Notes under the pieces: model-generated | Database searches by the model: none | What the model was told of the DNA's origin: nothing | Seen by the model: only the letters and a program-made list of their open reading frames with translations | NCBI RefSeq assembly: GCF_003075525.1 | Contig: NZ_QDDR01000005.1 | Span: forward strand, 124,001 to 188,000 | Direction of reading: 5' to 3' | Length of the DNA stretch: 64,000 nucleotides | From: Pararhodobacter aggregans | GTDB lineage: Bacteria; Pseudomonadota; Alphaproteobacteria; Rhodobacterales; Rhodobacteraceae | In this document: piece by piece, positions 1 to 64,000 of the stretch | Layout of the letters: every line of letters begins with the position of its first letter | Numbering within the stretch: position 1 is the stretch's first letter | Made by a program: the position numbers and the translations under genes

Positions 1-44
1 TAGGTGCCCAGTTCGACGACGCGGATGTTCTTCAGGATCTTCAT
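1..44 (-). CDS. CoA-transferase family III (CaiB/BaiF-like), N-terminal 14 residues only
   Basis: Only the first 14 codons lie inside the window, reading MKILKNIRVVELGT. This resembles the opening of class III CoA-transferases, where a short basic stretch leads into a V-(V/L)-(E/D)-L strand. The start codon overlaps the stop of the citryl-CoA-lyase-like gene in an ATGA arrangement, so the two are translationally coupled. By family it would move CoA between carboxylic acids in the cytoplasm. The identification rests on very few residues plus the neighbourhood. Confidence 0.5.
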   Translation of the reverse strand, partial: MKILKNIRVVELGT

Positions 45-853
45 GCCTTGTCCTCCGCCGGGGATTCGTGGCCCGACAGCAGGCCGTCATAGGAAATCGC
101 CAGATCCGCATGGTTCGACATGACAAAGCCGATGGAGCGCAGGGATTCCTCGTAAAGATGCGCCGAAAGCCCGGCGGCCCGCGCCAGCAGCGGCACCGCC
201 TTCAGCGCCTCCAGCGGCCAGCCGGCGTCCAGGATCGCCGCCGGGATCGCGCCCGAGACGTTGATCGGCAGCGGCCGGTGCATGATGCCCGGCGCCTGTT
301 CGCCCAGCACGCGCAGCGTCTCGACATAGCGGCCGCTGAGGCCGAGGTCGTCGCAGAGTTCCAGCAGCCGGATGGCCCGCGGATCGCCCTCGGCATGCTG
401 CGGATGGCCGAGGCCCGGGACCTTCTTGCGCTCGAGCTTCAGCTGGGTGACGTGATCCTGGGCCGAGGCGGCGATGTCGCCGTCCTTGGCGTCGCTCAGC
501 ACCTGATGCAGGAATTGCCCCGCCGTCTCGGTCGAGCCTGCGACCACCGTCCCCATCCCCAGCAGGCCCGCCGCCATGGCGCCCTGCCAGGCCTCGGGGC
601 CCGCGGCCAGGGTCATGCGCGCGGCCTGCACGCTGGGCACCAGCCCGTGTTCGGCGATGGCCACCAGACAGGCGTCGAGCATGCGGCGCTGGGCCTCGGT
701 CGGCATCTCGCCGATCACCAGCAGCCAGAAGTAATCGGTAAAGCCGATCTTGCCGATCAGGTCATGGCAGAGGTCCCGGCCGCGCACCGTGATGGAATGG
801 GCGTCCGAGGTGGCGATAGCCGTGTAAGGCTGGGTTTGTTTTCCGATCCGCAT
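41..853 (-). CDS. citrate synthase superfamily protein, citryl-CoA lyase-like
   Basis: This 270-residue protein is shorter than a full citrate synthase (about 430) and matches the compact citryl-CoA lyase-like branch. The C-terminal core shows GLGHPQHAEGDPRA, matching the citrate synthase G-x-GH...DPRA block with its catalytic histidine. The later ARAAGLSAHLYEE segment matches the citrate synthase AR..G..AH..E block. Where citrate synthase and ATP-citrate lyase have a catalytic aspartate (NVDG type), this protein reads INVSGA. It probably makes or breaks a C-C bond in a CoA thioester, with the coupled CoA-transferase supplying the thioester. It is divergent from the dioxygenase gene, and an IclR-type palindrome lies 9 bp upstream of its start. 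Confidence 0.75.
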   Translation of the reverse strand: MRIGKQTQPYTAIATSDAHSITVRGRDLCHDLIGKIGFTDYFWLLVIGEMPTEAQRRMLDACLVAIAEHGLVPSVQAARMTLAAGPEAWQGAMAAGLLGMGTVVAGSTETAGQFLHQVLSDAKDGDIAASAQDHVTQLKLERKKVPGLGHPQHAEGDPRAIRLLELCDDLGLSGRYVETLRVLGEQAPGIMHRPLPINVSGAIPAAILDAGWPLEALKAVPLLARAAGLSAHLYEESLRSIGFVMSNHADLAISYDGLLSGHESPAEDKA

Positions 854-861
854 CTCTCATC

Positions 862-878
862 TTTTCGCATTGCGAAAC
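862..878. promoter_or_regulatory. palindromic operator, probable IclR-family site (copy 1)
   Basis: TTTTCGCA-T-TGCGAAAC is a near-perfect 17-bp palindrome in the divergent region between the citryl-CoA-lyase-like gene and the dioxygenase gene. A second copy at 2740-2756 differs in two bases. The IclR regulator encoded at 1833 is the obvious candidate to bind both. Confidence 0.65.
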
Positions 879-968
879 ATTTTTCTCTTGCCGAAGCGTA
901 AGCGCGCGGCTTAGGCTTCGTCAAGCCACTTTGTGGGCGGATCGGACGCAAGGCGCGGGAGGGACAGC

Positions 969-1826
969 ATGAGCGACGTCAACCAGTACACCATCACCCA
1001 GGCGGTGAAGGATTCCTTCAAGACCGAGCCGGGCAGCCGGTTTGAATCGCTGCTGCAGGGGCTGATCGAGCATCTGCACGATTTCACCCGCGAGCAGAAC
1101 GTCACCCATGAGGAATGGATGGCGGCGCTGATGTTCCTTTACGATTGCGGGAAGATCTCGACGCCCGAGCGGCACGAATTCATCCTGCTGTCGGACGTGC
1201 TGGGCTGGTCGGCGCTGGTCGACATGATCAACACCCGGGGCGGCGCGACCGAAGGCTCGAACCTCGGGCCCTTCTACCTCGACAACGCGCCGGCGAAGGC
1301 CTTGGGCGCCGATCTGGGCGACGGGCGGGAGGGCGTCACGCTGCTGGTCCATGGCCGCGTCACGGACACGCTGAAGAACCCGCTGCCCGGCGCGCAGGTC
1401 GATACCTGGCAGGCGGACGGCGCCGGCACCTATCCGATCCAGGAGGAGGGGCAGGACAAATACGACCTGCGCGGCAAGTTCACCACCGACGACCAGGCGC
1501 GCTATTATTACACGACCGTGCTGCCCAAGCCCTATACCGTGCCTTACGACGGCCCGGTCGGCGTGCTGCTGCGCGCGGGCAACCGCCATGCCTGGCGCGC
1601 GCCGCATCTGCATTTCATCGTCACCGCCCCGGGCATGTCCGGCATCACCACCGAGGTCTTCTTCAAGAACACCGATTACGTCGACAACGACGCGGTGTTC
1701 GGGGTTCGCCGCTCGCTGATCCGCGACATCAAGCCCGCCCGTGATACCGAAGCCTTGGGCTATGCCCTCGACAAGAGGCCCGATGCCGTGGTCGAAATGG
1801 ATTTTGTTCTGGCACCGGAAGGGTGA
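969..1826 (+). CDS. intradiol ring-cleavage dioxygenase (hydroxyquinol/catechol 1,2-dioxygenase-like)
   Basis: This 285-residue cytoplasmic Fe(III) enzyme would open a catecholic ring between two adjacent hydroxyls. The N-terminal about 105 residues match the dimerisation domain of catechol and hydroxyquinol dioxygenases, with EFILLSDVLGWSALVDMIN and then GPFYLDNAP. The catalytic domain has the expected iron ligands: a Tyr in the TYPIQ segment, a Tyr in KPYTVPYDGPVG, and both His in RHAWRAPHLHF. The start at 969 is chosen because GGGAGG precedes it; a start at 933 would add 12 residues unlike the family. The IclR gene follows after 6 bp. The N-terminal sequence favours hydroxyquinol over catechol as substrate, but specificity is inferred. 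Confidence 0.85.
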   Translation: MSDVNQYTITQAVKDSFKTEPGSRFESLLQGLIEHLHDFTREQNVTHEEWMAALMFLYDCGKISTPERHEFILLSDVLGWSALVDMINTRGGATEGSNLGPFYLDNAPAKALGADLGDGREGVTLLVHGRVTDTLKNPLPGAQVDTWQADGAGTYPIQEEGQDKYDLRGKFTTDDQARYYYTTVLPKPYTVPYDGPVGVLLRAGNRHAWRAPHLHFIVTAPGMSGITTEVFFKNTDYVDNDAVFGVRRSLIRDIKPARDTEALGYALDKRPDAVVEMDFVLAPEG

Positions 1827-1832
1827 GGCGGT

Positions 1833-2636
1833 TTGGACGAGGAAAGCGAAAGACCGGCGGGCTTTGTCGAGGCGCTGGCCAAGGGGATCGCCATCCTCGA
1901 AGCCTTTGACGCCCGCCATAACGAGATGACGCTGTCCGAGGTGGCGCGGCGGGTGAATGTCTCGCCCGCGGCGGCCCGGCGGGGGCTGATCACGCTGATC
2001 GAGCTGGGCTATGTCGGGCAAAGCGGCAAACGCTTTCACCTCAAGCCCAAGGTGATGGCGCTGGGCTCGTCCTTCTATTTCGCCGCCCGGGTGGACGAGA
2101 TCATCCTGCCCGACCTGCGCCGGCTGGTGGAGATGTTCGGCGATGCCTCCTCCGTGGGGACGCTGAACGACCACAACGTGATCTATGTCGCGCATTACTC
2201 GCAGCAGCGGGCAAGGCGGGCCTCGGCCGTGGCGGGGGCGAGTTACCCGGCCTTCGCCACCTCGATCGGCCGGGTGCTGGTGGCGGGACTGCCCGACGCG
2301 GCGCTCGACGCCTGGCTCGATGCGCTTGAGCCGGTGCCGCTGACCGCGCGCACCCTCATCGACAAGGCCGCGCTCAGGGACGAGATCCTGACGGTGCGCC
2401 AGCAGGGCTATGCGACCACGGTGGACCAGCTGGATTACGGCATCACCGCGCTGGCTGTGCCGATCATCAACGAGGAAGGGCGCACCATCGCCGCCGTCAA
2501 CAGCTCGGGCTATTCCGGGATGCTGTCGCCCGAGGCGCTGGTGGCCGAGCGGCTGGGCGAGTTGCGGGCGGTGGCCAAATCCATCGCCTTGCAGCTGACC
2601 CGCTTCCCCACGCTGGGCGCGGTCCTGGACAATTGA
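1833..2636 (+). CDS. IclR family transcriptional regulator
   Basis: The 267-residue protein has an N-terminal winged helix (about residues 10-75, with LSEVARRVNVSPAAARRGL as the recognition region). An IclR effector-binding domain follows, showing PAFATSIGRVLVAGLPD and an AVPIINEEGRTIAAVN core. It resembles PcaR/PcaU/PobR regulators of aromatic catabolism. It starts with TTG, 6 bp after the dioxygenase stop, so the two genes form one transcript. Palindromes upstream of this operon and upstream of the O-demethylase suggest it controls the whole island, with an aromatic acid as likely ligand. Confidence 0.85.
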   Translation: MDEESERPAGFVEALAKGIAILEAFDARHNEMTLSEVARRVNVSPAAARRGLITLIELGYVGQSGKRFHLKPKVMALGSSFYFAARVDEIILPDLRRLVEMFGDASSVGTLNDHNVIYVAHYSQQRARRASAVAGASYPAFATSIGRVLVAGLPDAALDAWLDALEPVPLTARTLIDKAALRDEILTVRQQGYATTVDQLDYGITALAVPIINEEGRTIAAVNSSGYSGMLSPEALVAERLGELRAVAKSIALQLTRFPTLGAVLDN

Positions 2637-2637
2637 G

Positions 2638-2670
2638 CGGGTGCCGGGGGATCCGGCGCCCGTTTCTTTT
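2638..2670 (+). terminator. rho-independent terminator after the IclR gene
   Basis: A 10-bp stem (CGGGTGCCGG with CCGGCGCCCG, one G-U pair) and a 5-nt loop are followed by TTTCTTTT, starting 2 bp after the IclR stop codon. Confidence 0.7.
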
Positions 2671-2694
2671 CACCGGATGCTTCGGGAATCAGGC

Positions 2695-2724
2695 TTGACG
2701 CCCGAGATTCTTACACGCTATTTT
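2695..2724 (+). promoter_or_regulatory. sigma-70-like promoter of the O-demethylase gene
   Basis: TTGACG (2695-2700) and TATTTT (2719-2724) are separated by 18 bp. The palindrome at 2740-2756 starts about 16 bp after the -10 element, where a bound regulator would block transcription initiation or early elongation. Confidence 0.5.
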
Positions 2725-2739
2725 CGTAATAAGCAAGAA

Positions 2740-2756
2740 TTTTCGCAATGCGAAAA
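2740..2756. promoter_or_regulatory. palindromic operator, probable IclR-family site (copy 2)
   Basis: TTTTCGCA-A-TGCGAAAA is a perfect 8+1+8 palindrome between the promoter and the start of the LigM-like gene. A further partial left arm, TTTTCGTA, is visible at 2721-2728, overlapping the -10 region. Confidence 0.7.
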
Positions 2757-2792
2757 GACTGGCGATACGACAGACCAGATCGGGAGGACCTG

Positions 2793-4172
2793 ATGAACAA
2801 ACCCCACAGCCTTGCCCCCACGACCCTGCAGGACGCGCTGGACGCGGCCGGCGGGCCGATCAACCTGCTGCGCAGTTCGCAGCTGGGCACGACGATCTTC
2901 CCGGGCATCCCGCCCGAATTCACCAACTGGCGCGATGAACAGCGCGCCTGGACGCACAGCGTGGCGATGCTCGAACAGAGCTACCACATGACCGAAGTGC
3001 ATGTGCGCGGCGCCGATGCGCTGGCCTTCATGGCAGGGCTGATGACCAACCGGGCCGACAATTTCGACGTGATGCGCGCCAAGCAGATCGTCATGTGCGG
3101 GCCGGATGGCAGGATGATCTCGGACGCGGTGCTGTTCCGCGAAGAGGCCGATTTCATGCGCGTGGTCGGCCCGCCCACCGCGGCCAACTGGGTCGAATAC
3201 AACGCCACCAAGACGTCCCTCAACGTCACCGTCACCCGCGACGAGAACTTCATCCGCCCCCGCGCGCGGCGCGATGTCTACCGCTTCCAGTTGCAGGGTC
3301 CGAATGCGCTGGCCCTGATGCAGGAAGTGACCGGCGGCACGCTGCCCGAGATCAAGTTCTTCCACATGGGCGCCTTCAGGATCGCCGGTTGCGACGTGCG
3401 CGCGGTGCGTCACGGCATGGCCAGCACCCCGGGGTTCGAGCTTTACGGCCCCTGGGAAGACCAGCAGGCGGTGCGCGAGGCGGTCGAGCGCGTCGGCGAA
3501 AAGTACGACCTGCGCAAGGCCGGTTCGGTGACCTATGGCACCGCCGCGCAGGAATCGGGCTGGATGCCGCGGCCCCTGCCCGCGATCTACGAGGGCGAGA
3601 CGATGGCGGATTACCGCCGCTGGATCCCCGCGCAGAGCTTCGAGGCGGCAGGCTCGCTCGGCGGCAGCTTCATGTCCGACCGGATCGAGGATTATTATGT
3701 CGAGCCCTTTGAAGTGGGTTACGGCACGCTGGTGAACCTCAACCACGACTTCATCGGCCGCGACGCGCTGGTCGAGAAGAAGCAGAACCAGAAGCGCCGC
3801 AAGATGACGCTGATCTGGAACAATGACGACGTGTTCCGGGTGCTGCAGAACTCGCTCAGGAATGACGGGCCGCGCGCGAAGTTCATCTCGCTGCCGGTGC
3901 CGATGTATTCCTCGTTCCAGGCCGATCAGGTGCTGGCAGGCGGCAAGCCCGCGGGCGTGTCGAACTGGATGAGCTATTCGTCCAACGCGGGCGCCATGCT
4001 GTCGACGGCGCTGATGGATCTGGAGCATTGCGAGATCGGCAAGGAGGTGACGTTGCTCTGGGGCGAGCCCGACAGCCGCCGCCGCACGGTCGAGGCGCAT
4101 GAGCTGACCGAGATCCGCGCCACCATCGCCCCGGTCCCCTATTACGCCAAGACCAACAAGACCGAGGGCTGA
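2793..4172 (+). CDS. LigM/DesA-like tetrahydrofolate-dependent aromatic O-demethylase
   Basis: This 459-residue protein belongs to the GcvT (aminomethyltransferase) fold family. It follows the LigM/DesA pattern from end to end: PEFTNWRDEQRAW near the N-terminus, an FQLQGPNAL segment, ESGWMPRPLPAIY, GGSFMSDRIEDYYVEPFEVG, and a C-terminal VTLLWGEP. LigM and DesA move the methyl group of vanillate/3-O-methylgallate or syringate to tetrahydrofolate, leaving a catechol. The start at 2793 has GGGAGG upstream; an upstream ATG at 2748 would lie inside the operator. In this setting it probably unmasks a hydroxyl so that the neighbouring dioxygenase can cleave the ring. The exact methoxy-aromatic is not determinable. 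Confidence 0.8.
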   Translation: MNKPHSLAPTTLQDALDAAGGPINLLRSSQLGTTIFPGIPPEFTNWRDEQRAWTHSVAMLEQSYHMTEVHVRGADALAFMAGLMTNRADNFDVMRAKQIVMCGPDGRMISDAVLFREEADFMRVVGPPTAANWVEYNATKTSLNVTVTRDENFIRPRARRDVYRFQLQGPNALALMQEVTGGTLPEIKFFHMGAFRIAGCDVRAVRHGMASTPGFELYGPWEDQQAVREAVERVGEKYDLRKAGSVTYGTAAQESGWMPRPLPAIYEGETMADYRRWIPAQSFEAAGSLGGSFMSDRIEDYYVEPFEVGYGTLVNLNHDFIGRDALVEKKQNQKRRKMTLIWNNDDVFRVLQNSLRNDGPRAKFISLPVPMYSSFQADQVLAGGKPAGVSNWMSYSSNAGAMLSTALMDLEHCEIGKEVTLLWGEPDSRRRTVEAHELTEIRATIAPVPYYAKTNKTEG

Positions 4173-4193
4173 CACCCTCCGGTCCCGACCCCG

Positions 4194-4222
4194 AAAGGCG
4201 GCCCCTTGGCGGGCCGCCTTTT
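4194..4222 (+). terminator. rho-independent terminator after the O-demethylase gene
   Basis: A perfect 11-bp stem (AAAGGCGGCCC with GGGCCGCCTTT), a 6-nt loop and a short T run lie 22 bp after the stop. It may serve both strands, since the kinase remnant ends 14 bp further on. Confidence 0.75.
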
Positions 4223-4235
4223 GCGTTGGGGGGCC

Positions 4236-4907
4236 TCAGCCGGACAGAGTGATCCGCGCCTCGAACCCGTCCGCGAGCCCGGGGCGGGGGGAGGCGAGGG
4301 TCAGACCGCCGCCGATCCGCCCGGCGATGGCGGCGACGATGGCGAGGCCGAGGCCACTGCCGTCGCCGGAGGAAGCGCGGGCGAAGCGGTCGGTGAGGCG
4401 GGCCAGCACCTCGGGCGCCACGACCGGGCCGGGGTTGGCGACGCTCAGCTCGGCCCCCTCGGTCAGGATGACCTGCACCGGGGCGCCGGGCGTGCCATGG
4501 CGGAGCGCGTTGTCGATCAGGTTGCGCAGCACGATCCCGAAGGCGTCGGGGTCAAGCGTGGACAGCACCGGCCCTTCGGGCAGCGACAGCAGCAACCGAC
4601 CCGGCGCTGCGCGGCCCAGATCGTCGACCAGAAGCCGCGCCACCGGCCGCAGATCCCCCGGCTGATCGGCGCGCAGCTTGCCGCCCTCGGCCCGGGCCAG
4701 CTGCAACAGCCGCTCGGACAGACGGGTCAGGCGTTTCAGCGTCTCTTCGATGGCCGCGGCGCGGGCCATGACCGGGGCTTCCTGCGTCTCCTGTTTCAGG
4801 CGCTGGATCTGGGCGATGGCCCCGGCCAGCGGCGTGCGCAATTCATGCGCGGCATTGGCGGCAAAGCTGCGCTCGGCCTCGAAGGCGGCATCGAGCCGGG
4901 CCAGCTG
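4236..4907 (-). pseudogene. sensor histidine kinase, 5'-truncated remnant
   Basis: About 223 codons of a kinase C-terminus survive. There is a HisKA segment with FAANAAHELRTPLAG (phospho-accepting His), an N box (LRNLIDNALRHG), and a G2 box (GDGSGLGLAIVAAIAGRIGG). The sensor domain, membrane segments and HAMP linker are missing. Upstream of about 4907 the reading frame runs into sequence that belongs to another gene in another frame, so the longer open frame back to 5006 is accidental. The layout resembles QseC/TctE-type OmpR-partner kinases. No response regulator is next to it. Probably non-functional. Confidence 0.75.
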
Positions 4908-5253
4908 CGTTGCGCAGCTTCTCCAAGGTGTAGAACTCGCTGGGCTTGTCGAAAAGTTCGTCGATGACGTGACGGGTCGCGGCTTCCCACTTCTGGGTGG
5001 CGACAAGCTCGGCCAGCGTTGCGTCGGCGCGAGCGGCGTCTTCGAACCTGCCGAAAAGCTCCCTGTCGATGCGCATGCCCTGCGCCCCGATCTGGTTCTC
5101 GACTTGGCTCACCACTTCGTCGGGAGAGAAGTACTCGTAGCCACCCAAACCGCCGGTCACGGTGGTTTGGCCGCCGTCTTCTCCCCCGTTGGACAGCGGC
5201 ATCACAGGCGGTTTGGGAAGGCAACAAATGTCCCACGGAGACTTGGGCTTCAA
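4908..5253 (-). pseudogene. fragment of a DEAD/DEAH helicase or type I restriction R subunit, C-terminal part
   Basis: About 115 codons read through YEYFSPDEVVSQVENQIG, then RELFGRFEDAARADATLAEL, and FDKPSEFYTLEKLRNAAG. This is the style of the C-terminal region of HsdR-like DEAD/DEAH proteins, which end with a Y-(T/N)-L-(E/D)-KLR-AAG element. It then breaks off inside the kinase sequence. No helicase motif lies in the surviving part, and the sequence before about 5180 is not recognisable. The family call is from memory of conserved text and should be treated as tentative. Confidence 0.45.
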
Positions 5254-5768
5254 GCCGCGCGTTTGAGGCAGACCGGTCGTCGAAGTCCGAAGTTCGAATG
5301 CTCATAAAACTTTGTTGGAGTCAGCTCGCTGGAGCCATTTTCTCTTGACAATTGCGACCTTTCATGGGTCGCACGTCACATGGGGTTCTAGGGGAGCTCG
5401 TCATTCCGGGCCTTGAGGTCTGAACAGAAGCTTGGCTTCAAGCGGTTCAGATAGTTTGAAGCAAACGGGATTTTGGTTCCATGTCACCCGAAGTGACTGA
5501 AGTAATTTGTGAATTCTTGGCTGTTCGTGCCGGCCGTCGATACGGGAGCGACTGGATCTGGCCTCATTGAAGCATCAATTCAGCTGCTCCCCGAGGTGCA
5601 GGAAAGCTGCTCCCCGAGGTGCAATTGGCCCAAGATTGCTCCCGGAATGTCACTGGGAGCACGCATGCGGTCACGTGCGGTCACAAAACGTAAGCAAAAG
5701 ACAACAAAACGACCCACCTTGTTGCGGGCGTATTCTTGCTCAGGTCTTGTTCTTGATGGATGAATTGG
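5254..5768. other. gene-free, lower-GC stretch, probable foreign DNA remnant
   Basis: No convincing gene is seen. Bases 5401-5520 contain 55 G/C out of 120 (about 46%), well below the surrounding DNA. The stretch ends at the 3' side of tRNA-Ala, a common integration site. It contains a 19-bp direct repeat (5582-5623) and a 7-bp inverted repeat TGCGACC/GGTCGCA (5353-5373) next to a TTGACA (5345-5350). Confidence 0.5.
5582..5623. repeat. 19-bp tandem direct repeat, two copies
   Basis: AGCTGCTCCCCGAGGTGCA occurs at 5582-5600 and exactly again at 5605-5623, separated by GGAA. There are only two copies, in the low-GC stretch beside tRNA-Ala. Confidence 0.8.
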
Positions 5769-5844
<76 letters not shown>

Positions 5845-5932
5845 CACGCGGCGCTAGATGCGGCATTCGGCGGGCGGTGTCAAGGGCCGCTGACGGGGGA
5901 TTTTCGGGCCTGCGGGGCGGCGGGCGAGGACG

Positions 5933-5961
5933 TTGCCCTTGCATCGGCCCGGGGGTATGGT
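5933..5961 (+). promoter_or_regulatory. possible promoter of the YqeY gene
   Basis: TTGCCC (5933-5938) and TATGGT (5956-5961) are spaced by 17 bp, about 33 bp before the start codon. Seen by eye only. Confidence 0.35.
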
Positions 5962-5993
5962 GGGCGACCTTTGCACCATCACAGGACCCCCCG

Positions 5994-6461
5994 ATGCCCC
6001 TGCGCACCCGGATCTCCGAGGACCTCAAGACGGCCATGAAAGCCAAGGATCAGCTGCGGCTTTCCACGCTCAGGCTGATCAACGCCGCCATCAAGGACCG
6101 CGACATCGCCTTGAGGGGGCAGGGCGAGGACCGCGAGATGTCCGAGGGCGAAATCACCAGCGTCCTGTCGCGCATGGTCAAGCAGCGTCAGGAAAGCGCC
6201 CGCGCCTATGAAGAGGGCGGGCGGCTGGAACTGGTCGAGCGCGAGCTGGCCGAGATCGCGGTGATCGAGGATTACCTGCCGCGCCAGCTGTCCGACGAGG
6301 AGGTCGAGGCGGCCGTCGCCGAGGCGATCACCGAGCTGGAGGCCAATTCGATTCGCGACATGGGCCGGGTGATGAATGCGCTGAAGGCCAAGTATACCGG
6401 CCAGATGGATTTCGGCGCCATCGGCCCGGTGGTCAAGGCACGGCTCAGCGGCGGCGCCTGA
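5994..6461 (+). CDS. GatB/YqeY domain protein
   Basis: The 155-residue protein opens with [18 protein letters not shown] and carries [46 protein letters not shown] and MGRVMNALK, the full-length YqeY pattern. YqeY is homologous to the tRNA-binding tail domain of GatB. Its precise role is unsettled, although it is widely conserved. The start at 5994 is preferred over an upstream in-frame start because the protein then begins at the family's usual N-terminus, with AGGA about 9 bp upstream. Confidence 0.9.
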
Positions 6462-6467
6462 GTCGCC

Positions 6468-6962
6468 TCAGGCGTAGCTTTTCAGCCGCATCAGCAGCGG
6501 TGCCAGCTCGTCATGCAGCTGGACCCGCTCGCCGGGGGTGAGAAAGGCGCCAAGCTCGACCTCGCGCCCGCCTCCCGCCAAGATCAGGTAATTCTCGACC
6601 GGGCCGCCCCGCGGCAGCAGGCGCAGGCTGACCCAATGCGGATCGGCCCGCCATTCCTGCTGCGGCCCGCGCGGGTTGGTCCGTACCAGGTGCACCGCCT
6701 GGCGGTCCAGCACCATCTCCTCCAGGATCGCCCGGTCCTTCCAGTTCCGGTCGAGCCCGTACCACAGCCCCCAGAGCGCCAGCCCGGCGAAGGGCAGCAG
6801 CCCCCAGAGCACCCGCGAGCCCAGCACCGCGATCAGCGGCATGGCCATGGTCGCCGCCCCCATGGCGATGACCATGACGAAGCCGCGCGGGTTCAGCGCG
6901 TTATGCGGCCAGGCGCGCAGTTCGGCGTGGGTCTCGTCAATGCGGGTCAGCGTATAGGGCAT
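6468..6962 (-). CDS. DUF2244 family membrane protein
   Basis: The 164-residue protein has a short N-terminal region (RAWPHNALNPRGF), two hydrophobic segments (about residues 28-50 and 54-70), and a cytoplasmic beta-rich tail. This is the DUF2244 layout. Function is unknown, but such genes are frequently near cytochrome oxidase genes in alphaproteobacteria, as here. Its ATG shares one base with the stop of the GST gene (TGATG), so the pair is co-translated. Confidence 0.75.
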   Translation of the reverse strand: MPYTLTRIDETHAELRAWPHNALNPRGFVMVIAMGAATMAMPLIAVLGSRVLWGLLPFAGLALWGLWYGLDRNWKDRAILEEMVLDRQAVHLVRTNPRGPQQEWRADPHWVSLRLLPRGGPVENYLILAGGGREVELGAFLTPGERVQLHDELAPLLMRLKSYA

Positions 6963-7609
6963 CAGGCGGCGGGCCGGAGCGCGTCATAGGGGACCATGAC
7001 GTGTTCGGCATAGGCCGGGCGGGCGCAGAGCCGGTCGTAATAGGCGCGCACGGCGGGTGGCGCGTCGGGGGTGATCCCGTCCAGCGTGAAATAGCGATAG
7101 AGCAGGTTGCCGAAATGCAGGTCAGCCAGCGTCAGATCCGCACCCATCATGTAGGGATGGCGTTCGAGCCGCGCCTCGGCGACCCGGAAGCGCTGGGTCA
7201 GGGTCTTCATCGCGGTCTCGACCGCGGCCATGTTCCGCACCTCGGGCTTGTGGAACATCATCGGGAAGAAGACCGAGCCGCTGAAGACCAGCGAGACGTT
7301 GATCTTGGCCCATTCCGCCCAGCGGTCGGTATCGGCCCGGGCCAGCGGATCGGCGGGCCAGAAGCTTTCCGGCGCATAGCGGTTGGCGAGGTAGCGCAGG
7401 ATCGCCCCCGATTCCCACAAGGGGATCGAATCGCCGTCCTTCAGCACCGGCACCAGCCGGTTGGGGTTCATGGCGATGAACTCGGGCGTGTCGGTGCCGC
7501 CGAAGCGGTGGCCCACGTCGTGGCGGATATGGGGCAGGCCCAGCTCGGCCACCGCCCACATGACCACCTGCACGTTGGAGGAATCCTTGCGTCCCCAGAT
7601 CGTCAGCAT
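6962..7609 (-). CDS. glutathione S-transferase family protein
   Basis: The 215-residue protein has a thioredoxin-like N-terminal domain (LTIWGRKDSSNVQVVMWAVAE; NPNRLVPVLKDGD; WESGAILRYLANRYAP) and an all-alpha C-terminal domain (MGADLTLADLHFGNLLYRYF). The Ser in the DSSN segment is the likely glutathione-activating residue. It would conjugate glutathione to electrophiles or reduce peroxides in the cytoplasm. It is followed directly by the DUF2244 gene. Confidence 0.9.
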   Translation of the reverse strand: MLTIWGRKDSSNVQVVMWAVAELGLPHIRHDVGHRFGGTDTPEFIAMNPNRLVPVLKDGDSIPLWESGAILRYLANRYAPESFWPADPLARADTDRWAEWAKINVSLVFSGSVFFPMMFHKPEVRNMAAVETAMKTLTQRFRVAEARLERHPYMMGADLTLADLHFGNLLYRYFTLDGITPDAPPAVRAYYDRLCARPAYAEHVMVPYDALRPAA

Positions 7610-7714
7610 CGTCTCTCGTCCCCTGTTGCTCGTCCCCGGCAGAGATAGGCGCCCGCCCCGGCGCGAACAGGGCTCGGGCAGGGCAGGAGGGGGCCCGTGC
7701 CCCGTCCGGCCATG

Positions 7715-7743
7715 AAAAAGGCCCCGGTTTGCACCGGGGCCTT
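7715..7743 (-). terminator. rho-independent terminator after ctaD
   Basis: On the minus strand, AAGGCCCCGG and CCGGGGCCTT form a perfect 10-bp stem with a 6-nt loop, followed by a T run. It lies 17 bp after the ctaD stop codon. Confidence 0.85.
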
Positions 7744-7759
7744 CAAGGGTATCGCGGGC

Positions 7760-9412
<1,653 letters not shown>

Positions 9413-9717
9413 TCGTTGCTCCCGTTCCCTTACGAACTTTTTTCTCACGCGATCAGGGCCGGAATCGTGGGGTACACGCGGCCGAGACTTATTCCCGTTC
9501 TAGAATGGTCACGCCGCGGCGGCAACGTCCCTGTTGTCGCAGAACGGAAAATTTTGACGCAGGTCAAGGACGGCGCATTGCCGCAGGCCGAATCGCCGCC
9601 GGGCTGGTCCCCGGCGGCGATCACATTTCGCGGCCGGGTCTGTAACATTGGGTCAGCATAATTGACTTAAATCCCGCCGCGCGCTGATGTCGGCGCCGCA
9701 CGACCGGGAGGGACATC
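9413..9717. other. divergent promoter region of ctaD and the aminotransferase gene
   Basis: The 305-bp non-coding stretch contains an FNR/CRP-type dyad (9554-9567) and a perfect 12-bp inverted repeat ATCGCCGCCGGG (9592-9603) with its complement (9610-9621). GGGAGGGA lies just before the aminotransferase start. Nothing coding is seen in it. Confidence 0.6.
9554..9567. promoter_or_regulatory. FNR/CRP-family binding box
   Basis: TTGAC-GCAG-GTCAA is a dyad with the spacing of FNR sites (TTGAT-N4-ATCAA). Similar TTGAC-N4-GTCAA boxes fit FnrP/NNR-type regulators of Paracoccus. It is centred about 150 bp upstream of ctaD and about 157 bp upstream of the aminotransferase start. Confidence 0.5.
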
Positions 9718-10926
9718 ATGGATTGGCAACAGGTGCTGGCCACGCGCAGCGGGCGGATGAAGGCGTCGGAAATCCGCGAATTGCTCAAGCTTCTGGACCA
9801 GCCGGACATCATCTCGTTCGCCGGGGGCATCCCCGATCCCGCGCTCTTTCCCGCCGCCGCCTTCCGCGATGCCATGGACCGGGCACTGACCGGTCCCATG
9901 GCCGGTGCCGCGCTGCAATATTCGGTCTCCGAGGGGTACAGGCCGCTGCGCGAGTGGATCGCCGGGCATATGGCCTCGATCGGCATTCCCTGCGCCGCCG
10001 ATCAGGTGCTGATCACCTCGGGCTCGCAGCAGGCGCTGGATTATCTGGGCAAGCTGCTCCTCGACCCCGCCGATACCGCGCTGGTGACATGGCCCGCCTA
10101 TATGGGCGCGCTCGGCGCCTTCAACGCCTATGAGCCGCGCTACGACCGGCTCGACCCCAAGGGCAACCGCCCGGCCGAGGCCATCGCCGAGGCGGCCGAG
10201 GCCGCAGGCGGGCGGGTGAAATTCGCCTATCTCTCGGCCGATTTCGCCAATCCGACCGGCGAGACGCTGGACCGCTCGGGCCGCGAGGCGCTGCTCGATC
10301 TGGCCGAGGCGCTGGATATCCCGATCATCGAGGACGCCGCCTATCAGGCCCTGCGCTATGACGGTGAGGCGGTGCCGCCGATCCTGGCGCTGGAACTGGC
10401 GCGCAAGGGCGATCTGGATGCCTGCCGCACGATCTATTCCGGGTCTTTCTCCAAGGTGCTGTCGCCGGGGCTGCGCGTCGGCTGGGTGGTGGCGGCGGCG
10501 CCGGTGATCCAGCGGCTGGTCTTGATGAAACAGGCCGCCGACCTGCATTCGCCGACCCTGAACCAGATTGCCACGGAACAGGTGGCCCGCGCCATCTTCG
10601 ACGAGCACACCGCCAATCTGCGCCGGGTCTACGGCGCGCGGCGCGATGCGATGCTGGCGGCGCTGGCCCGGCACATGCCCGAGGGCGTGCGCTGGACGAG
10701 ACCCGAGGGCGGGATGTTCGTCTGGCTGACCCTGCCCGAGGGGATGGAGGGCGCCGATCTGCTGGCGCGGTCGCTGAAGTCCGAGAGGGTGGCCTTCGTC
10801 CCCGGCCGCGCCTTCTTCGCCGATGGCTCGAACGGCAACACCATCCGGCTGGCCTTCTCCTGCGCCGACGAGGCGATGATCGAGGAGGGGATGAAGCGGC
10901 TGGGGCGGCTGCTCAGGGCGGTGTGA
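9718..10926 (+). CDS. PLP-dependent class I/II aminotransferase (2-aminoadipate / MocR-type domain)
   Basis: The 402-residue fold-type I enzyme shows ISFAGGIPDPALFP near the N-terminus, QYSVSEGYRPLREWIAGHM, ITSGSQQALDYLGKLLLDP, DFANPTGETLDRSGRE, and the PLP lysine in GSFSKVLSPGLRVGWVVA. This is the pattern of LysN-like 2-aminoadipate transaminases and the catalytic half of MocR regulators. No DNA-binding domain is attached. The amino-acid substrate cannot be told. The start has a strong GGGAGGGA ribosome-binding site. The gene converges on lipB, with a palindromic repeat between them. Confidence 0.85.
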   Translation: MDWQQVLATRSGRMKASEIRELLKLLDQPDIISFAGGIPDPALFPAAAFRDAMDRALTGPMAGAALQYSVSEGYRPLREWIAGHMASIGIPCAADQVLITSGSQQALDYLGKLLLDPADTALVTWPAYMGALGAFNAYEPRYDRLDPKGNRPAEAIAEAAEAAGGRVKFAYLSADFANPTGETLDRSGREALLDLAEALDIPIIEDAAYQALRYDGEAVPPILALELARKGDLDACRTIYSGSFSKVLSPGLRVGWVVAAAPVIQRLVLMKQAADLHSPTLNQIATEQVARAIFDEHTANLRRVYGARRDAMLAALARHMPEGVRWTRPEGGMFVWLTLPEGMEGADLLARSLKSERVAFVPGRAFFADGSNGNTIRLAFSCADEAMIEEGMKRLGRLLRAV

Positions 10927-10930
10927 CGGC

Positions 10931-10987
10931 GGTGCGTGCAAGCACGCACCCTACACGGCGTCCGTAGGGTGCGTGCTTGCACGCACC
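10931..10987. repeat. 24-bp perfect inverted repeat, nested palindrome (REP-like)
   Basis: The arms at 10931-10954 and 10964-10987 are exact reverse complements around a 9-bp spacer. Each arm contains its own palindrome, GGTGCGTGC-AA-GCACGCACC. The element separates two convergent genes and supplies the final codons and stop of lipB. Similar GTAGGGTGCGTGC palindromes recur in Rhodobacteraceae genomes, by recollection. It may end transcription from both sides. Confidence 0.8.
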
Positions 10988-11655
10988 GCGCCCCCTCCGC
11001 AAGCCGTCGCTGCCCCGAACACCGCATCGAACTGTCGCCGCAGCGCCACGTCCAGATCGGCCATCGTCACCGGCAGGCCCAGATCCACCAGCGAGGTCAC
11101 GCCATGCTCGCGGATGCCGCAGGGCACGATGCCGGTGAAATGCGCGAGATCCGGTTCGACGTTGATCGAGATGCCGTGGAAGCTGACCCAGCGGCGCAGC
11201 TTCACGCCGATGGCGGCGATCTTGTCCTCGCGCGGCAGGCCGCCGGAGTAGGGGGCCTTCTCGGGCCGCTGGACCCAGACGCCGACCCGTCCCTCGCGCC
11301 GCTCGCCCGTCACGTTGAACTCGCCGAGCGTGCGGATCACCCAATCCTCGAGCCGATGCACGAAGCAGCGCACGTCGCGCCCCCGCTGGTTGAGGTCCAG
11401 CATGACATAGGCCACCCGCTGGCCCGGCCCGTGATAGGTGTATTGCCCGCCGCGCCCGGCGGTGAAGACCGGGAAGCGGTCGGGGTCGGTCAGATCCTCG
11501 GCCCGGGCCGAGGTTCCGGCGGTGTAGAGGGGCGGATGCTCCAGCAGCCAGACGGCCTCGTCCGCCTCGCCCCGGGCGATGGCGGCGACGCGGGCCTCCA
11601 TCGCGGCCAGCGTTTCGGGATAGGGCTGAAGGCCCGGCAGCACCGTCCATTCCAT
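10951..11655 (-). CDS. lipB: lipoyl(octanoyl) transferase
   Basis: The 234-residue protein transfers octanoyl from acyl carrier protein to lipoyl domains, the first step of lipoate synthesis. Signature segments are [30 protein letters not shown] with the catalytic Lys, and [17 protein letters not shown] with the catalytic Cys. The start is placed at MEWTVLPG (11655), because the longer upstream frame has low-complexity sequence unlike the family. The last residues ([11 protein letters not shown]) and the stop are encoded by the inverted repeat at 10931-10987, so the tail is probably not original. Confidence 0.93.
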
Positions 11656-11741
11656 GGCGATGAACTTTCTTTGAACCGTTGGCCGATAGGTAACGACCCA
11701 AGGGGGACAGTCAACCAAGCCCGCATCCGAAAGAGGCCGAG

Positions 11742-11912
11742 ATGTCCCGCTCCCTGCGCGCCGAGACCCGCACCCAGACCCAGATCGCCACGCTGATCCT
11801 GCTGGCCGCCCTCGCCGCGCTGCCCATCGTGGCGGCGCTGCCTGCAAGGGCGGGTGGCGAGGGTGCCGCCCGTCCGGTCGCGCTGCCGGTCCCGCCCCAG
11901 CCCGCAGGATAA
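11742..11912 (+). CDS. small hypothetical membrane or exported protein, 56 aa
   Basis: A 56-codon frame starts at 11742 with AGAGG 7 bp upstream. It encodes a polar N-terminus ([13 protein letters not shown]), one hydrophobic helix ([19 protein letters not shown]) and an Ala/Pro-rich tail. It lies divergent from lipB. It could be a signal-anchored or secreted small protein. No family is recognised. Confidence 0.45.
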
Positions 11913-12012
11913 GGCCCGGCGCTTCGCGCTTGGCGCGAATCACCCGAGGGGCTAGCCTTTCACCGCCATTCCTCAAAGCCCGCTTTCAGTATCAGGATAC
12001 AGGATAGAAGCC

Positions 12013-13299
12013 ATGTCAGCGAAGAAGTCCGCGAAGATCCTTACCTCCACCCTTCTTGCCGCCGCGCTCATGACCGGGACCACCGGCCGGGTCAGCGCCG
12101 ATATCGGCGACGCCATCGCCGGGGGCATCATCGGCGGCCTGATCGTCGGCGGCATCCAGAGCAGCCAGCGCCCCCGCACCCAGACCCGCACGGTGATCGT
12201 CGATTCCGGCGCCCGGCAGCTGGCGCGCGAGGTGCAGACCGCGCTCAACCACTTCTATTTCAACGTCGGCGCGCCGGATGGCGTGCTGGGCCGCCAGTCC
12301 CGCGCCGGGATCTCGCAATATCAGGCCTATCTGGGCTTCCCGATCACCGGCCAGCTGACCGAGTTCGAGCGGCAGGTGCTGGTCACCTCGTATCAGCGGG
12401 CGCAATTCGGCGGGCCGCAGGTGATCCAGGTCAGCCAGAGCCACCCGGACGGGCTGCGCGGCTTCCTGCTGGTGGTGCGCGACGAGATGCTGGGCCGCCC
12501 GCAGCAACCGGGCACGCTGACCGCCGCTGCGCCGGTGGCCGAACCCGCGCCGCAGGCGACCGCCGCCGCCGCGCCGGTGACCGGCATGCCGAATTTCGTC
12601 GGTTCCGGCGGGCGGGCGCAGCAGGCCTCGCTTGCCTCGCATTGCAACCGCGTGGGCCTCGTGACCTCGGCCAATGGCGGCTACACGACGCTGGGCACCA
12701 TCACCGACCCGGGCTTCACCCTGAACGAGCAATTCTGTCTGGCGCGCGGCTATGCCATCGCCGATGGCGAGGCGCTGATGGCCCAGCTGGGCGTCGTGCC
12801 GCAGGATGTGGCGGCGCAATGCGCGGGCCTCGGCTCCACGCTGGAGCCGCAGGTCGCCGCGCTGTCCTTGCAAAGCCGTGAGGTGGTGCTGGCGGGCATG
12901 ACGCAATGGGTGCTGACCTCGGGGATGAGCACCGCGGATCTGGCGACCAATGCGCGGATCTGCCTGTCCTCGGGCTATGCGACGGACAACCTGGCCGTCG
13001 CCATCGGTTCGGCCCTGATCCTGGCCGCGCTGGGCGAGACGGCCTATGGCGAATTGCCCGCGCATCACCTGATGCAGGGGATCGGCGCCACCCAGCGCCC
13101 GGATCTGGCGGCGCAATGGTATCGCACCAGCATGCCGGTGGCCGAGGGGATGGCGGTGTCCTTCCAGCCCGGCCCGGCCGACCGCAACCGGCTGATCCTG
13201 GCCGCCGTCGACATGGCAACCGGCGCCCAGCCCGCCGCCGCCGCTGCGACCCAGCCCGCCGCGCCGGTCACGCAGCCGACCGCGCCCGCGGGCAAGTAA
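12013..13299 (+). CDS. exported peptidoglycan-binding-domain protein
   Basis: The 428-residue protein starts with a Sec signal peptide (KKSAKILTSTLLAAALMTGT...VSA). A Gly-rich helix follows (IAGGIIGGLIVGGI), and then a PG_binding_1 domain (about residues 68-120: LAREVQTALNHFYFNVGAPD, GVLGRQSRAGISQYQ). The middle is Ala/Pro-rich, and the second half is uncharacterised, with several Cys that could form periplasmic disulphides. The tail is Ala/Pro/Thr-rich. It probably sits in the periplasm attached to peptidoglycan. The C-terminal half has no recognised function. Confidence 0.75.
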   Translation: MSAKKSAKILTSTLLAAALMTGTTGRVSADIGDAIAGGIIGGLIVGGIQSSQRPRTQTRTVIVDSGARQLAREVQTALNHFYFNVGAPDGVLGRQSRAGISQYQAYLGFPITGQLTEFERQVLVTSYQRAQFGGPQVIQVSQSHPDGLRGFLLVVRDEMLGRPQQPGTLTAAAPVAEPAPQATAAAAPVTGMPNFVGSGGRAQQASLASHCNRVGLVTSANGGYTTLGTITDPGFTLNEQFCLARGYAIADGEALMAQLGVVPQDVAAQCAGLGSTLEPQVAALSLQSREVVLAGMTQWVLTSGMSTADLATNARICLSSGYATDNLAVAIGSALILAALGETAYGELPAHHLMQGIGATQRPDLAAQWYRTSMPVAEGMAVSFQPGPADRNRLILAAVDMATGAQPAAAAATQPAAPVTQPTAPAGK

Positions 13300-13326
13300 C
13301 GTCCCGCCAGGGATCGGGGGCCGGGT

Positions 13327-14106
13327 TCAGAGGAGCCCGGCCTCTTTCACGGCCCCCAGGTAGGTCCGGCTGACCGGGATCTCGCGCCCGTCGGCCAGCG
13401 TCAGCACCCCGCGCCCGCCCTCGCGCCGCGCCGCGCGGACCTGATCGCGGGCCACCCAATGCGAGCGGTGGACCTGCAGGCCCGCGCAGCCCTCGGCTTC
13501 GGCGATGGCATCGGACAATCGCAGCAGCAGCAGCGCCCGGCCGCGGCTGGTCACGACCTCGACGTAATGATCCTGCACCGACAGCGAGATCAGCGCGCCG
13601 CGCTTGTCCAGCGGCAGGCGCGACAGAAGCCGCGGTGGCCGGGGCTGCGGGTCGTCAGCACCGACGGCGGGCGGCGGGCGGGGGATGAAGGTGAGCGCGC
13701 CGGTGACCAGCAGGGCGACCGGCACGGTCGAGACTGCCAGCGAGGCCAGTTCCTCTGCCGCGAAGGGCGAGATCCCGAAGGCCAGCGCATTCAGCGCCGC
13801 GACCTCGACCAGCACCAGCGCCGCGACCGGCGGGCTGGTCAGGGCCCAGCGGCCGAGGGACGACAGGCCGTGCCGCCGCAAGGCGCCGTCGATCCACAGG
13901 CTGAGCAGCCAGCCGCTGGTCGCCGTCACCACCACGACCACCGACCAATAGGCCAGCCGGGCGCCCAGCCCGAGGCTGGCCAGCGTGCCGAACGGGCCCG
14001 AGACCGCCAGCACCGCCGCCACCACAGCCATGACCTGCCAGACCGCGGGGCGGCGCAGAATGCCGTGCATTTCACGAAGCGCGAGGCGCAGGGCGGTGTC
14101 ACTCAC
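13327..14106 (-). CDS. membrane-anchored LytTR-type DNA-binding regulator
   Basis: The 259-residue protein has about four hydrophobic helices in residues 20-135 and a C-terminal LytTR domain (about 160-258). That domain shows ISLSVQDHYVEVVTSRG, LQVHRSHWVARDQVRA, and the ending LADGREIPVSRTYLGAVKEAG. LytTR domains bind DNA through beta strands. This membrane-plus-LytTR design lacks a phosphoacceptor domain, so the signal is probably sensed in the membrane. It is divergent from the DUF2306 gene, a likely target. Confidence 0.85.
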   Translation of the reverse strand: MSDTALRLALREMHGILRRPAVWQVMAVVAAVLAVSGPFGTLASLGLGARLAYWSVVVVVTATSGWLLSLWIDGALRRHGLSSLGRWALTSPPVAALVLVEVAALNALAFGISPFAAEELASLAVSTVPVALLVTGALTFIPRPPPAVGADDPQPRPPRLLSRLPLDKRGALISLSVQDHYVEVVTSRGRALLLLRLSDAIAEAEGCAGLQVHRSHWVARDQVRAARREGGRGVLTLADGREIPVSRTYLGAVKEAGLL

Positions 14107-14201
14107 GAAGGGTTCCTCGGGACTGGCGTAAGCACGATGGAGCGCCGGCCGGCGCTGCGGCAGGGCAGGGGCGTCGCCCCCAGATACAACGAGGCCCCCC
14201 G

Positions 14202-14723
14202 ATGTTAAACCTCTCGCCCCTGATGACCGCCGCGCCGGTGGTCCAGCTTCACGTCGCCGCCGCGATGCTGGCTCTGACTCTGGGCCCTGTCGCCCTGTTC
14301 CGGCGCCGCCGCGACCGGCTGCACAAGGCGCTGGGCTATCTGTGGATCGCCGCCATGGCTTGCGCCGCGCTGTCGAGTTTCTGGATCCATTCGATTCGGC
14401 TGATCGGCCCCTTTGGCCCGATCCATCTGCTCTCGCTCCTGACCCTCGCCTCGCTGGGCTACGGTCTGCGGGCGGCGATCTCAGGCAACATCCCGGCGCA
14501 TCGCAAGACGATGCAAGGGCTCTATTTTTTCGGCCTGGCCCTGCCAGGGGTATTCACGCTCTGGCCGGGGCGGACCATGAACCGGGTGCTGTTCGACCTG
14601 GCGCCGATGCTTGCCGTTCCGGTCATGGCGATCCTGATCCTGGCGCTGCTGTGGCTGGGGCGCAAAAGGCGCGTGCAGAAAGCTGCGCGGGGCGCTGCTT
14701 TCCCTCTTCACAACCCTTTCTGA
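14202..14723 (+). CDS. DUF2306-like integral membrane protein
   Basis: The 173-residue protein has about five hydrophobic segments and a conserved start (VVQLHVAAAMLALTLGPVAL). The RRRRDRLHKALGYLW element and HRKTMQGLYFFGLALPG are typical of DUF2306 proteins, whose conserved His residues suggest a cofactor. Function is unknown. It pairs with the divergent LytTR regulator. Confidence 0.7.
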   Translation: MLNLSPLMTAAPVVQLHVAAAMLALTLGPVALFRRRRDRLHKALGYLWIAAMACAALSSFWIHSIRLIGPFGPIHLLSLLTLASLGYGLRAAISGNIPAHRKTMQGLYFFGLALPGVFTLWPGRTMNRVLFDLAPMLAVPVMAILILALLWLGRKRRVQKAARGAAFPLHNPF

Positions 14724-14752
14724 ACCGGCTACATGCAGCCCACCAATCCAGT

Positions 14753-14839
14753 GCGGTCGTGGCGGAATTGGTAGACGCGCAGCGTTGAGGTCGCTGTGGG
14801 CTAACCCCCGTGGAAGTTCGAGTCTTCTCGACCGCACCA
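14753..14839 (+). tRNA. tRNA-Leu (anticodon GAG)
   Basis: The 87-nt class II tRNA has acceptor GCGGTCG/CGACCGC, a long variable arm, and anticodon loop TTGAGGT giving GAG (codon CUC). The CCA end is encoded. It lies 29 bp after the DUF2306 gene. Confidence 0.95.
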
Positions 14840-14843
14840 TTTC

Positions 14844-14887
14844 AAAGCCCCTGAGAACAAAGACTTTCTTGTTCTCAGGGGCTTTTG
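14844..14887 (+). terminator. strong rho-independent terminator after tRNA-Leu
   Basis: A perfect 17-bp stem (AAAGCCCCTGAGAACAA and complement) with an 8-nt loop ends in TTTT, 4 bp after the tRNA. Confidence 0.85.
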
Positions 14888-15204
14888 TCTATCCGGCGCC
14901 CGGCGGGCGGCATGGCCCTCGGCCGCCACCGCCCGCGCGGCGTCTCTTTCCTGCCCGCAAAACCGCCGGACGCCGTGAAATCTGCCCGCCTGCGCGGCAG
15001 GAACCGCAGGCCTTCCGGGCGGAACGCCCGCAAAATCCACACAGACTGGCCGATCCTCCTGCCGAGGACGCAAATGGCTCTCCATTTGTCGTGTTTGACC
15101 CTTGTCGAACGGAAGCGGGCGGATATTCGCTTGAAATGAGGGGGCGGGGTGTTTTTACTGATCCCCAAGAACAACAAACAAAAGTCCCAACAGGGGGAAG
15201 CTAC
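14888..15204. other. non-coding leader and promoter region of the polyamine-type ABC operon
   Basis: About 317 bp lie between the tRNA-Leu terminator and the ABC operon. The frame is open throughout but has no family-like sequence before the GTG at 15205. A TTGACC (15095) lacks a well-spaced -10, so no promoter is assigned with confidence. Confidence 0.4.
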
Positions 15205-16302
15205 GTGTCCCAAGCCCGCGCCGACGGTTTCGTCGTCTTTGATCGCGTGCAGAAAAGCTATGACGGCGAAATTCTTGTCGTCAAGGATCTGAACCTCAGC
15301 ATGCCGAAGGGGGAATTCCTGACCATGCTGGGCCCGTCGGGGTCGGGGAAAACCACCTGCCTGATGATGCTGGCCGGGTTCGAGACCGCCACGCATGGAG
15401 AGATCCTGCTGGACGGCAAGCCGATCAACAACATCCCGCCGCACAAGCGCGGTATCGGGATGGTGTTCCAGAACTACGCCCTCTTCCCGCATATGACGAT
15501 CGCCGAGAACCTCTCCTTCCCGCTGGAAGTGCGCGGCATCGGCAAGTCGGACCGCGAGGCCAAGATCAAGCGGGCGCTGGACATGGTGCAGATGGGCGCC
15601 TTCGGCAACCGTCGCCCGGCCCAGCTGTCGGGCGGCCAGCAGCAGCGGGTCGCGCTGGCCCGGGCGCTGGTCTTCGAGCCCGAGCTGGTGCTGATGGACG
15701 AACCGCTGGGCGCGCTGGACAAGCAGCTGCGCGAGCATATGCAGTTCGAGATCACCAATCTCGCGCATAACCTCGGGATCACCACGGTCTATGTCACCCA
15801 TGACCAGACCGAGGCGCTGACCATGTCGGACCGGGTCGCCGTCTTCAACGACGGGCGCATCCAGCAGCTGGCCCCGCCCGAGGATCTCTACGAGCGGCCC
15901 GCCAACAGCTTCGTTGCCCAGTTCATCGGTGAGAACAACAAGCTCGACGGCACGGTCGAGACGATCAACGGCGATAAGTGCACGGTGCGGCTGGACGACG
16001 GCACGCTGATCGACGCGCAGCCGGTGAACGTCAGCAAGGCGGGCGAACGCACCCGCGTCTCGATCCGGCCCGAGCGGGTCGAATCGAACCCTGACCGGCT
16101 GGCGCGCGACGCCCATCTGGTCGAGGCCGAGGTGCTCGAATTCATCTACATGGGCGATACCTTCCGGTTCCGGCTGCGGGTCGCGGGGCGTGACGATTTC
16201 GTCATGAAATACCGCAACGCACAGGACCAGCGCAGGCTGTCGGCGGGCGACAAGATCCGCATCGGCTGGCGCCCCGAGGATTGCCGGGCGCTCGACGCCT
16301 GA
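15205..16302 (+). CDS. potA: spermidine/putrescine-type ABC transporter ATP-binding protein
   Basis: The 365-residue ATPase energises the importer encoded downstream. Walker A is GPSGSGKTT, the signature is LSGGQQQR, and Walker B is LVLMDEPLGALD, followed by the switch His in VYVTHD. The C-terminal about 110 residues form a TOBE regulatory domain (IRPERVE; GDTFRFRLRVAG). The GTG at 15205 with AGGGGGAAG upstream is chosen as the start, since the protein then begins at the usual PotA N-terminus. It heads an ATPase, binding protein, permease, permease operon. Confidence 0.85.
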   Translation: MSQARADGFVVFDRVQKSYDGEILVVKDLNLSMPKGEFLTMLGPSGSGKTTCLMMLAGFETATHGEILLDGKPINNIPPHKRGIGMVFQNYALFPHMTIAENLSFPLEVRGIGKSDREAKIKRALDMVQMGAFGNRRPAQLSGGQQQRVALARALVFEPELVLMDEPLGALDKQLREHMQFEITNLAHNLGITTVYVTHDQTEALTMSDRVAVFNDGRIQQLAPPEDLYERPANSFVAQFIGENNKLDGTVETINGDKCTVRLDDGTLIDAQPVNVSKAGERTRVSIRPERVESNPDRLARDAHLVEAEVLEFIYMGDTFRFRLRVAGRDDFVMKYRNAQDQRRLSAGDKIRIGWRPEDCRALDA

Positions 16303-16379
16303 CACATGCCATCGCGCCGTCTTTGCCCGCAGGGCGGCGTGCAAAATCAGCGGGCAGACCGACCAGGGAGTCTTGAATA

Positions 16380-17483
16380 ATGAAACTGAAAACGATTCTG
16401 ATGGGGGCCGCCGGCGTCATGGCGCTGGGTGCCACCACCGTCAGCGCGCAGGACATGACCATCGTGTCGTGGGGCGGGGCCTATCAGGCCTCGCAGGTCA
16501 ACGCCTATTTCACCCCCTATCTGGCCGCCAATCCCGGCATCAACATCATCACCGACGAAAGCTCGGCCGATGCGGTGGCGCGTCTGCGCGCCATGCAGGA
16601 GGCGGGCAACATCACCTGGGATCTGGTCGACGTGGAGGCCGCCGATTCGCTGCGCCTGTGCGACGAAGGCCTGGCCATGCCGATCAACGCCGACGAGCAG
16701 CTGGCGCCCGCGCCGGACGGCACCTCGGCCACCGAGGATTTCGGGCCGATGCTGGTCTCGGAATGCTTCATCCCGCAGATCGTCTTCTCGACCACCTTCG
16801 GCTACCGCACCGACATGGTGCCCGAAGGCGTCGAGCCGCCGACCGATGCCTGCGCCGTCTTCGACCTGGAGACCTATCCGGGCCGCCGCGCGCTGAACCG
16901 CCGCCCGGTCGGGAACATGGAATGGGCGCTGCTGTGCGACGGCGTGCCCTATGACGAAGTCTACGACATGCTCGAGACCGAAGAGGGCCTGACCCGCGCC
17001 TTCGCCATGCTCGACACGATCAAGGACCAGACCATCTGGTGGTCGGCCGCCGCCGAAACCCCCCAGCTGCTGGCCGATGGCGAGATCTTCATGGGCTCGT
17101 CCTATAACGGGCGCCTCTTCTCGGCCATCGCCGAGCAGGACCAGCCAATCGGCATGGCCTGGGGCTATCAGATGCTGGACATCGATGGCTGGATCGTCCC
17201 CGCGGGCCTGCCGGAAGACCGCCTGCAGCGCGTGATGGACTTCCTCTATTTCGCGACCGACACCCAGCGCCTGGCCGATCAGGCCAAGTACATCTCGTAT
17301 GGTCCGGCCCGCGCCTCGTCGGCGCCGCTGGTCGGCCAGCATGAGACGCTGGGCATCGAAATGGCCCCGCACATGCCGACGGACCCGGCCAACATGACCG
17401 GCGCCTTCGTCACCAACTACCTGTGGTGGGCGGATTACCGCGACGAGATCGACGCCCGCTTCCAGGCCTGGCTGGCCCAATAA
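16380..17483 (+). CDS. periplasmic substrate-binding protein of the polyamine-type ABC transporter
   Basis: The 367-residue PotD/PotF-family protein has a cleavable signal (KLKTILMGAAGVMALGATTVSAQ). The mature start, MTIVSWGGAYQASQ, matches this family, and YISYGPARASS near the C-terminus is the usual end-domain segment. No lipobox Cys is present, so it should be free in the periplasm. GGGAG precedes the ATG. The ligand is likely a polyamine or related small cation; the family also includes other ligands, so this is inference. Confidence 0.85.
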   Translation: MKLKTILMGAAGVMALGATTVSAQDMTIVSWGGAYQASQVNAYFTPYLAANPGINIITDESSADAVARLRAMQEAGNITWDLVDVEAADSLRLCDEGLAMPINADEQLAPAPDGTSATEDFGPMLVSECFIPQIVFSTTFGYRTDMVPEGVEPPTDACAVFDLETYPGRRALNRRPVGNMEWALLCDGVPYDEVYDMLETEEGLTRAFAMLDTIKDQTIWWSAAAETPQLLADGEIFMGSSYNGRLFSAIAEQDQPIGMAWGYQMLDIDGWIVPAGLPEDRLQRVMDFLYFATDTQRLADQAKYISYGPARASSAPLVGQHETLGIEMAPHMPTDPANMTGAFVTNYLWWADYRDEIDARFQAWLAQ

Positions 17484-17491
17484 CAGGCTGG

Positions 17492-17518
17492 CGGCCGGCC
17501 CCCTGACGGGGCCGGCCG
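17492..17518 (+). terminator. intercistronic hairpin between binding-protein and permease genes
   Basis: CGGCCGGCCCC and GGGGCCGGCCG pair perfectly (11 bp) around a 5-nt loop, 8 bp after the binding-protein stop. There is no long T run. Such hairpins usually stabilise the binding-protein part of the mRNA or reduce read-through, so that more binding protein than permease is made. Confidence 0.6.
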
Positions 17519-17580
17519 TTCCGCATCAGACGCCGGCTTTCCGCGCCAAGACGGAAACCGGCACCGACAGGGAATGACAG

Positions 17581-18846
17581 ATGACGATGAGTGACACGCC
17601 GACGCCCGAGCTGACCGGCGGCGCCCTGAAGCGACAGCTGGGCCGGGCGCTGAGGCGCCAGAAACTGCGGGCGCTGATGCTGGTCGCGCCCTTGCTGATC
17701 TTCATCTGCGTGGGCTTCCTGATGCCCATCGTGTCCATGCTGGTGCGCTCGGTCGAGAACAACATCGTCGTCGAGACGCTGCCCCAGACCATCACCGCGC
17801 TGGAAAGCTGGGATGTCGATTCGACCGAACTGCCGCCCGAGCCGGTGTTCCGCGCGCTGGTCGCCGACCTGCAGGTGGCGATCGAGAACCGCACCGCGCT
17901 GAACCTGGCGCGGCGGATGAATTTCGAGGCCGCGGGCTGGACCACCATGATGCGCCGCGCCCAGCGCGAGATGCCGGACTGGGATCTGGAGACCGACGGC
18001 CCGTTCCGCGAGCGCGTGCTGGACCTGCACCGCGACTGGGGCGCGCTGGAGACCTGGCGCTCGCTCAAGGCCTATTCCAGCCCCTATACCACCGGCTATT
18101 ATCTGGCGGCCGTGGACCTCACGATGGTCTCGGGCCATGTCGAGGCGGTGCCGGACAATCAGGCGCTGCATCTGATGCTGTTCTGGCGGACGGCCTGGAT
18201 GTCGGGGCTGATCTGTTTCATGACGCTGATCCTGGGCTATCCGGTCGCTTTCCTTCTGGCCAATATCAAGGAGCGACACGCCAACCTGCTGCTGATCCTG
18301 GTGCTGCTGCCCTTCTGGACCTCGCTCCTGGTCCGGACCTCGAGCTGGAAGGTGCTGTTGCAGGATCAGGGCGTGGTGAACCAGTTCCTGGTCTGGATCG
18401 GCCTCGTGGCCGACGACAACCGGCTGACCATGATCAACAACAAGTTCGGGGTGATCGTGGCGATGACCCAGATCCTGCTGCCCTTCATGATCCTGCCGCT
18501 CTATTCGGTGATGAAGACCATTCCGCCCAGCTATGTGCGCGCCGCCAAATCGCTGGGGGCCAACGACTGGACGGCCTTCTGGCGGGTCTATTTCCCGCAA
18601 TCGGTGCCGGGCATCGGCGCGGGCGCGATCCTCGTCTTCATCATGGCCGTGGGCTATTACATCACCCCCGAACTGGTGGGCGGGCCGTCCGGCATGTTCA
18701 TCTCGAACCGGATCGCGCACCAATGGTATGTCTCGGGCAACTGGGGGCTGGTCGGCGCGCTGGGTACGATCCTCTTGCTGGCGGTGCTGGTGCTCTATTG
18801 GGTCTACGACAAGGTCGTGGGCATCGACAACGTGAAGCTGGGGTGA
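17581..18846 (+). CDS. ABC transporter permease, PotB type, with periplasmic insertion
   Basis: The 421-residue protein is about 120 residues longer than typical PotB. After TM1 (ALMLVAPLLIFICVGFLMPI) there is an unusually long hydrophilic region, about residues 55-195. The usual BPD_transp_1 core follows, with SYVRAAKSLGANDWTAFWRV as the EAA loop that contacts the ATPase. It is the third gene of the operon and is followed 6 bp later by the second permease. Confidence 0.85.
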   Translation: MTMSDTPTPELTGGALKRQLGRALRRQKLRALMLVAPLLIFICVGFLMPIVSMLVRSVENNIVVETLPQTITALESWDVDSTELPPEPVFRALVADLQVAIENRTALNLARRMNFEAAGWTTMMRRAQREMPDWDLETDGPFRERVLDLHRDWGALETWRSLKAYSSPYTTGYYLAAVDLTMVSGHVEAVPDNQALHLMLFWRTAWMSGLICFMTLILGYPVAFLLANIKERHANLLLILVLLPFWTSLLVRTSSWKVLLQDQGVVNQFLVWIGLVADDNRLTMINNKFGVIVAMTQILLPFMILPLYSVMKTIPPSYVRAAKSLGANDWTAFWRVYFPQSVPGIGAGAILVFIMAVGYYITPELVGGPSGMFISNRIAHQWYVSGNWGLVGALGTILLLAVLVLYWVYDKVVGIDNVKLG

Positions 18847-18852
18847 TCTGAC

Positions 18853-19704
18853 ATGGCGCTTCCGACCTATGCCTCGCCCCTGCAACGGATCTGGTACTAT
18901 GCCTTCCGCTTGATCTGCGGGCTGATCTTCTTCTACCTGATGTTCCCGATCCTGGTGATCATTCCGCTGAGCTTCAACGCGCAGGATTTCTTCACCTTCA
19001 CGCCCGAGATGCTGGCGCTGGACCCGGAGGGGTTCTCGCTGAAGCATTACCTCGATTTCTTCACCAACCCCGACTGGCAGCTGGCGACCCGCAATTCGCT
19101 GACCATTGCGCCGATGGCGACGCTGATCTCGGTCTCGCTGGGGACCCTGGCGGCGATCGGGCTGTCGCAATCGCATGTGCCCTTCAAGCGGGCGATCATG
19201 GCGGTGCTGATCTCGCCGATGATCGTGCCGCTGATCATCTCGGCGGCGGGGATGTATTTCTTCTTCTCGGCCATCGGGCTGCAGGGGACCTATTGGGGGG
19301 TGGTGCTGTCGCATGCGATTCTGGGCATCCCCTTCGTCATCATCACCGTGACGGCGACTCTGGTGGGCTTCGACCGCTCGCTGTCACGGGCGGCGGCCTC
19401 GATGGGGGCCGGGCCGGTCAGGACCTTCTTCAAGGTGCAGCTGCCGCTCATCCTGCCGGGCGTGATCTCGGGCTCGCTCTTTGCCTTCATCACCTCGTTC
19501 GACGAGGTGGTGGTGGTGATCTTCGTCGGCTCCGCCGCGCAGAAGACCCTGCCCTGGCAGATGTTCATCGGGCTGCGCGAGCAGATCTCGCCGACCATTC
19601 TGGCGGTGGCGACGCTGATGGTCGGACTGTCGATCCTGCTGCTGGCGACGCTGGAGGTGCTGCGGCGGCGCAACGAGCGGATGCGGGGCCTGAGCGCCGC
19701 CTGA
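18853..19704 (+). CDS. ABC transporter permease, PotC type
   Basis: The 283-residue protein has six predicted helices. Its EAA loop, SLSRAAASMGAGPVRTFFKVQLPL, and the conserved SFDEVVVVIFVG segment after it are typical of PotC-like permeases. It forms the heterodimeric channel with the preceding gene product. Confidence 0.88.
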   Translation: MALPTYASPLQRIWYYAFRLICGLIFFYLMFPILVIIPLSFNAQDFFTFTPEMLALDPEGFSLKHYLDFFTNPDWQLATRNSLTIAPMATLISVSLGTLAAIGLSQSHVPFKRAIMAVLISPMIVPLIISAAGMYFFFSAIGLQGTYWGVVLSHAILGIPFVIITVTATLVGFDRSLSRAAASMGAGPVRTFFKVQLPLILPGVISGSLFAFITSFDEVVVVIFVGSAAQKTLPWQMFIGLREQISPTILAVATLMVGLSILLLATLEVLRRRNERMRGLSAA

Positions 19705-19721
19705 GGCCGGGCGGAGAGGCG

Positions 19722-19850
19722 GGGGGCTGCCGCCCCCGGAGAATGCAAAAGGGCGGGGGGCTGCCGCCCCCCGCGCCCCCTGCTTCAAGGGGGGCACGCC
19801 CCCCTTGAAAATCCCCGTGGATATTTGAGGAGCAAAGATGAACAGGGGTG
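19722..19850. repeat. GC-rich intergenic repeat of Rhodobacteraceae type with hairpins
   Basis: The element contains GGGGGGCTGCCGCCCCC twice (near 19722 and 19755). A perfect 10-bp hairpin CAAGGGGGGC/GCCCCCCTTG follows (19786-19807), and then a GTGGATATTTGAGGAGCAAAGATGAA-like tail split across 19815-19842. Such blocks recur between genes in this family, by recollection. It probably terminates the ABC operon. Confidence 0.6.
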
Positions 19851-19939
19851 TCCCATGCGTGGGACGTTTCGGTGCTTCAATGAGTCCAAGGGTCTGGTGG
19901 GGCGCGTTCAGGGAATCTTAGGAACGTCCCGTGCCTGTC

Positions 19940-20386
19940 TCAGGCGATCAGGGTGAGTTTTTCCTGCACGAAGCGCACCACATCGGCGGCCGGGCGGGCG
20001 CCGGCAAGGCGGGCGACCTCGCGCCCCTCGGCGAAGAGGATGAAGGCCGGGATGCCGCGGATGTTGTAGCGGACCGTGGCGTCGGGGTGCGACTGGGTGT
20101 CGATCTTGGCCAGCCGGACATGGGGGGCGAGCGCCTTGGCCGCCTTCTCGAATTCAGGCGCCATGGCCCGGCAGGGGCCGCACCAGGGGGCCCAGAAATC
20201 GACCAGCAGCGGCAGGCCGTCCGATTTCGCCATCTTCTCGAGCGTGCGGAAATCGACCGGCGCGACCTTGCCGTCGTTCAGCGCATGGCCGCAGATGCCG
20301 CATTTCGGCGCGGCCCCGGCCTTGTCCCGGGGGAATTGGTTGGCCTGGCCGCATTCGGGGCAGGTGAGGCGGAGCTTTGGCGACAT
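19940..20386 (-). CDS. trxC: thioredoxin 2-type protein with zinc ribbon
   Basis: The 148-residue protein begins with a four-Cys zinc ribbon (LTCPECGQ and CGICGH, about residues 7-34). A thioredoxin domain with the redox motif WAPWCGPC follows, then YNIRGIPAFILF with the cis-Pro. This is the TrxC layout: a cytoplasmic disulphide reductase active under oxidative stress. The start at 20386 has GAGG upstream; an in-frame ATG six codons earlier is possible. It lies 64 bp after the TRIC gene and may be read from the same operon. Confidence 0.9.
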   Translation of the reverse strand: MSPKLRLTCPECGQANQFPRDKAGAAPKCGICGHALNDGKVAPVDFRTLEKMAKSDGLPLLVDFWAPWCGPCRAMAPEFEKAAKALAPHVRLAKIDTQSHPDATVRYNIRGIPAFILFAEGREVARLAGARPAADVVRFVQEKLTLIA

Positions 20387-20450
20387 GACGGGCCTCGCAT
20401 TCATGGGTTTGAATGCGAAATGGGGAGAGGCGCCCGGCGAGTCAAGCCCT

Positions 20451-21080
20451 TCAGATGCGGTTTCTGGGCGGGCGCGATTTGTAGACCGGCAGTTTCCAGC
20501 CAAAGAGCATGGACCCCGCCCGCAACAGGAAGGTCACCGCCGCGCAGGCCAGCAGCGCCACCGGCGCCGGGCCGATCCCCCAGCGGACCAGCAGCGCCGT
20601 CACCGCCCCCGCGAAGGCGGCCGTCAGATAGAGCTCGCCCTGGCGCAGCACCAGGGGCACCTCGTTGCAGACCACATCGCGCATGAGGCCACCGAAGGCG
20701 CCGGTCATCATGCCCATCATCACCACCACGCCCGGCCCGTGGCCGAGACTGAGCGCGACGCCGACCCCGGCCGGGACCGCCACAGCCAAGGCGCCCGCGT
20801 CCAGCCAGTCGATGGCGCGGCGGCGGTTCTCCAGCCGGTGCGCGGTGAAGAAGACCAGCACCGCGGCGCAGCAGGCGATGGCGATGTACCAGGGGTTGGC
20901 GATCCAGAACACCGCCTCGCGGTTGAGGAGCAGGTCGCGCACCGTGCCACCGCCGACCGCGGTCAGCGAGGCGATGAACAGGAAGCCCACGAGGTCCAGC
21001 TGCGCGCGGCTCGCGACCAGCGCCCCGGTCAGGGCGAAGATGAAGACCGAGAGGTAATCGAGCCCCTGCAGCAGCGTCAT
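20451..21080 (-). CDS. TRIC-family (UPF0126) cation channel-like membrane protein
   Basis: The 209-residue protein has about seven helices built as an internal duplication. Each half carries a glycine-rich kink element, [10 protein letters not shown] and [14 protein letters not shown]. This is the YadS/YicG/TRIC pattern of trimeric intracellular cation channels. Its ATG overlaps the rnhA stop (ATGA). The transported ion in bacteria is uncertain, with potassium reported for homologues. Confidence 0.85.
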
Positions 21081-21529
21081 GGCTTGTAGGGCGCCATGCC
21101 CGCCCGGGCCAGCTCGTCGGCGCGCTCGTTCTCGGCGTGGCCGGCGTGGCCCTTGATCCAGGCCCAGGTGACGGTATGGCGGCGCTGCGCCTCGTCCAGC
21201 CGCTGCCAGAGTTCGGCGTTCTTCACCGGCTTCTTGTCGGCGGTCTTCCAGCCGTTGCGCTTCCAGCCATGGATCCACTGGGTCACGCCGTTCTTCACAT
21301 AGGCGCTGTCGGTGGTGATGGTCAGCGTGGTGGGGCGCGTCAGGGCCTCCAGCGCGCTGATCGCGGCCATCAGTTCCATGCGGTTGTTGGTGGTCTGCGG
21401 CTCGCCGCCCTGCAGCTCGCGCTCCTTCACCACGGTGGCGCCCTCCATGGCGCGCATCAGCACGCCCCAGCCCCCGGGGCCGGGGTTTCCGGAACAGGCA
21501 CCGTCGGTCCAGGCGTAAAGGTCAGGCAT
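21077..21529 (-). CDS. rnhA: ribonuclease HI
   Basis: The 150-residue enzyme cleaves RNA in RNA-DNA hybrids. All four acidic active-site residues are visible: Asp in [14 protein letters not shown], Glu in NRMELMAAI, Asp in TTDSAYV, and Asp in NERADELA. The His loop reads [10 protein letters not shown]. The start overlaps the preceding methyltransferase gene by 8 bp. Confidence 0.96.
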
Positions 21530-22124
21530 GGGCAGTCAGGATCACATAGCTGGCGGGCTGGTCGGAAAGGCCGGAGCCCACCCCCTGCCGCGCGTGGGAG
21601 ACGGTGAAACCGGCCCCGGCGAGGAGGTCGCGCAGGTCGGCTTCGGTGTAATAGGCGAAGAAACGGTCGAGCTCGTCACGGCCCTCGCCCCGGCCCAGCT
21701 TCATCCCCAGCGTGAAGGCGCCGCCCGGAACCAGCGCGCGGTGGATGCGGGCGAGGAGCGCGGGCAGATCGGCGCGAGGGGCGTGGAGCAGGCTGAAACT
21801 GGCCCAGATCCCGTGGTAGCGGGCCTGGGCATCGAGCGCCTCGAAGGGTTCGACGCGGACGGCGATCCCGTGGTCGCGCAACGCCAGGGCGGCCATCTCG
21901 GGCGAGGCATCGCTGGCCTCGACCGTCAGGCCGCGCTCGCGCAGGGCGGCGGCATGCAGGCCCGGGCCGCAGCCGAGGTCGAGGACGCGCGCGCCCTTTG
22001 GGGCCGCGGCGGCGAAGCGGTCGAGATCGGCCTGCTGGTCGATGTCCTTCCGCCGGGCCGCGCCCGCGGCGTAGCGGGTCGCGGCGGCGGCATAGACCGC
22101 CAGGGTGCGGGGATCGGTGGTCAC
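21522..22124 (-). CDS. class I SAM-dependent methyltransferase
   Basis: The 200-residue protein has motif [16 protein letters not shown], an acidic loop [14 protein letters not shown], and a motif IV-like [20 protein letters not shown]. The fold is clear but the substrate is unknown. It sits in the translationally coupled operon ispH, lysE-type, this gene, rnhA, TRIC; its ATG overlaps the exporter's stop. Confidence 0.8.
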
Positions 22125-22732
22125 GCGCGTTCGAGCGCCAGGCGGGCACCCAGCGCGGCGAAAGAGGCGGCGAAGGCGCGCCTGAGCCAGGTCATGGCGC
22201 GTTCGGATTCGAGGATCCGCTGGCGCAGCCAGCCCGCGGCCAGCGCGTAGAGCAGGAAGGTGCCCGCGGTCAGGCCGACAAAGCCGAGCCCCAGTTCGAC
22301 CAGCAGGGCGGCGGCATCGGGGCTGCCCGCCGGGATGAATTGCGGCAGGAAGGCCACGAAGAACATCGGCAGTTTCGGGTTGAACAGGTTCAGCAGGATC
22401 CCGCGGCGGACCAGCGTGGCGGCGCCGTGGCGGCTGGTGTCGGGGGTGATCTGCAGCGCGCCCGCGCCCTTGAGCGTGCCCCAGGCCATCCAGAGCAGAT
22501 AGGCGACGCCCGCGTATTTGATCGTGGTGAACAGCACGGCCGAGGTTTGCAGCACCGCCGCGAGCCCGGCCATGGCGAAGCCGAGGTGCAGCATGGTGGC
22601 CAGCGTGCAGCCCAGCACCGCCCAGAGTCCGGCGGCAAGGCCCCGGCCCAGCGTGGTCGAGAGCGTGTAGATCACGCCGACCCCGGGGGCGAGGCAGACG
22701 ATGAAGGCGGTCAGCAGGAATTCGGGGCTCAT
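22121..22732 (-). CDS. LysE/RhtB-family amino-acid exporter
   Basis: The 203-residue inner-membrane protein has six hydrophobic segments. It starts with [20 protein letters not shown] and has the [22 protein letters not shown] block typical of RhtB/LysE exporters. The exported amino acid is unknown. It is coupled to ispH by an ATGA overlap. Confidence 0.87.
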
Positions 22733-23679
22733 GCGGGGATCCTCAGGACGCGGGGCACTTTGAACTCGACCGATTCCACGGCGGTTTCGACGATTTCGGT
22801 GGTCAGGTCATAGCGGGCGGCGAAGGCGTCGAGGACCTCGTTGACCAGCGTCTCGGGCGCCGAGGCCCCGGCGGTCAGGCCCACGGCGCGGATGCCGTCG
22901 AGGGCGCGCCAGTCGATGTCCCCGGCGCGCTGGATCAGTTGCGCATAGCCGCAACCCGCGGCGCGGCCGACCTCGACCAACCGCTTGGAATTGGAGCTGT
23001 TCGGCGCGCCGATCACCAAGAGCGCGTCGATCTTCGGCGCGATCTGCTTCACCGCGGCCTGCCGGTTGGTGGTGGCGTAGCAGATGTCTTCCTTGTGGGG
23101 GCCGATGATCGAAGGGAAGCGGGCCTGCAGCGCGGCGACGATGCCCGCCGTGTCATCGACCGAGAGGGTGGTCTGGGTGATGAAGGCCAGTTTCGCCGGA
23201 TCGCGGGGGGTGATGCCCGCCACATCCTCGATTGTTTCGACCAGCAGGACCTCGCCGTCGGGCAGCTGGCCCATGGTGCCCACCGTCTCGGGGTGGCCGG
23301 CATGGCCGATCATCACCATCTGCAGCCCGGCCTCGTGGTGGCGCTCGGCCTCGATATGGACCTTGGACACCAGCGGACAGGTCGCGTCGACATAGGTCAT
23401 GTTGCGGGCCTGCGCGGCCGAGGGCACGGATTTCGGCACGCCATGGGCCGAGAAGATGACCGGGCGGTCATCGGGGCATTCGTCCAGTTCCTCGACAAAC
23501 ACCGCGCCCTGCGCGCGCAGGCTGTCGACGACGTATTTGTTATGCACGATCTCGTGGCGGACATAGACCGGGGCGCCCCATTTGGTCAGCGCCAGCTCGA
23601 CGATCTTGATCGCGCGGTCGACACCGGCGCAAAAGCCGCGCGGCGCGGCGAGATAGAGGGTCAGGGGGGGCTTGGTCAT
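22729..23679 (-). CDS. ispH: 4-hydroxy-3-methylbut-2-enyl diphosphate reductase
   Basis: The 316-residue iron-sulphur enzyme performs the last step of the MEP isoprenoid pathway, producing IPP and DMAPP. The three cluster cysteines are in [23 protein letters not shown] and [12 protein letters not shown]. The substrate-binding [11 protein letters not shown] and [10 protein letters not shown] elements are present. It is the first gene of the coupled operon running down to the TRIC gene. Confidence 0.97.
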
Positions 23680-23739
23680 GCGTCACTCCGGTTCGGACCA
23701 GAGGTAAGCGTTGGGGCGGGCGAGGTCCAGCGCCTTGGC

Positions 23740-24294
23740 TCAGCCGAAGGCGCCCCACAGCCCGGCAAGGATCACAAGGCCGAAAGCAGCGCCGATCCCG
23801 GGCAGGGTCCGGGCCCATACGCCGGGCGGCGCGGGCCAGCGGGCGAAGCGGAGCGCGGCGGCGAGGTGGGTGGCGAGCGCGGTGACCGCCAGCAGGTAAT
23901 AAGGCGCGAAATAGAGGGCCTTCGGCAGGCTCTCGACCGTGGCGGCGGCGAAGGCGATGTCGGTATCGGTCGCCGGCCGGGCCAGCAGCACGGCGGGGAT
24001 GTGTTGCAGCAGGAAGACCGCCAGAGTGAGGCCCGAGGCGAGTTGCGCCAATGCCCAGCCGGTGGTCGGCCTGCCCCGGCGCCAGGCGAGCATCAGGCCG
24101 AGCAGGATCTGGGCGGCGAAAAGGGCGATCAGCAGCGGCTCCACCAGCGGGTTGCGGTAAAGGGGGCGCAGCGCGGCCATCACGCCGGAATGGGCGGCCT
24201 GTCCGGCCAGAAGCGCCGCGTGGTTGGTCAGGTGCAGCGCCAGGAAGAGGCCCAGCAGGACAGCGTTCAGGCGGTGGAGGCGGCGCAGGCTCAT
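23740..24294 (-). CDS. integral membrane protein, cytochrome b/succinate-dehydrogenase-anchor-like
   Basis: The 184-residue protein has about five helices. HRLNAVLLGLFLALHLTNH near the N-terminus and FLLQHIPAV later place histidines as in heme-binding membrane anchors. The likeness to succinate dehydrogenase subunit C-type folds is only by pattern. Its ATG overlaps the stop of the upstream membrane gene, and the pair is preceded by a TetR-controlled region. Confidence 0.6.
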   Translation of the reverse strand: MSLRRLHRLNAVLLGLFLALHLTNHAALLAGQAAHSGVMAALRPLYRNPLVEPLLIALFAAQILLGLMLAWRRGRPTTGWALAQLASGLTLAVFLLQHIPAVLLARPATDTDIAFAAATVESLPKALYFAPYYLLAVTALATHLAAALRFARWPAPPGVWARTLPGIGAAFGLVILAGLWGAFG

Positions 24295-24686
24295 GCCGGG
24301 CTCCCCGCGCGGGGCGGCCAGAGCAGCAGCGCGCCGATGACCAGCGTGAGGATCCATTGCGGCGCGGTCCAGACCTCGCCCAGCACAGCCAGTCCGAAGC
24401 CCCCAAAGAGCGCGCCCATGGCCAGCAGCAGCGCCGCGACGCAGGCGGTGGTCTGGCGCCGGGCGGCGGGGGCGAAGGCGGCCCAGCCGGTGGCCAGCGC
24501 GCCCAGCAGGAAGAAGGCGGTCACGAAATGCCACAGCAGCGCGAGGTAGAGGTGCAGCCCCGGGTTGTCGGTGGCGGCACGCAGCGCGGCATAGACCCCG
24601 GGCCCGCCCAGCGCGAGGTGGATGCCGGCGGTCGCGATCAGCAGGGCGGCGGCGGTCAGCAGGCGGGGAGAGGGACGGGCAGGCAT
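24291..24686 (-). CDS. small integral membrane protein, TetR-controlled
   Basis: The 131-residue protein has four hydrophobic helices and no recognised domain. The start at 24686 (MPARPSPR) is preferred over 24707, because the upstream ATG lies inside the operator palindrome at 24705-24720. It forms a coupled pair with the next gene, and the two may form one membrane complex. Confidence 0.65.
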   Translation of the reverse strand: MPARPSPRLLTAAALLIATAGIHLALGGPGVYAALRAATDNPGLHLYLALLWHFVTAFFLLGALATGWAAFAPAARRQTTACVAALLLAMGALFGGFGLAVLGEVWTAPQWILTLVIGALLLWPPRAGSPA

Positions 24687-24704
24687 CGGCGGCTCCGGGA
24701 TTGG

Positions 24705-24720
24705 CATACGGTGGCGTATG
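24705..24720. promoter_or_regulatory. TetR-type operator, site 1
   Basis: CATACG-GTGG-CGTATG is a perfect 6+4+6 palindrome directly before the membrane-protein pair. It shares TACGGTG-CGTA with site 2. Confidence 0.65.
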
Positions 24721-24746
24721 GATGGCGCCTCGGCTTGCCCCTGTCA

Positions 24747-24760
24747 ATACGGTGCCGTAT
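24747..24760. promoter_or_regulatory. TetR-type operator, site 2
   Basis: ATACGG-TG-CCGTAT is a perfect 14-bp palindrome, 41 bp centre-to-centre from site 1 and 10 bp before the TetR start. On the minus strand, TTGACA (24741-24746) abuts it, so binding would block the divergent promoter and autoregulate. Confidence 0.65.
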
Positions 24761-24769
24761 GGTGCGACA

Positions 24770-25339
24770 ATGAGCCGTGACCGACTGAGCCCCGAAGACT
24801 GGATCGCCGCCGCCTTTCGCCGTCTTGGGCAGGGGGGGATCGGCGCTGTCCGGGCCGAGGCGATTGCCCGCGATCTGGGGGTGTCCAAAGGCAGCTTCTA
24901 TTGGCATTTCAAGGATCTGCCGGATCTGAAGGCGCGGATGCTGGCGCATTGGCTGGATCAGGCGACGGCGCGGATCGTGGCCTTGGCAGACGCGGGGGGC
25001 AGCGATCCCGCCCGGCGCCTCGACCGGCTGCTGGAGCTGGCGACGGGCGATCTGGCGGAGCCTTATGGCGGATTGTCGACCGAGGCGGCGATTCGCGACT
25101 GGGCACGGACCGATCCCGAGGCCTCCGCCGCGCAGGCGCAGGCCGACCGCGCGCGGGGCGCCTATCTGGAGGGATTGCTGGCGGCGATGGGGGTGGACCG
25201 CGCACGGGCGGCGCAGGCGGCGCGGCTGATCCTCATGGCCTATACCGGCGCCGTGCATCAGGGGATCAGGGACCGCGCGCAACTGGCCGGGGATCTGGCG
25301 GCGCTGACCGCGGCGTTGCTCAGCCGGTCAGGCCGCTGA
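24770..25339 (+). CDS. TetR family transcriptional regulator
   Basis: The 189-residue protein has an N-terminal helix-turn-helix (about residues 10-55: GAVRAEAIARDLGVSKGSFY, then WHFKDLPDLKARML). An all-helical ligand domain follows. It is divergent from the two-gene membrane operon, and two palindromes sharing TACGGTG lie between them, so it very likely represses both directions. The inducer is unknown. The start at 24770 is used because the upstream frame overlaps the operators. Confidence 0.88.
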   Translation: MSRDRLSPEDWIAAAFRRLGQGGIGAVRAEAIARDLGVSKGSFYWHFKDLPDLKARMLAHWLDQATARIVALADAGGSDPARRLDRLLELATGDLAEPYGGLSTEAAIRDWARTDPEASAAQAQADRARGAYLEGLLAAMGVDRARAAQAARLILMAYTGAVHQGIRDRAQLAGDLAALTAALLSRSGR

Positions 25340-25772
25340 AAAGCCCGGCGGTGATCGCGGCCAGAACGATGTAGCGCGCGGTCTTGGCGAGGCCCACGAA
25401 CAGGGTGAACAGCCACAGCGGCGTGCGCATGGCGCCGGCCAGCACCGTGGTCAGATCGCCGACCGGCAGCCACGAGACCAGCAGCGTCCAGACGCCCCAG
25501 CGGTCCCACCAGGTGCGGGCCTTGGCGAATTTATCCTCGGGGATCTTCAGCCAGCGGTGGCCGCCCGCCGTCTCCAGCTTCCAGCCCAGCCAGTAATTGA
25601 CGAACGCGCCCAGCGTGTTGCCGACCGAGGCCACGACGATCAGCGCCCAGACGGGCGCCGTCCCCGCCACCTGCAAGGCGGCGAAGATCAGTTCGGACTG
25701 AAAGGGCAGGAGTGTTGCCGCGATGAAGGCCGCGGCAAACAGGCCCGAGAGGGCGGAAACAGTGGCGAGCAG
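25320..25772 (-). CDS. YqaA-type DedA/SNARE-associated membrane protein, non-ATG start
   Basis: The about 150-residue frame reads LLATVSALSGLFAAAFIAA, then TLLPFQSELIFAAL, VGNTLGAFVNYWLGWKLE and WLPVGDLTTVLAGAMR, the full YqaA pattern. The only in-frame ATG-like start is past the first helix, and the frame opens right after the NYN gene's stop. The best start is therefore CTG at 25772, two codons after that stop, with CAGGG a few bases upstream. Initiation would depend on coupling to the upstream gene. Family members have roles in membrane lipid scrambling or transport. Confidence 0.65.
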   Translation of the reverse strand: MLATVSALSGLFAAAFIAATLLPFQSELIFAALQVAGTAPVWALIVVASVGNTLGAFVNYWLGWKLETAGGHRWLKIPEDKFAKARTWWDRWGVWTLLVSWLPVGDLTTVLAGAMRTPLWLFTLFVGLAKTARYIVLAAITAGLFSGLTG

Positions 25773-25775
25773 CGA

Positions 25776-26360
25776 TCAGCCCTGCGTATTGGCTTCGTCG
25801 GCCGTGACATCCTCGCGCGCCGGGCGCGGTTCGCGCGGCGGGCGGCCGATCACGTCGCGCAGCTCGTCCAGCTCGATGAAATTGTCGGCCTGACGGCGCA
25901 GTTCATCGGCGATCATCGGCGGCTGCGAGCGGATGGTCGAGACGACCGAGACGCGCACCCCCTGCCGCTGCAGCGATTCGACCAGCGGCCGGAAGTCGCC
26001 ATCGCCCGAGAAGAGCACGGCGTGGTCGAGCCGGTGCGCGATTTCCATCGCGTTGACCGTCAGCTCGATGTCCATGTTGCCCTTCACTTTCCGGCGGCCC
26101 ATGGAATCGGTGTATTCCTTGGCCGGCTTCGTCACCATCGTGTAGCCGTTGTAGTTCAGCCAGTCGATCAGCGGGCGAATCGGCGAATAATCGTCGTTCT
26201 CCAGCAGCGCGGTGTAGTAGAAGGCGCGCAGCAGCTTGCCGCGGCGCATGAACTCCTGCCGCAGCAGCTTGTAGTCGATGTCGAAGCCGAGCGCCTTGCC
26301 CGCAGCGAAGAGGTTCGCCCCGTCGATGAAGAGGGCAAGCCGCTCATCCTTGTAAAACAT
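25776..26360 (-). CDS. NYN-domain (LabA/DUF88) ribonuclease-like protein
   Basis: The 194-residue PIN-like protein has conserved acidic residues in LALFIDGANLFAAGK, KVKGNMDIELTVNAME and VLFSGDGDFRPLVESLQ, the usual metal site of LabA/DUF88 nucleases. The tail is acidic and disordered. It probably cuts RNA in the cytoplasm. The ATG at 26360 is chosen because the homology begins there. It is divergent from folK and followed by the YqaA gene in the same frame. Confidence 0.85.
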   Translation of the reverse strand: MFYKDERLALFIDGANLFAAGKALGFDIDYKLLRQEFMRRGKLLRAFYYTALLENDDYSPIRPLIDWLNYNGYTMVTKPAKEYTDSMGRRKVKGNMDIELTVNAMEIAHRLDHAVLFSGDGDFRPLVESLQRQGVRVSVVSTIRSQPPMIADELRRQADNFIELDELRDVIGRPPREPRPAREDVTADEANTQG

Positions 26361-26472
26361 CGCAATTCCTTTCAAAATCGCAGCGTCATTGAAATAAGCG
26401 TCGCCACGATTGGCCTGCCGCCCCTGGGTGGAGTCACGGTCTGGCGGGCGACCATATGCGACCGGAACCAGA

Positions 26473-27057
26473 TTGGACAAAATTACGCGCACCGTCCACA
26501 GCAACCTGCACCTCGTGGCGCTCGGCAGCAACGCGACGGAGCGGGAACACTCCAATGCCGAGCTACTTAAGCAAGCTGTCGCCGAGATCAAGGCAGAAGG
26601 TTTGGCGACCCGGCGTCTGAGCCGGCTGTTTTCCACCCCCGCCTTTCCCGAGGGCGCGGGGCCGGATTTCGTGAATGCCGCTCTGGTTGTGGACAGTCCG
26701 CTGCCACCCGAGGGGGTTCTGGCCGTCCTGCACCGGGTCGAGGCGCGGATGGGCCGGGTCCGGCGCGAGCGCTGGGGGCAGCGGGTGATCGACCTCGACC
26801 TGCTGGCCTCGGGCGGGCGGGTGCTGCCCGACGAGGCGGCGCTGCGCGACTGGATGGCGCTGCCGCTGGACGAGCAGATGAAGCGCGCGCCCGACCGGCT
26901 GATCCTGCCGCATCCCCGGATGCACGAGCGCGGATTCGTCCTGGTGCCGCTGGCGGATGTGGCGCCGGACTGGGTCCATCCCTTGACCGGACAGAGCGTT
27001 CAGGCGATGCTGGCGGCGCTCGATCCGGCGGAAATCGCTGCGATCAGGCCGATTTGA
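26473..27057 (+). CDS. folK: 2-amino-4-hydroxy-6-hydroxymethyldihydropteridine pyrophosphokinase
   Basis: The 194-residue enzyme phosphorylates the pterin precursor of folate. It has VALGSN at the N-terminus, the conserved RERWGQRVIDLDLL, and LPHPRMHERGFVLVPLADV. The start is uncertain: TTG at 26473 is used because it gives a short leader before the LHLVALGSN strand, but no strong ribosome-binding site is visible. It is upstream of rpoZ in the folK-rpoZ-relA/spoT order common in this group. Confidence 0.9.
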   Translation: MDKITRTVHSNLHLVALGSNATEREHSNAELLKQAVAEIKAEGLATRRLSRLFSTPAFPEGAGPDFVNAALVVDSPLPPEGVLAVLHRVEARMGRVRRERWGQRVIDLDLLASGGRVLPDEAALRDWMALPLDEQMKRAPDRLILPHPRMHERGFVLVPLADVAPDWVHPLTGQSVQAMLAALDPAEIAAIRPI

Positions 27058-27156
27058 GGGTCAGGGTGGCCGAAACGGGCCGGGCTGCGCTTGTCAAGCC
27101 CGGCAAATGCCGTTACATGCCAAAGGCTGACCCCTCCCATGCAGATGGAGTTCTTG

Positions 27157-27513
27157 ATGGCCCGCGTGACGGTCGAAGATTGCGTTGACAAGGTTCCGAA
27201 CCGGTTCGAGCTGGTGATCCTGGCCGCCCATCGTGCGCGCGAGATCGGGGCTGGTTCGCCGATCAGCATTGATCGCGACAACGACAAGGACCCGGTGGTC
27301 GCCCTGCGCGAGATCGCCGACGAGACTCAGGGCGCCGACCAGCTGCGCGAGCGTCTGATCGAATCGATGCGCACCCAGAACGAAGTCGACATGCCGGAAG
27401 ACGACGACATGGCGATGCGCATGGGCAACCAGGCGGACCGTCCTCAGCTTGACGATCTGACCGAGGAGCAGATGCTGCGGCAACTTGTCGCGGCGCAGAT
27501 CGAGCAAGACTGA
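27157..27513 (+). CDS. rpoZ: DNA-directed RNA polymerase omega subunit
   Basis: The 118-residue protein starts [20 protein letters not shown], followed by AAHRAREI and [13 protein letters not shown], the alphaproteobacterial omega pattern. It stabilises the beta' subunit and contributes to a ppGpp site. GGAG precedes the ATG at 27157. The relA/spoT gene follows 20 bp later, fitting a stringent-response unit. Confidence 0.97.
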
Positions 27514-27533
27514 GTTGGCTCGGGCCGGGTCCG

Positions 27534-29723
27534 ATGTTGATCACGCCCGATGACCTGGTTGCGCTGGTCCGCAACTACAACCCGACCTGCGACGAAGCGC
27601 TGATCCGCCGTGCCTGGGAGTACGGCGAATCCATGCATGCCGGGCAGATGCGCCATTCCGGCGAGCCCTATTTCACGCATCCGGTCGCGGTCGCCTCGAT
27701 CCTGACCGAGATGCGGCTCGACGATGCGACCATCGTCACCGCCCTGCTGCACGACACGATCGAAGACACGCGCTCGACCTATGCCGAGGTCGAGCGGATG
27801 TTCGGCCATGACGTCGCCGAACTGGTCGATGGCGTGACCAAGCTGACCAATCTGCAATTGTCGTCGGTCGAGCAGAAGGCGGCGGATGGCAAGGGCAGCG
27901 GCTCCTCGCCCGAGGCCAAGGCCTCGCCCGAGGCCAAGCAGGCCGAGAATTTCCGCAAGCTCCTGATGGCCATGTCCCGCGACCTGCGGGTGATCCTGGT
28001 CAAGCTGGCCGACCGTCTGCACAACATGCGGACCATCCGCTCGATGCGTCCCGACAAGCAGATGCAGAAGGCGCGCGAGACGATGGAGATCTTCGCGCCC
28101 CTCGCCGGCCGGATGGGCATGCAATGGATGCGCGAGGAGCTGGAGGATCTGGCCTTCCGCGTCATCAATCCCGAGGCCCGCAACTCGATCCTGCGCCGCT
28201 TCATCACGCTGCAGCGCGAATCGGGCGACGTGATCGCCCGGATCACCGCCGATATCCGTTTCGAGCTGGAAAAGGCCAATCTGGACGGCACCGTCTATGG
28301 CCGGGCGAAAAAGCCCTATTCCGTCTGGCGCAAGATGCAGGAGAAGGATCTGGCGTTCAGCCGCCTCTCCGACATCTACGGCTTCCGCATCATCGTCGAT
28401 GACGTGTCCGAATGCTATCAGGCGCTGGGCCTGATCCATCAGCGCTGGCGGGCGGTGCCGGGGCGGTTCAAGGATTACATCAGCCAGCCGAAATCGAACG
28501 GCTACCGCTCGATCCACACCACGGTCTCGGGCCGTGACGGCAAGCGGGTCGAGGTGCAGATCCGCACGCGCGAGATGCACGAGGTCGCCGAGGCCGGTGT
28601 CGCCGCGCATTGGTCCTACAAGGACGGGATGCGGGCGGTGAACCCCTTCGCCATCGACCCGGCCAAGTGGATCGAGAGCCTGACGCAGCGGCTGGATGTC
28701 GACAAGGACGAGGATCACGACGAATTCCTCGAACACGTCAAGCTGGAGATGTACGCCGATCAGGTGTTCTGTTTCACGCCCAAGGGCGACGTGATCCAGC
28801 TGCCCAAAGGCGCGACGCCCCTCGATTTCGCCTATGCGATCCATACCCGGATCGGCAATGCCACCGTCTCGGCCAAGGTGGATGGGCTGCGCGTGCCGCT
28901 CTGGACCCGGCTGCGCAACGGTCAGCAGGTGGAGATCATCACCGCCGACGGCCAGCGCCCGCAGACCATGTGGATCGAGCTGGTGCATACCGGCCGGGCC
29001 AAGGCGGCGATCCGGCGGTCCCTGCGCGAGGAGGACCGCGAGCGGTTCGTGCGGCTGGGGCGCGAGCTGTGCCGCGTGGCCTTCGACAAGGTGGGCCGCC
29101 GGGTGACCGACAAGGCGCTGGACACCGCGGCAAAGACCCTCAGGCTGAAGGGCGCAAGCGATCTGCTGGCGCGCATCGGCTCCGAGGAGATCAGCGCCCG
29201 GGCGGTGGTGGCGCAGCTTTACCCCGAGACCTCGACCATGGCCGAGGTGGAGGTGGACGCGAGCCACCCGGTGATGGGTCTGGACAAGGACATCCCGTTC
29301 CGCCGGGCCAGTTGCTGCCAGCCGCTGCCGGGCGAGCGCATGGTCGGCATCACCTATCGCGGGCGGGGCGTCTTTGCCCATGCCATCGATTGCCCGGTCC
29401 TGGCCGATCTGGACAACCAGCCCGAGCGCTGGGTCGATCTGCGCTGGCTCGAGGGCAAGCACGCGGCGGTCAACAAGGTCACGCTGGAGATGACGATCTC
29501 GAACAGCGCGGGGGTGTTGGGGCGCTGCTGCACGCTGATCGGCGAGCAGGGGGCGAATATCTCGAATCTGGTGTTCAAGGACCCCAAGCCCGACTTTTTC
29601 CTCATTGCGGTCGAAATCGAGGTATCGGATGCCGAGCACTTGCACCGTATCCTGACCGTCCTATCGGCCGAAACCGACGTGGCCCAGGTCACCAGGATTC
29701 GCGACCTTAGCCTGAAGCCCTGA
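27534..29723 (+). CDS. spoT: bifunctional (p)ppGpp synthetase/hydrolase
   Basis: The 729-residue protein makes and degrades (p)ppGpp. The HD hydrolase domain is intact (FTHPVAVASIL, LLHDTIEDT, VKLADRLHNMRT). The synthetase domain has GRAKKPYSVWRKMQ, GRFKDYISQPKSNGYRSIHT and VQIRTREMHEVAE. TGS (CFTPKGDVIQLPKGATPLDF) and C-terminal ACT regions follow. A loop in the HD domain has a repeated SPEAK/ASPEAK motif. Such Rsh proteins are the sole long (p)ppGpp enzyme in many alphaproteobacteria. Confidence 0.96.
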   Translation: MLITPDDLVALVRNYNPTCDEALIRRAWEYGESMHAGQMRHSGEPYFTHPVAVASILTEMRLDDATIVTALLHDTIEDTRSTYAEVERMFGHDVAELVDGVTKLTNLQLSSVEQKAADGKGSGSSPEAKASPEAKQAENFRKLLMAMSRDLRVILVKLADRLHNMRTIRSMRPDKQMQKARETMEIFAPLAGRMGMQWMREELEDLAFRVINPEARNSILRRFITLQRESGDVIARITADIRFELEKANLDGTVYGRAKKPYSVWRKMQEKDLAFSRLSDIYGFRIIVDDVSECYQALGLIHQRWRAVPGRFKDYISQPKSNGYRSIHTTVSGRDGKRVEVQIRTREMHEVAEAGVAAHWSYKDGMRAVNPFAIDPAKWIESLTQRLDVDKDEDHDEFLEHVKLEMYADQVFCFTPKGDVIQLPKGATPLDFAYAIHTRIGNATVSAKVDGLRVPLWTRLRNGQQVEIITADGQRPQTMWIELVHTGRAKAAIRRSLREEDRERFVRLGRELCRVAFDKVGRRVTDKALDTAAKTLRLKGASDLLARIGSEEISARAVVAQLYPETSTMAEVEVDASHPVMGLDKDIPFRRASCCQPLPGERMVGITYRGRGVFAHAIDCPVLADLDNQPERWVDLRWLEGKHAAVNKVTLEMTISNSAGVLGRCCTLIGEQGANISNLVFKDPKPDFFLIAVEIEVSDAEHLHRILTVLSAETDVAQVTRIRDLSLKP

Positions 29724-29753
29724 CCGGGGCCCCCTGAACACGGACCGCCGCGC

Positions 29754-30401
29754 GTGATCTTCAAGCGCCGAAATCCCAGACCGCTGTTGCGGGCCATCGG
29801 CGAGTTCTTCTGGCCCCGCGGCGGCTGGCGCAGGGCGGCAACCTATGTGCTGCACCGGATGCGGCGGTTGCCCGACAGTCCCGAGCGGATCTGCATCGGC
29901 ATCGCCGCCGGGCTCTATGTCTCGTTCCTGCCGCTCTATGGGCTGCATTTCCTGACCGCAGCGCTGGTCGCCTGGATCTTTCGCGGCAATATCCTGGCGG
30001 CGCTGCTGGGCACCTTCTATGGCAATCCGCTGACCTTTCCGCTGATGGCGGCGGGGGGGATGGAGCTGGGCAGCTGGCTTCTGGGGACCGAGGTGCGGGT
30101 CTCGGTCACGCGGATCGTCGGTGTCGTCGGCCGCGCGGGCAGCGAGCTGATGCACAACCTCGTCAGCGTCTTCACCGGCGAGACGGCGCAATGGGACCGG
30201 CTGATCGGTTTCTATTCCAACGTCTACCTGCCCTATATGGTGGGCGGGCTGCTTCTGGGCTTGCCCTTTGCGGTGGCTGCGTATTTCGTGCATCTGCCCT
30301 TGGTGCGCGCCTATCAGCGCAGCCGTGCCAAGCGGTTGAAGGCGCGGTTCGAGGCCGCGCGGCAGCGCCAGCGGGCGCTCGAAGCCGGAGACGAGACATG
30401 A
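29754..30401 (+). CDS. DUF2062 family membrane protein
   Basis: The 215-residue protein has the signature [20 protein letters not shown] and [20 protein letters not shown], then two further membrane segments and a basic C-terminal tail. Function is unknown. It begins with GTG 30 bp after spoT and overlaps pdxJ by ATGA, so it is part of that operon. Confidence 0.85.
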
Positions 30402-31144
30402 CCAAGGCCCCCCTGCGTCTGGGTGTGAACATCGACCATGTGGCGACGCTGCGCAACGCGCGCGGCTCGGCCTATCCCGACCCGGTGCGGGCCGCGCTTC
30501 TGGCCGAAGAGGCCGGGGCGGATGGCATCACCGCGCATCTGCGCGAAGACCGCCGCCACATCCGCGACGCCGATATCGAGGCGCTGATGGCGGCGCTGCG
30601 CGTGCCCCTCAATTTCGAGATGGCGGCCACGGCCGAGATGCAGGCGATCGCGCTGCGCCACCGGCCGCATGCCGTTTGTCTCGTGCCGGAAAAGCGCGAG
30701 GAGCGGACCACCGAGGGCGGGCTTGACGTCGCCGGGGATACCGGGCGTCTGGCCGATTTCATCGCGCCCCTGTCCGAGGCCGGTTGCCGGGTCTCGCTGT
30801 TCATCGGCCATGATCCCCGTCAGATCGAGGCGGCGGTGCAGGTCCGCGCCCCGGTGATCGAACTACACACCGGCGCCTATTGCGACCTGGTGGCCGAGGG
30901 CCGGGCCGAGGATGCGGCGCTGGAACTGGCGGCGCTGATGTCGGGCGCGCGCTTCGCGGCCTCGCTGGGGCTCGAGGTTCACGCGGGCCACGGGCTGAGC
31001 TTCGCCACCGTCTCACCCTTCGCGGCGACGGCGGAAATCCGCGAGCTGAACATCGGCCATTTCCTGATTTCCGAGGCGGTGTTTCTGGGCCTCGACCCGG
31101 CGATCCGCGAGATGCGGCGGCTGATGGACGCGGCGCGGGGCTGA
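30398..31144 (+). CDS. pdxJ: pyridoxine 5'-phosphate synthase
   Basis: The 248-residue TIM-barrel enzyme condenses 1-deoxyxylulose 5-phosphate with 3-amino-2-oxopropyl phosphate to give pyridoxine phosphate. [48 protein letters not shown] and LEVHAGHGL are all present. In many relatives acpS follows pdxJ immediately; here it lies 2.7 kb away on the opposite strand. Confidence 0.96.
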
Positions 31145-31388
31145 GCCCCGCCCGTCCAGGCGTTGCCCGGCGCCCGGCATCCGCCGGCGATGCGGGGCCG
31201 AGGAGGCGTCGCGCTGCGGTTGCGAGACTGGCATTAGACCTTGTCGTGCAGTATGGATCAGGGCGGTACCTGGCGCGAGCGCTCCGGGCGGTCCGCGCCG
31301 ATTGTCCGGCATGTGCGGTCGTCCGGCCCAGTGTCCGTTCGGGGTATTGCCTTTGAACGGCAGCTCTCTCGCCAGGGGTTGCTAACCT

Positions 31389-33404
31389 GTGGTCGCTTCG
31401 TTCGGTATCTGCGGCGAAGGGATCGCTCGTAACATATTGGAACACCGATTGACGCCCACATACGTTAAGACGCTGGCAGCCCTGGACCGGCGCGCAAAAG
31501 TGGCCCTTCAGCTTCTGTGGGATGCGGCCCTCATCGTCGCCTCGTTCATCATGGCGATGTTTCTTCGATTGGAGAGCCTGACCTTCATGGGCCGGCCCGC
31601 GGTCTGGGTCGCGCTCTTGGTGGCGGTGATCGCGACGCTGCTGGCCTTCCGCTGGCTGGGGCTCTACCGCTCGCTGGTCAGATTCATCACCGGCAAGATC
31701 CTGGTCACCGTCGGCAAGGGGGCCGTCGTCTCGGCGCTGGCGCTGGCGCTGGCCGATCTGGCCCTCGGCGCGGGCATTCCCCGGTCCGTCCCCGTAATCA
31801 CGCTGATGTTCGTGTTCCTGTCGGTGGGCGGATCGCGCTTCGTCGCGCGGGCCTATTTCCGCAGCCCGCGGACGGTGAACAAGCGGCCGGTCATCATCTA
31901 CGGCGCCGGTGAAGCGGGACTTCAGACCCTCAACGCCCTGTTCCACGGGCGCGAATACGCGCCGGTCGCGCTGGTCGACGATGATCCCAGCATCCAGAAC
32001 ATGACGGTCGGGGGGTTCAATGTCTTCCCGTCTGACCAGATCCCGGCGCTGATGAAGGAAACCGGCGCCCAGGTCGTGCTTCTGGCCATTCCCAGCATGG
32101 GCCGCGTGCGCCGCCGCGAGATCGTCGGCGCGCTGGAGGACCTGCAGCTGGAGATCAAGACGATCCCCGGCATGTCGGACATCATCAGCGGCAAGGCCAA
32201 GATCTCGGAATTGCGGACGGTCTCGGCCGAGGACCTGCTGGGGCGTGATCCCGTCGCCCCCGATCCCGAGCTTCTGAGCCGCAACATCACCGGGCGGGTG
32301 GTCATGGTTTCGGGCGCGGGGGGCTCGATCGGCAGCGAACTCTGCCGCCAGATCCTGAGCCAGCGGCCCTCGGTGCTGGTGCTCTACGAGATGTCCGAAT
32401 TCGCGCTCTATGCGATCGAGGCCGAATTGGCGGAAACCTCGAAGCGGCTGGGATACGAGACGCGGATCGAGCCGATCCTGGGCTCGGTCCAGCACAGCCG
32501 CCGGCTCGAGATGGCGATCAGGGCGTTCAAGGTCCAGACCATCTATCACGCGGCCGCCTACAAGCATGTGCCCCTGGTCGAGGAGAACGTGGTCGAGGGC
32601 ATCCGCAACAATGTCTTCGGCACGCTGGCCATCACCGCCGCCGCCAAGAAATGCGGGGTCGAGAATTTCATCCTGATCTCGACCGACAAGGCGGTGCGGC
32701 CCACCAATGTGATGGGCGCCACCAAGCGCATCGCCGAGCTGATCTGCCAGGCCGAGGCGCACGCGCCCTCGGGCACGGTCTTTTCCATGGTCCGTTTCGG
32801 CAATGTGCTGGGCTCCTCGGGCTCGGTCATTCCGCGTTTTCGGGCCCAGATCGAAAGCGGCGGGCCGGTCACGGTCACCCACAAGGACATCAACCGCTAT
32901 TTCATGACCATCCCCGAGGCCGCGCAGCTGGTCATTCAGGCCGGCGCGCTGGGGCAGGGGGGCGATGTCTTCGTGCTGGACATGGGCGAGCCGGTCAAGA
33001 TCATCGACCTTGCCTTCAGCATGGTGAAGCTGCACGGGCTGACCCCCTATCTGGTCGATCACCCCGATCAGTTCCTGCCGGAGAAGGGCGATATTCCGGT
33101 CTGCGTGACCGGGTTGCGCAAGGGCGAGAAACTCTATGAAGAGCTGTTGATCGGCAACAATCCGGCGCCGACCACCCATCCGCGGATCATGACCGCCTCG
33201 GAAGTCGCGCTGCCCAGCGCGGCCCTGTCCGAGGCGCTGGACCGGCTGTTCAAGGCCTGCGAGGCGTTCGACCTGCCGACGATCCTGGCCATGCTGCACG
33301 AACTGCCGCTGGAATATTCGCCGCTCAACACCGACGTCTCGGACCGGCTCTGGGGCGCCGAGCAGGGATCCGAGGCCCTGATCCAGGCGAGCCCGCGGCC
33401 ATGA
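31389..33404 (+). CDS. membrane-anchored nucleoside-diphosphate-sugar 4,6-dehydratase (CapD/WbpM/PglF type)
   Basis: The 671-residue protein has about four N-terminal helices (residues 40-150), a CoA-binding-like Rossmann domain (VIIYGAGEAGLQTLNAL), and a dehydratase domain. The latter has VVMVSGAGGSIGSELCRQI, FILISTDKAVRPTNVMGATK and GMGNVLGSSGS-like MVRFGNVLGSSGS. In CapD/PglF enzymes a TDKA...K arrangement replaces the usual Tyr-x3-Lys. It probably converts UDP-GlcNAc to a 4-keto-6-deoxy sugar for surface glycans. The GTG at 31389 is tentative; TTG codons at 31437 and 31449 are alternatives. Confidence 0.88.
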   Translation: MVASFGICGEGIARNILEHRLTPTYVKTLAALDRRAKVALQLLWDAALIVASFIMAMFLRLESLTFMGRPAVWVALLVAVIATLLAFRWLGLYRSLVRFITGKILVTVGKGAVVSALALALADLALGAGIPRSVPVITLMFVFLSVGGSRFVARAYFRSPRTVNKRPVIIYGAGEAGLQTLNALFHGREYAPVALVDDDPSIQNMTVGGFNVFPSDQIPALMKETGAQVVLLAIPSMGRVRRREIVGALEDLQLEIKTIPGMSDIISGKAKISELRTVSAEDLLGRDPVAPDPELLSRNITGRVVMVSGAGGSIGSELCRQILSQRPSVLVLYEMSEFALYAIEAELAETSKRLGYETRIEPILGSVQHSRRLEMAIRAFKVQTIYHAAAYKHVPLVEENVVEGIRNNVFGTLAITAAAKKCGVENFILISTDKAVRPTNVMGATKRIAELICQAEAHAPSGTVFSMVRFGNVLGSSGSVIPRFRAQIESGGPVTVTHKDINRYFMTIPEAAQLVIQAGALGQGGDVFVLDMGEPVKIIDLAFSMVKLHGLTPYLVDHPDQFLPEKGDIPVCVTGLRKGEKLYEELLIGNNPAPTTHPRIMTASEVALPSAALSEALDRLFKACEAFDLPTILAMLHELPLEYSPLNTDVSDRLWGAEQGSEALIQASPRP

Positions 33405-33889
33405 GCCAGCCCGAGGAGCGACAAGGCGGGCTTCGCCGCGCCTTGTTCAGCCGTCTGATGCACGGCTACTTCCTGATGAGCCGGAGCCTGACCATCGGCG
33501 TGCGGGCAATGGTGCGGTCGGCGGATGGGAAGTTCCTGCTGGTGCGCCACACCTATACGCCCGGATGGCATTTCCCCGGTGGCGGTGTCGAAAAGGGCCA
33601 GACGACCGAGACCGCCCTGCGGCGGGAATTGCTGCAGGAGACGGATCTGGAACTGATCGGCCGTCCGGTGCTGCACGGCGTCTTCTACAACGGCAAGGTC
33701 AGCAAGCGCGACCACGTCCTGGCCTATCTGTGCGAGGTCAGCGGCCGGGTGCCGGGCAAGCCCGCCAGCGTCGAGATCGCCGAGATCGGTTATTTCGGTC
33801 TCGAGGATCTGCCGCAGGATACCGATCCCGGCACCGAGCGCCGGATGCGGGAGGTCGTCGAGGGGCTGGGGCAAAGCGCCTGCTGGTAG
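33401..33889 (+). CDS. NUDIX hydrolase
   Basis: The 162-residue protein has a Nudix box GGGVEKGQTTETALRRELLQET, split here as GGGVEKGQ and RRELLQET. The first Glu of the canonical EExGU ending is Gln and the Gly is Asp, so metal binding may be weaker or altered. It overlaps the dehydratase gene by ATGA and may clear a nucleotide sugar or a nucleotide by-product. The substrate is unknown. Confidence 0.82.
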   Translation: MSQPEERQGGLRRALFSRLMHGYFLMSRSLTIGVRAMVRSADGKFLLVRHTYTPGWHFPGGGVEKGQTTETALRRELLQETDLELIGRPVLHGVFYNGKVSKRDHVLAYLCEVSGRVPGKPASVEIAEIGYFGLEDLPQDTDPGTERRMREVVEGLGQSACW

Positions 33890-33892
33890 CGC

Positions 33893-34294
33893 TCAGGCCA
33901 GCGGGCGGGCCTCGATCACCACGAAGGCCTGCGCCCAGGGATGGTCGTCGGTGAGCGAGACATGCACCACGGCCTCGTGCCCGGGCGGCGTCATCGTCGC
34001 CAGCCTCTCGGCCGCCCAGCCGGTCAGCACCATGGTCGGCTGACCGCCCCGGCGGTTCACCACGCCCATGTCCTTCCACGAGATGCCCATGGCAAGGCCG
34101 GTTCCCAGCGCCTTGGAACAGGCCTCTTTCGCGGCCCAGCGTTTGGCGAGCGTCCCGGCCTCGTCCCTGCGGCGGGCGGCCTTGGCCAGTTCCAGATCGG
34201 TGAAGACCCGCCGCCGGAAGCGGTCGCCGAAGCGGTCGAGCGTGCCCTGGATCCGGTCGATATTGGCCAGATCCGTCCCGATGCCCAGAATCAC
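33893..34294 (-). CDS. acpS: holo-[acyl-carrier-protein] synthase
   Basis: The 133-residue enzyme adds 4'-phosphopantetheine to acyl carrier protein. [14 protein letters not shown] carries the metal-binding Asp, and [16 protein letters not shown] has the conserved Glu and Lys. The C-terminus [18 protein letters not shown] is typical. It converges on the NUDIX gene with only 3 bp between stops. Confidence 0.95.
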
Positions 34295-34318
34295 GCCCCG
34301 TTCCTCACCCTGCTGTCC

Positions 34319-34777
34319 TCATTCCGCCGTCACGGCGCCGCTCGCCTGATTGATGCGGATTTCCATCCGCTCCTCGATCGGCTGGGCGCCGTTCTCGACC
34401 CCCTGATGCCAGTGATAGACCGGCAAGGACAGCAGCAATCCGCGCGCCGGATCGTAGCTGGCGGTCAGGCGCGGGATGTCCACGGCATAGAATCCCTGAC
34501 CCGGCGAGGCCGAGGCGACATGGCATTGCCGATAGACCGGCCCGTCCGAGCCATTGCCCGAGGGCGACAGGATCAGCAGATGCGAGGCGCAGCACACCGG
34601 TTCGCCGCCGGTATCCAGCCGCGCCACCCGGATCGCGCCGTTGGCGAAGGTGCGGGTGCTGATCTCCCAGGGTTCGGCGATATTGGCCGGGTTCGCAACC
34701 CAGTCGCATTCGGTGATGACCTGCGCCTGGGTCGAGGCGGCCAGCAGGGAAAAGGCGGCGGCAAGAACGGCTTTCAT
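34319..34777 (-). CDS. exported hypothetical protein, 152 aa
   Basis: A signal peptide (KAVLAAAFSLLAASTQAQ) is followed by about 130 residues rich in beta-type sequence with four Cys (ECDW, two in PVCCASH, RQCHV) that could form two disulphides in the periplasm. No family is recognised. The start at 34777 is fixed by the signal peptide. It lies 24 bp upstream of acpS on the same strand. Confidence 0.65.
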   Translation of the reverse strand: MKAVLAAAFSLLAASTQAQVITECDWVANPANIAEPWEISTRTFANGAIRVARLDTGGEPVCCASHLLILSPSGNGSDGPVYRQCHVASASPGQGFYAVDIPRLTASYDPARGLLLSLPVYHWHQGVENGAQPIEERMEIRINQASGAVTAE

Positions 34778-34853
34778 GGCAAACTCCGGTTCTGAAAGCC
34801 CCATCATCCCCGATGCAGCGGTCCCGGGCAACGCCCCGCGCGAAGACGTGAGG

Positions 34854-35477
34854 TCAGGTGAGCCGGGCGGTCAGGATCTTGAAAGCGGCAAAGCCGAACA
34901 GCACCGCGAAGGCCGCGTCGAACCAGCGCCGGGCCCGCAGATAGGCGCGGGCGACGGGGCGGGCGGAAAAGGCCAGCGCCATGGCGGTGAAGGTCAGGAC
35001 CGAGGTGGCGAGGCACGACAGCCCCACCTGCCAGAGGACCGAGGCAGGCGCCCCAGGCGGCACCGCCACGGCAAAGACCGCGCCCCAGAACAGCACCGCC
35101 TTGGGGTTGGTCAGGTGGATGAGCGCGCCGCGGGCCCAGGCGTGGCGCAGGCTCTCGGCCCCCGCGTCGCGGGCCGCGGCCGCGCCGGGGCGCAGCGCCG
35201 AGCGGGCCGATTTCCACGCCAGGAAGGCCAGATAGCCCGCCCCCGCATAGCGCAGCGCCTCCAGCGCCCAGGCGTGGCTCATCATCGCCGCGCCCAGCCC
35301 CATGCCGGCGACCAGCGCCCAGCAGGCAGAGCCTGCGACAACGCCCAGCGCCACCGCCAGCCCGCGCGCGCGTCCGGCGCCCATCGCCGTGCCGGTGATG
35401 GCCAGCGTGGCGGGACCGGGCGAGGAAATGGCGATCACCCAGGCGATGAGGATCGGGATCAGGTCGGACAGCGGCAT
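34854..35477 (-). CDS. LysE/RhtB-family exporter
   Basis: The 207-residue, six-helix protein has the family start LIPILIAWVIAISSPGPATL and the IHLTNPKAVLFWGAVFAVAV block. It probably exports an amino acid or derivative. It lies downstream of a distantly similar membrane gene (35547-36134), 69 bp apart. Confidence 0.88.
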   Translation of the reverse strand: MPLSDLIPILIAWVIAISSPGPATLAITGTAMGAGRARGLAVALGVVAGSACWALVAGMGLGAAMMSHAWALEALRYAGAGYLAFLAWKSARSALRPGAAAARDAGAESLRHAWARGALIHLTNPKAVLFWGAVFAVAVPPGAPASVLWQVGLSCLATSVLTFTAMALAFSARPVARAYLRARRWFDAAFAVLFGFAAFKILTARLT

Positions 35478-35546
35478 GGCGGGCTCCGGGGCAGGTCGGG
35501 GCCGAGAGTACCGGGCCGCGGGCGCGGTGCAAGCGGCAAGTGGCGC

Positions 35547-36134
35547 TCAGGCCAGCCTCAGAAGGGCGATGAGGGCGCCCAGCAGGTAAAGCCCGGCCAG
35601 CACGCTCTGCAGAATCCGGGCGTGGCTTGCATAGGCGGCGCGGGGGCGGGGGCGCGACAGGCCGTAGGCGAGCGCGGCGTAAAGGGCGGCGACCAGCGCC
35701 AGCCCGGGCAGCGCGCTCCAGCCCAGATCGGCGATCTGCCCCGGCTCGCTGGCCCAGCGCAGGGCGACGCCGGGCTGCGTGCCATGCACGAGCGCGGCGA
35801 GGCCGATGGCCACGGCTGCCGATCCCGGCCCCTGCGCGGCCCGGCCCAACGCGGCCCGCGCCGCGGCCCCGGCCAGCCCCAGCAGGACCAGCGCCGAAAG
35901 CGCGGTCAGCCAGCGGCCGCCCGGGACGCCGCCCGCCAATCCCGACCAGCCCAGCAGGGTCCAGCCCAGCACCGCCAGCACCACCCCGGCGGCGGCGGCC
36001 AGACCCCGGGCCAGCCCGCCCCCGGCGGCGCTGGCCGCGACCAGCAGGGCGGCGGGCCAGGGCGAGGCGATCAGCAGCGTCCGCACCAGCAGGATCAGGA
36101 TCAGCACCAGCGACAGTTCCGAACCGGTCATCAT
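35547..36134 (-). CDS. integral membrane protein, divergent LysE-like
   Basis: The 195-residue protein has about six helices, with very high Ala/Gly/Leu content. The spacing of its segments (WPAALLVAASAAGGGLARGL near the start, GYL-type ending) resembles LysE exporters, but the family's NPK motif is absent. The start is taken at 36134 (MMTGSELS), since upstream sequence is not protein-like. Function unknown. Confidence 0.6.
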   Translation of the reverse strand: MMTGSELSLVLILILLVRTLLIASPWPAALLVAASAAGGGLARGLAAAAGVVLAVLGWTLLGWSGLAGGVPGGRWLTALSALVLLGLAGAAARAALGRAAQGPGSAAVAIGLAALVHGTQPGVALRWASEPGQIADLGWSALPGLALVAALYAALAYGLSRPRPRAAYASHARILQSVLAGLYLLGALIALLRLA

Positions 36135-36310
36135 CGCGCAGCCCTCCTCCGGGGATGGCCCGGGCCCGTGCCATGATCCCCGGAACCCGGACTTTGTCGA
36201 GGGGCGATGCCGGGCCGGGCCTTCACAGAAGGTGAACGCGCCGCGCGGTGGCTTCGCGGTCGTTAAGGATGGCGTCGCTATCACTCCGGGGCAAATCGCG
36301 AGGAGCCCCG

Positions 36311-38752
36311 ATGTCCGACCATTCGCCCCGGCTTGACCTGCCCTATCTCCAATCCGCGCAAGCCCAGAAGCACGTGACCCATAACGAGGCGCTGCGGATC
36401 CTCGACATGGTGACGCAGCTGACCCTCGTCGCCTTCGACCAGACGGTCCCGCCCGCGTTGCCGCAGGAGGGCGAGGTCTATGCCCTGGGCCTCGGCGCCA
36501 GTGGCGACTGGCTGGGCCATGACGGCGAGCTGGCGCTGCTGGCCGATGGCTATTGGCACTTCGTTACCCCGCAGCCGGGCTGGATGGCGACGCAGGCGGG
36601 GACCGACGTGCTGCGCCTCTGGACCGGCAGCGCCTGGGTTGCGCCCGAGGAACCCTCGCTGCAGAACCTGCCGGGGGTCGGGGTCAACACCACCTCGGAC
36701 GGGCTGAACCGGCTGGCGGTGGCCTCGGCCAATACCCTGCTGACCCACGAGGGGGCCGGGCATCAGCTGAAGATCAACAAGGCCAGCGTGTCGGACACCG
36801 CCTCGCTGCTGTTTCAGGACGATTGGTCGGGCCGGGCCGAGATGGGGCTGGCGGGCGACGACGATTTCCACATCAAGGTCAGCGCCGATGGCAGCAGCTG
36901 GCACGAGGCGCTGAGCATCGACGCGGGCACCGGCACGGTGGCGCTGGCGCTGGCGCCGATGGCGCGGCTCGACCTGGCGGCGGTCACGGCCAGCAAGGCG
37001 ATCACGGCGGTGGATGTGCTGGTCTATGACACCGGCCGCGACAGCGACGGCGGGGCCTGGCGCAAGCGCTGCCAGCACACCAGCTGGTGGAACGAGACCC
37101 TGAACACCGCCACCCGCGGCGCGCGGCGGGAATTCCCGGCGGTGGCGGTGATCGTGGCCGAGGCGGGGAAGCTGACCATCCACGATGGCGACGACCCGGC
37201 CCTGCCGATGTGGCGGGTGCTGGATTTCACAGGCTACAGCCTCAAGGCCATCGCCGCGCGGAACGGCCAGATCGCGGTGGCGCTGGCGGCGAACGGGGTC
37301 TCGATCCTCGATTTCCCGGGCGATGCGCTGTCGGTCGCCCCCCGGGTCACCACCGCCACCACCCCCGCCCTCGTCAGCAACGTCACCCATGACATCGCCC
37401 TCACCCTCCTGCCCGGGGCGCCCGCCGATCCGGCCACCGGCCTGCCGGTGCCGACCATCGCCGTGGCCACCAGCGGCGGGGTCTCGGTCATCAGGGACGA
37501 CGGCAGCGTCGTCGATATCGCCTATTCCGCCTATTCGGTCAGCGCCCGGGTGGCCTTCCGCGGTGATGGCGCCCTGGTCTTTTCCGTCGATTCCTCGGCG
37601 ATGAACCAGCGGTGGGTGCATGTGTTCCACCGCATCCCCGCCGCCGACATTCTGGAGGCCAACGGCTACACCAAGGGCGCGTCGGACGAGCATTACGCCG
37701 CGCTCTACAACGCGGCCTACAACCTCGACCGGCAATGGCCGGGGGTGTGGACCGGGGTGGAAGCGACGAGCAACGGTGTCAGACGGCTTGCGCCCGACGC
37801 CTGGGGCAGCTCCCAGGGGCTGATCCGGCTGGCGCCGGATCCCTCGGCCCCGACCAAGGGCATGCTGACCGCGATTTCGGCCAGCCATACCAGCGGCTGG
37901 CTGGTCGGCGCGACCAAGGGCGCCTGGCTGGCCGGCACCGCCGCCACGGCGCTGGTCGGGGACGGCACGCTGAGCGACCCCGACCGCTCGACCAGCGCCC
38001 TGGGCCTTCTGGTGCATGGCACGCTGACCCGGACAGCGGTCGCGGCCGGGGCGGAGCTGGTCGGCTACAGCGGCTGGTCGGCGGCGAATTACCTCGAGCA
38101 GGCCTACAACCCGGCGCTGGACTTGGGGACCGGGGATTTCTGCGTCATGGGCTGGGTGAATTACCCCGCCGGGGGCGCGCAATATCTCTTCGCCCGGCAG
38201 GACGCGGCCCAATCCGGCCCGCGGCTGCGGATCTACACCGGCGGCGGCTCGATCACCGCAAGTTCGAGCGGCGCCACCCTGACCGGGACGCTGGCGATGA
38301 CGGTCGGGGCCTGGGGGCATGTGGTCTATCTGCGGAAGGACGGCGTCGCGCAGCTCTATCTCAACGGGCGGCTGCATCTGTCGGCGGCGGATGCGGCGAG
38401 CGTCAGCAACACCAGCGCGGTGACGCGGCTGGGGGCCAATGTGAACGGGGCGTTCCCGCTGACGGCGGGCGCGCTGGCGCTGTGGCGGATCGGCGCGACC
38501 GCCCCCTCGGCCGAGCAGATCCGCAAGATCCACGCCGACGAGAAGGCCCTGTTTCAGCCCGGCGCGCATTGCACGCTCTACGGCGCCTCGGATGCCGTGA
38601 CGGCGCTGGCGCAGGATCCGGTGACCGGCCTCCTGCATGTCGGCACCAGCGCGGGCCGCAGCGATTTCCGGGGCCTGCGCCGCATCGCCAACACCACCAC
38701 CGCCGTGACCACCGCGATCAGCGCGATGGGCGGCATGATCGCGGAGCAATGA
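36311..38752 (+). CDS. DUF2793 protein with C-terminal LamG-like domain, phage tail-fibre-like
   Basis: The 813-residue protein begins with a DUF2793 domain (about residues 1-100: RLDLPYLQSAQAQKHVTHNE; EGEVYALGLGASGDWLGHDG). A long beta-rich central part follows. A concanavalin/LamG-like region lies at about 600-720 (DFCVMGWVNYPAGGAQYLF, HVVYLRKDGVAQLYLNGRLH). DUF2793 proteins are mostly found in tail modules of Rhodobacteraceae phages and gene-transfer agents. Here no other tail gene except the short one after it is present. It might be an orphan adhesin or a morphogenetic remnant. No signal peptide is seen. Confidence 0.75.
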   Translation: MSDHSPRLDLPYLQSAQAQKHVTHNEALRILDMVTQLTLVAFDQTVPPALPQEGEVYALGLGASGDWLGHDGELALLADGYWHFVTPQPGWMATQAGTDVLRLWTGSAWVAPEEPSLQNLPGVGVNTTSDGLNRLAVASANTLLTHEGAGHQLKINKASVSDTASLLFQDDWSGRAEMGLAGDDDFHIKVSADGSSWHEALSIDAGTGTVALALAPMARLDLAAVTASKAITAVDVLVYDTGRDSDGGAWRKRCQHTSWWNETLNTATRGARREFPAVAVIVAEAGKLTIHDGDDPALPMWRVLDFTGYSLKAIAARNGQIAVALAANGVSILDFPGDALSVAPRVTTATTPALVSNVTHDIALTLLPGAPADPATGLPVPTIAVATSGGVSVIRDDGSVVDIAYSAYSVSARVAFRGDGALVFSVDSSAMNQRWVHVFHRIPAADILEANGYTKGASDEHYAALYNAAYNLDRQWPGVWTGVEATSNGVRRLAPDAWGSSQGLIRLAPDPSAPTKGMLTAISASHTSGWLVGATKGAWLAGTAATALVGDGTLSDPDRSTSALGLLVHGTLTRTAVAAGAELVGYSGWSAANYLEQAYNPALDLGTGDFCVMGWVNYPAGGAQYLFARQDAAQSGPRLRIYTGGGSITASSSGATLTGTLAMTVGAWGHVVYLRKDGVAQLYLNGRLHLSAADAASVSNTSAVTRLGANVNGAFPLTAGALALWRIGATAPSAEQIRKIHADEKALFQPGAHCTLYGASDAVTALAQDPVTGLLHVGTSAGRSDFRGLRRIANTTTAVTTAISAMGGMIAEQ

Positions 38753-38753
38753 G

Positions 38754-39059
38754 ATGAATGTCCGTATCGACAAACCCTCCCTGATCCTGCGCGAGGAACT
38801 GGCGCGCCTTGCCGGGCTTGAGCAACGGACCGGGGCGGTCCCGCCCACCGCGCTGGGCTATGCCGGGGACGGTACCACCAAGACCTTCGCCTGCAGGGCG
38901 GGCCATCGGCCGGGTGTGGTCTGGAAGGACGGGGTCATGCAGCGGCAGGGGCCGGGCGACGCCTATGTCGTCAGCTACGACGGTTTCACCCACAAGGTGG
39001 TCTTTGCCGTGGCGCCCGCCGTGGCGGCACGGGTCGACATCCTGCAATGGCGGGCCTGA
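38754..39059 (+). CDS. small protein paired with the DUF2793 gene, 101 aa
   Basis: The protein is beta-rich, with VPPTALGYAGDGTTKTFACR, GVVWKDGVMQRQ and SYDGFTHKVVFAVAPA. This is the style of the short repeat domains seen in phage tail fibres. It begins 1 bp after the DUF2793 stop, so the two are co-translated. It may be a fibre tip or attachment subunit; this is inference. Confidence 0.6.
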   Translation: MNVRIDKPSLILREELARLAGLEQRTGAVPPTALGYAGDGTTKTFACRAGHRPGVVWKDGVMQRQGPGDAYVVSYDGFTHKVVFAVAPAVAARVDILQWRA

Positions 39060-39065
39060 GCCGGG

Positions 39066-40430
39066 TCAGGCCGCAATCAGCGCGCGGATCTGGTCGACGC
39101 GGGCGGCGACCAGATCCGGGTTCGCCCGCGATTCCACATTGAGGCGCAAGAGCGGCTCGGTGTTGGACGCCCTGAGGTTCAGCCGCCAATCGGCAAAGCA
39201 GAGCGACAGCCCGTCGGTGTCGTCGCGTGACAGGGCGCCCGGGGCAAAGGCGGCCTCGACCCGGGCAATGGCGGCGGCGGTATCGGCGACGCGGAAATTG
39301 ATCTCGCCGGACGAGGGAAAGGCGGCGCGGCGGGCGTCGACCATCTGCGCCAGCGTCTGGCCGCGACGGCCCATCAGTTCCACCACCAGCAGCCAGGGGA
39401 TCATGCCGCTGTCGCAGGCGACGAAATCGCGGAAATAATGATGCGCCGACATCTCGCCGCCATAGACGGCGCCGGTCTCGCGCATCGCCTGCTTGATGAA
39501 GGCGTGCCCGGTGCGGGACTGGATCGCCTGTCCCCCGGCTGCGCTGACCACATCGAGCGTGTTCCAGACGACGCGCGGGTCGTGCACGATCTTCGCACCG
39601 GGCTCCTTGGCGAGGAAGGCCTCGGCCAGCAGGCCCACGAGGTATTCGCCGGGGGTGAAGCGGCCCTCGGCATCGAAGAAGAAGCAGCGGTCGAAATCGC
39701 CGTCCCAGGCGATGCCCAGATCGGCGCCCGCCGCGCGCACGGCCTCGGCGGTGGCGGGCTGGTTCTCGTCAAGCAGCGGGTTCGGGATGCCGTTGGGGAA
39801 ACGGCCGTCCGGCTGGTGATGCATCCGCACGACGCTGAGGGGGGCGCCCTGAGCCTCCAACGCGGTCATGATCGCGTCGAAGGTGGGGCCGGCGGCGCCG
39901 TTGCCGGCATTGACCAGCAGTTTCAGCGGCCGGAGCGCCGGAATGTCGACGAAGGACAGCACCCGCGCGACATAGGCGTCGCGGGCGCCCTCGGCCGGGA
40001 TGACCCGACCGGGCTGCGGGGCCGGGGCGAAGGCGCCGCTTTCGGCCAGCGCCTTGACCCGGGCGAGGTCGGTTGCGGGGTCGAGCGGGGCGGAGCCCGC
40101 CTTCACCATCTTCATCCCGTTGTAATCCATCGGATTGTGCGAGGCGGTCACGCAGATCCCACCGTCGGCCGCAAAATGGCTGGTGGCGAAATACATCTCC
40201 TCCGTGCCGGACAGGCCGAGGTCCAGAACCTCCACCCCTTGCGCGACCAGCCCCTCGGCCACCGCCGCCGCCAGGCTCTCGGACGAGGCGCGGATGTCGC
40301 GGCCCAGCACCACCCGGCGGGCACCCAGGGCTTCGGCAAAGGCGCGGCCGATGGCATGGGCGATAGTCTCGTCCAGATCCTCGCCCAGCTTGCCGCGGAT
40401 GTCATAGGCCTTGAAACAGGTCATCGGCAT
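39066..40430 (-). CDS. phosphomannomutase/phosphoglucomutase
   Basis: The 454-residue alpha-D-phosphohexomutase interconverts 6-phospho and 1-phospho sugars. The phosphoserine loop is TASHNPMDYNGMKM, the metal loop is WDGDFDRCFFFD, the sugar-binding loop is GGEMSAHHYFRD, and the C-terminal phosphate-binding loop is LRASNTEPLLRLN. It would supply mannose 1-phosphate to the mannose-1-phosphate guanylyltransferase two genes upstream. The start could be at 40430 or at the second Met (40424). Confidence 0.93.
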   Translation of the reverse strand: MPMTCFKAYDIRGKLGEDLDETIAHAIGRAFAEALGARRVVLGRDIRASSESLAAAVAEGLVAQGVEVLDLGLSGTEEMYFATSHFAADGGICVTASHNPMDYNGMKMVKAGSAPLDPATDLARVKALAESGAFAPAPQPGRVIPAEGARDAYVARVLSFVDIPALRPLKLLVNAGNGAAGPTFDAIMTALEAQGAPLSVVRMHHQPDGRFPNGIPNPLLDENQPATAEAVRAAGADLGIAWDGDFDRCFFFDAEGRFTPGEYLVGLLAEAFLAKEPGAKIVHDPRVVWNTLDVVSAAGGQAIQSRTGHAFIKQAMRETGAVYGGEMSAHHYFRDFVACDSGMIPWLLVVELMGRRGQTLAQMVDARRAAFPSSGEINFRVADTAAAIARVEAAFAPGALSRDDTDGLSLCFADWRLNLRASNTEPLLRLNVESRANPDLVAARVDQIRALIAA

Positions 40431-40442
40431 GGGCCGCCCCCC

Positions 40443-41615
40443 TCAATTCGCGCCGAACAGGTCGCGGGTGAAGACCTTGTCGGCCACATCCTCCAGATCC
40501 GGGGTCATGCGGTTGGCGATGATGAGATCGGCCCCGGCCTTGAAGGCGTCGATGTTGCGGATCACCCGCGAGCCGAAGAAACTGTCCTCGGCGATCACCG
40601 GCTCAAAAATGATGACTTCGATCCCCTTGCCCTTGAGCCGCTTCATGATCCCCTGGATCGAGGATTGGCGGAAATTGTCCGATCCCGCCTTCATCACCAG
40701 CCGGTAGACGCCCACCACCCGGGGGTTGGTCGCGGCGATCCGCTCGGCCAGGAAATCCTTGCGGGTGCGGTTGGCCTCGACAATCGCGGCGATCATGTTC
40801 TGTGGCACGCCGCGGTAATTGGCCAGCAATTGCTTGGTGTCCTTGGGCAGGCAATAACCGCCATAGCCGAAGGAGGGGTTGTTGTAATGGCTGCCGATCC
40901 GGGGATCGAGGCCCACGCCCTCGATGATCTGGCGGCTGTCCATGTTCCCGGCCATGGCGTAGCTGTCCAGCTCGTTGAAGAAGGCCACCCGCATGGCGAG
41001 ATAGGTGTTCGAGAAAAGCTTGATCGCCTCGGCCTCGTCGGGGTCGGTGAACAGCATCGGCACATCCGGCTCTGCTGCCCCTTCCTGCAGCAGCCGGGCG
41101 AAGACCCGCGCCGCCTCGCCCCGGTCGCCGACGATGATCCGCGACGGGTGGAGGTTGTCGTGCAGCGCGCGCCCCTCGCGCAGGAATTCGGGCGAGAAGA
41201 TCACCCGGTCGCTGCCGACCTTCTGGCGCAGCTTGCGGATATGGCCGACCGGCACCGTCGATTTGACGATGATCGCGGCGGCGGGATTGGCGGCCAGCAC
41301 CGCGCGCACCGTCGAATCGACCGAGGACGTGTCGAAATGGTTATGCTCGGAATCGTAATCGGTGGGCGTGGCGATGATGACGTAATCGGCGCCCTCGACC
41401 GCGGCGGCCAGATGGGTTGTCGCGGTCAGGGACAGCGGCTTGCGGGCAAGGAAATCCTCAAGCTCGGGATCCTCGATGGGGCTTTTGCGATCATTGACCA
41501 TCGCCACCCTCTCGGGCGCGATATCGACCGCTGTCACCTCGTTGTGCTGCGCCAGCAGCACCGCGTTCGACAGGCCGACATAGCCCAGCCCCACCACCGC
41601 GATTTTCATGCTCAT
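40443..41615 (-). CDS. UDP-glucose/GDP-mannose-type 6-dehydrogenase
   Basis: The 390-residue enzyme oxidises a nucleotide sugar to the uronic acid in two NAD steps. It has the Rossmann start [46 protein letters not shown], and the catalytic Cys in [15 protein letters not shown]. The sequence favours the UDP-glucose 6-dehydrogenase branch, giving UDP-glucuronate. It lies 12 bp upstream of the phosphomannomutase gene. Confidence 0.92.
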
Positions 41616-41632
41616 ACTCCCGTGTGCCCGGT

Positions 41633-43054
41633 CTAGCCGCGGGCGTAATCGTCTTCGTAGCGGATGATGTCATCCTCGCCGAGATAGGCGCCGGTCTGCA
41701 CCTCGATCAGCACCATCGGCACCTTGCCGGGGTTCTTCATCCGGTGAACCGCACCCAGCGGGATATAGACCGACTGGTTCTCGGTGACGAGGCGGACCTC
41801 GGTGCCGATGGTCACCTCGGCCGTGCCGGAGACGACGATCCAGTGTTCGGCCCGGTGATGGTGCGATTGCAAGGACAGGGCGGCGCCGGGATGGACCACG
41901 ATGCGCTTGACCTGAAAGCGTTCGCTCAGCACCAGACTTTCGTACCAGCCCCAGGGCCGGTGGTCGCGCGGGAAGGATTCGGCCTGCCGCGCCTGCTTGG
42001 CTTTCAGCGCCGCGACCACGCGTTTCACGTCCTGCGCCCGGCTCGCGTCGGCGACCAACACGGCATCGGGCATGGCGACGGCGATGATGTTCTGAAGGCC
42101 GAGGCCCACCAGTTCCACCCGCGCATCCTCGGACCGCAGGAGCGAATCGGTGCAGTCGATGGCGGTGGCGTGGCCGGTGGTGGCGACGCCGTTCTGGTCG
42201 CGCTCGCCCGCGCGCCAGACCGCGTCCCAGCCGCCAAGGTCGGACCAGCCGGCCGTATAGGGCACCACGGCCAGATTGTCGGCGCGTTCCATCACCGCAT
42301 AGTCGATGGAGATGTCGCGCACCCGGCTCCAGGCCGCGGGGTCGAGCCGCAGGAAGCCGAGGTCCGGCCGCGCCGCGTCGAGCGAGGCGGCGACCGGCTC
42401 CATCAGGTCGGGGGCGTGGATGCGGAAGGCCTCGATGATCGCGGCGACAGAGAAAAGGAAGATCCCCGCGTTCCACAGATGCTTGCCCGAGGCGACCATC
42501 GCCTCGGCCCGCGCGAGGTCGGGCTTTTCGACAAAGCGCAGCAGGTCCATGACCTTGGGCGCCGCGCCGTCCAGGCATTCGGCGAGTTCCAGATAACCAT
42601 AGCCCGTCTCGGCGTGATCGGGGGCGATGCCGAAGGTGACCAGCTTCCCGGCCAGCGCGGCCGGGCGGCCCAGCTCGACCGCGGCGCGGAAGGCGGGGGC
42701 GTCGGGCACAACATGGTCCGAAGGCGCGACCAGCATCAGCGCCTCGGGGTTTTCGCGCGCCAGCCAGAGGGCGGCGGCCAGCACGGCGGGGGCGGTATTC
42801 TTGCCTTCGGGCTCGATCAGCACGGCGCCGGGGTCGATCCCGGCGGCGGCCAGCTGCTCGGTGACGATGAAGCGGAAGTCCGAATTGGTCAGGACCAGCG
42901 GCGCGGCGAAACCCGGCCCCGAAAGCCGCCGGGCCGAGGCCTGGAACAGCGTCTCCTCGCCGATCAGCGGCGTGAATTGCTTGGGATAGGACTTCCGCGA
43001 CAGCGGCCAGAGCCGGGTGCCCGACCCTCCGGACAACAGAACCGGGGTGATCAC
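41633..43054 (-). CDS. mannose-1-phosphate guanylyltransferase / mannose-6-phosphate isomerase
   Basis: The 473-residue bifunctional enzyme (ManC/AlgA/XanB type) has an N-terminal nucleotidyltransferase ([20 protein letters not shown]) and a C-terminal cupin isomerase domain ([35 protein letters not shown]). It makes GDP-mannose from mannose 1-phosphate and feeds it with mannose 6-phosphate. It heads the leftward operon ManC, Ugd, phosphomannomutase. Confidence 0.94.
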
Positions 43055-43286
43055 AGAGAATCTCCTGCTACAGAACCGAACTTTGCTCAGCGTGTCTGCC
43101 TGCCATCCTGGGCCTTATCGAGGCCAAATTAAGGATTTCGTGTCTGCTGGGCGGCGCGCTGCCACAGAAGTGCCCCGATGCGGCGGGGGAGTTCTTGCCA
43201 AAGGATGATACCGCCGCGCTTGGGCTTCGTCTTTCTTTCGGCCTTGCGGAGCAGGGTCTCGGGTCTTGCCGGATCTGGAGGATCTG

Positions 43287-43829
43287 ATGACCGAAGCCGA
43301 AATCGAGGCCCTGCTGGCCGCCGCGGGGCTGGTCCCGGGCGCGGCCCCGCTGACCAAGCAGCAATTGACCGACCGGATCATGGCGATCCTGGACCGTGAC
43401 TGGCCGCTGGCCATGCGCGAGGCCTCGCCCGTGGAGTATGCCGCCTGGCGCGACGCGGCCGAGCCCGCGCGGCTGCGGGCGGTGGAGGCCAATCTCTTCA
43501 ACATCCGGCTGGCGGCCTACCGGCAGGCGGTGGCGCGTCTCGCGCTTTTCCGGCTGGCCGAGGGGCGTGCGGCGGTCAGCGAAACGCTGGCGACCGGGGA
43601 TCTGGACGCCGAGGGACAGCCGCTGTTCCAGACGGTGATCGTGCAGGCGGCGATCGCCCCCCTGCCTGCGCAGATCGAGCGGCCGGTGATCGATCCGCTG
43701 AGCGGAGAGCAGACCGGCAGCGAGAGCCTGGCGAACCCCTCCATCGCCGAGGATGAGGCCGCGCGGGCCGCGGCGCAGGCGTTGATCGCGGCCACGCCCG
43801 CGGCGGTGGTGGCCTTCGCCGCCGCCTGA
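43287..43829 (+). CDS. hypothetical protein, 180 aa, Ala-rich and helical
   Basis: The start at 43287 has GGAGG 6 bp upstream. The protein is mainly helical (TEAEIEALLAAAGLVPGA, then LTDRIMAILDRDWPLAMREA), with a charged, Ala-rich C-terminus. No family is recognised. It sits between two sugar-nucleotide operons and ends at a strong terminator. A phage-tail assembly role is conceivable given the DUF2793 gene nearby, but nothing in its sequence demonstrates it. Confidence 0.55.
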   Translation: MTEAEIEALLAAAGLVPGAAPLTKQQLTDRIMAILDRDWPLAMREASPVEYAAWRDAAEPARLRAVEANLFNIRLAAYRQAVARLALFRLAEGRAAVSETLATGDLDAEGQPLFQTVIVQAAIAPLPAQIERPVIDPLSGEQTGSESLANPSIAEDEAARAAAQALIAATPAAVVAFAAA

Positions 43830-43866
43830 GCCCGGGCCTGACCCCGGGCCTGAGCCGGTCCATCGA

Positions 43867-43905
43867 GCCGGGGCACCCGAGCGGGTGCTCCGGCTTTCCT
43901 TTTTC
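43867..43905 (+). terminator. rho-independent terminator
   Basis: GCCGGGGCACCC and GGGTGCTCCGGC form a 12-bp stem with one G-U pair and a 4-nt loop, followed by TTTCCTTTTT. It ends the 180-aa gene and insulates it from rfbC. Confidence 0.85.
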
Positions 43906-44122
43906 GCGGATTTGACTGTGCCTGTGCCGGCTTGTCCGAGATCCGAAAAATTCCGGGCAAATCTTTGACATATTCCTAGCGCACCTCTCGGGCGAAACGC
44001 GGCAGTCCGATTCTGCGCGCCCATTCCGCCCTTGTGGCAGGGGACGCGGGCATCCCGGTCTGCCCTGTGCTATCGACAGGCAAACGGGTCGGGGAGCGAC
44101 CCGACCGCAACGGAGGGTACGA

Positions 44123-44689
44123 GTGCAGACGTTCACAACCAGGCTCGAGGGCGTGATCCAGGTGGTGCCGCGGCGCTTTGGCGATCATCGCGGGTTCTTT
44201 GCCCAGACCTATACCCGCCGCGATTACGCCGCGGCCGGGATCGACGGCGACTTCGTGCAGGACAACCATTCGCTCTCGGCGCAGGTCGGCACGGTGCGCG
44301 GGCTGCATTTCCAGGCGCCGCCCCATGCGCAGGGCAAGCTGGTGCGCTGCGGGCGCGGCGCGATCTTCGACGTGGCGGTCGATATCCGCAGGGGCAGCCC
44401 GACCTTCGGCGACTGGGTGGGGTTCGAGCTGTCGGCCGAGAATGGCGCGCAGCTCTATGTCCCGCCGGGCTTCGCGCATGGTTTCATGACGCTGCTGCCC
44501 GACAGCGAGATCGTCTACAAATGCACCGATTATTACGCGCCCGAGACCGAGGGCGCGGTCCGCTGGGACGATCCCGCCATCGGCATCGACTGGCCGCTGC
44601 AGGGCGAGGCGGTGCTCAGCGCCAAGGATGCCGTGGCACCGCTGCTGGCAGATCTGGACAGCCCCTTCCACTGGCGGGGTGAGGCATGA
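44123..44689 (+). CDS. rfbC: dTDP-4-dehydrorhamnose 3,5-epimerase
   Basis: The 188-residue cupin enzyme catalyses the third step of dTDP-rhamnose synthesis. [14 protein letters not shown] is near the N-terminus, the catalytic His is in [18 protein letters not shown], and [13 protein letters not shown] and [19 protein letters not shown] follow. It starts with GTG behind a GGAGGG site. Each of the next three genes overlaps its predecessor by ATGA, so rfbCBDA is one tightly coupled operon. Confidence 0.96.
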
Positions 44690-45741
44690 AACTCCTGATT
44701 ACCGGCGGCGCCGGGTTCATCGGCTCGGCGGTGGTGCGGCTGGCGATTGCCCGCGGGCATGAGGTGGTGAACCTCGACGCGCTGACCTATGCCGCCTGCC
44801 TCGACAACGTGGCCTCGGTGGCGGACAACCCGCGCTATGCCTTCGAGCGGATCGACATCCGCGACCGGGCGGCGGTCGAGGGCTGTTTCGCCCGCCACCG
44901 CCCCGATGCGGTGATGCATCTGGCCGCGGAATCGCATGTCGACCGCTCGATCGACGGACCCGCCGATTTCATCGAGACCAATATCGTCGGCACCTTCACG
45001 ATGCTGGAGGCCGCGCGCGGCCATTGGCAGCGCGAGGGCCGGCCCGAGGGCTTCCGCTTCCACCATATCTCGACCGACGAGGTGTTCGGATCCTTGCCCG
45101 CCGACCCTGCGGTCAAGTTCACCGAAGACACCGCCTATGACCCGCGCAGCCCCTATTCGGCCTCGAAAGCGGGGTCCGACCATCTGGTCCGCGCCTGGCA
45201 CGAGACCTATGGCCTGCCGGTGGTCCTGACCAATTGTTCCAACAATTACGGGCCCTTCCACTTCCCCGAAAAGCTGATTCCGGTGGTGATCCTGAATGCG
45301 CTGGCCGGCAAGCCGCTGCCGATCTACGGCGACGGCTCGAACGTGCGCGACTGGCTTTATGTCGAGGATCACGCCGACGCGCTGCTTCTGGTGCTGGAGC
45401 GGGGGCAGAATGGCCGCAGCTACAACATCGGCGGCGAGAACGAGCGCAGCAACCTGCAACTGGTGCGCACGATTTGCGGCATTCTCGACCGGCTGGTGCC
45501 CCGCCCGGGCGGTTCCTACGCCGATCTGATTACCTTCGTCACCGACCGCCCCGGCCATGACGCCCGCTACGCCATCGACCCGTCGCGGATCCGGCAGGAG
45601 CTGGGCTGGCGGCCCTCGGTCACGGTCGAGGAAGGGCTGGAGCGCACGGTGCGCTGGTATCTGGACAACGAGGCCTGGTGGCGCCCGCTGCTGGAGCGGC
45701 GCGGCGTCGGTCAGCGGCTGGGCACGGGGGACAAGGCATGA
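44686..45741 (+). CDS. rfbB: dTDP-glucose 4,6-dehydratase
   Basis: The 351-residue extended SDR enzyme carries [44 protein letters not shown], and the catalytic [15 protein letters not shown]. This is the second step in dTDP-rhamnose synthesis. The Asp-Glu pair of the STDEV motif needed for dehydration is intact. Confidence 0.96.
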
Positions 45742-46589
45742 GCGTGCTGGTCTTCGGCAAGACCGGGCAGGTGGCGACGGAATTGCAGCGCCACCCGGGC
45801 GTTCTGGCACTGGGGCGGGACGCGGCGGATCTGTCCGACGCCCAGGCCTGCGCGGCAGCGATAAGGGCGCATCGGCCCCGGGCGGTCATCAACGCCGCCG
45901 CCTATACCGCCGTCGATCGCGCCGAAAGCGACGAGGCGCATGCCCTCCGCGTCAATGCCGGGGCTCCCGCCGCCATGGCCCGGGAATGCGCGGCGCTGGG
46001 TCTGCCCTTTGTGACCATCTCCACCGATTACGTCTTCGACGGGGCGGGGACAGACCCCTTCGCGCCCGACGCCCCGACCGGGCCGCTCGGCGCCTATGGC
46101 CGCAGCAAGCTGGCGGGCGAAGAGGCGGTGCGGGCCGCGGGTGGGGCGCAGGCGATCCTGCGGACCTCGTGGGTCTTTTCCGCCCATGGCGCGAATTTCG
46201 TGAAGACCATGCTGCGGCTGTCCGAGACCCGCGACAGTCTCACGGTCGTGGCCGACCAGATCGGCGGCCCGACCCCCGCCCGGGCCATCGCCGGAGCCTG
46301 CCTGACCATCGCCGCGCATCTGGGCCGCGATCCGGGCGCCAGCGGCACCTATCATTTCGCGGGCACGCCGGACGTCAGCTGGGCCGATTTCGCGCGCGAG
46401 ATCTTTGCCCGGGCGGGCCGGGCGACCACAGTCACCCCGATCCCCACCGCCGATTACCCGACGCCCGCGCGCCGGCCCGCGAATTCCCGCCTCGATTGCC
46501 GCACGACCGAGGCAGTCTTCGGCATCGCACGCCCCGACTGGCGGCAGGCCCTCACGCAGACACTCACAGAGCTGGACATCCCGACATGA
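45738..46589 (+). CDS. rfbD: dTDP-4-dehydrorhamnose reductase
   Basis: The 283-residue SDR has the short start [15 protein letters not shown], then [25 protein letters not shown], and [14 protein letters not shown] with the catalytic Tyr and Lys. It performs the last, NAD(P)H-dependent step to dTDP-rhamnose. Confidence 0.95.
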
Positions 46590-47461
46590 CCGACCGCAAA
46601 GGCATCATCCTGGCCGGGGGCTCCGGCACCAGGCTTTACCCGATCACCACGGCCGTCTCGAAGCAGCTGCTGCCGATCTATGACAAGCCGATGATCTACT
46701 ACCCGCTGACCGTGCTGATGCTGGCCGGGATCCGCGAGATTCTGGTCATCACCACGCCACACGATCAGGACCAGTTCCGCCGCACGCTGGGCGATGGCAG
46801 CCAATGGGGCATTTCGCTCAGCTACGTCACCCAGCCCAGCCCCGACGGGCTGGCCCAGGCCTTCATCCTGGCCGAGGAGTTTCTGGCCGGCGCCCCCTCG
46901 GCGATGATCCTCGGCGACAACATCTTCTTCGGCCACGGCCTGCCCGAGGCCCTGCGCGAGGCCGGGCAGTCGGCGCATGGCGCCTCGGTTTTCGGCTACC
47001 GGGTGTCGGATCCCGAACGCTATGGCGTCGTCGATTTCGCCCCGGACGGCACGGTGCGCGGCATCATCGAGAAGCCGCAGGTGCCGCCATCGAGCTACGC
47101 CGTGACCGGGCTCTATTTCGTCGACGGCACGGCCCCCGCCCGGGCCCGCGCCGTCACCCCCTCGGCCCGGGGCGAGCTGGAGATCACCACGCTGCTGGAA
47201 AGCTATCTGGCCGATGGCGCGCTCAGGGTGCAGCGGATGGGGCGGGGCTATGCCTGGCTCGATACCGGCACGCATGACTCGCTCTTGGATGCGGGGAATT
47301 TCGTCCGCACCCTGACCAACCGGCAGGGCCAGCAGGTGGGGTCGCCCGACGAGGTCGCCTACGAGATGGGCTGGATCACCAAGGCCCATCTGCGCGAGCG
47401 GGCCCGCCAGTTCGGCAAGAACGAATACGGCGCCTATCTGGCGGGGCTGGCCGCGGATTGA
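46586..47461 (+). CDS. rfbA: glucose-1-phosphate thymidylyltransferase
   Basis: The 291-residue enzyme makes dTDP-glucose, the pathway's entry step. GIILAGGSGTRLYPITTAVS, KQLLPIYDKPMIYYPLTVLM, ILGDNIFFGHGL and RGYAWLDTGTHDSLLDA are present. It ends the rfbCBDA operon, only 47 bp before the convergent acyl-CoA dehydrogenase. Confidence 0.96.
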   Translation: MTDRKGIILAGGSGTRLYPITTAVSKQLLPIYDKPMIYYPLTVLMLAGIREILVITTPHDQDQFRRTLGDGSQWGISLSYVTQPSPDGLAQAFILAEEFLAGAPSAMILGDNIFFGHGLPEALREAGQSAHGASVFGYRVSDPERYGVVDFAPDGTVRGIIEKPQVPPSSYAVTGLYFVDGTAPARARAVTPSARGELEITTLLESYLADGALRVQRMGRGYAWLDTGTHDSLLDAGNFVRTLTNRQGQQVGSPDEVAYEMGWITKAHLRERARQFGKNEYGAYLAGLAAD

Positions 47462-47470
47462 TCCGCGGCC

Positions 47471-47520
47471 GGGCCGTCCTCACCGGGCCGTCCTCACCGG
47501 ACCAGTACTCACCGGGCCAG
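47471..47520. repeat. short degenerate tandem repeat between convergent genes
   Basis: GGGCCGTCCTCACC occurs twice in tandem (47471-47498). GGACCAGTACTCACC and a partial GGGCCAGT copy follow. The last units encode the end of the acyl-CoA dehydrogenase, whose stop lies inside the repeat. Confidence 0.7.
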
Positions 47521-48642
47521 TGCGCGGGCGATGACGAGGCGCTGGATGTCGCTGGTGCCCTCGTAGATCTGGCAGACCCGGACATCGCGCCAGATCCGTT
47601 CGACCGGGAAATCGCGGGTATAGCCGTAGCCGCCGAAGGTCTGGATCGCGGCCGAGGCGACGCGTTCCGCCATCTCGGAGGCAAAAAGCTTGGCCATCGA
47701 GGCGGCTTCCAGCGCGGGCTGGCCTGCGTCCTTCAGCGCCGCCGCGTGCAGCACCATCTGCCGCCCGGCCTCGACCTGGGTCGCCATATCGGCCAGCCGG
47801 AAGGCGACGGCCTGGTGGTCCATGAGCGTCTTGCCCATGCTTTCGCGCTCCATCGCATAGGCGACGGCGGCCTCCAGCGCCGCGCGGGCCATGCCCACCG
47901 ATTGCGCGGCGATGCCGATGCGCCCGCCCTCGAGGTTCGACAGGGCGATGCGGTAGCCTTGCCCCTCGTCGCCCAACAATGCCCCGGCCGGGAGTTCGAG
48001 GTTCTCGAGCGCGATCTGGGCGGTGTCGGACAGGTGCTGGCCGATCTTCTTCTCGATCGAGGCGACGCGCCAGCCCGGGGTTTTCGTCGGCACGATGAAG
48101 GCCGAAATGCCCTTCTTGCCCGCCGCCGGATCGGTCACGGCAAAGACGATGGCGACATCGGCGTTCTTGCCCGAGGTGATGAACTGCTTGACGCCGTTCA
48201 GAACCCAGCCGGTGTTGGTCCGCGTGGCCCGGGTCCTGAGCGCCGAGGCGTCGGAACCCGCCTGCGGTTCGGTCAGGCAGAAGGCGCCCAGCCACTCGCC
48301 CGCCGCCATCGGGCGGAGGTATTCCTCCTTCTGCGCCTCGGTGCCGTAGCGCAGGATCGGCACGCAGCCGACCGAATTATGCACCGACATGATCGTGGAC
48401 AGCGCGCCATTGCCCGCGGCGATCTCCTCCAGCGCGCAGGCATAGGCGATGGAATCGCTCAGCGCGCCGCCCCATTCCTCGGGCACCAGCATGCCCATGA
48501 GGCCGAGCGCCCCCATCTCGGCGATGACCTCGCGCGGGAAATGCGCCCGTTCGTCCCAATCGGCGGCATTCGGCGCCAGCCGCTCGCTGGCGAAGCGGCG
48601 CGCCATGTCGCGCACCATGCTCTGGTCTTCGGTCAGGATCAT
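47509..48642 (-). CDS. acyl-CoA dehydrogenase
   Basis: The 377-residue flavoenzyme oxidises an acyl-CoA to the enoyl-CoA, passing electrons to ETF. It contains [19 protein letters not shown] and [11 protein letters not shown], near the FAD site. The catalytic Glu is in [19 protein letters not shown]. The sequence fits short- or branched-chain acyl-CoA dehydrogenases. The start at 48642 gives the family's N-terminus with a GGGGG stretch upstream. No beta-oxidation partner is adjacent, so chain length cannot be assigned. Confidence 0.9.
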
Positions 48643-49218
48643 CGCGGGGCCCCCTTCGCATCGGCTGGACTGTGCCTTGCCGGTAATTTCCATACTGACT
48701 GGTAAGCAGGGGCGCCGCGGTAATCAACGGTTTCGGGTATCCTGCCGCGGATCGGTTCCGATCGACGCCTCGCCCTGCGCCCGGCCCGGCCCGGCCAGGC
48801 GCGAGGCCCTGCCCGAGCGGCTGCGCGGCGTGGGAATGACCCGGGGGCCGGTGATGGGGGGACGCCTCCGGGATCTGCGGGGCGCGGATCCCCGATCCCC
48901 TGCTGTCGGAGCGGGGCGGCAAGCAGCGCCGGGCGCTGATCGGGCAGGTCGTGGTCGACGGGTGCCGCGATATCAGGATTGCAACTTTCACGGCAGCATT
49001 GGCGCTGAATGAGCCGGGAAACTGGTACAAACCTGCGGAGCGGGTCAGCCGCGAGGAAACCTTGCGGCCCGTGGTGACGATGCCGATGCACGGGTAGCGA
49101 ACGAACGCCTGACATTGGCGCGGAGCGCGGGGCGGCGCCCGTATCGCTCCGGCCGCATGGATCATCGTCCGGGTGACCGGCAAAGCTTCCACCCCTCGGC
49201 GCGCCGGGGCTCCCCGTG
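48643..49218. other. gene-poor region, possible degraded coding remnant
   Basis: No intact gene is found in about 576 bp. A plus-strand open stretch at about 48900-49098 encodes LLSERGGKQRRALIGQVVVD and NEPGNWYKPAERVSREETLR, ending in a stop. It lacks a credible start and family match, and looks like a decayed 3' end. It separates the acyl-CoA dehydrogenase from the ABC importer. Confidence 0.4.
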
Positions 49219-50160
49219 TCAGCCCGCCTCGGCGAAATGACAGGCGACATCGTGACTGCCGACGCGGCGCAGTTCCGGCCGGGTTTCGGCGCATTCGGCG
49301 CGGGCGAGGGGGCAGCGGGTGCGGAACGGGCAGCCCGAGGGCGGGTTCACCGGGCTCGGCACATCGCCCTCCAGGATCGGGGCGTCATCCTGGCGCGCGG
49401 CCTCGTCCGGGATCGCGTTGATGAGGGCCCGGGTATAGGGGTGCAGGCGGTGGATCCAGACATCCTCGGCCGGGCCGATCTCGACGATGCGGCCCAGATA
49501 CATGACGGCGATGCGGTTGGCGATGTAGCGCACCACGGCCAGATCATGCGAGATGAAGAGATAGGAAAGCCCCAACTCCGTTTGCAGGTCCAGCAGCAGG
49601 TTCAGCACCTGCGCCTGCACCGAGACATCGAGGGCCGAGACCGCTTCGTCGCAGACCAGCAGGTTGGGGTTCAGGACCAGCGCCCGGGCGATGGAGACCC
49701 GCTGGCGCTGCCCGCCGGACAGTTCATGCGGCAGCCGTTCGAGGTGATAGGGCGAGAGGCCGACCTTCTGGGCGATGGCGAGCGCGGCGGCGCGGCGCTC
49801 GGCGCGGGTGCCGATGCCCGCGACCTGCAGCGGTTCGGTGATGATCCGCTCGACCGAGAGGCGTGGGTTGAGCGCGCCCCAGGGGTCCTGAAAGATCATC
49901 TGCACGTTGCGGGCCCGTTCCAGCCGGGTGGCGCGGGACGTGCCGGGATGCACGCCCTCGATGCTGAGCGTGCCGCCGGTGGGCGTCTGGATGCCGACGA
50001 TGCAGCGCGCGAGGGTCGACTTGCCGCAGCCGGATTCGCCGACCAGACCCAGAGTCTCGCCCTTGGCGATCTCCAGCGTGATGCCATCGACGGCCCGCAG
50101 CGGCCCCCGGGCGGTGGCGTGGTGAAGTTCCAGCGCCTCGGTTCTCAGGACGGCGTTCAT
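49219..50160 (-). CDS. peptide-type ABC importer ATP-binding protein (DppF/OppF-like)
   Basis: The 313-residue ATPase has Walker [17 protein letters not shown], signature LSGGQRQRVSIARAL, and Walker B LLVCDEAVSALD. The C-terminal oligopeptide extension (CPFRTRCPLARAECAE) can hold an iron-sulphur cluster in relatives. It is the last gene of the leftward operon and is coupled to its partner by an ATGA overlap. Confidence 0.92.
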   Translation of the reverse strand: MNAVLRTEALELHHATARGPLRAVDGITLEIAKGETLGLVGESGCGKSTLARCIVGIQTPTGGTLSIEGVHPGTSRATRLERARNVQMIFQDPWGALNPRLSVERIITEPLQVAGIGTRAERRAAALAIAQKVGLSPYHLERLPHELSGGQRQRVSIARALVLNPNLLVCDEAVSALDVSVQAQVLNLLLDLQTELGLSYLFISHDLAVVRYIANRIAVMYLGRIVEIGPAEDVWIHRLHPYTRALINAIPDEAARQDDAPILEGDVPSPVNPPSGCPFRTRCPLARAECAETRPELRRVGSHDVACHFAEAG

Positions 50161-51131
50161 GCGGTTTCTCCCTCGGTCAGCGGGAAATGGCAGCGCACGG
50201 CGCGGCCGGAGGCGGCGCGGTCCAGCGCCGGGCGTTCCGCCGCGCAGCGGGGGTGCGCTCGGGGGCAGCGGGCGCGGAAGACGCAGCCATCGGGCCTTGC
50301 GTCCGGGGCAGGGACCGAGCCCGCGATATCGGCCAGACGCGGGGTGCCGGCGGCGAAGCTGCCCTGCGGGCGGGCGGCGATCAGCCCGGCGGTATAGGGG
50401 TGGCGGGGGGCGTCCAGCACCGCGTCCACGCGCCCCTCCTCGACCACCGAGCCCGCGTACATGACCACGATCCGGTCGGCCACCTGCCGCACCACGCCCA
50501 GGTCATGGGTGATGAACAGCAGCCCCAGATTCTCCTCCCGCTGCAATTGCTTCAACAGCCGCAGGATCTGCGCCTGCACCGTCACGTCCAGCGCCGTCGT
50601 CGGCTCGTCGGCGATCAGCAGCGAGGGCGAGCAGGCCAGGGCGATGGCGATGACCACCCGCTGGCGCATCCCGCCCGACATCTGGTGCGGGTAATCGTCC
50701 AGCCGCGCCTCGGCATCGGGGATCTTGACCAGCGTCAGAAGATCCAGCGCCCGGTCCCGCGCCGCCCGCTGCGAGAGGCCGCGATGGGTGCGCAGGACCT
50801 CGGTGATCTGGCTGCCGATGGACATGACAGGGTTCAGCGCCGTCAGGGGTTCCTGAAAGATCATCCCCATCTTTTCGCCCCGCAGATGGCGCAGCCTGCG
50901 CTGGGGCAGGGACTGGATTTCCTGCCCTTCCAGCCGGATGCGCCCCTCGCGCACGCGCAGGTTCTCGGGCAGGAGGCCCATGATCGACAGCGCGGTCAGG
51001 GATTTGCCGCAACCGGATTCGCCGACCAGCCCGACCGTCTCGCCCCGCTCCACGCTCAGCGTCAATTCCTCGACGATGGGGGCGGCGCGGCCCGGTCCGA
51101 TGCGCAGGTTGTCGATGTGCAAGAGGCTCAT
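50157..51131 (-). CDS. peptide-type ABC importer ATP-binding protein (DppD/OppD-like)
   Basis: The 324-residue ATPase has Walker [17 protein letters not shown], signature [15 protein letters not shown], and Walker [15 protein letters not shown]. The C-terminal region has [14 protein letters not shown]. The start at 51131 overlaps the permease stop (ATGA); the longer upstream frame overlaps the permease gene and is not used. Confidence 0.92.
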
Positions 51132-51973
51132 TTCCGCTCCTTCAGGCGCGGGTTCAGGACGTCGTTCAGCGCGTCGCCGATCAGGTTCAGGGACATGACG
51201 GTCAGCACCAGCGCCACGGCGGGAACGGCGGTGAGATACCAGCCGTTGCGCAGTTCCTGCCGGCCGATGTTGAGGATCGTGCCCCAGCTCATGACATTGG
51301 GATCGCCCAGACCCAGGAAGGCAAGGCTCGCCTCGACGATGATCGAATTGGCGACCAGGACCGAGGCGGTGACGATGATCGGCGCCAGGCAATTGGGCAG
51401 GATCTGCTGGAAGACGATGCGCAGGTCGGACATGCCGATGATCTTGCACGATTGCACGAAGTCATAGGTCCGCAGCCGCAAGACATCGGCGCGCACCAGC
51501 CGGGCGATCATCGGCCAGGCGACGATGGCGATGGCGAAGGTGATGACCGGCAGCGAGGCGCCGATGATGCCGACGATGGCGATGGACAAAAGGAAATTCG
51601 GCACCGTCTGGAAGGCGTCGGTCAGGCGCATCAGCGCATCGTCGACCCAGCCGCCCCAATAGCCGGCGACGGCGCCCACCACCGTGCCGATGACCAGCGC
51701 CGCTGCGGCGGCCGAGACGCCGACCAGCAGCGAGACCCGCGCGCCGTAGAAGAGCGCCGGGATCAGGTCGCGTCCGAACGTGTCGGTGCCGAGCGGAAAG
51801 CGCGGGTCGGCGCCGGGCCAGAGGCGCGGCGGACCGGCCATGGTCCAGGGGCCGTCGGGGTACAGGAACCCCGCCAGCGCCGACATGGCGACGATGATGA
51901 CGATCAGCACCAGCCCGACAAGACCCGAGGGATGACGGGCAAGGCGGCCGAGGAGGGACAGCGCGCCCCTCAT
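51128..51973 (-). CDS. peptide-type ABC importer permease (DppC/OppC-like)
   Basis: The 281-residue protein has an N-terminal helix, PLGTDTFGRDLIPALFYGAR (typical of DppC), then five helices. The coupling loop is FVQSCKIIGMSDLRIVFQQI, and ALAFLGLGDPNVMSWG-like SLAFLGLGDPNVMSWGTIL follows. It starts by ATGA overlap with the DppB-like gene. Confidence 0.93.
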   Translation of the reverse strand: MRGALSLLGRLARHPSGLVGLVLIVIIVAMSALAGFLYPDGPWTMAGPPRLWPGADPRFPLGTDTFGRDLIPALFYGARVSLLVGVSAAAAALVIGTVVGAVAGYWGGWVDDALMRLTDAFQTVPNFLLSIAIVGIIGASLPVITFAIAIVAWPMIARLVRADVLRLRTYDFVQSCKIIGMSDLRIVFQQILPNCLAPIIVTASVLVANSIIVEASLAFLGLGDPNVMSWGTILNIGRQELRNGWYLTAVPAVALVLTVMSLNLIGDALNDVLNPRLKERK

Positions 51974-53016
51974 TTCAGGTTCACCCGCGGGTCGAGGACC
52001 ATATAGAGCATGTCGATCACGAAATTGACGATCACCACCGCCAGCGACGAGATGAAGACCACCCCGAGCAGCAGGTTGGTGTCGCGCTGGAAAACGGCGT
52101 CGAAGGCGGTGCGGCCCATGCCGGGCAGGCCGAAGATCGTCTCGATCAGCACGGCGCCGCCGAAGAGGGAACTCACTTGCAGCCCGGCCATGGTGACCAG
52201 CGGCAGCAGCGCGTTCCTCAGCGCATGCACGTAAAAGACGCGGCCCTCGGTCAGGCCCTTGCCCCGGGCGGTGCGGACGAAGTCGAGTTTCAGCACCTCC
52301 AGCATCGAGGCGCGGCCGATCCTGCCATAGATGGCGATGTAGAAGGTGCAGAGCGCGGTGACCGGCAGGATCAGATGCGCGGCCACGTCCTTGAGGTATG
52401 TGAGCCCGGTGTAGCCCATGCCGACGCTCTCGAACCCGGCGATCGGCAGCCAGCGCAGTTTCACCGCGAAGACCAGGATCAGCAGGATGGCGATGATGAA
52501 GCTGGGCGTGGCGTAGAGCAGCAGCATGAACATCGAGATGCCGAGGTCCACCGCCTTGCCCGCGAAGCGCGAGGCGAGGATGCCGAAGAGCGTGCCGATC
52601 ACCATGGACAGGCTGACCGAGCAGACGACCAGGATCGCGGTGACCGGCAGGCGGGCCAGGATCACATCCATGGCGGGCGCGGCATTGATCGGTGAATAGC
52701 CGAAGTCAAAGGTCGCCAAGAGCGCCATGTAGCGCAACAGCTGCACGAAGACCGACTGATCCAGCCCGTAGCGTTCGCGCAGGCCGGCGATCTGGTCGGC
52801 GGTCAGGTCGCGGGTTCCGGCCATGGCATCGACCATGTCGCCGGGGGCGAGCTTGACCAGCAGGAAGCTGCCGACCATGACCAGCATCATGACCAGCACG
52901 GCCTGCAACAGGCGGCGCAGGACATAGCGCAGGGCGGGTGACAGGCGGCGGGAGGGGGCCTTGGCAGGCCCCCTCCCGGTCGTGCCGGTCCCGGTCAGGG
53001 GGACGGGTTCGCTCAT
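51970..53016 (-). CDS. peptide-type ABC importer permease (DppB/OppB-like)
   Basis: The 348-residue protein has six helices. LRRLLQAVLVMMLVMVGSF and the DLTADQIAGLRERYGLDQSV periplasmic segment are typical of DppB. The coupling loop contains DFVRTARGKGLTEGRVFYVH. The start at 53016 overlaps the binding-protein stop (ATGA). About 30 extra residues precede the usual N-terminus. Confidence 0.92.
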   Translation of the reverse strand: MSEPVPLTGTGTTGRGPAKAPSRRLSPALRYVLRRLLQAVLVMMLVMVGSFLLVKLAPGDMVDAMAGTRDLTADQIAGLRERYGLDQSVFVQLLRYMALLATFDFGYSPINAAPAMDVILARLPVTAILVVCSVSLSMVIGTLFGILASRFAGKAVDLGISMFMLLLYATPSFIIAILLILVFAVKLRWLPIAGFESVGMGYTGLTYLKDVAAHLILPVTALCTFYIAIYGRIGRASMLEVLKLDFVRTARGKGLTEGRVFYVHALRNALLPLVTMAGLQVSSLFGGAVLIETIFGLPGMGRTAFDAVFQRDTNLLLGVVFISSLAVVIVNFVIDMLYMVLDPRVNLK

Positions 53017-54617
53017 TCTTCGATCCAGCACTGCTTCAGGCTGCCCAGCGCGCCCAGCGCATCGACCGTGTGGTCCTTGACGCGGACATTGGCGATGGTG
53101 GCCATCGAGATGTCGGTGACTTTCAGCACCGGCAGATCCTCGTAGGCGAGGCGCTGGAAGTCGGCGTATTCCTGCACGCGGGCGGCCTCGTCCGTCTCGA
53201 TGCTGGCGGCGTTCAGCAGCGCGTCGACCTCGGGGTTCACGTAATGCGCGCCGTTCGAGAAGCCGGTGCCGGGCAGGAAGCTGGCCGAGTTGTAGAACCG
53301 GTGCACGCCGATGGTCGGGTCCACGCCCATGGAGGCGGTATAGAGCGCGAGATCATGGGTGCGGTCGGTGTAGACGGTCTGCACGAAGACCGCGAAATCC
53401 TGGGTGCGGATCGTCACGTCGATGCCGACCTGGCGCAGCACTTCCTTGATGTAGCTGGCGGCGGTGATCGATTCCGTGCCCCAGGGCGAGGGGTCGAGGG
53501 TCAGCGCAAAGCGCATGCCGCCCGCGCCGCGGGGATAGCCCGCCTCGTCCAGGAGTTCATTGGCCCGCGCCGGGTCATAGGGGTAGGAGGGCACGCCCTC
53601 GGTGGTGAAATAGGCGCGCTGGTCGAAGTGCAGGGGCGAGCGGCCGGGCTGGCCCATGCCGTACCAGACGTTCTGGGTGATCCAGTTGACGTCGATGGCA
53701 TGGGCGATGGCGTGGCGCACCGTCTTGTTGGCGAGGATCTCGTTGTCGAGGTTGAAATCCATCTGCTGGGCCGAGGGCATGGCCTCGAACCCGTCGGTGG
53801 TCATCTCGAATTCCGGCAGTTCCGCCAGACGCAGGATTTCCTGCGCGGGGATCTGGTTGAGGAAGATGGCGTCGGCCTGACCCGATTCCAGCATGGCAAC
53901 GCGGGTCGCGGGATCGGCGATGTACTGGATGACCAGCCGGTCGAGGCGCGGGAAGCCCTCGTCCCAGTAATCGGGGTTCTTCACCATGACAACGTTGGCG
54001 CCGATCTCGTAGTTTTCCAGCAGGAAGGGGCCGGTGCCGACCGGGGCGGTGTTGACCGGGTTGGCCATGATGTCCGTCCCCTCGTAGAGGTGGGCGGGCA
54101 GGATCGGGCTTTCGCGGCTGTCGAGCGCGCGCATCAGCGCCGGCGTCGGGCGCGAGAGGTGGAAGATCGCGGTCAGATCATCGGGCGTTTCCACCGATTC
54201 CAGCGCGGCAAAGGTGGTGCGGCCGCGGCCGTGGTGAACCTTCAGCACCTCCATGAAGGTGAAGGCCACGTCACGCGCGGTGAAGGCCTCGCCATCGTGC
54301 CATTTCACCCCGTCGCGCAGCTTGAATTCGACGGTCAGCCCGTCGTCGGACATCGACCATTCGGTCGCCAGCGAGGCCTTCGGCACCATGCCGTACTCAT
54401 AGCCCAGCAAGCCGTCGTAGAATTTGGGCGAGAGGAAGCTTTCCGGCCCGCCGGTCGAGACGGCCGAGTTCAGGAAGGTCGGCGCGGGCCAGGCCGGGGT
54501 GCGCAGCACGCCGCCCGAGGTCTGGGCCAGCGCCCGGCGCGACCCCGCCATGACGGCGGGCACGACCCCGGCGGCGGCGAGGGTCGACAGGAAGGAACGG
54601 CGGTTCATCGTGGTCAT
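53013..54617 (-). CDS. periplasmic substrate-binding protein, peptide/nickel type (SBP_bac_5)
   Basis: The 534-residue protein begins with a Tat-type signal (NRRSFLSTLAAAGVVPAVMAG, RR motif at residues 5-6). It then shows VEFKLRDGVKWHDGEAFTARDVAFT, the hallmark of family 5 binding proteins. It would deliver the substrate of this operon to the membrane permeases. Family 5 proteins bind peptides, opines, glycosides and other compounds; the ligand here is unknown. Confidence 0.93.
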   Translation of the reverse strand: MTTMNRRSFLSTLAAAGVVPAVMAGSRRALAQTSGGVLRTPAWPAPTFLNSAVSTGGPESFLSPKFYDGLLGYEYGMVPKASLATEWSMSDDGLTVEFKLRDGVKWHDGEAFTARDVAFTFMEVLKVHHGRGRTTFAALESVETPDDLTAIFHLSRPTPALMRALDSRESPILPAHLYEGTDIMANPVNTAPVGTGPFLLENYEIGANVVMVKNPDYWDEGFPRLDRLVIQYIADPATRVAMLESGQADAIFLNQIPAQEILRLAELPEFEMTTDGFEAMPSAQQMDFNLDNEILANKTVRHAIAHAIDVNWITQNVWYGMGQPGRSPLHFDQRAYFTTEGVPSYPYDPARANELLDEAGYPRGAGGMRFALTLDPSPWGTESITAASYIKEVLRQVGIDVTIRTQDFAVFVQTVYTDRTHDLALYTASMGVDPTIGVHRFYNSASFLPGTGFSNGAHYVNPEVDALLNAASIETDEAARVQEYADFQRLAYEDLPVLKVTDISMATIANVRVKDHTVDALGALGSLKQCWIEE

Positions 54618-54782
54618 GGGTTTTCTCCAGGCAGCGGGACGCAGGGGATGAGGATGGCCGCGCAGGGCCGGTGACGGCGGGGTGGGCGAACGGGACGGGA
54701 GCGGCCCCGTTCGCCCGGTTTTGCCCGAGGGGCCGGGCAGGCAGGCGCGCCGCGGCTTGCGGGACACGGCGCGCGGTAAGGA

Positions 54783-56102
54783 TCAGGTCGCGGGAACGGG
54801 GCCTTTCCTGGCTGGGTTGCGGTCGGCCAGCAGCGCGCCCAGCTGGCCCGCGATGGCGATCAGGCGACGGTCGGTGTAGCGCGGCCCGGTCAGCGTCAGC
54901 CCGACCGGCAGGCCATGGGGGCCGCGCAGGCCCGGAACGTTGACGCAAGGCATGTGCAACAGCGTCCAGATCCGGTTGAAGGTGGCGGCGCCGGTGTTGT
55001 CGGGGCCGAGGGGCGCCTCGCCCGGGGTCGAGGGGGTCAGCACCGCGTCGAAGGGTCGGGCGAGGCGGTCGAACTCGGCCCGGCAGGCGGCGGCGAGGTC
55101 GAGCGCGGCCAGAAGATCGGCGCGGCTCTCGCCCCGCTCGTTCTTCAGGATGCCGACCAGCTCGGGATAGAGCGCGTCGCCGAGGCGCCGGTAATCGGCG
55201 AGGAAGGCGGTGCGCATCTCGGCCTGCATGACGATGCGATGCGCCTCGGTCAGGCCGTCGAAGGCGGGGGGCAGGTCCAGCATCGTGACCTCGGCCCCGG
55301 CGGTGCGCAGGCGGGTCTCGGCCTCGGCCATGGCGGCGAGGGTGGCGGGTTCGGCCTTGTCCCAGACAGGGCTGCGGCAAATGGCGATCCGGGCGCCGGT
55401 GAGTGTCGCCGGGGCGGGCAGGGCCTCGATGCCGAAGACCTCGGCCAGCAAGTCCAGATCGGCGGCCGAGCGGGCGTACCAGCCCAGCGTGTCGATGCTG
55501 GCGGCGCAGACCTTGAAACCCTCGTGGCTGACCAGGTTCCAGGTCGGCTTGATGGCATAGACCCCGCAATAGGAGGCGGGCCGGATCACCGAGCCGCCGG
55601 TCTGGGTGCCGAGGCTCACGGGCACCTGCCCGTCCGCCACCGCCGCCGCCGACCCGGACGACGAGCCGCCGGGGGTACGGGCCGGGTCATGCGGGTTGGT
55701 GGTGGCGGCGCGGCGGCCGTTCACGGCGAATTCCACCGTGTCGTTCTTGCCCATCATCACCGCGCCCGCCTGCCGCAGGATGGCCACCGCGGCGGCATCC
55801 ACATTCGGCCAATGGTCCTGAAAATGCGGGGAATTCAGGCTGGTCGGCATGTCTTCGGTGGCGATGATGTCCTTGACGCCGACCGGCAGGCCCTGCAGCG
55901 GGCCGGGGCGCGCGTGCTCGGCCCGGGTCAGCGCCGCCTCGGGGTCGAGATGGGTCCAGGCCCGCACCACCGCATCGCGCTCGCGCCAGCGGTCGAGGCA
56001 GGCGGCCATCAGCCCGCGCGCCGTCAGCTGACCGCCGGCGATGCGCGCTAGCGCCTCGCCGGCGGTCAGCCAATTGGGCGTGGGGGCGTGGGGCACCGTC
56101 AT
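54783..56102 (-). CDS. amidase signature family enzyme
   Basis: The 439-residue hydrolase has the Ser-cisSer-Lys triad pattern: Lys in GVKDIIATEDMPT, the glycine/serine run GGSSSGSAAAVADG, and the nucleophile in GTQTGGSVIRPA. It hydrolyses a linear amide, carbamate-like or peptide-like bond in the cytoplasm. The start at 56102 joins it to the stop of the first deacetylase-like gene. GatB/GatC genes are absent, so it is not a tRNA amidotransferase subunit. Confidence 0.92.
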   Translation of the reverse strand: MTVPHAPTPNWLTAGEALARIAGGQLTARGLMAACLDRWRERDAVVRAWTHLDPEAALTRAEHARPGPLQGLPVGVKDIIATEDMPTSLNSPHFQDHWPNVDAAAVAILRQAGAVMMGKNDTVEFAVNGRRAATTNPHDPARTPGGSSSGSAAAVADGQVPVSLGTQTGGSVIRPASYCGVYAIKPTWNLVSHEGFKVCAASIDTLGWYARSAADLDLLAEVFGIEALPAPATLTGARIAICRSPVWDKAEPATLAAMAEAETRLRTAGAEVTMLDLPPAFDGLTEAHRIVMQAEMRTAFLADYRRLGDALYPELVGILKNERGESRADLLAALDLAAACRAEFDRLARPFDAVLTPSTPGEAPLGPDNTGAATFNRIWTLLHMPCVNVPGLRGPHGLPVGLTLTGPRYTDRRLIAIAGQLGALLADRNPARKGPVPAT

Positions 56103-57034
56103 CAGGCGATCCCCAGACCCTGCCACTGGCTGCGGATTTCCTCGCCGGTGGCCGAGGCCACGCCGTCCGCTTTCAGGAACCGGCCCAGCAGCCGGTCCAG
56201 CGCGTCGATGCGGCCGGGTTGGGCGATGATCCAGGGCGACAGCGACAGGGACAGGATCCGCCCGCCCCGGGTCCGGCTTTCATCGAGCAGCACGTCGAAA
56301 GCCGCGTCGAGCTGGTATTCGTAATCGCCGATCGGCATGTTCTGCAGGCCGAGGATCTTGTGATCCGACAGGTCGTAGCTGAGCGGCAGCTGGGTCAGGT
56401 CGCCCGCCGGCGTGTGGAAGGCATAAGGCAGGTCGTCGTTGATCCAGTCGCAGATGTACTTCGCTCCCGCTTCCGCCACGAGGTCAGGCGTCACGGCGGA
56501 TTGCGAATGGGCAGGGGAATGCCAGCCGGTGACCGCCTGCCCCGAGGCGGCGCGGAGGGTGGAGAAGGCCTCGCCAACCAAGGCCCTCTCCTCTTCCACG
56601 GAGAGCCGGGAATGGTGCAGATGCCCCATGTCCACGCCCGCCGCCGCGACTTCCCAACCGCGCTTCAATACCTCGTCCATCAGATGCGGATAGCGGGGCG
56701 CCAGCGCCGCGTTCATCGCCGCCGTCGCCTTGACGCCGTGCTTGTCCAGCACCCGGAACAGCCGCTCGATCCCGACCCGGTTGCCGTAATCCCGCGTCGA
56801 GTAATCCCAGACAGAAGGATAGGGCCGGTCCATGCCGCCGATCGGCTTGACCGGGCTTGCCGGCATGTCCATCGGGAAATGTTCCAGATGCACGCAGGCC
56901 CAGACCAGAAGCGTCTTGCCGCCCTGCCACTGGAACGACGGCACATCGCGCAGATAGCGCGCGGCGTAGCGGTCGTGGTCCATGCCCTTGCGACGCAGCG
57001 GATAGTCGAAATAGCTGTCGGGGATCAGGCTCAT
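56102..57034 (-). CDS. polysaccharide-deacetylase-family (PuuE/CE4-like) protein A, catalytic motif degenerate
   Basis: The 310-residue protein has the family layout: WDYSTRDYGNRVGIERLFRV, GVKATAAMNAALAPRYP, and SGQAVTGWHSPAHSQS. Where relatives and its neighbour carry an S-H-G motif, it reads AAAGVDMGH. The GLHH pair later in MGHLHHSRLS might substitute. It lies next to a paralogue (57031-57960) with ATGA overlap, so the two may form a complex. Confidence 0.82.
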   Translation of the reverse strand: MSLIPDSYFDYPLRRKGMDHDRYAARYLRDVPSFQWQGGKTLLVWACVHLEHFPMDMPASPVKPIGGMDRPYPSVWDYSTRDYGNRVGIERLFRVLDKHGVKATAAMNAALAPRYPHLMDEVLKRGWEVAAAGVDMGHLHHSRLSVEEERALVGEAFSTLRAASGQAVTGWHSPAHSQSAVTPDLVAEAGAKYICDWINDDLPYAFHTPAGDLTQLPLSYDLSDHKILGLQNMPIGDYEYQLDAAFDVLLDESRTRGGRILSLSLSPWIIAQPGRIDALDRLLGRFLKADGVASATGEEIRSQWQGLGIA

Positions 57035-57960
57035 GCTTGGGCCTCCGCGGTGAAGGGCTGCATCCACGCGGTGAAGCGGTCGTAGTAATGCGCCTCGAAA
57101 TGCGCGGCGATCTCGCGGCCCGTCGCCAGCCAGACCTTGTCGTGGCCGGTGACGTATTTCAGCGCCTCGTCGAGGATATGCAGCCGGTGCGGCTGGCCGA
57201 TCAGGTAGGGATGCAGCGGCACGCACATCACGGTGCCGGATTCCTCGCCCTCGGCATAGAGCCGGTCGAAGTGGTTCTTGATGATTTCCAGATAGTTGCG
57301 CGGCGAGATATTCTTGAAGTTCAGCACCGGCACGTCGTTGCATTCCATCATGTAGGGAACGCTGACCAGACGGTTGGTGCTGCGGGTCTTCACCGGCATC
57401 GGCTGGTCATCGTGGAACAGATCGAGCGTGTACTTGATCCCCTCCTCGGCCAGCAGGTCCTGCGTCGTCTCGCCGTTCGAGATGGCGGGCGAGAGCCAGC
57501 CGTCCAGATCCTGACCCGAGGCGCGTTTGATCGTCTCGCGCGACTGGCGGATGATCTCGCGCTGCTGGTCCTCGGTCATGTTGTAGAGGTAGCGGGTGTT
57601 GTAGATGCCGTGGCTGAACAGCTCCCACTCCAGTTCGCAGCAGCGCTCGATGATCTCGGGGAAATGGTCGCAGACCGCGACATTGAGCGAGACCGAGCCC
57701 CGCACGCCGTATTTCGCCATGACATCGGCCATCCGGTCAAAGCCGACCCGGTTGCCGTAATCGCGCATCGAATAATTGATGATGTCGGGTTCCGGGCGAT
57801 ACCAGACCTCGCGGGTGGGCGAAGGGGGCGGCATCATCTCGTAGAATTCGATGTTCGGGGCCACCCAGAAGGCCACCCGCGCGCCGTTCGGCCATTCGAT
57901 TTTCGGCCGACCCGCGTAGGGGGCGTAATCGTAGCTGTAGGGTTCGCGCCATTTGGTCAT
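57031..57960 (-). CDS. polysaccharide-deacetylase-family (PuuE/CE4-like) protein B
   Basis: The 309-residue protein matches its paralogue: NYSMRDYGNRVGFDRMADVM, GVRGSVSLNVAVCDHFPE, and SGQDLDGWLSPAISNGETTQ. It keeps the ELFSHGIYNTRYL motif of PuuE-like hydrolases. PuuE is a metal-independent or weakly metal-dependent allantoinase that opens a cyclic ureide, so a ring-opening or C-N hydrolysis role is plausible. It lies 2 bp after the isochorismatase-type gene. Confidence 0.86.
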   Translation of the reverse strand: MTKWREPYSYDYAPYAGRPKIEWPNGARVAFWVAPNIEFYEMMPPPSPTREVWYRPEPDIINYSMRDYGNRVGFDRMADVMAKYGVRGSVSLNVAVCDHFPEIIERCCELEWELFSHGIYNTRYLYNMTEDQQREIIRQSRETIKRASGQDLDGWLSPAISNGETTQDLLAEEGIKYTLDLFHDDQPMPVKTRSTNRLVSVPYMMECNDVPVLNFKNISPRNYLEIIKNHFDRLYAEGEESGTVMCVPLHPYLIGQPHRLHILDEALKYVTGHDKVWLATGREIAAHFEAHYYDRFTAWMQPFTAEAQA

Positions 57961-57962
57961 GG

Positions 57963-58634
57963 TCAGGTCTCCTGCGCGCGCGCGGCCAGCTGGGCGAGAA
58001 CCTCGTCCAGGGGCTTCACGTCGCCGTATTTGAAAGCGATGTCGTAGAGGTTGGCGAAATGGGCGCCTTCCTCGCGGTCGGCGACCGTCTCCTCGGGCAC
58101 GCAGACGTGATAGCCGAGGGACAGCGCATCCATCACCGTGCCCCGCACGCAGCCCGAGGTGGCGCCGCCGGTGACGATCACGGTGTCGATGCGGTGCCAG
58201 TTCAGATAGCTGGCCAGATGCGTCTCGAAAAAGCACGAGGACATGCGCTTGTGCAGTGTCAGGTCGCCGTCCCGGATGTCGAGCCTCGGGTCCAGTTCCG
58301 CCTGCGGGCTGTCGTGGCCGACCTTGTGCAGCGCCCATTCGGTCGTCGACAGCCGCGACCACATCCCGGCATCCGAGCCATCGGGCAGATAGGCGACATA
58401 GGCCCAGACCACCGGCCCGCCCAGGTTGCGCACCGCGGCGGCCAGCGCATTCACGCCCTCGAACTGGCGCGGATGGCCGTCATAGGCGGTGGGGAAAGTC
58501 GCCGTATCGGTGTAGCGGCGCTGCAGATCGACGTTGATCTGCGCGATCCGCTGGCCAAGCCCCCGTTCCGGCACCCTCGGCGCGGCCTGATAGTCGCGGA
58601 AGATCTGTTTCGAGGTCTTGTCGGTGGGGATCAT
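57963..58634 (-). CDS. isochorismatase-family cysteine hydrolase (N-carbamoylsarcosine amidase-like)
   Basis: The 223-residue protein has the Asp-Lys-Cys triad: Asp in QINVDLQRRY, Lys in LTLHKRMSSCFFETHL, and the nucleophile in VTGGATSGCVRGTVMDAL. The TSGCVR form is that of N-carbamoylsarcosine amidase rather than isochorismatase. Such enzymes cut ureido or carbamoyl groups to release ammonia and CO2. The substrate is not determinable from sequence. Confidence 0.86.
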   Translation of the reverse strand: MIPTDKTSKQIFRDYQAAPRVPERGLGQRIAQINVDLQRRYTDTATFPTAYDGHPRQFEGVNALAAAVRNLGGPVVWAYVAYLPDGSDAGMWSRLSTTEWALHKVGHDSPQAELDPRLDIRDGDLTLHKRMSSCFFETHLASYLNWHRIDTVIVTGGATSGCVRGTVMDALSLGYHVCVPEETVADREEGAHFANLYDIAFKYGDVKPLDEVLAQLAARAQET

Positions 58635-58638
58635 GGCC

Positions 58639-59373
58639 TCAATCCCGGATCATGGCGAGCGGCGCGCCATGGGTGAGGCGCGTGTCGAACTCGCGGTCAC
58701 TGCCGCCCGAGAGCGCGGCCTTGACCATGCCGCCGCCGCTGCGGCCCAGAGGGGTGGAGAGCGGCAGCACCTCGACCCAGACCCTGCCGAAATCGAAGCG
58801 GCCCGGTGCGGTTTCCCGCCCGCCCAGCGCTTTCAGGGTCCGGCCCACCGCTGCCGGGTTGCCGGTCGAGAGCGACAGACCCGCGATCCCCGTCGCGCCG
58901 TTCGCGTGCGGGACGGGGGCGGGGATGCGGGCCGGGCGGCCCTCGACGTCCGAGACCACGAAGGGCAGGGATACGTCGCCCTCGGCGCCGCGGCCGGTCA
59001 GCGTCAGCTCCAGCGCCCAGCGGCTGCCATCGGCGATGACATTCGAGACCGGCACCGGGCCGCGCACCGGCAGGCCCTCGGCCTTGAGCGCGTCGGCGGC
59101 GTCTGCGGCGGAGGGGACGGTGAAGCTCCAGTCGGCCCAGCCCTCGCCCGCGGTCAGCACCTCGCCCAGACGGTGGCTCGCCTGCCCCTCGGCCGAGGTG
59201 AAGGCGGTCAGCAGGATGTAGCTGCCATCGTCGAAGCAGACGAAGCGGAACTGCGTCTTGCCGTGTTCGGTATCGGCGCGCTCCTGCACCGTGAAGCCCA
59301 GCGCGGCGAAGTCGCGCGCGGCGGCGTCGAGGTCGTGGACGAGCAGGACGAGATGGTCGAAGGGCAGGGACAC
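58639..59373 (-). CDS. glyoxalase-like (VOC superfamily) protein
   Basis: The 244-residue protein opens with PFDHLVLLVHDLDAAARDF and has GFTVQERADTEHGKTQFRFV, followed by FDDGSYILL, the Glyoxalase_3 pattern. A second, more diverged repeat occupies the C-terminal half (GIAGLSLSTGNPAAVGRTLK). It may isomerise, open or protect an intermediate of the pathway. It lies 2 bp after the molybdoenzyme gene. Confidence 0.8.
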   Translation of the reverse strand: MSLPFDHLVLLVHDLDAAARDFAALGFTVQERADTEHGKTQFRFVCFDDGSYILLTAFTSAEGQASHRLGEVLTAGEGWADWSFTVPSAADAADALKAEGLPVRGPVPVSNVIADGSRWALELTLTGRGAEGDVSLPFVVSDVEGRPARIPAPVPHANGATGIAGLSLSTGNPAAVGRTLKALGGRETAPGRFDFGRVWVEVLPLSTPLGRSGGGMVKAALSGGSDREFDTRLTHGAPLAMIRD

Positions 59374-59375
59374 GG

Positions 59376-61661
59376 TCAGTCTTCTTTCGCTTGGATCGGA
59401 GGGGGCGCGGTCACCCGCAGGGGCGGCAGGGGCCCGTCGTGGCGGGCGACCTCGACCAGGCAGGATTGCGCGGCGCAGCCCTGGCCCAGTTCCGAAGTGC
59501 CGATGTCGCGGGTCAGCACATTGGGGTTGGACGAACGGTCCGTCAGCCCGTCCGGGTCATAGGTGGCACCCGTGGGCAGGACCACGACACCGGCCATCAG
59601 CCCGGGGTCGATCCGGGCGATGGCGAAACAGGCGCCCCGCGCGTTGAAGACGCGCAGCGCATCGCCCTCGGCAATGCCGCGCGCGGCGGCATCGGCCGGG
59701 TTGATCTGCAACAGCTCGCGGTCCTGCACCTTGCCCGCCCGGGAATAGGCCGAGAAATCCATCTGCCCGTGCAGCTTGCGCTTGGGCTGCGGGGTCAGCA
59801 GGTGCAGGGGGGCGGCATCCGTCGCGCGGCCCAGCCATTCCTCGGGGTCCAACCAGACCGGGTGCCCGGGTTGGCCGGGTTCCGCCGCGGCCTGAGCCGA
59901 GAAAAGCTCGATCCTGCCCGAGGGGGTCGACAGCGGATGCGCCACCGGATCGGCGCGGAAATCCGACAGCATGACGTAGCTTTCCTGCGGCTCGGGCATC
60001 GCCAGATAACCCTGGGCGCGGAAATCCTCGTAGGTCGGCACGTTGACGCCGCGGGCGGCGAGGTTGGTGCTGATCCGGCTCCAGGCCCAGTCCAGCCAGT
60101 CGTCGCTGCTGCGCCCCTCGGTAAAGGCCTCGGCATCGCCGAGCCGCCGCGCCAGCGCGGCGAAGATGTCATAATCGTCGCGGGCGTATTCATGGGGGGC
60201 GACCAGCTTCTGCATCGCCAGAAGGTAGCGATCGCGCGAGGCGCCGCCGATATCGTCGCGCTCCAGCGTCACGGTGGCCGGGAAGACGATATCGGCATGG
60301 CGCGCGGTGGCGGTCCAGTAGCCCTCGTTCACGATCACCGTCTCGGGCCGGCGGAAGGCCTCGCGCAGGCGGTTGAGGTCCTGGTGGTGATGGAACGGAT
60401 TGCCGCCCGCCCAATAGACCAGCTTCACCTCGGGATAGACCCGCGTCTCGCCATCGTAGCGGTATTCAGCACCCGGGTTCAGCAGCATGTCGGCGACGCG
60501 CGCGCAGGGGATCGACAGGCCTGTGGCGTTGGGGATCCCCGGCAGGCCGTAGAGCGGCGTGCGGTATTCGGGGTTGCCCATGGCGTTGGACGAGCCGTAG
60601 CCGAAGGCGAAACCGCCGCCCGGCAGGCCGACCTGACCCAGCACGCAGGCGAGCGCGATGGCCGCCCAATAGGGCTGTTCGCCATGCCGCGCGCGTTGCA
60701 GCGACCAGTTGAGCGAGACCATGACCCGCTTGCCCGGCAGCGCCCGGCCCAGATCGCGGATCGTCGCGGCGGGGATGCCGGTGATCGTTTCGGCCCATTC
60801 CGGCGTCTTGGGCGTGCCATCGGTCTTGCCCGCCAGATAGTCGAGATAGGGCTGCGCGTCATTCACATGGCTGGTCAGGAAGGCGCGGTCTGCCTTGCCC
60901 TCGGCCACGACAACCTGCGCCAGCGCCATGAGCAGCGCGGCATCGGTATTGGGCCGCACCGGCAGCCATTCGATGCCGAATTTCTCTTCGATGTCCTCGC
61001 GGCAGGGCGAGATGTTGACGGCCCGCACCCGCCCGGTCACGCCCGCCATGAAGCTGTCGTAGCGATGTTCGCCGACGCCGCCCGCCTGGATTTCCCAGTT
61101 CTTCAGCGGCAGGCCGCCGAAGGCCAGGAAGATGTCGCAATGCTCGCGGATCGAGGCGGCCGAGGTCAGCGAGGCGCCGATCATGTCGCGCCCGACGATG
61201 CGCGGGACGAAGGCCATCGCCGCGCCATAGGAATAATTCGTCTCCTGATCCACATGCCCGCCGATGGCGCCGAAGAAGCGGCGCACCAGGGTGCGGGCGT
61301 GGTGGATGCGCCCGGCGCTGGACCAGCCGTAGCTGCCGCCGAAAAGCGCGCCATTGCCATGGGTCGCGCGGATCCGGCCGATCTCGGCCGCGGCGAGGTC
61401 AAGCGCCTCGTCCCAGCCGAGCGCGACATAGCTGTCCTCGCCCCGGGCCGCGCCCTTGTCGCCGGACAGCCAGCCCTTGCGGGCCACCGGCTGCGCCACG
61501 CGCAACGGATGATCCAGCATTTCCGGCCAGACCCCGGTCATGCCCGAGGGGCGGGGGTCGTGCTCGAAAGGCAGGATCCGGCGCAGCCTGCCGCCCTCGA
61601 CCTCGGCGCGAAACGCCCCCCAATGCGAGGCGTTCAGAGGCAGGGAGGAGGCAGCGGACAT
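59376..61661 (-). CDS. molybdopterin oxidoreductase, biotin sulfoxide/DMSO/TMAO reductase family
   Basis: The 761-residue enzyme starts with SHWGAFRAEVEGGRLRRILP and has no twin-arginine signal, so it stays in the cytoplasm like BisC. GGSYGWSSAGRIHHART holds the serine that ligates molybdenum in the DMSO reductase branch. ETNYSYGAAMAFVPRIVG, WGGNPFHHHQDLNRL-like WAGGNPFHHHQDLNRLREA, and a C-terminal cofactor domain (LHGQMDFSAYSRAGKVQ) follow. It should reduce an S-oxide or N-oxide with two electrons. No electron-donor subunit is nearby; BisC-type enzymes use soluble donors. It is the first gene of the leftward operon. Confidence 0.92.
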   Translation of the reverse strand: MSAASSLPLNASHWGAFRAEVEGGRLRRILPFEHDPRPSGMTGVWPEMLDHPLRVAQPVARKGWLSGDKGAARGEDSYVALGWDEALDLAAAEIGRIRATHGNGALFGGSYGWSSAGRIHHARTLVRRFFGAIGGHVDQETNYSYGAAMAFVPRIVGRDMIGASLTSAASIREHCDIFLAFGGLPLKNWEIQAGGVGEHRYDSFMAGVTGRVRAVNISPCREDIEEKFGIEWLPVRPNTDAALLMALAQVVVAEGKADRAFLTSHVNDAQPYLDYLAGKTDGTPKTPEWAETITGIPAATIRDLGRALPGKRVMVSLNWSLQRARHGEQPYWAAIALACVLGQVGLPGGGFAFGYGSSNAMGNPEYRTPLYGLPGIPNATGLSIPCARVADMLLNPGAEYRYDGETRVYPEVKLVYWAGGNPFHHHQDLNRLREAFRRPETVIVNEGYWTATARHADIVFPATVTLERDDIGGASRDRYLLAMQKLVAPHEYARDDYDIFAALARRLGDAEAFTEGRSSDDWLDWAWSRISTNLAARGVNVPTYEDFRAQGYLAMPEPQESYVMLSDFRADPVAHPLSTPSGRIELFSAQAAAEPGQPGHPVWLDPEEWLGRATDAAPLHLLTPQPKRKLHGQMDFSAYSRAGKVQDRELLQINPADAAARGIAEGDALRVFNARGACFAIARIDPGLMAGVVVLPTGATYDPDGLTDRSSNPNVLTRDIGTSELGQGCAAQSCLVEVARHDGPLPPLRVTAPPPIQAKED

Positions 61662-61729
61662 GCGAGTTTCCCGACTGGAAGGGGGCAGGCGGCCCCGATT
61701 GATGAGACGCTAGGACATAATATTTTGTG

Positions 61730-61749
61730 CGTCAACAATCCTATTGACG
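61730..61749. promoter_or_regulatory. divergent promoter region with LysR-type inverted repeat
   Basis: CGTCAA and TTGACG form a perfect 6-bp inverted repeat with 8 bp between, in the 184 bp between the molybdoenzyme and LysR genes. The surrounding sequence is AT-rich (TTATGTTATGTTAG at 61753-61766). This is the expected location for a LysR box serving both directions. Confidence 0.5.
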
Positions 61750-61845
61750 ACACTTATGTTATGTTAGACCTTCTGGGAGTGAGGGCAGGGCGCCGCCTAT
61801 TTTTTGTGCATTCTCCCCAAGTGCTTGCGGGAAAGGACAGCCTCA

Positions 61846-62763
61846 GTGAACCGGTTCAACGTCAGACAGATCGAGGCCTTCCGGGCGGTCATCACCCTGG
61901 GAAGCATGACCAAGGCTGCGGAATCATTGGGTATTTCTCAGCCCGCCGTGTCCCGCCTGATGCTGGATTTCCAAGAGGCCGTCGGCTTCAAACTGTTCCG
62001 CAAATCGCGCGGCGGGGCCGAGCCGACCGAGGATGCGCGCCGCCTTTTTGTGCTGGTCGACAAATTCTTCGTCGGGCTCGAGGAGATGAATCAGGAGGTC
62101 CACGCGATTCGCTCGCTGGCCAGCGGCACGGTGACGATCGCCGCGCAGGGCCCTTACGACAACGGTCTGATCCCCGAGGTGGTGGCGCTATTCCGCAAAC
62201 GCTATCCCGACATCGCCATCCGGCTGGAAAGCCAGCCGCAGGACCGGATCGCCGAATGGATCGCCTCGCGCCGGGCCGATATCGGCATCGTCTCGCTGCC
62301 GATTTCCAGCGCCGCGGTGACGGTGCGCGAACTGGTGAAGATGCCCGCGCTCTGCGTGCTGCCCGCCGGTCATCCTCTGGCCGAGAAAGCCGCGATCAAG
62401 GCCGAGGATCTGGCCGACGAAAGCTTCGTCAGCTTCCCGCGCGGCGCGCCCTTCCGCTTCGAGACCGATATCCTGTTCGAGAAGAAGGGCATCGACCGGC
62501 GCATGCTGACCGAGGCCACGACGCATGAATCGGTCTGCAATCTGGTCGCGGCGGGGCTGGGCGTGTCCATCGTCAGCCCCTATTCGCCGCATCTGCGGCG
62601 CAATCCCCGCCTTGAATTCCGTCCCTTCACCCCGGCCATGCCGATCTCGCTGGGCATGATCTGCAGCGAGGATTCGCTCTCGGTCGCGGCCCAGGCCTTC
62701 CACGATTTCGTGCTCAGCCGGACCGACGCCTACAAGGCCGCGCTGGAACGCGCCGCCAGTTGA
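61846..62763 (+). CDS. LysR family transcriptional regulator
   Basis: The 305-residue protein has the winged helix RQIEAFRAVITLGSMTKAAE and SLGISQPAVSRLMLDFQEAV, then a periplasmic-binding-type effector domain (GTVTIAAQGPYDNGLIPEVV). It starts with GTG behind GGAAAGGA. It is divergent from the molybdoenzyme operon and 21 bp upstream of the FAD oxidoreductase gene, so it probably activates both. The effector would be an intermediate of the pathway. Confidence 0.93.
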   Translation: MNRFNVRQIEAFRAVITLGSMTKAAESLGISQPAVSRLMLDFQEAVGFKLFRKSRGGAEPTEDARRLFVLVDKFFVGLEEMNQEVHAIRSLASGTVTIAAQGPYDNGLIPEVVALFRKRYPDIAIRLESQPQDRIAEWIASRRADIGIVSLPISSAAVTVRELVKMPALCVLPAGHPLAEKAAIKAEDLADESFVSFPRGAPFRFETDILFEKKGIDRRMLTEATTHESVCNLVAAGLGVSIVSPYSPHLRRNPRLEFRPFTPAMPISLGMICSEDSLSVAAQAFHDFVLSRTDAYKAALERAAS

Positions 62764-62784
62764 TCGCAAACCACAGGATGCCCC

Positions 62785-64000
62785 ATGAACGCTGAGTTCC
62801 CCCCCACTGCCGACTTCTCCGTTGTCCCGCTCGAGACCGAGGTGGTGATCGTCGGCGGCGGCATCGTCGGCGTCTCGACCGCCTTGTTCCTGGCGCAGAA
62901 GGGCGTGCCGGTGGTGCTGTGCGAAAAGGGCACGCTGGGCGAGGAGCAATCGGGCCGCAACTGGGGTTGGGTGCGCAAGATGGGCCGCGACCCGCGCGAA
63001 GTGCCGCTGATGAAGCATGCGATGGACCTCTGGGGCCGCATGCAGCAGATGGTCGGCGCCGATGTCGGCTTCCGGGTGCGCGGCATCACCTATTTCGTCA
63101 ATGAAGAGCCGGATCTGGTCCGCTACGAGGCCTGGATGAAGGAGGTCGCGCAATTCGGCCTCGACACCCGCTGGGTTTCCAAGGCCGAGATCAACAGTTT
63201 CGTCCCCGGCGCCACGCGGCAATTCGGCGGCGGTCTGCACACGGCCTCGGACGGGTTCGCCGAGCCGCATATCGCCACGAAACTGATCGGCCGGGGCGCC
63301 GCCAGGCTGGGCGCCCGGATCATCGAGGGCTGCGCCGTGCGCGGCTTCGAGACCGAGGGCGGGCGGGTGAGCGAGGTGGTGACCGAAAAGGGCCGCATCA
63401 AGTGCAAGCATGTGGTCTTGGCGGGGGGGATCTGGTCGTCGCTCTTTGCCCGGTCGGTCGATGTGAAGATGCCGCAGCTGAAGATGCTGAGCCAGGTGAT
63501 GCGCACCCGGCCCATTTCAGGCGGGCCGCAGGGCTGCGGCTCGGGCCCCGGCTTCGGTTTCCGCGAGCGGCTGGACGGCGGCTACAACGTCGGCATGCGC
63601 TCGGCCCATCCGGTCGATATCGTGCCCGACAGCTTCCGCTACCTGAAGGATTACGTCCCGGCGCTGAAGAACGAATGGCGGGCGATGAAATTCCGCATCG
63701 GGCGCCGGACGTTCCAGGAGGTCGGGATGGAAAAGGGCTGGCGGCTGGACCAGCGTTCGCCCTTCGAGAAATACCGCATCATGCGGCCCGAGCCGGGGCA
63801 CAGCATCCTCGATCAGGCAACCGTCAACATCAAGAAATTGTTCCCGCAGTTCAGGGACATGGTGGTGAACGAGCGGATGTCGGCCTGGATCGACGTTTCG
63901 CCCGACGCGATCCCGGTGATCTCGCCGGTCGAGGCGATTCCGGGTTTCTACATCTCGACCGGCTATTCCGGCCACGGCTTCGGCATCGCCCCGGCGGCGG
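62785..64000 (+). CDS. FAD-dependent oxidoreductase (DadA/sarcosine-oxidase-like), 3' end cut by window
   Basis: About 405 codons are in the window. The dinucleotide-binding motif VVIVGGGIVGVSTALFLAQK is followed by GEEQSGRNWGWVRKMGRDPR, and near the C-terminus SAWIDVSPDAIPVISPVEAI and GFYISTGYSGHGFGIAPAA. This is the D-amino-acid/sarcosine/glycine-oxidase branch (DAO family). It would oxidise an amine to an imine with FAD, consistent with deaminating or demethylating the product of the neighbouring hydrolases. It runs off the window edge. Confidence 0.9.
   Translation, partial: MNAEFPPTADFSVVPLETEVVIVGGGIVGVSTALFLAQKGVPVVLCEKGTLGEEQSGRNWGWVRKMGRDPREVPLMKHAMDLWGRMQQMVGADVGFRVRGITYFVNEEPDLVRYEAWMKEVAQFGLDTRWVSKAEINSFVPGATRQFGGGLHTASDGFAEPHIATKLIGRGAARLGARIIEGCAVRGFETEGGRVSEVVTEKGRIKCKHVVLAGGIWSSLFARSVDVKMPQLKMLSQVMRTRPISGGPQGCGSGPGFGFRERLDGGYNVGMRSAHPVDIVPDSFRYLKDYVPALKNEWRAMKFRIGRRTFQEVGMEKGWRLDQRSPFEKYRIMRPEPGHSILDQATVNIKKLFPQFRDMVVNERMSAWIDVSPDAIPVISPVEAIPGFYISTGYSGHGFGIAPAA

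Follow-up and report, generated by a model that had tools for sequence, protein, structure and literature searches.

The window, a stretch of 64,000 nucleotides of Pararhodobacter aggregans DNA, holds near its right end a leftward run of 11 tightly packed genes (49219-61661), as delimited by the list of open reading frames (ORFs) together with NCBIfam and Pfam. Counting from OppF, the order is OppD, DppC, DppB, solute-binding protein, amidase, PuuE2, PuuE1, a cysteine hydrolase (CHase), a VOC protein and a molybdoenzyme. The successive junctions measure -4, -4, -4, -4, +165, -1, -4, +2, +4 and +2 bases. Nine of the ten thus overlap or abut, and the largest gap (+165) lies between the importer and the amidase. 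Divergent from this run, on the + strand, are genes for a LysR-type regulator and a DAO-type oxidase. An earlier sequence-only reading had counted nine leftward genes rather than 11; the families that it named and their coordinates (ORFs, most starts, NCBIfam, Pfam), the mostly overlapping or near-abutting junctions and the divergent pair were all as it had described them. A promoter scan of the locus gave no match, and terminators were counted at chance level.

Is this gene row peculiar to one strain? Several genera carry the set, and relatives add two genes, one 3-mercaptopyruvate-sulfurtransferase-like and one for a cystathionine beta-lyase. The full system therefore comprises 15 genes: the 11 leftward genes, LysR, DAO, the sulfurtransferase and the lyase. 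All 15 are found in G018 (loci L011 and L012), G689 (L111), Chelativorans (L022) and Corticibacterium (L023). In Pararhodobacter CCB-MM2 (L020, which seems to be one contig with L110) 10 of the 15 are present up to the contig end, and the fragment L021 has five. Plasmid pPABY2 of Salipiger carries all 15 families in rearranged order and adds HyuAB-like and NtaA/DmoA-like genes. Gene calls in the relatives are mechanical ORFs picked by score, so that some neighbours may be wrong. Recurrence in other genera, and on a plasmid in another order, takes the arrangement beyond chance; it bears out the proposal of a single co-inherited set with its own importer and goes against a gene order unique to this strain.

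The regulator (61804..62763, +; ORF, Pfam) is read from a TTG at 61804, with a GTG at 61846 as the other possible start; its identity is 63-82% in syntenic relatives. Between the divergent operons lies an operator-like inverted repeat, CATAATATTT-N4-CGTCAA plus its inverted copy (61716..61763, no strand assigned). Its core bases are invariant in all six genomes aligned, and the only two matches to the motif in the 5.08-Mb genome (at most two mismatches) are both at this site. Because the sulfur genes of L022 and L023 lie on the strand opposite DAO, the operator need not serve the sulfurtransferase and lyase.

The leftward run begins with a family-5 ABC importer, all on the - strand. Its ATPases are OppF/DppF-type (49219..50160; ORF, 63-78% identity in relatives) and OppD/DppD-type (50157..51131; a 4-base overlap with OppF), and its permeases DppC-type (51128..51973) and DppB-type (51970..53016), the last three placed by ORF and relatives. 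The solute-binding protein (SBP_bac_5, 53013..54617) matches PF00496 with E 6e-85. Does it bind peptides? We take D436 of DppA and D445 of OppA to be the Asp that anchors the peptide amine. None of three alignments places an Asp opposite this anchor, and the exact column shifts between them: it holds Met in the window protein and three orthologs and Ala in Salipiger, and once G689 is added all six system binding proteins show a gap there. As the residue changes with the alignment, the argument for a non-peptide ligand is soft. The importer also bears on a general salvage of peptides or glutathione conjugates (mercapturate-like), in which an S-conjugate would be imported, the amidase would deacylate its nitrogen, the lyase would split the cysteine conjugate, and PuuE and CHase would take the other half. 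Such salvage would make use of the family-5 importer, amidase, lyase and S-oxide reductase, and the system's binding protein distantly matches the glutathione-binding GsiB, at 142.4 bits where the cut-off is 594. The missing Asp, in its uncertain column, speaks against it, as does the Pfam scan of nine system proteins, which turned up no peptidase family for gamma-glutamyl or cysteinylglycine substrates; we consider it unlikely.

At the far end of the run, the molybdoenzyme (59376..61661, -) belongs to the BisC/DMSO reductase family. It scores 840.1 bits over positions 1-767 of the 772 of TIGR00509, below the cut-off of 1017.55, and matches structure 1eu1 with E 1.1e-176. The GGSYGW stretch and the Ser that follows are aligned; its Tyr and Trp and that Ser belong to the active-site stretch of DMSO reductase. 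The alignment starts at residue 5 of the window protein and residue 47 of the precursor-numbered DMSO reductase, and the enzyme therefore has no export leader, in keeping with the cytoplasmic S/N-oxide reductase first proposed. The adjacent VOC protein (Glyoxalase_3 by Pfam; 58639..59373, -) serves as a marker of the full system. A search of 394 genomes from the family matched it in 4, a search of 385 from the class in 1, and both counts include P. aggregans itself. Its predicted structure is weak (mean pLDDT 63.6; 36-52 for the other four models). Foldseek placed 3p8a at the head of the 50 of 859 matches listed, most of the others being HPPD entries; given the weak model, we draw no function from these folds.

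The centre of the run is a pair of PuuE-like genes. PuuE1 (57031..57960, -) is a candidate cyclic amide/imide hydrolase: its E38, H117, D184, D185 and H250 align with the active site of PuuE allantoinase, and none of the 85 sequences compared has lost any of them. PuuE2 (56102..57034, -; NCBIfam, Pfam, residues, tree) has both active-site His replaced in the window (A132, S266). One or both are missing in 63 of 81 sequences and both are retained in the other 18; both are absent in seven other system carriers (L011, L020/G603, L021, L022, L023, G689 and Salipiger). Against the TIGR03212 (PuuE) cut-off of 424.6 bits both proteins fall far short, at 126.7 for PuuE1 and 90 for PuuE2. We compared 84 loci, a non-random selection made up of the best 80 of at least 573 PuuE1-related stretches and four family genomes; together with the window's own locus they fall into 41 clusters when grouped at 90% PuuE1 identity, and the more distant PuuE pairs of L016-L019 are left out of the counts. 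In 83 of the 84, PuuE2 is the gene immediately after PuuE1. The two form separate clades in the tree (support 1.0), and their distances correlate at 0.93 (81 pairs); the corresponding values with CHase, over 57 loci, are 0.72 and 0.79. From these sequence patterns we conclude that PuuE1 and PuuE2 probably make up one heteromeric ring hydrolase, with PuuE1 as the catalytic and PuuE2 as the structural, non-catalytic subunit. Two separate PuuE steps, as in the linear reaction order first suggested, are less likely because PuuE2 follows PuuE1, has its own clade, varies in step with it and lacks the His in system carriers. In the annotated plasmid records that we opened, the pair is labelled 'polysaccharide deacetylase' or 'hypothetical protein'.

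Next to PuuE1 lies CHase (57963..58634, -), a cysteine hydrolase of the isochorismatase superfamily. Its D36/K129/C162 triad is intact in all but one of 60 sequences, and the exception is truncated at the Asp. The nearest solved relatives are N-carbamoylsarcosine amidase and then the hydrolases 4l07 and 3ot4; 4l07 and 3uao we take to be maleamate amidases. A DIxxKYGDV stretch is common to CHase, 26st and 4l07, and CHase reached no NCBIfam cut-off. On the other side of the pair is an amidase-signature amidase (AMD; 54783..56102, -; PF01425, E 1.5e-64), below the cut-offs of the NCBIfam models (25 of 26 listed).

The sulfur end of the system extends beyond the window. The DAO-type FAD oxidase (62785..64116, +; Pfam, structures, relatives) runs past the window's end at 64000, its own end being read from the genome contig. 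Its closest solved structure is the L-amino-acid deaminase 5fjm (E 3.4e-79), against E 2.5e-37 for a chain named sarcosine oxidase. The sulfurtransferase and lyase genes lie 6-8 kb past the window (C5:194057-196068), separated from DAO by a five-gene cassette; they adjoin or lie near DAO in every listed carrier except L021, a fragment too short to tell. Against NF008557 (cut-off 250) the sulfurtransferases all fall a little or somewhat below, at 235.0 here, 228.7 in G018, 248.4 in L022 and 210.2 in Salipiger, and against TIGR01324 (cut-off 365.9) the lyases lie above, at 474.2 here, 444.4 in G018, 484 in L022 and 453 in L020. These two genes give the system a cysteine/thioether theme and change the likely substrate class from that first supposed, a hybrid including creatinine. 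A pathway for creatinine, biotin sulfoxide or methionine sulfoxide could draw on the BisC family, the likeness of CHase to N-carbamoylsarcosine amidase and the DAO family. The Pfam scan of nine system proteins, however, found no creatininase, creatinase or creatinine deiminase family; DAO stands nearer the L-amino-acid deaminase than sarcosine oxidase; creatinine would not need the sulfurtransferase and lyase; and biotin would presumably offer the lyase no alpha-amino acid. We regard all three as very improbable.

What, then, is the substrate? We put at close to an even chance the reading that the system imports and breaks down a probably non-peptide cysteine-thioether, perhaps often as its S-oxide, with a five-membered cyclic imide or hydantoin. 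Gene content, synteny and the conservation of residues and operator are computed results; the steps and their working order rest on families and genome context. The importer would take up the compound and the molybdoenzyme would reduce the S-oxide to the thioether. Ring opening at the imide nitrogen would fall to the PuuE1/PuuE2 heteromer, hydrolysis of the resulting half-amide or N-carbamoyl group to CHase, and removal of a further amide to the amidase. For the freed S-substituted cysteine there would then be two routes, cleavage by the cystathionine beta-lyase homologue or deamination by DAO, with 3-mercaptopyruvate sulfur passing to the sulfurtransferase. LysR would control the divergent arms from the one conserved operator.

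The CHase-PuuE1-PuuE2 module in other bacteria bears on the nature of the ring. LeuC-, LeuD- or PrpB-like genes lie near it in 24 of the 84 loci (a raw count, with no background rate), which suggests that the module converts a cyclic imide to a dicarboxylate. A LeuD-like representative scores above the ordinary leuD cut-off, and CoA-transferase and acyl-CoA dehydrogenase genes accompany some modules of the LeuCD/PrpB type. We looked for this downstream branch in the P. aggregans genome and rejected it there: one PrpB-like gene was found at 42%, and LeuC-like matches only at 27-38%, all of them weak and ordinary in appearance. Among the literature matches listed, none gives a growth substrate for strain JE1 (plasmid pJE1). 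Given the Salipiger HyuAB-like and NtaA/DmoA-like genes, a lactam or hydantoin could take the place of the imide as the ring. One such substrate would be the 5-substituted hydantoin of a sulfur amino acid (S-alkylcysteine or methionine, as the S-oxide), opened by PuuE1/2 and decarbamoylated by CHase, the amino acid going to the lyase and DAO. The substrate of PuuE allantoinase is itself a hydantoin, and the solved relative nearest to CHase is an N-carbamoylsarcosine amidohydrolase. Salipiger HyuAB is annotated as hydantoinase/oxoprolinase, with caprolactamase-subunit matches below cut-off, and in L058 a gene above the RutA cut-off lies near the module. A hydantoin would leave unexplained both the extra amidase and the LeuC-/LeuD-/PrpB-like neighbours, and we consider it possible though rather doubtful.

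A broader proposal, decidedly a long shot, is that the module lets bacteria feed on the maleimides and succinimides left over from tetrapyrroles (chlorophyll, heme, bilins), with the 15-gene system as its cysteinyl-imide branch. LeuCD/PrpB-type operons would turn free alkylmaleimides into alkylmaleates, next into alkylmalates, and these in turn into an acid and pyruvate. From hematinic acid the products would be pyruvate and glutarate, which would fit the nearby CoA-transferase and acyl-CoA dehydrogenase genes. The 15-gene system would deal with pyrrole rings bound by cysteine thioethers in phycobiliproteins and c-type cytochromes, through import of the cysteinyl-imide, sulfoxide reduction, ring hydrolysis and C-S cleavage.

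Rare as the system is, its parts remain grouped from genus to genus and even where they are rearranged on a plasmid. This marks it as a probable undescribed pathway whose class of substrate can be tested. The PuuE1-PuuE2 pair is more widespread than the full system. Should it prove to be a heteromeric hydrolase of cyclic imides, a large number of such genes would need a new annotation, and one could test directly what bacteria do with natural imides, among them the maleimides derived from chlorophyll and heme.

How does the system compare with those already described? As the sequence-only reading had supposed, the gene set appears to be a catabolic route without a described counterpart: we found no matching pathway in the open-access PMC literature, where absence is weak evidence. 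Its parts have closer kin. The importer has the five-gene layout of Dpp/Opp systems (binding protein, two permeases, two ATPases) but no Asp opposite their amine anchor, in a column that depends on the alignment. The molybdoenzyme shares with BisC/DMSO reductases the near full-length TIGR00509 and 1eu1 matches and GGSYGW, but it falls below cut-off and sits in a hydrolase operon, and the gene row offers it neither a membrane nor a cytochrome partner. CHase has the catalytic D, K and C of the N-carbamoylsarcosine/maleamate amidase group (26st, 1nba, 4l07, 3ot4/3uao), beside which sequence places it, but comes up to no NCBIfam cut-off. Nicotinate fermentation includes a dimethylmaleate hydratase/dimethylmalate lyase branch; genes like LeuCD and PrpB/dimethylmalate lyase lie near the module in other bacteria, whereas the window's operon has none. 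PuuE1 shares its sequence family and its E, H, DD and H positions with PuuE allantoinase (TIGR03212; 3cl6). Among the closest known systems are the PuuE-type cyclic imidases CIH of Pseudomonas putida and HxnM. HxnM of Aspergillus nidulans is described as related to PuuE-type proteins and proposed to be a cyclic imidase whose half-amide product passes to an amide hydrolase (PMC9304392). By that description it resembles PuuE1 and offers a precedent for imide opening (PMC9304392). PuuE allantoinase and the cyclic imidases are single proteins, whereas the window has an adjacent pair whose second member lacks the His.

A divergent pair of gene rows, delimited by reading open reading frames, makes up the right end of the window. 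The leftward row runs from 61661 to 49219 on the minus strand and holds eleven genes: a molybdoenzyme, a Glyoxalase_3-type protein (VOC), an isochorismatase-superfamily cysteine hydrolase (CHase), two adjacent PuuE-like proteins (PuuE1 and PuuE2), an amidase and a five-gene family-5 ABC importer. Nine of its ten junctions overlap or are at most 4 bases wide; the sole wide one, 165 bases, separates the amidase from the importer's binding protein. On the plus strand a LysR gene is followed by that of a DAO-type FAD oxidase (DAO), whose end lies 116 bases outside the window. The sequence-only reading had described a catabolic operon of S/N-oxide and C-N hydrolase enzymes with nine leftward genes; family profile searches upheld its gene families, and its count falls two short of the actual eleven. 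About 525 bases beyond the importer end lies an acyl-CoA dehydrogenase gene (47509-48693, minus strand), which we left outside the conserved system. Overlapping frames at 45557-47461 on the plus strand look by eye like the dTDP-rhamnose genes for RmlD and RmlA and are unrelated to the finding.

What lies beyond the DAO? In six relatives (genomes G018 and G689 of the same family, Pararhodobacter CCB-MM2, Chelativorans, Corticibacterium and Salipiger), genes for a cystathionine beta-lyase and for a 3-mercaptopyruvate-sulfurtransferase-type rhodanese adjoin or neighbour it. The window's genome has orthologs of both about 6 kb past the DAO and on the same strand, behind a five-gene cassette: the sulfurtransferase at C5:194057-194896 (73% identical to that of G018) and the lyase at C5:194860-196068 (70%), C5 being the window's contig. 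The sulfurtransferases score 210-248 bits, under the NF008557 cut-off of 250. The core is LysR-DAO-sulfurtransferase-lyase plus the eleven leftward genes, and it carries a cysteine or thioether theme that is invisible from the window alone.

This core is rare and holds together. All fifteen genes are present in G018, G689, Chelativorans and Corticibacterium; Pararhodobacter CCB-MM2 has ten of the fifteen up to its contig end, and a further locus, L021, is a fragment with five. All fifteen families recur on plasmid pPABY2 of Salipiger abyssi at 45-73% identity, in changed order and among extra genes. That the families stay together through such rearrangement is good evidence for a common function. 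The plasmid's extras include an NtaA/DmoA-family FMN monooxygenase and a caprolactamase-like HyuAB (L118:8110-9447 and L113:17427-21390). The most specific marker is the VOC protein, found in 4 of 394 family genomes (the window's own, G018, G689 and G603, probably the CCB-MM2 genome) and, among 385 class genomes, in its own only. PuuE1 matches at E 1e-60 or better occur in 7 of 198 family genomes.

The two arms also appear to share a control region. Between LysR and the molybdoenzyme lies an inverted repeat; its core elements ATAA, TTT, GTCAA and TTAT are invariant in all six aligned genomes. Allowing at most two mismatches, its half-site pattern has two matches in the 5.08-Mb genome, one per orientation and both in this intergenic region; the reversed control has no match in that genome. 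At three mismatches one match appears elsewhere in the window. These predicted sites support one local regulon for both divergent arms. In Chelativorans and Corticibacterium the sulfurtransferase and lyase sit on the strand opposite the DAO, so the regulon need not cover them there.

Against the PuuE allantoinase model PuuE1 reaches 126.7 bits and PuuE2 90, both far below the cut-off of 424.6. With PuuE1 as bait at least 573 related stretches were found, and the best 80 of these were kept. PuuE1 residues E38, H117, D184-D185 and H250 align with those of PuuE and are kept in all 85 sequences (84 loci plus the window). One PuuE1-like match, in L008 (G196:C35:36928-37827), seemed to contain an internal TGA; its open reading frame suggests that this is the gene's own stop and that the match runs past it. 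In the window's PuuE2, A132 and S266 stand where PuuE has histidines. Among 84 PuuE2 sequences (83 loci plus the window), 81 were readable at both sites: 18 keep both histidines and 63 have lost at least one, 36 of them both. In 83 of 84 loci the gene immediately after PuuE1 is PuuE2; the remaining locus, L038, is cut off by a contig end. A tree of 81 pairs splits PuuE1 from PuuE2 with support 1.0. Over these pairs the correlation between PuuE1 and PuuE2 distances is 0.93; with CHase, compared over 57 loci, the two reach 0.72 and 0.79. Divergence is larger in PuuE2 (mean distance 0.48 versus 0.34). Most simply read, the two would be subunits of a single heteromeric ring hydrolase, one catalytic and the other structural. 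In the six carriers of the system included in the pair tree (the window, G018, Pararhodobacter CCB-MM2, L021, Chelativorans and Corticibacterium, but neither G689 nor Salipiger), the PuuE1s form a clade with support 0.999 and the PuuE2s one with 0.997, which fits a single origin.

The company that the CHase-PuuE1-PuuE2 module keeps in other bacteria bears on its substrate. Of 84 loci, 59 have CHase close to PuuE1. Upstream sequence is shorter than 2.2 kb in six of the remaining 25, and 19 show no CHase at the search sensitivity used. As raw counts, a LeuC-, LeuD- or PrpB-like gene occurs in 24 of 84 loci, in 17 of the 41 clusters formed at 90% PuuE1 identity, and in 15 of the 40 loci flanked by 5 kb on either side. 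The LeuC-like representative exceeds the general aconitase/isopropylmalate-dehydratase subfamily cut-offs, not those of LEU2 or leuC, and the LeuD-like one exceeds the ordinary leuD cut-off. The PrpB-like lyase falls under the prpB cut-off and is nearest 4iqd, petal death protein and methylisocitrate lyases, then 3fa3. Genes for an FAD dehydrogenase, MmgE/PrpD, an Asp/Glu-racemase-like protein, a LIV-type transporter and a CoA-transferase recur, with raw counts between 7 and 17 of the 84 loci for each; the CoA-transferase representative scores 375, below the succinate-glutarate cut-off of 750. Annotated plasmids such as Burkholderia plantarii p1 and Sphingomonas pJE1 have the same company, and Agrobacterium pAt1D1108a has the PuuE pair and an amidase with no CHase annotated nearby. 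A hydratase and a malate-type lyase would fit a dicarboxylate product, and hence imide hydrolysis upstream. Against a pure imide reading count the Salipiger HyuAB genes and a gene in Neoroseomonas alba (L058, 4275-5348) that lies upstream of the module and exceeds the RutA cut-off (550.5 versus 498.3). Genes similar to the latter, of which only the L058 copy was scored, occur in L034 and L038. Several loci, mostly of Comamonadaceae (L054, L067, L072, L084, L091, L095 and others), have a third PuuE-like paralogue downstream of PuuE2, some with a second BiuH-like isochorismatase and Asp/Glu/hydantoin-racemase-like, PhyH-family and MmgE/PrpD genes; these probably serve a related but different substrate.

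The closest solved relative of CHase is N-carbamoylsarcosine amidohydrolase 26st (E 4.3e-34), followed by 4l07/4l08, 1nba and 3ot4/3uao, of which we take 4l07 and 3uao to be maleamate amidases. For the molybdoenzyme it is DMSO reductase 1eu1, with which it shares the GGSYGW stretch, whose tyrosine presumably favours S-oxides; the DAO is nearest L-amino-acid deaminase 5fjm. In DppA and OppA an aspartate anchors the peptide. At this column the binding protein has methionine in the window and three orthologs and alanine in Salipiger; with G689 added all six show a gap, the column shifting with the sequences included. No alignment version has aspartate there, so usual peptide binding looks unlikely, a soft point.

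The route that we infer at every step would begin with import by the family-5 transporter and reduction of an S-oxide by the molybdoenzyme. PuuE1/PuuE2 would then open a ring, CHase hydrolyse the resulting half-amide or a carbamoyl group, and the amidase cut a further amide, releasing a cysteine part to the lyase, DAO and sulfurtransferase. The substrate class would be a cysteine thioether or the corresponding S-oxide with a cyclic imide or hydantoin attached, a proposal with slightly less than an even chance of being right. In its boldest form, of low probability and resting on chemistry rather than data, the proposal would make the substrates tetrapyrrole remnants bound to cysteine.

Among titles and abstract openings in the open-access literature we found no account of this gene set or of a PuuE1/PuuE2/CHase pathway; every enzyme of the system falls in a known superfamily. 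The five-gene cassette (L001:2148-8014, or 64147-70013 on the window's scale), between DAO and sulfurtransferase, encodes an SDR, an APH-type kinase, an acyl-CoA dehydrogenase, an acyl-CoA ligase and a family III CoA transferase. In the relatives compared, no such cassette was found in the interval from DAO to the sulfurtransferase and lyase, and we do not count it in the core. Its pairing of kinase and dehydrogenase resembles LvaA/LvaC and ACAD10/11, which act on 4-hydroxyacyl-CoA, and the cassette may be likened to their route for 4-hydroxy acids (PMC12440821).
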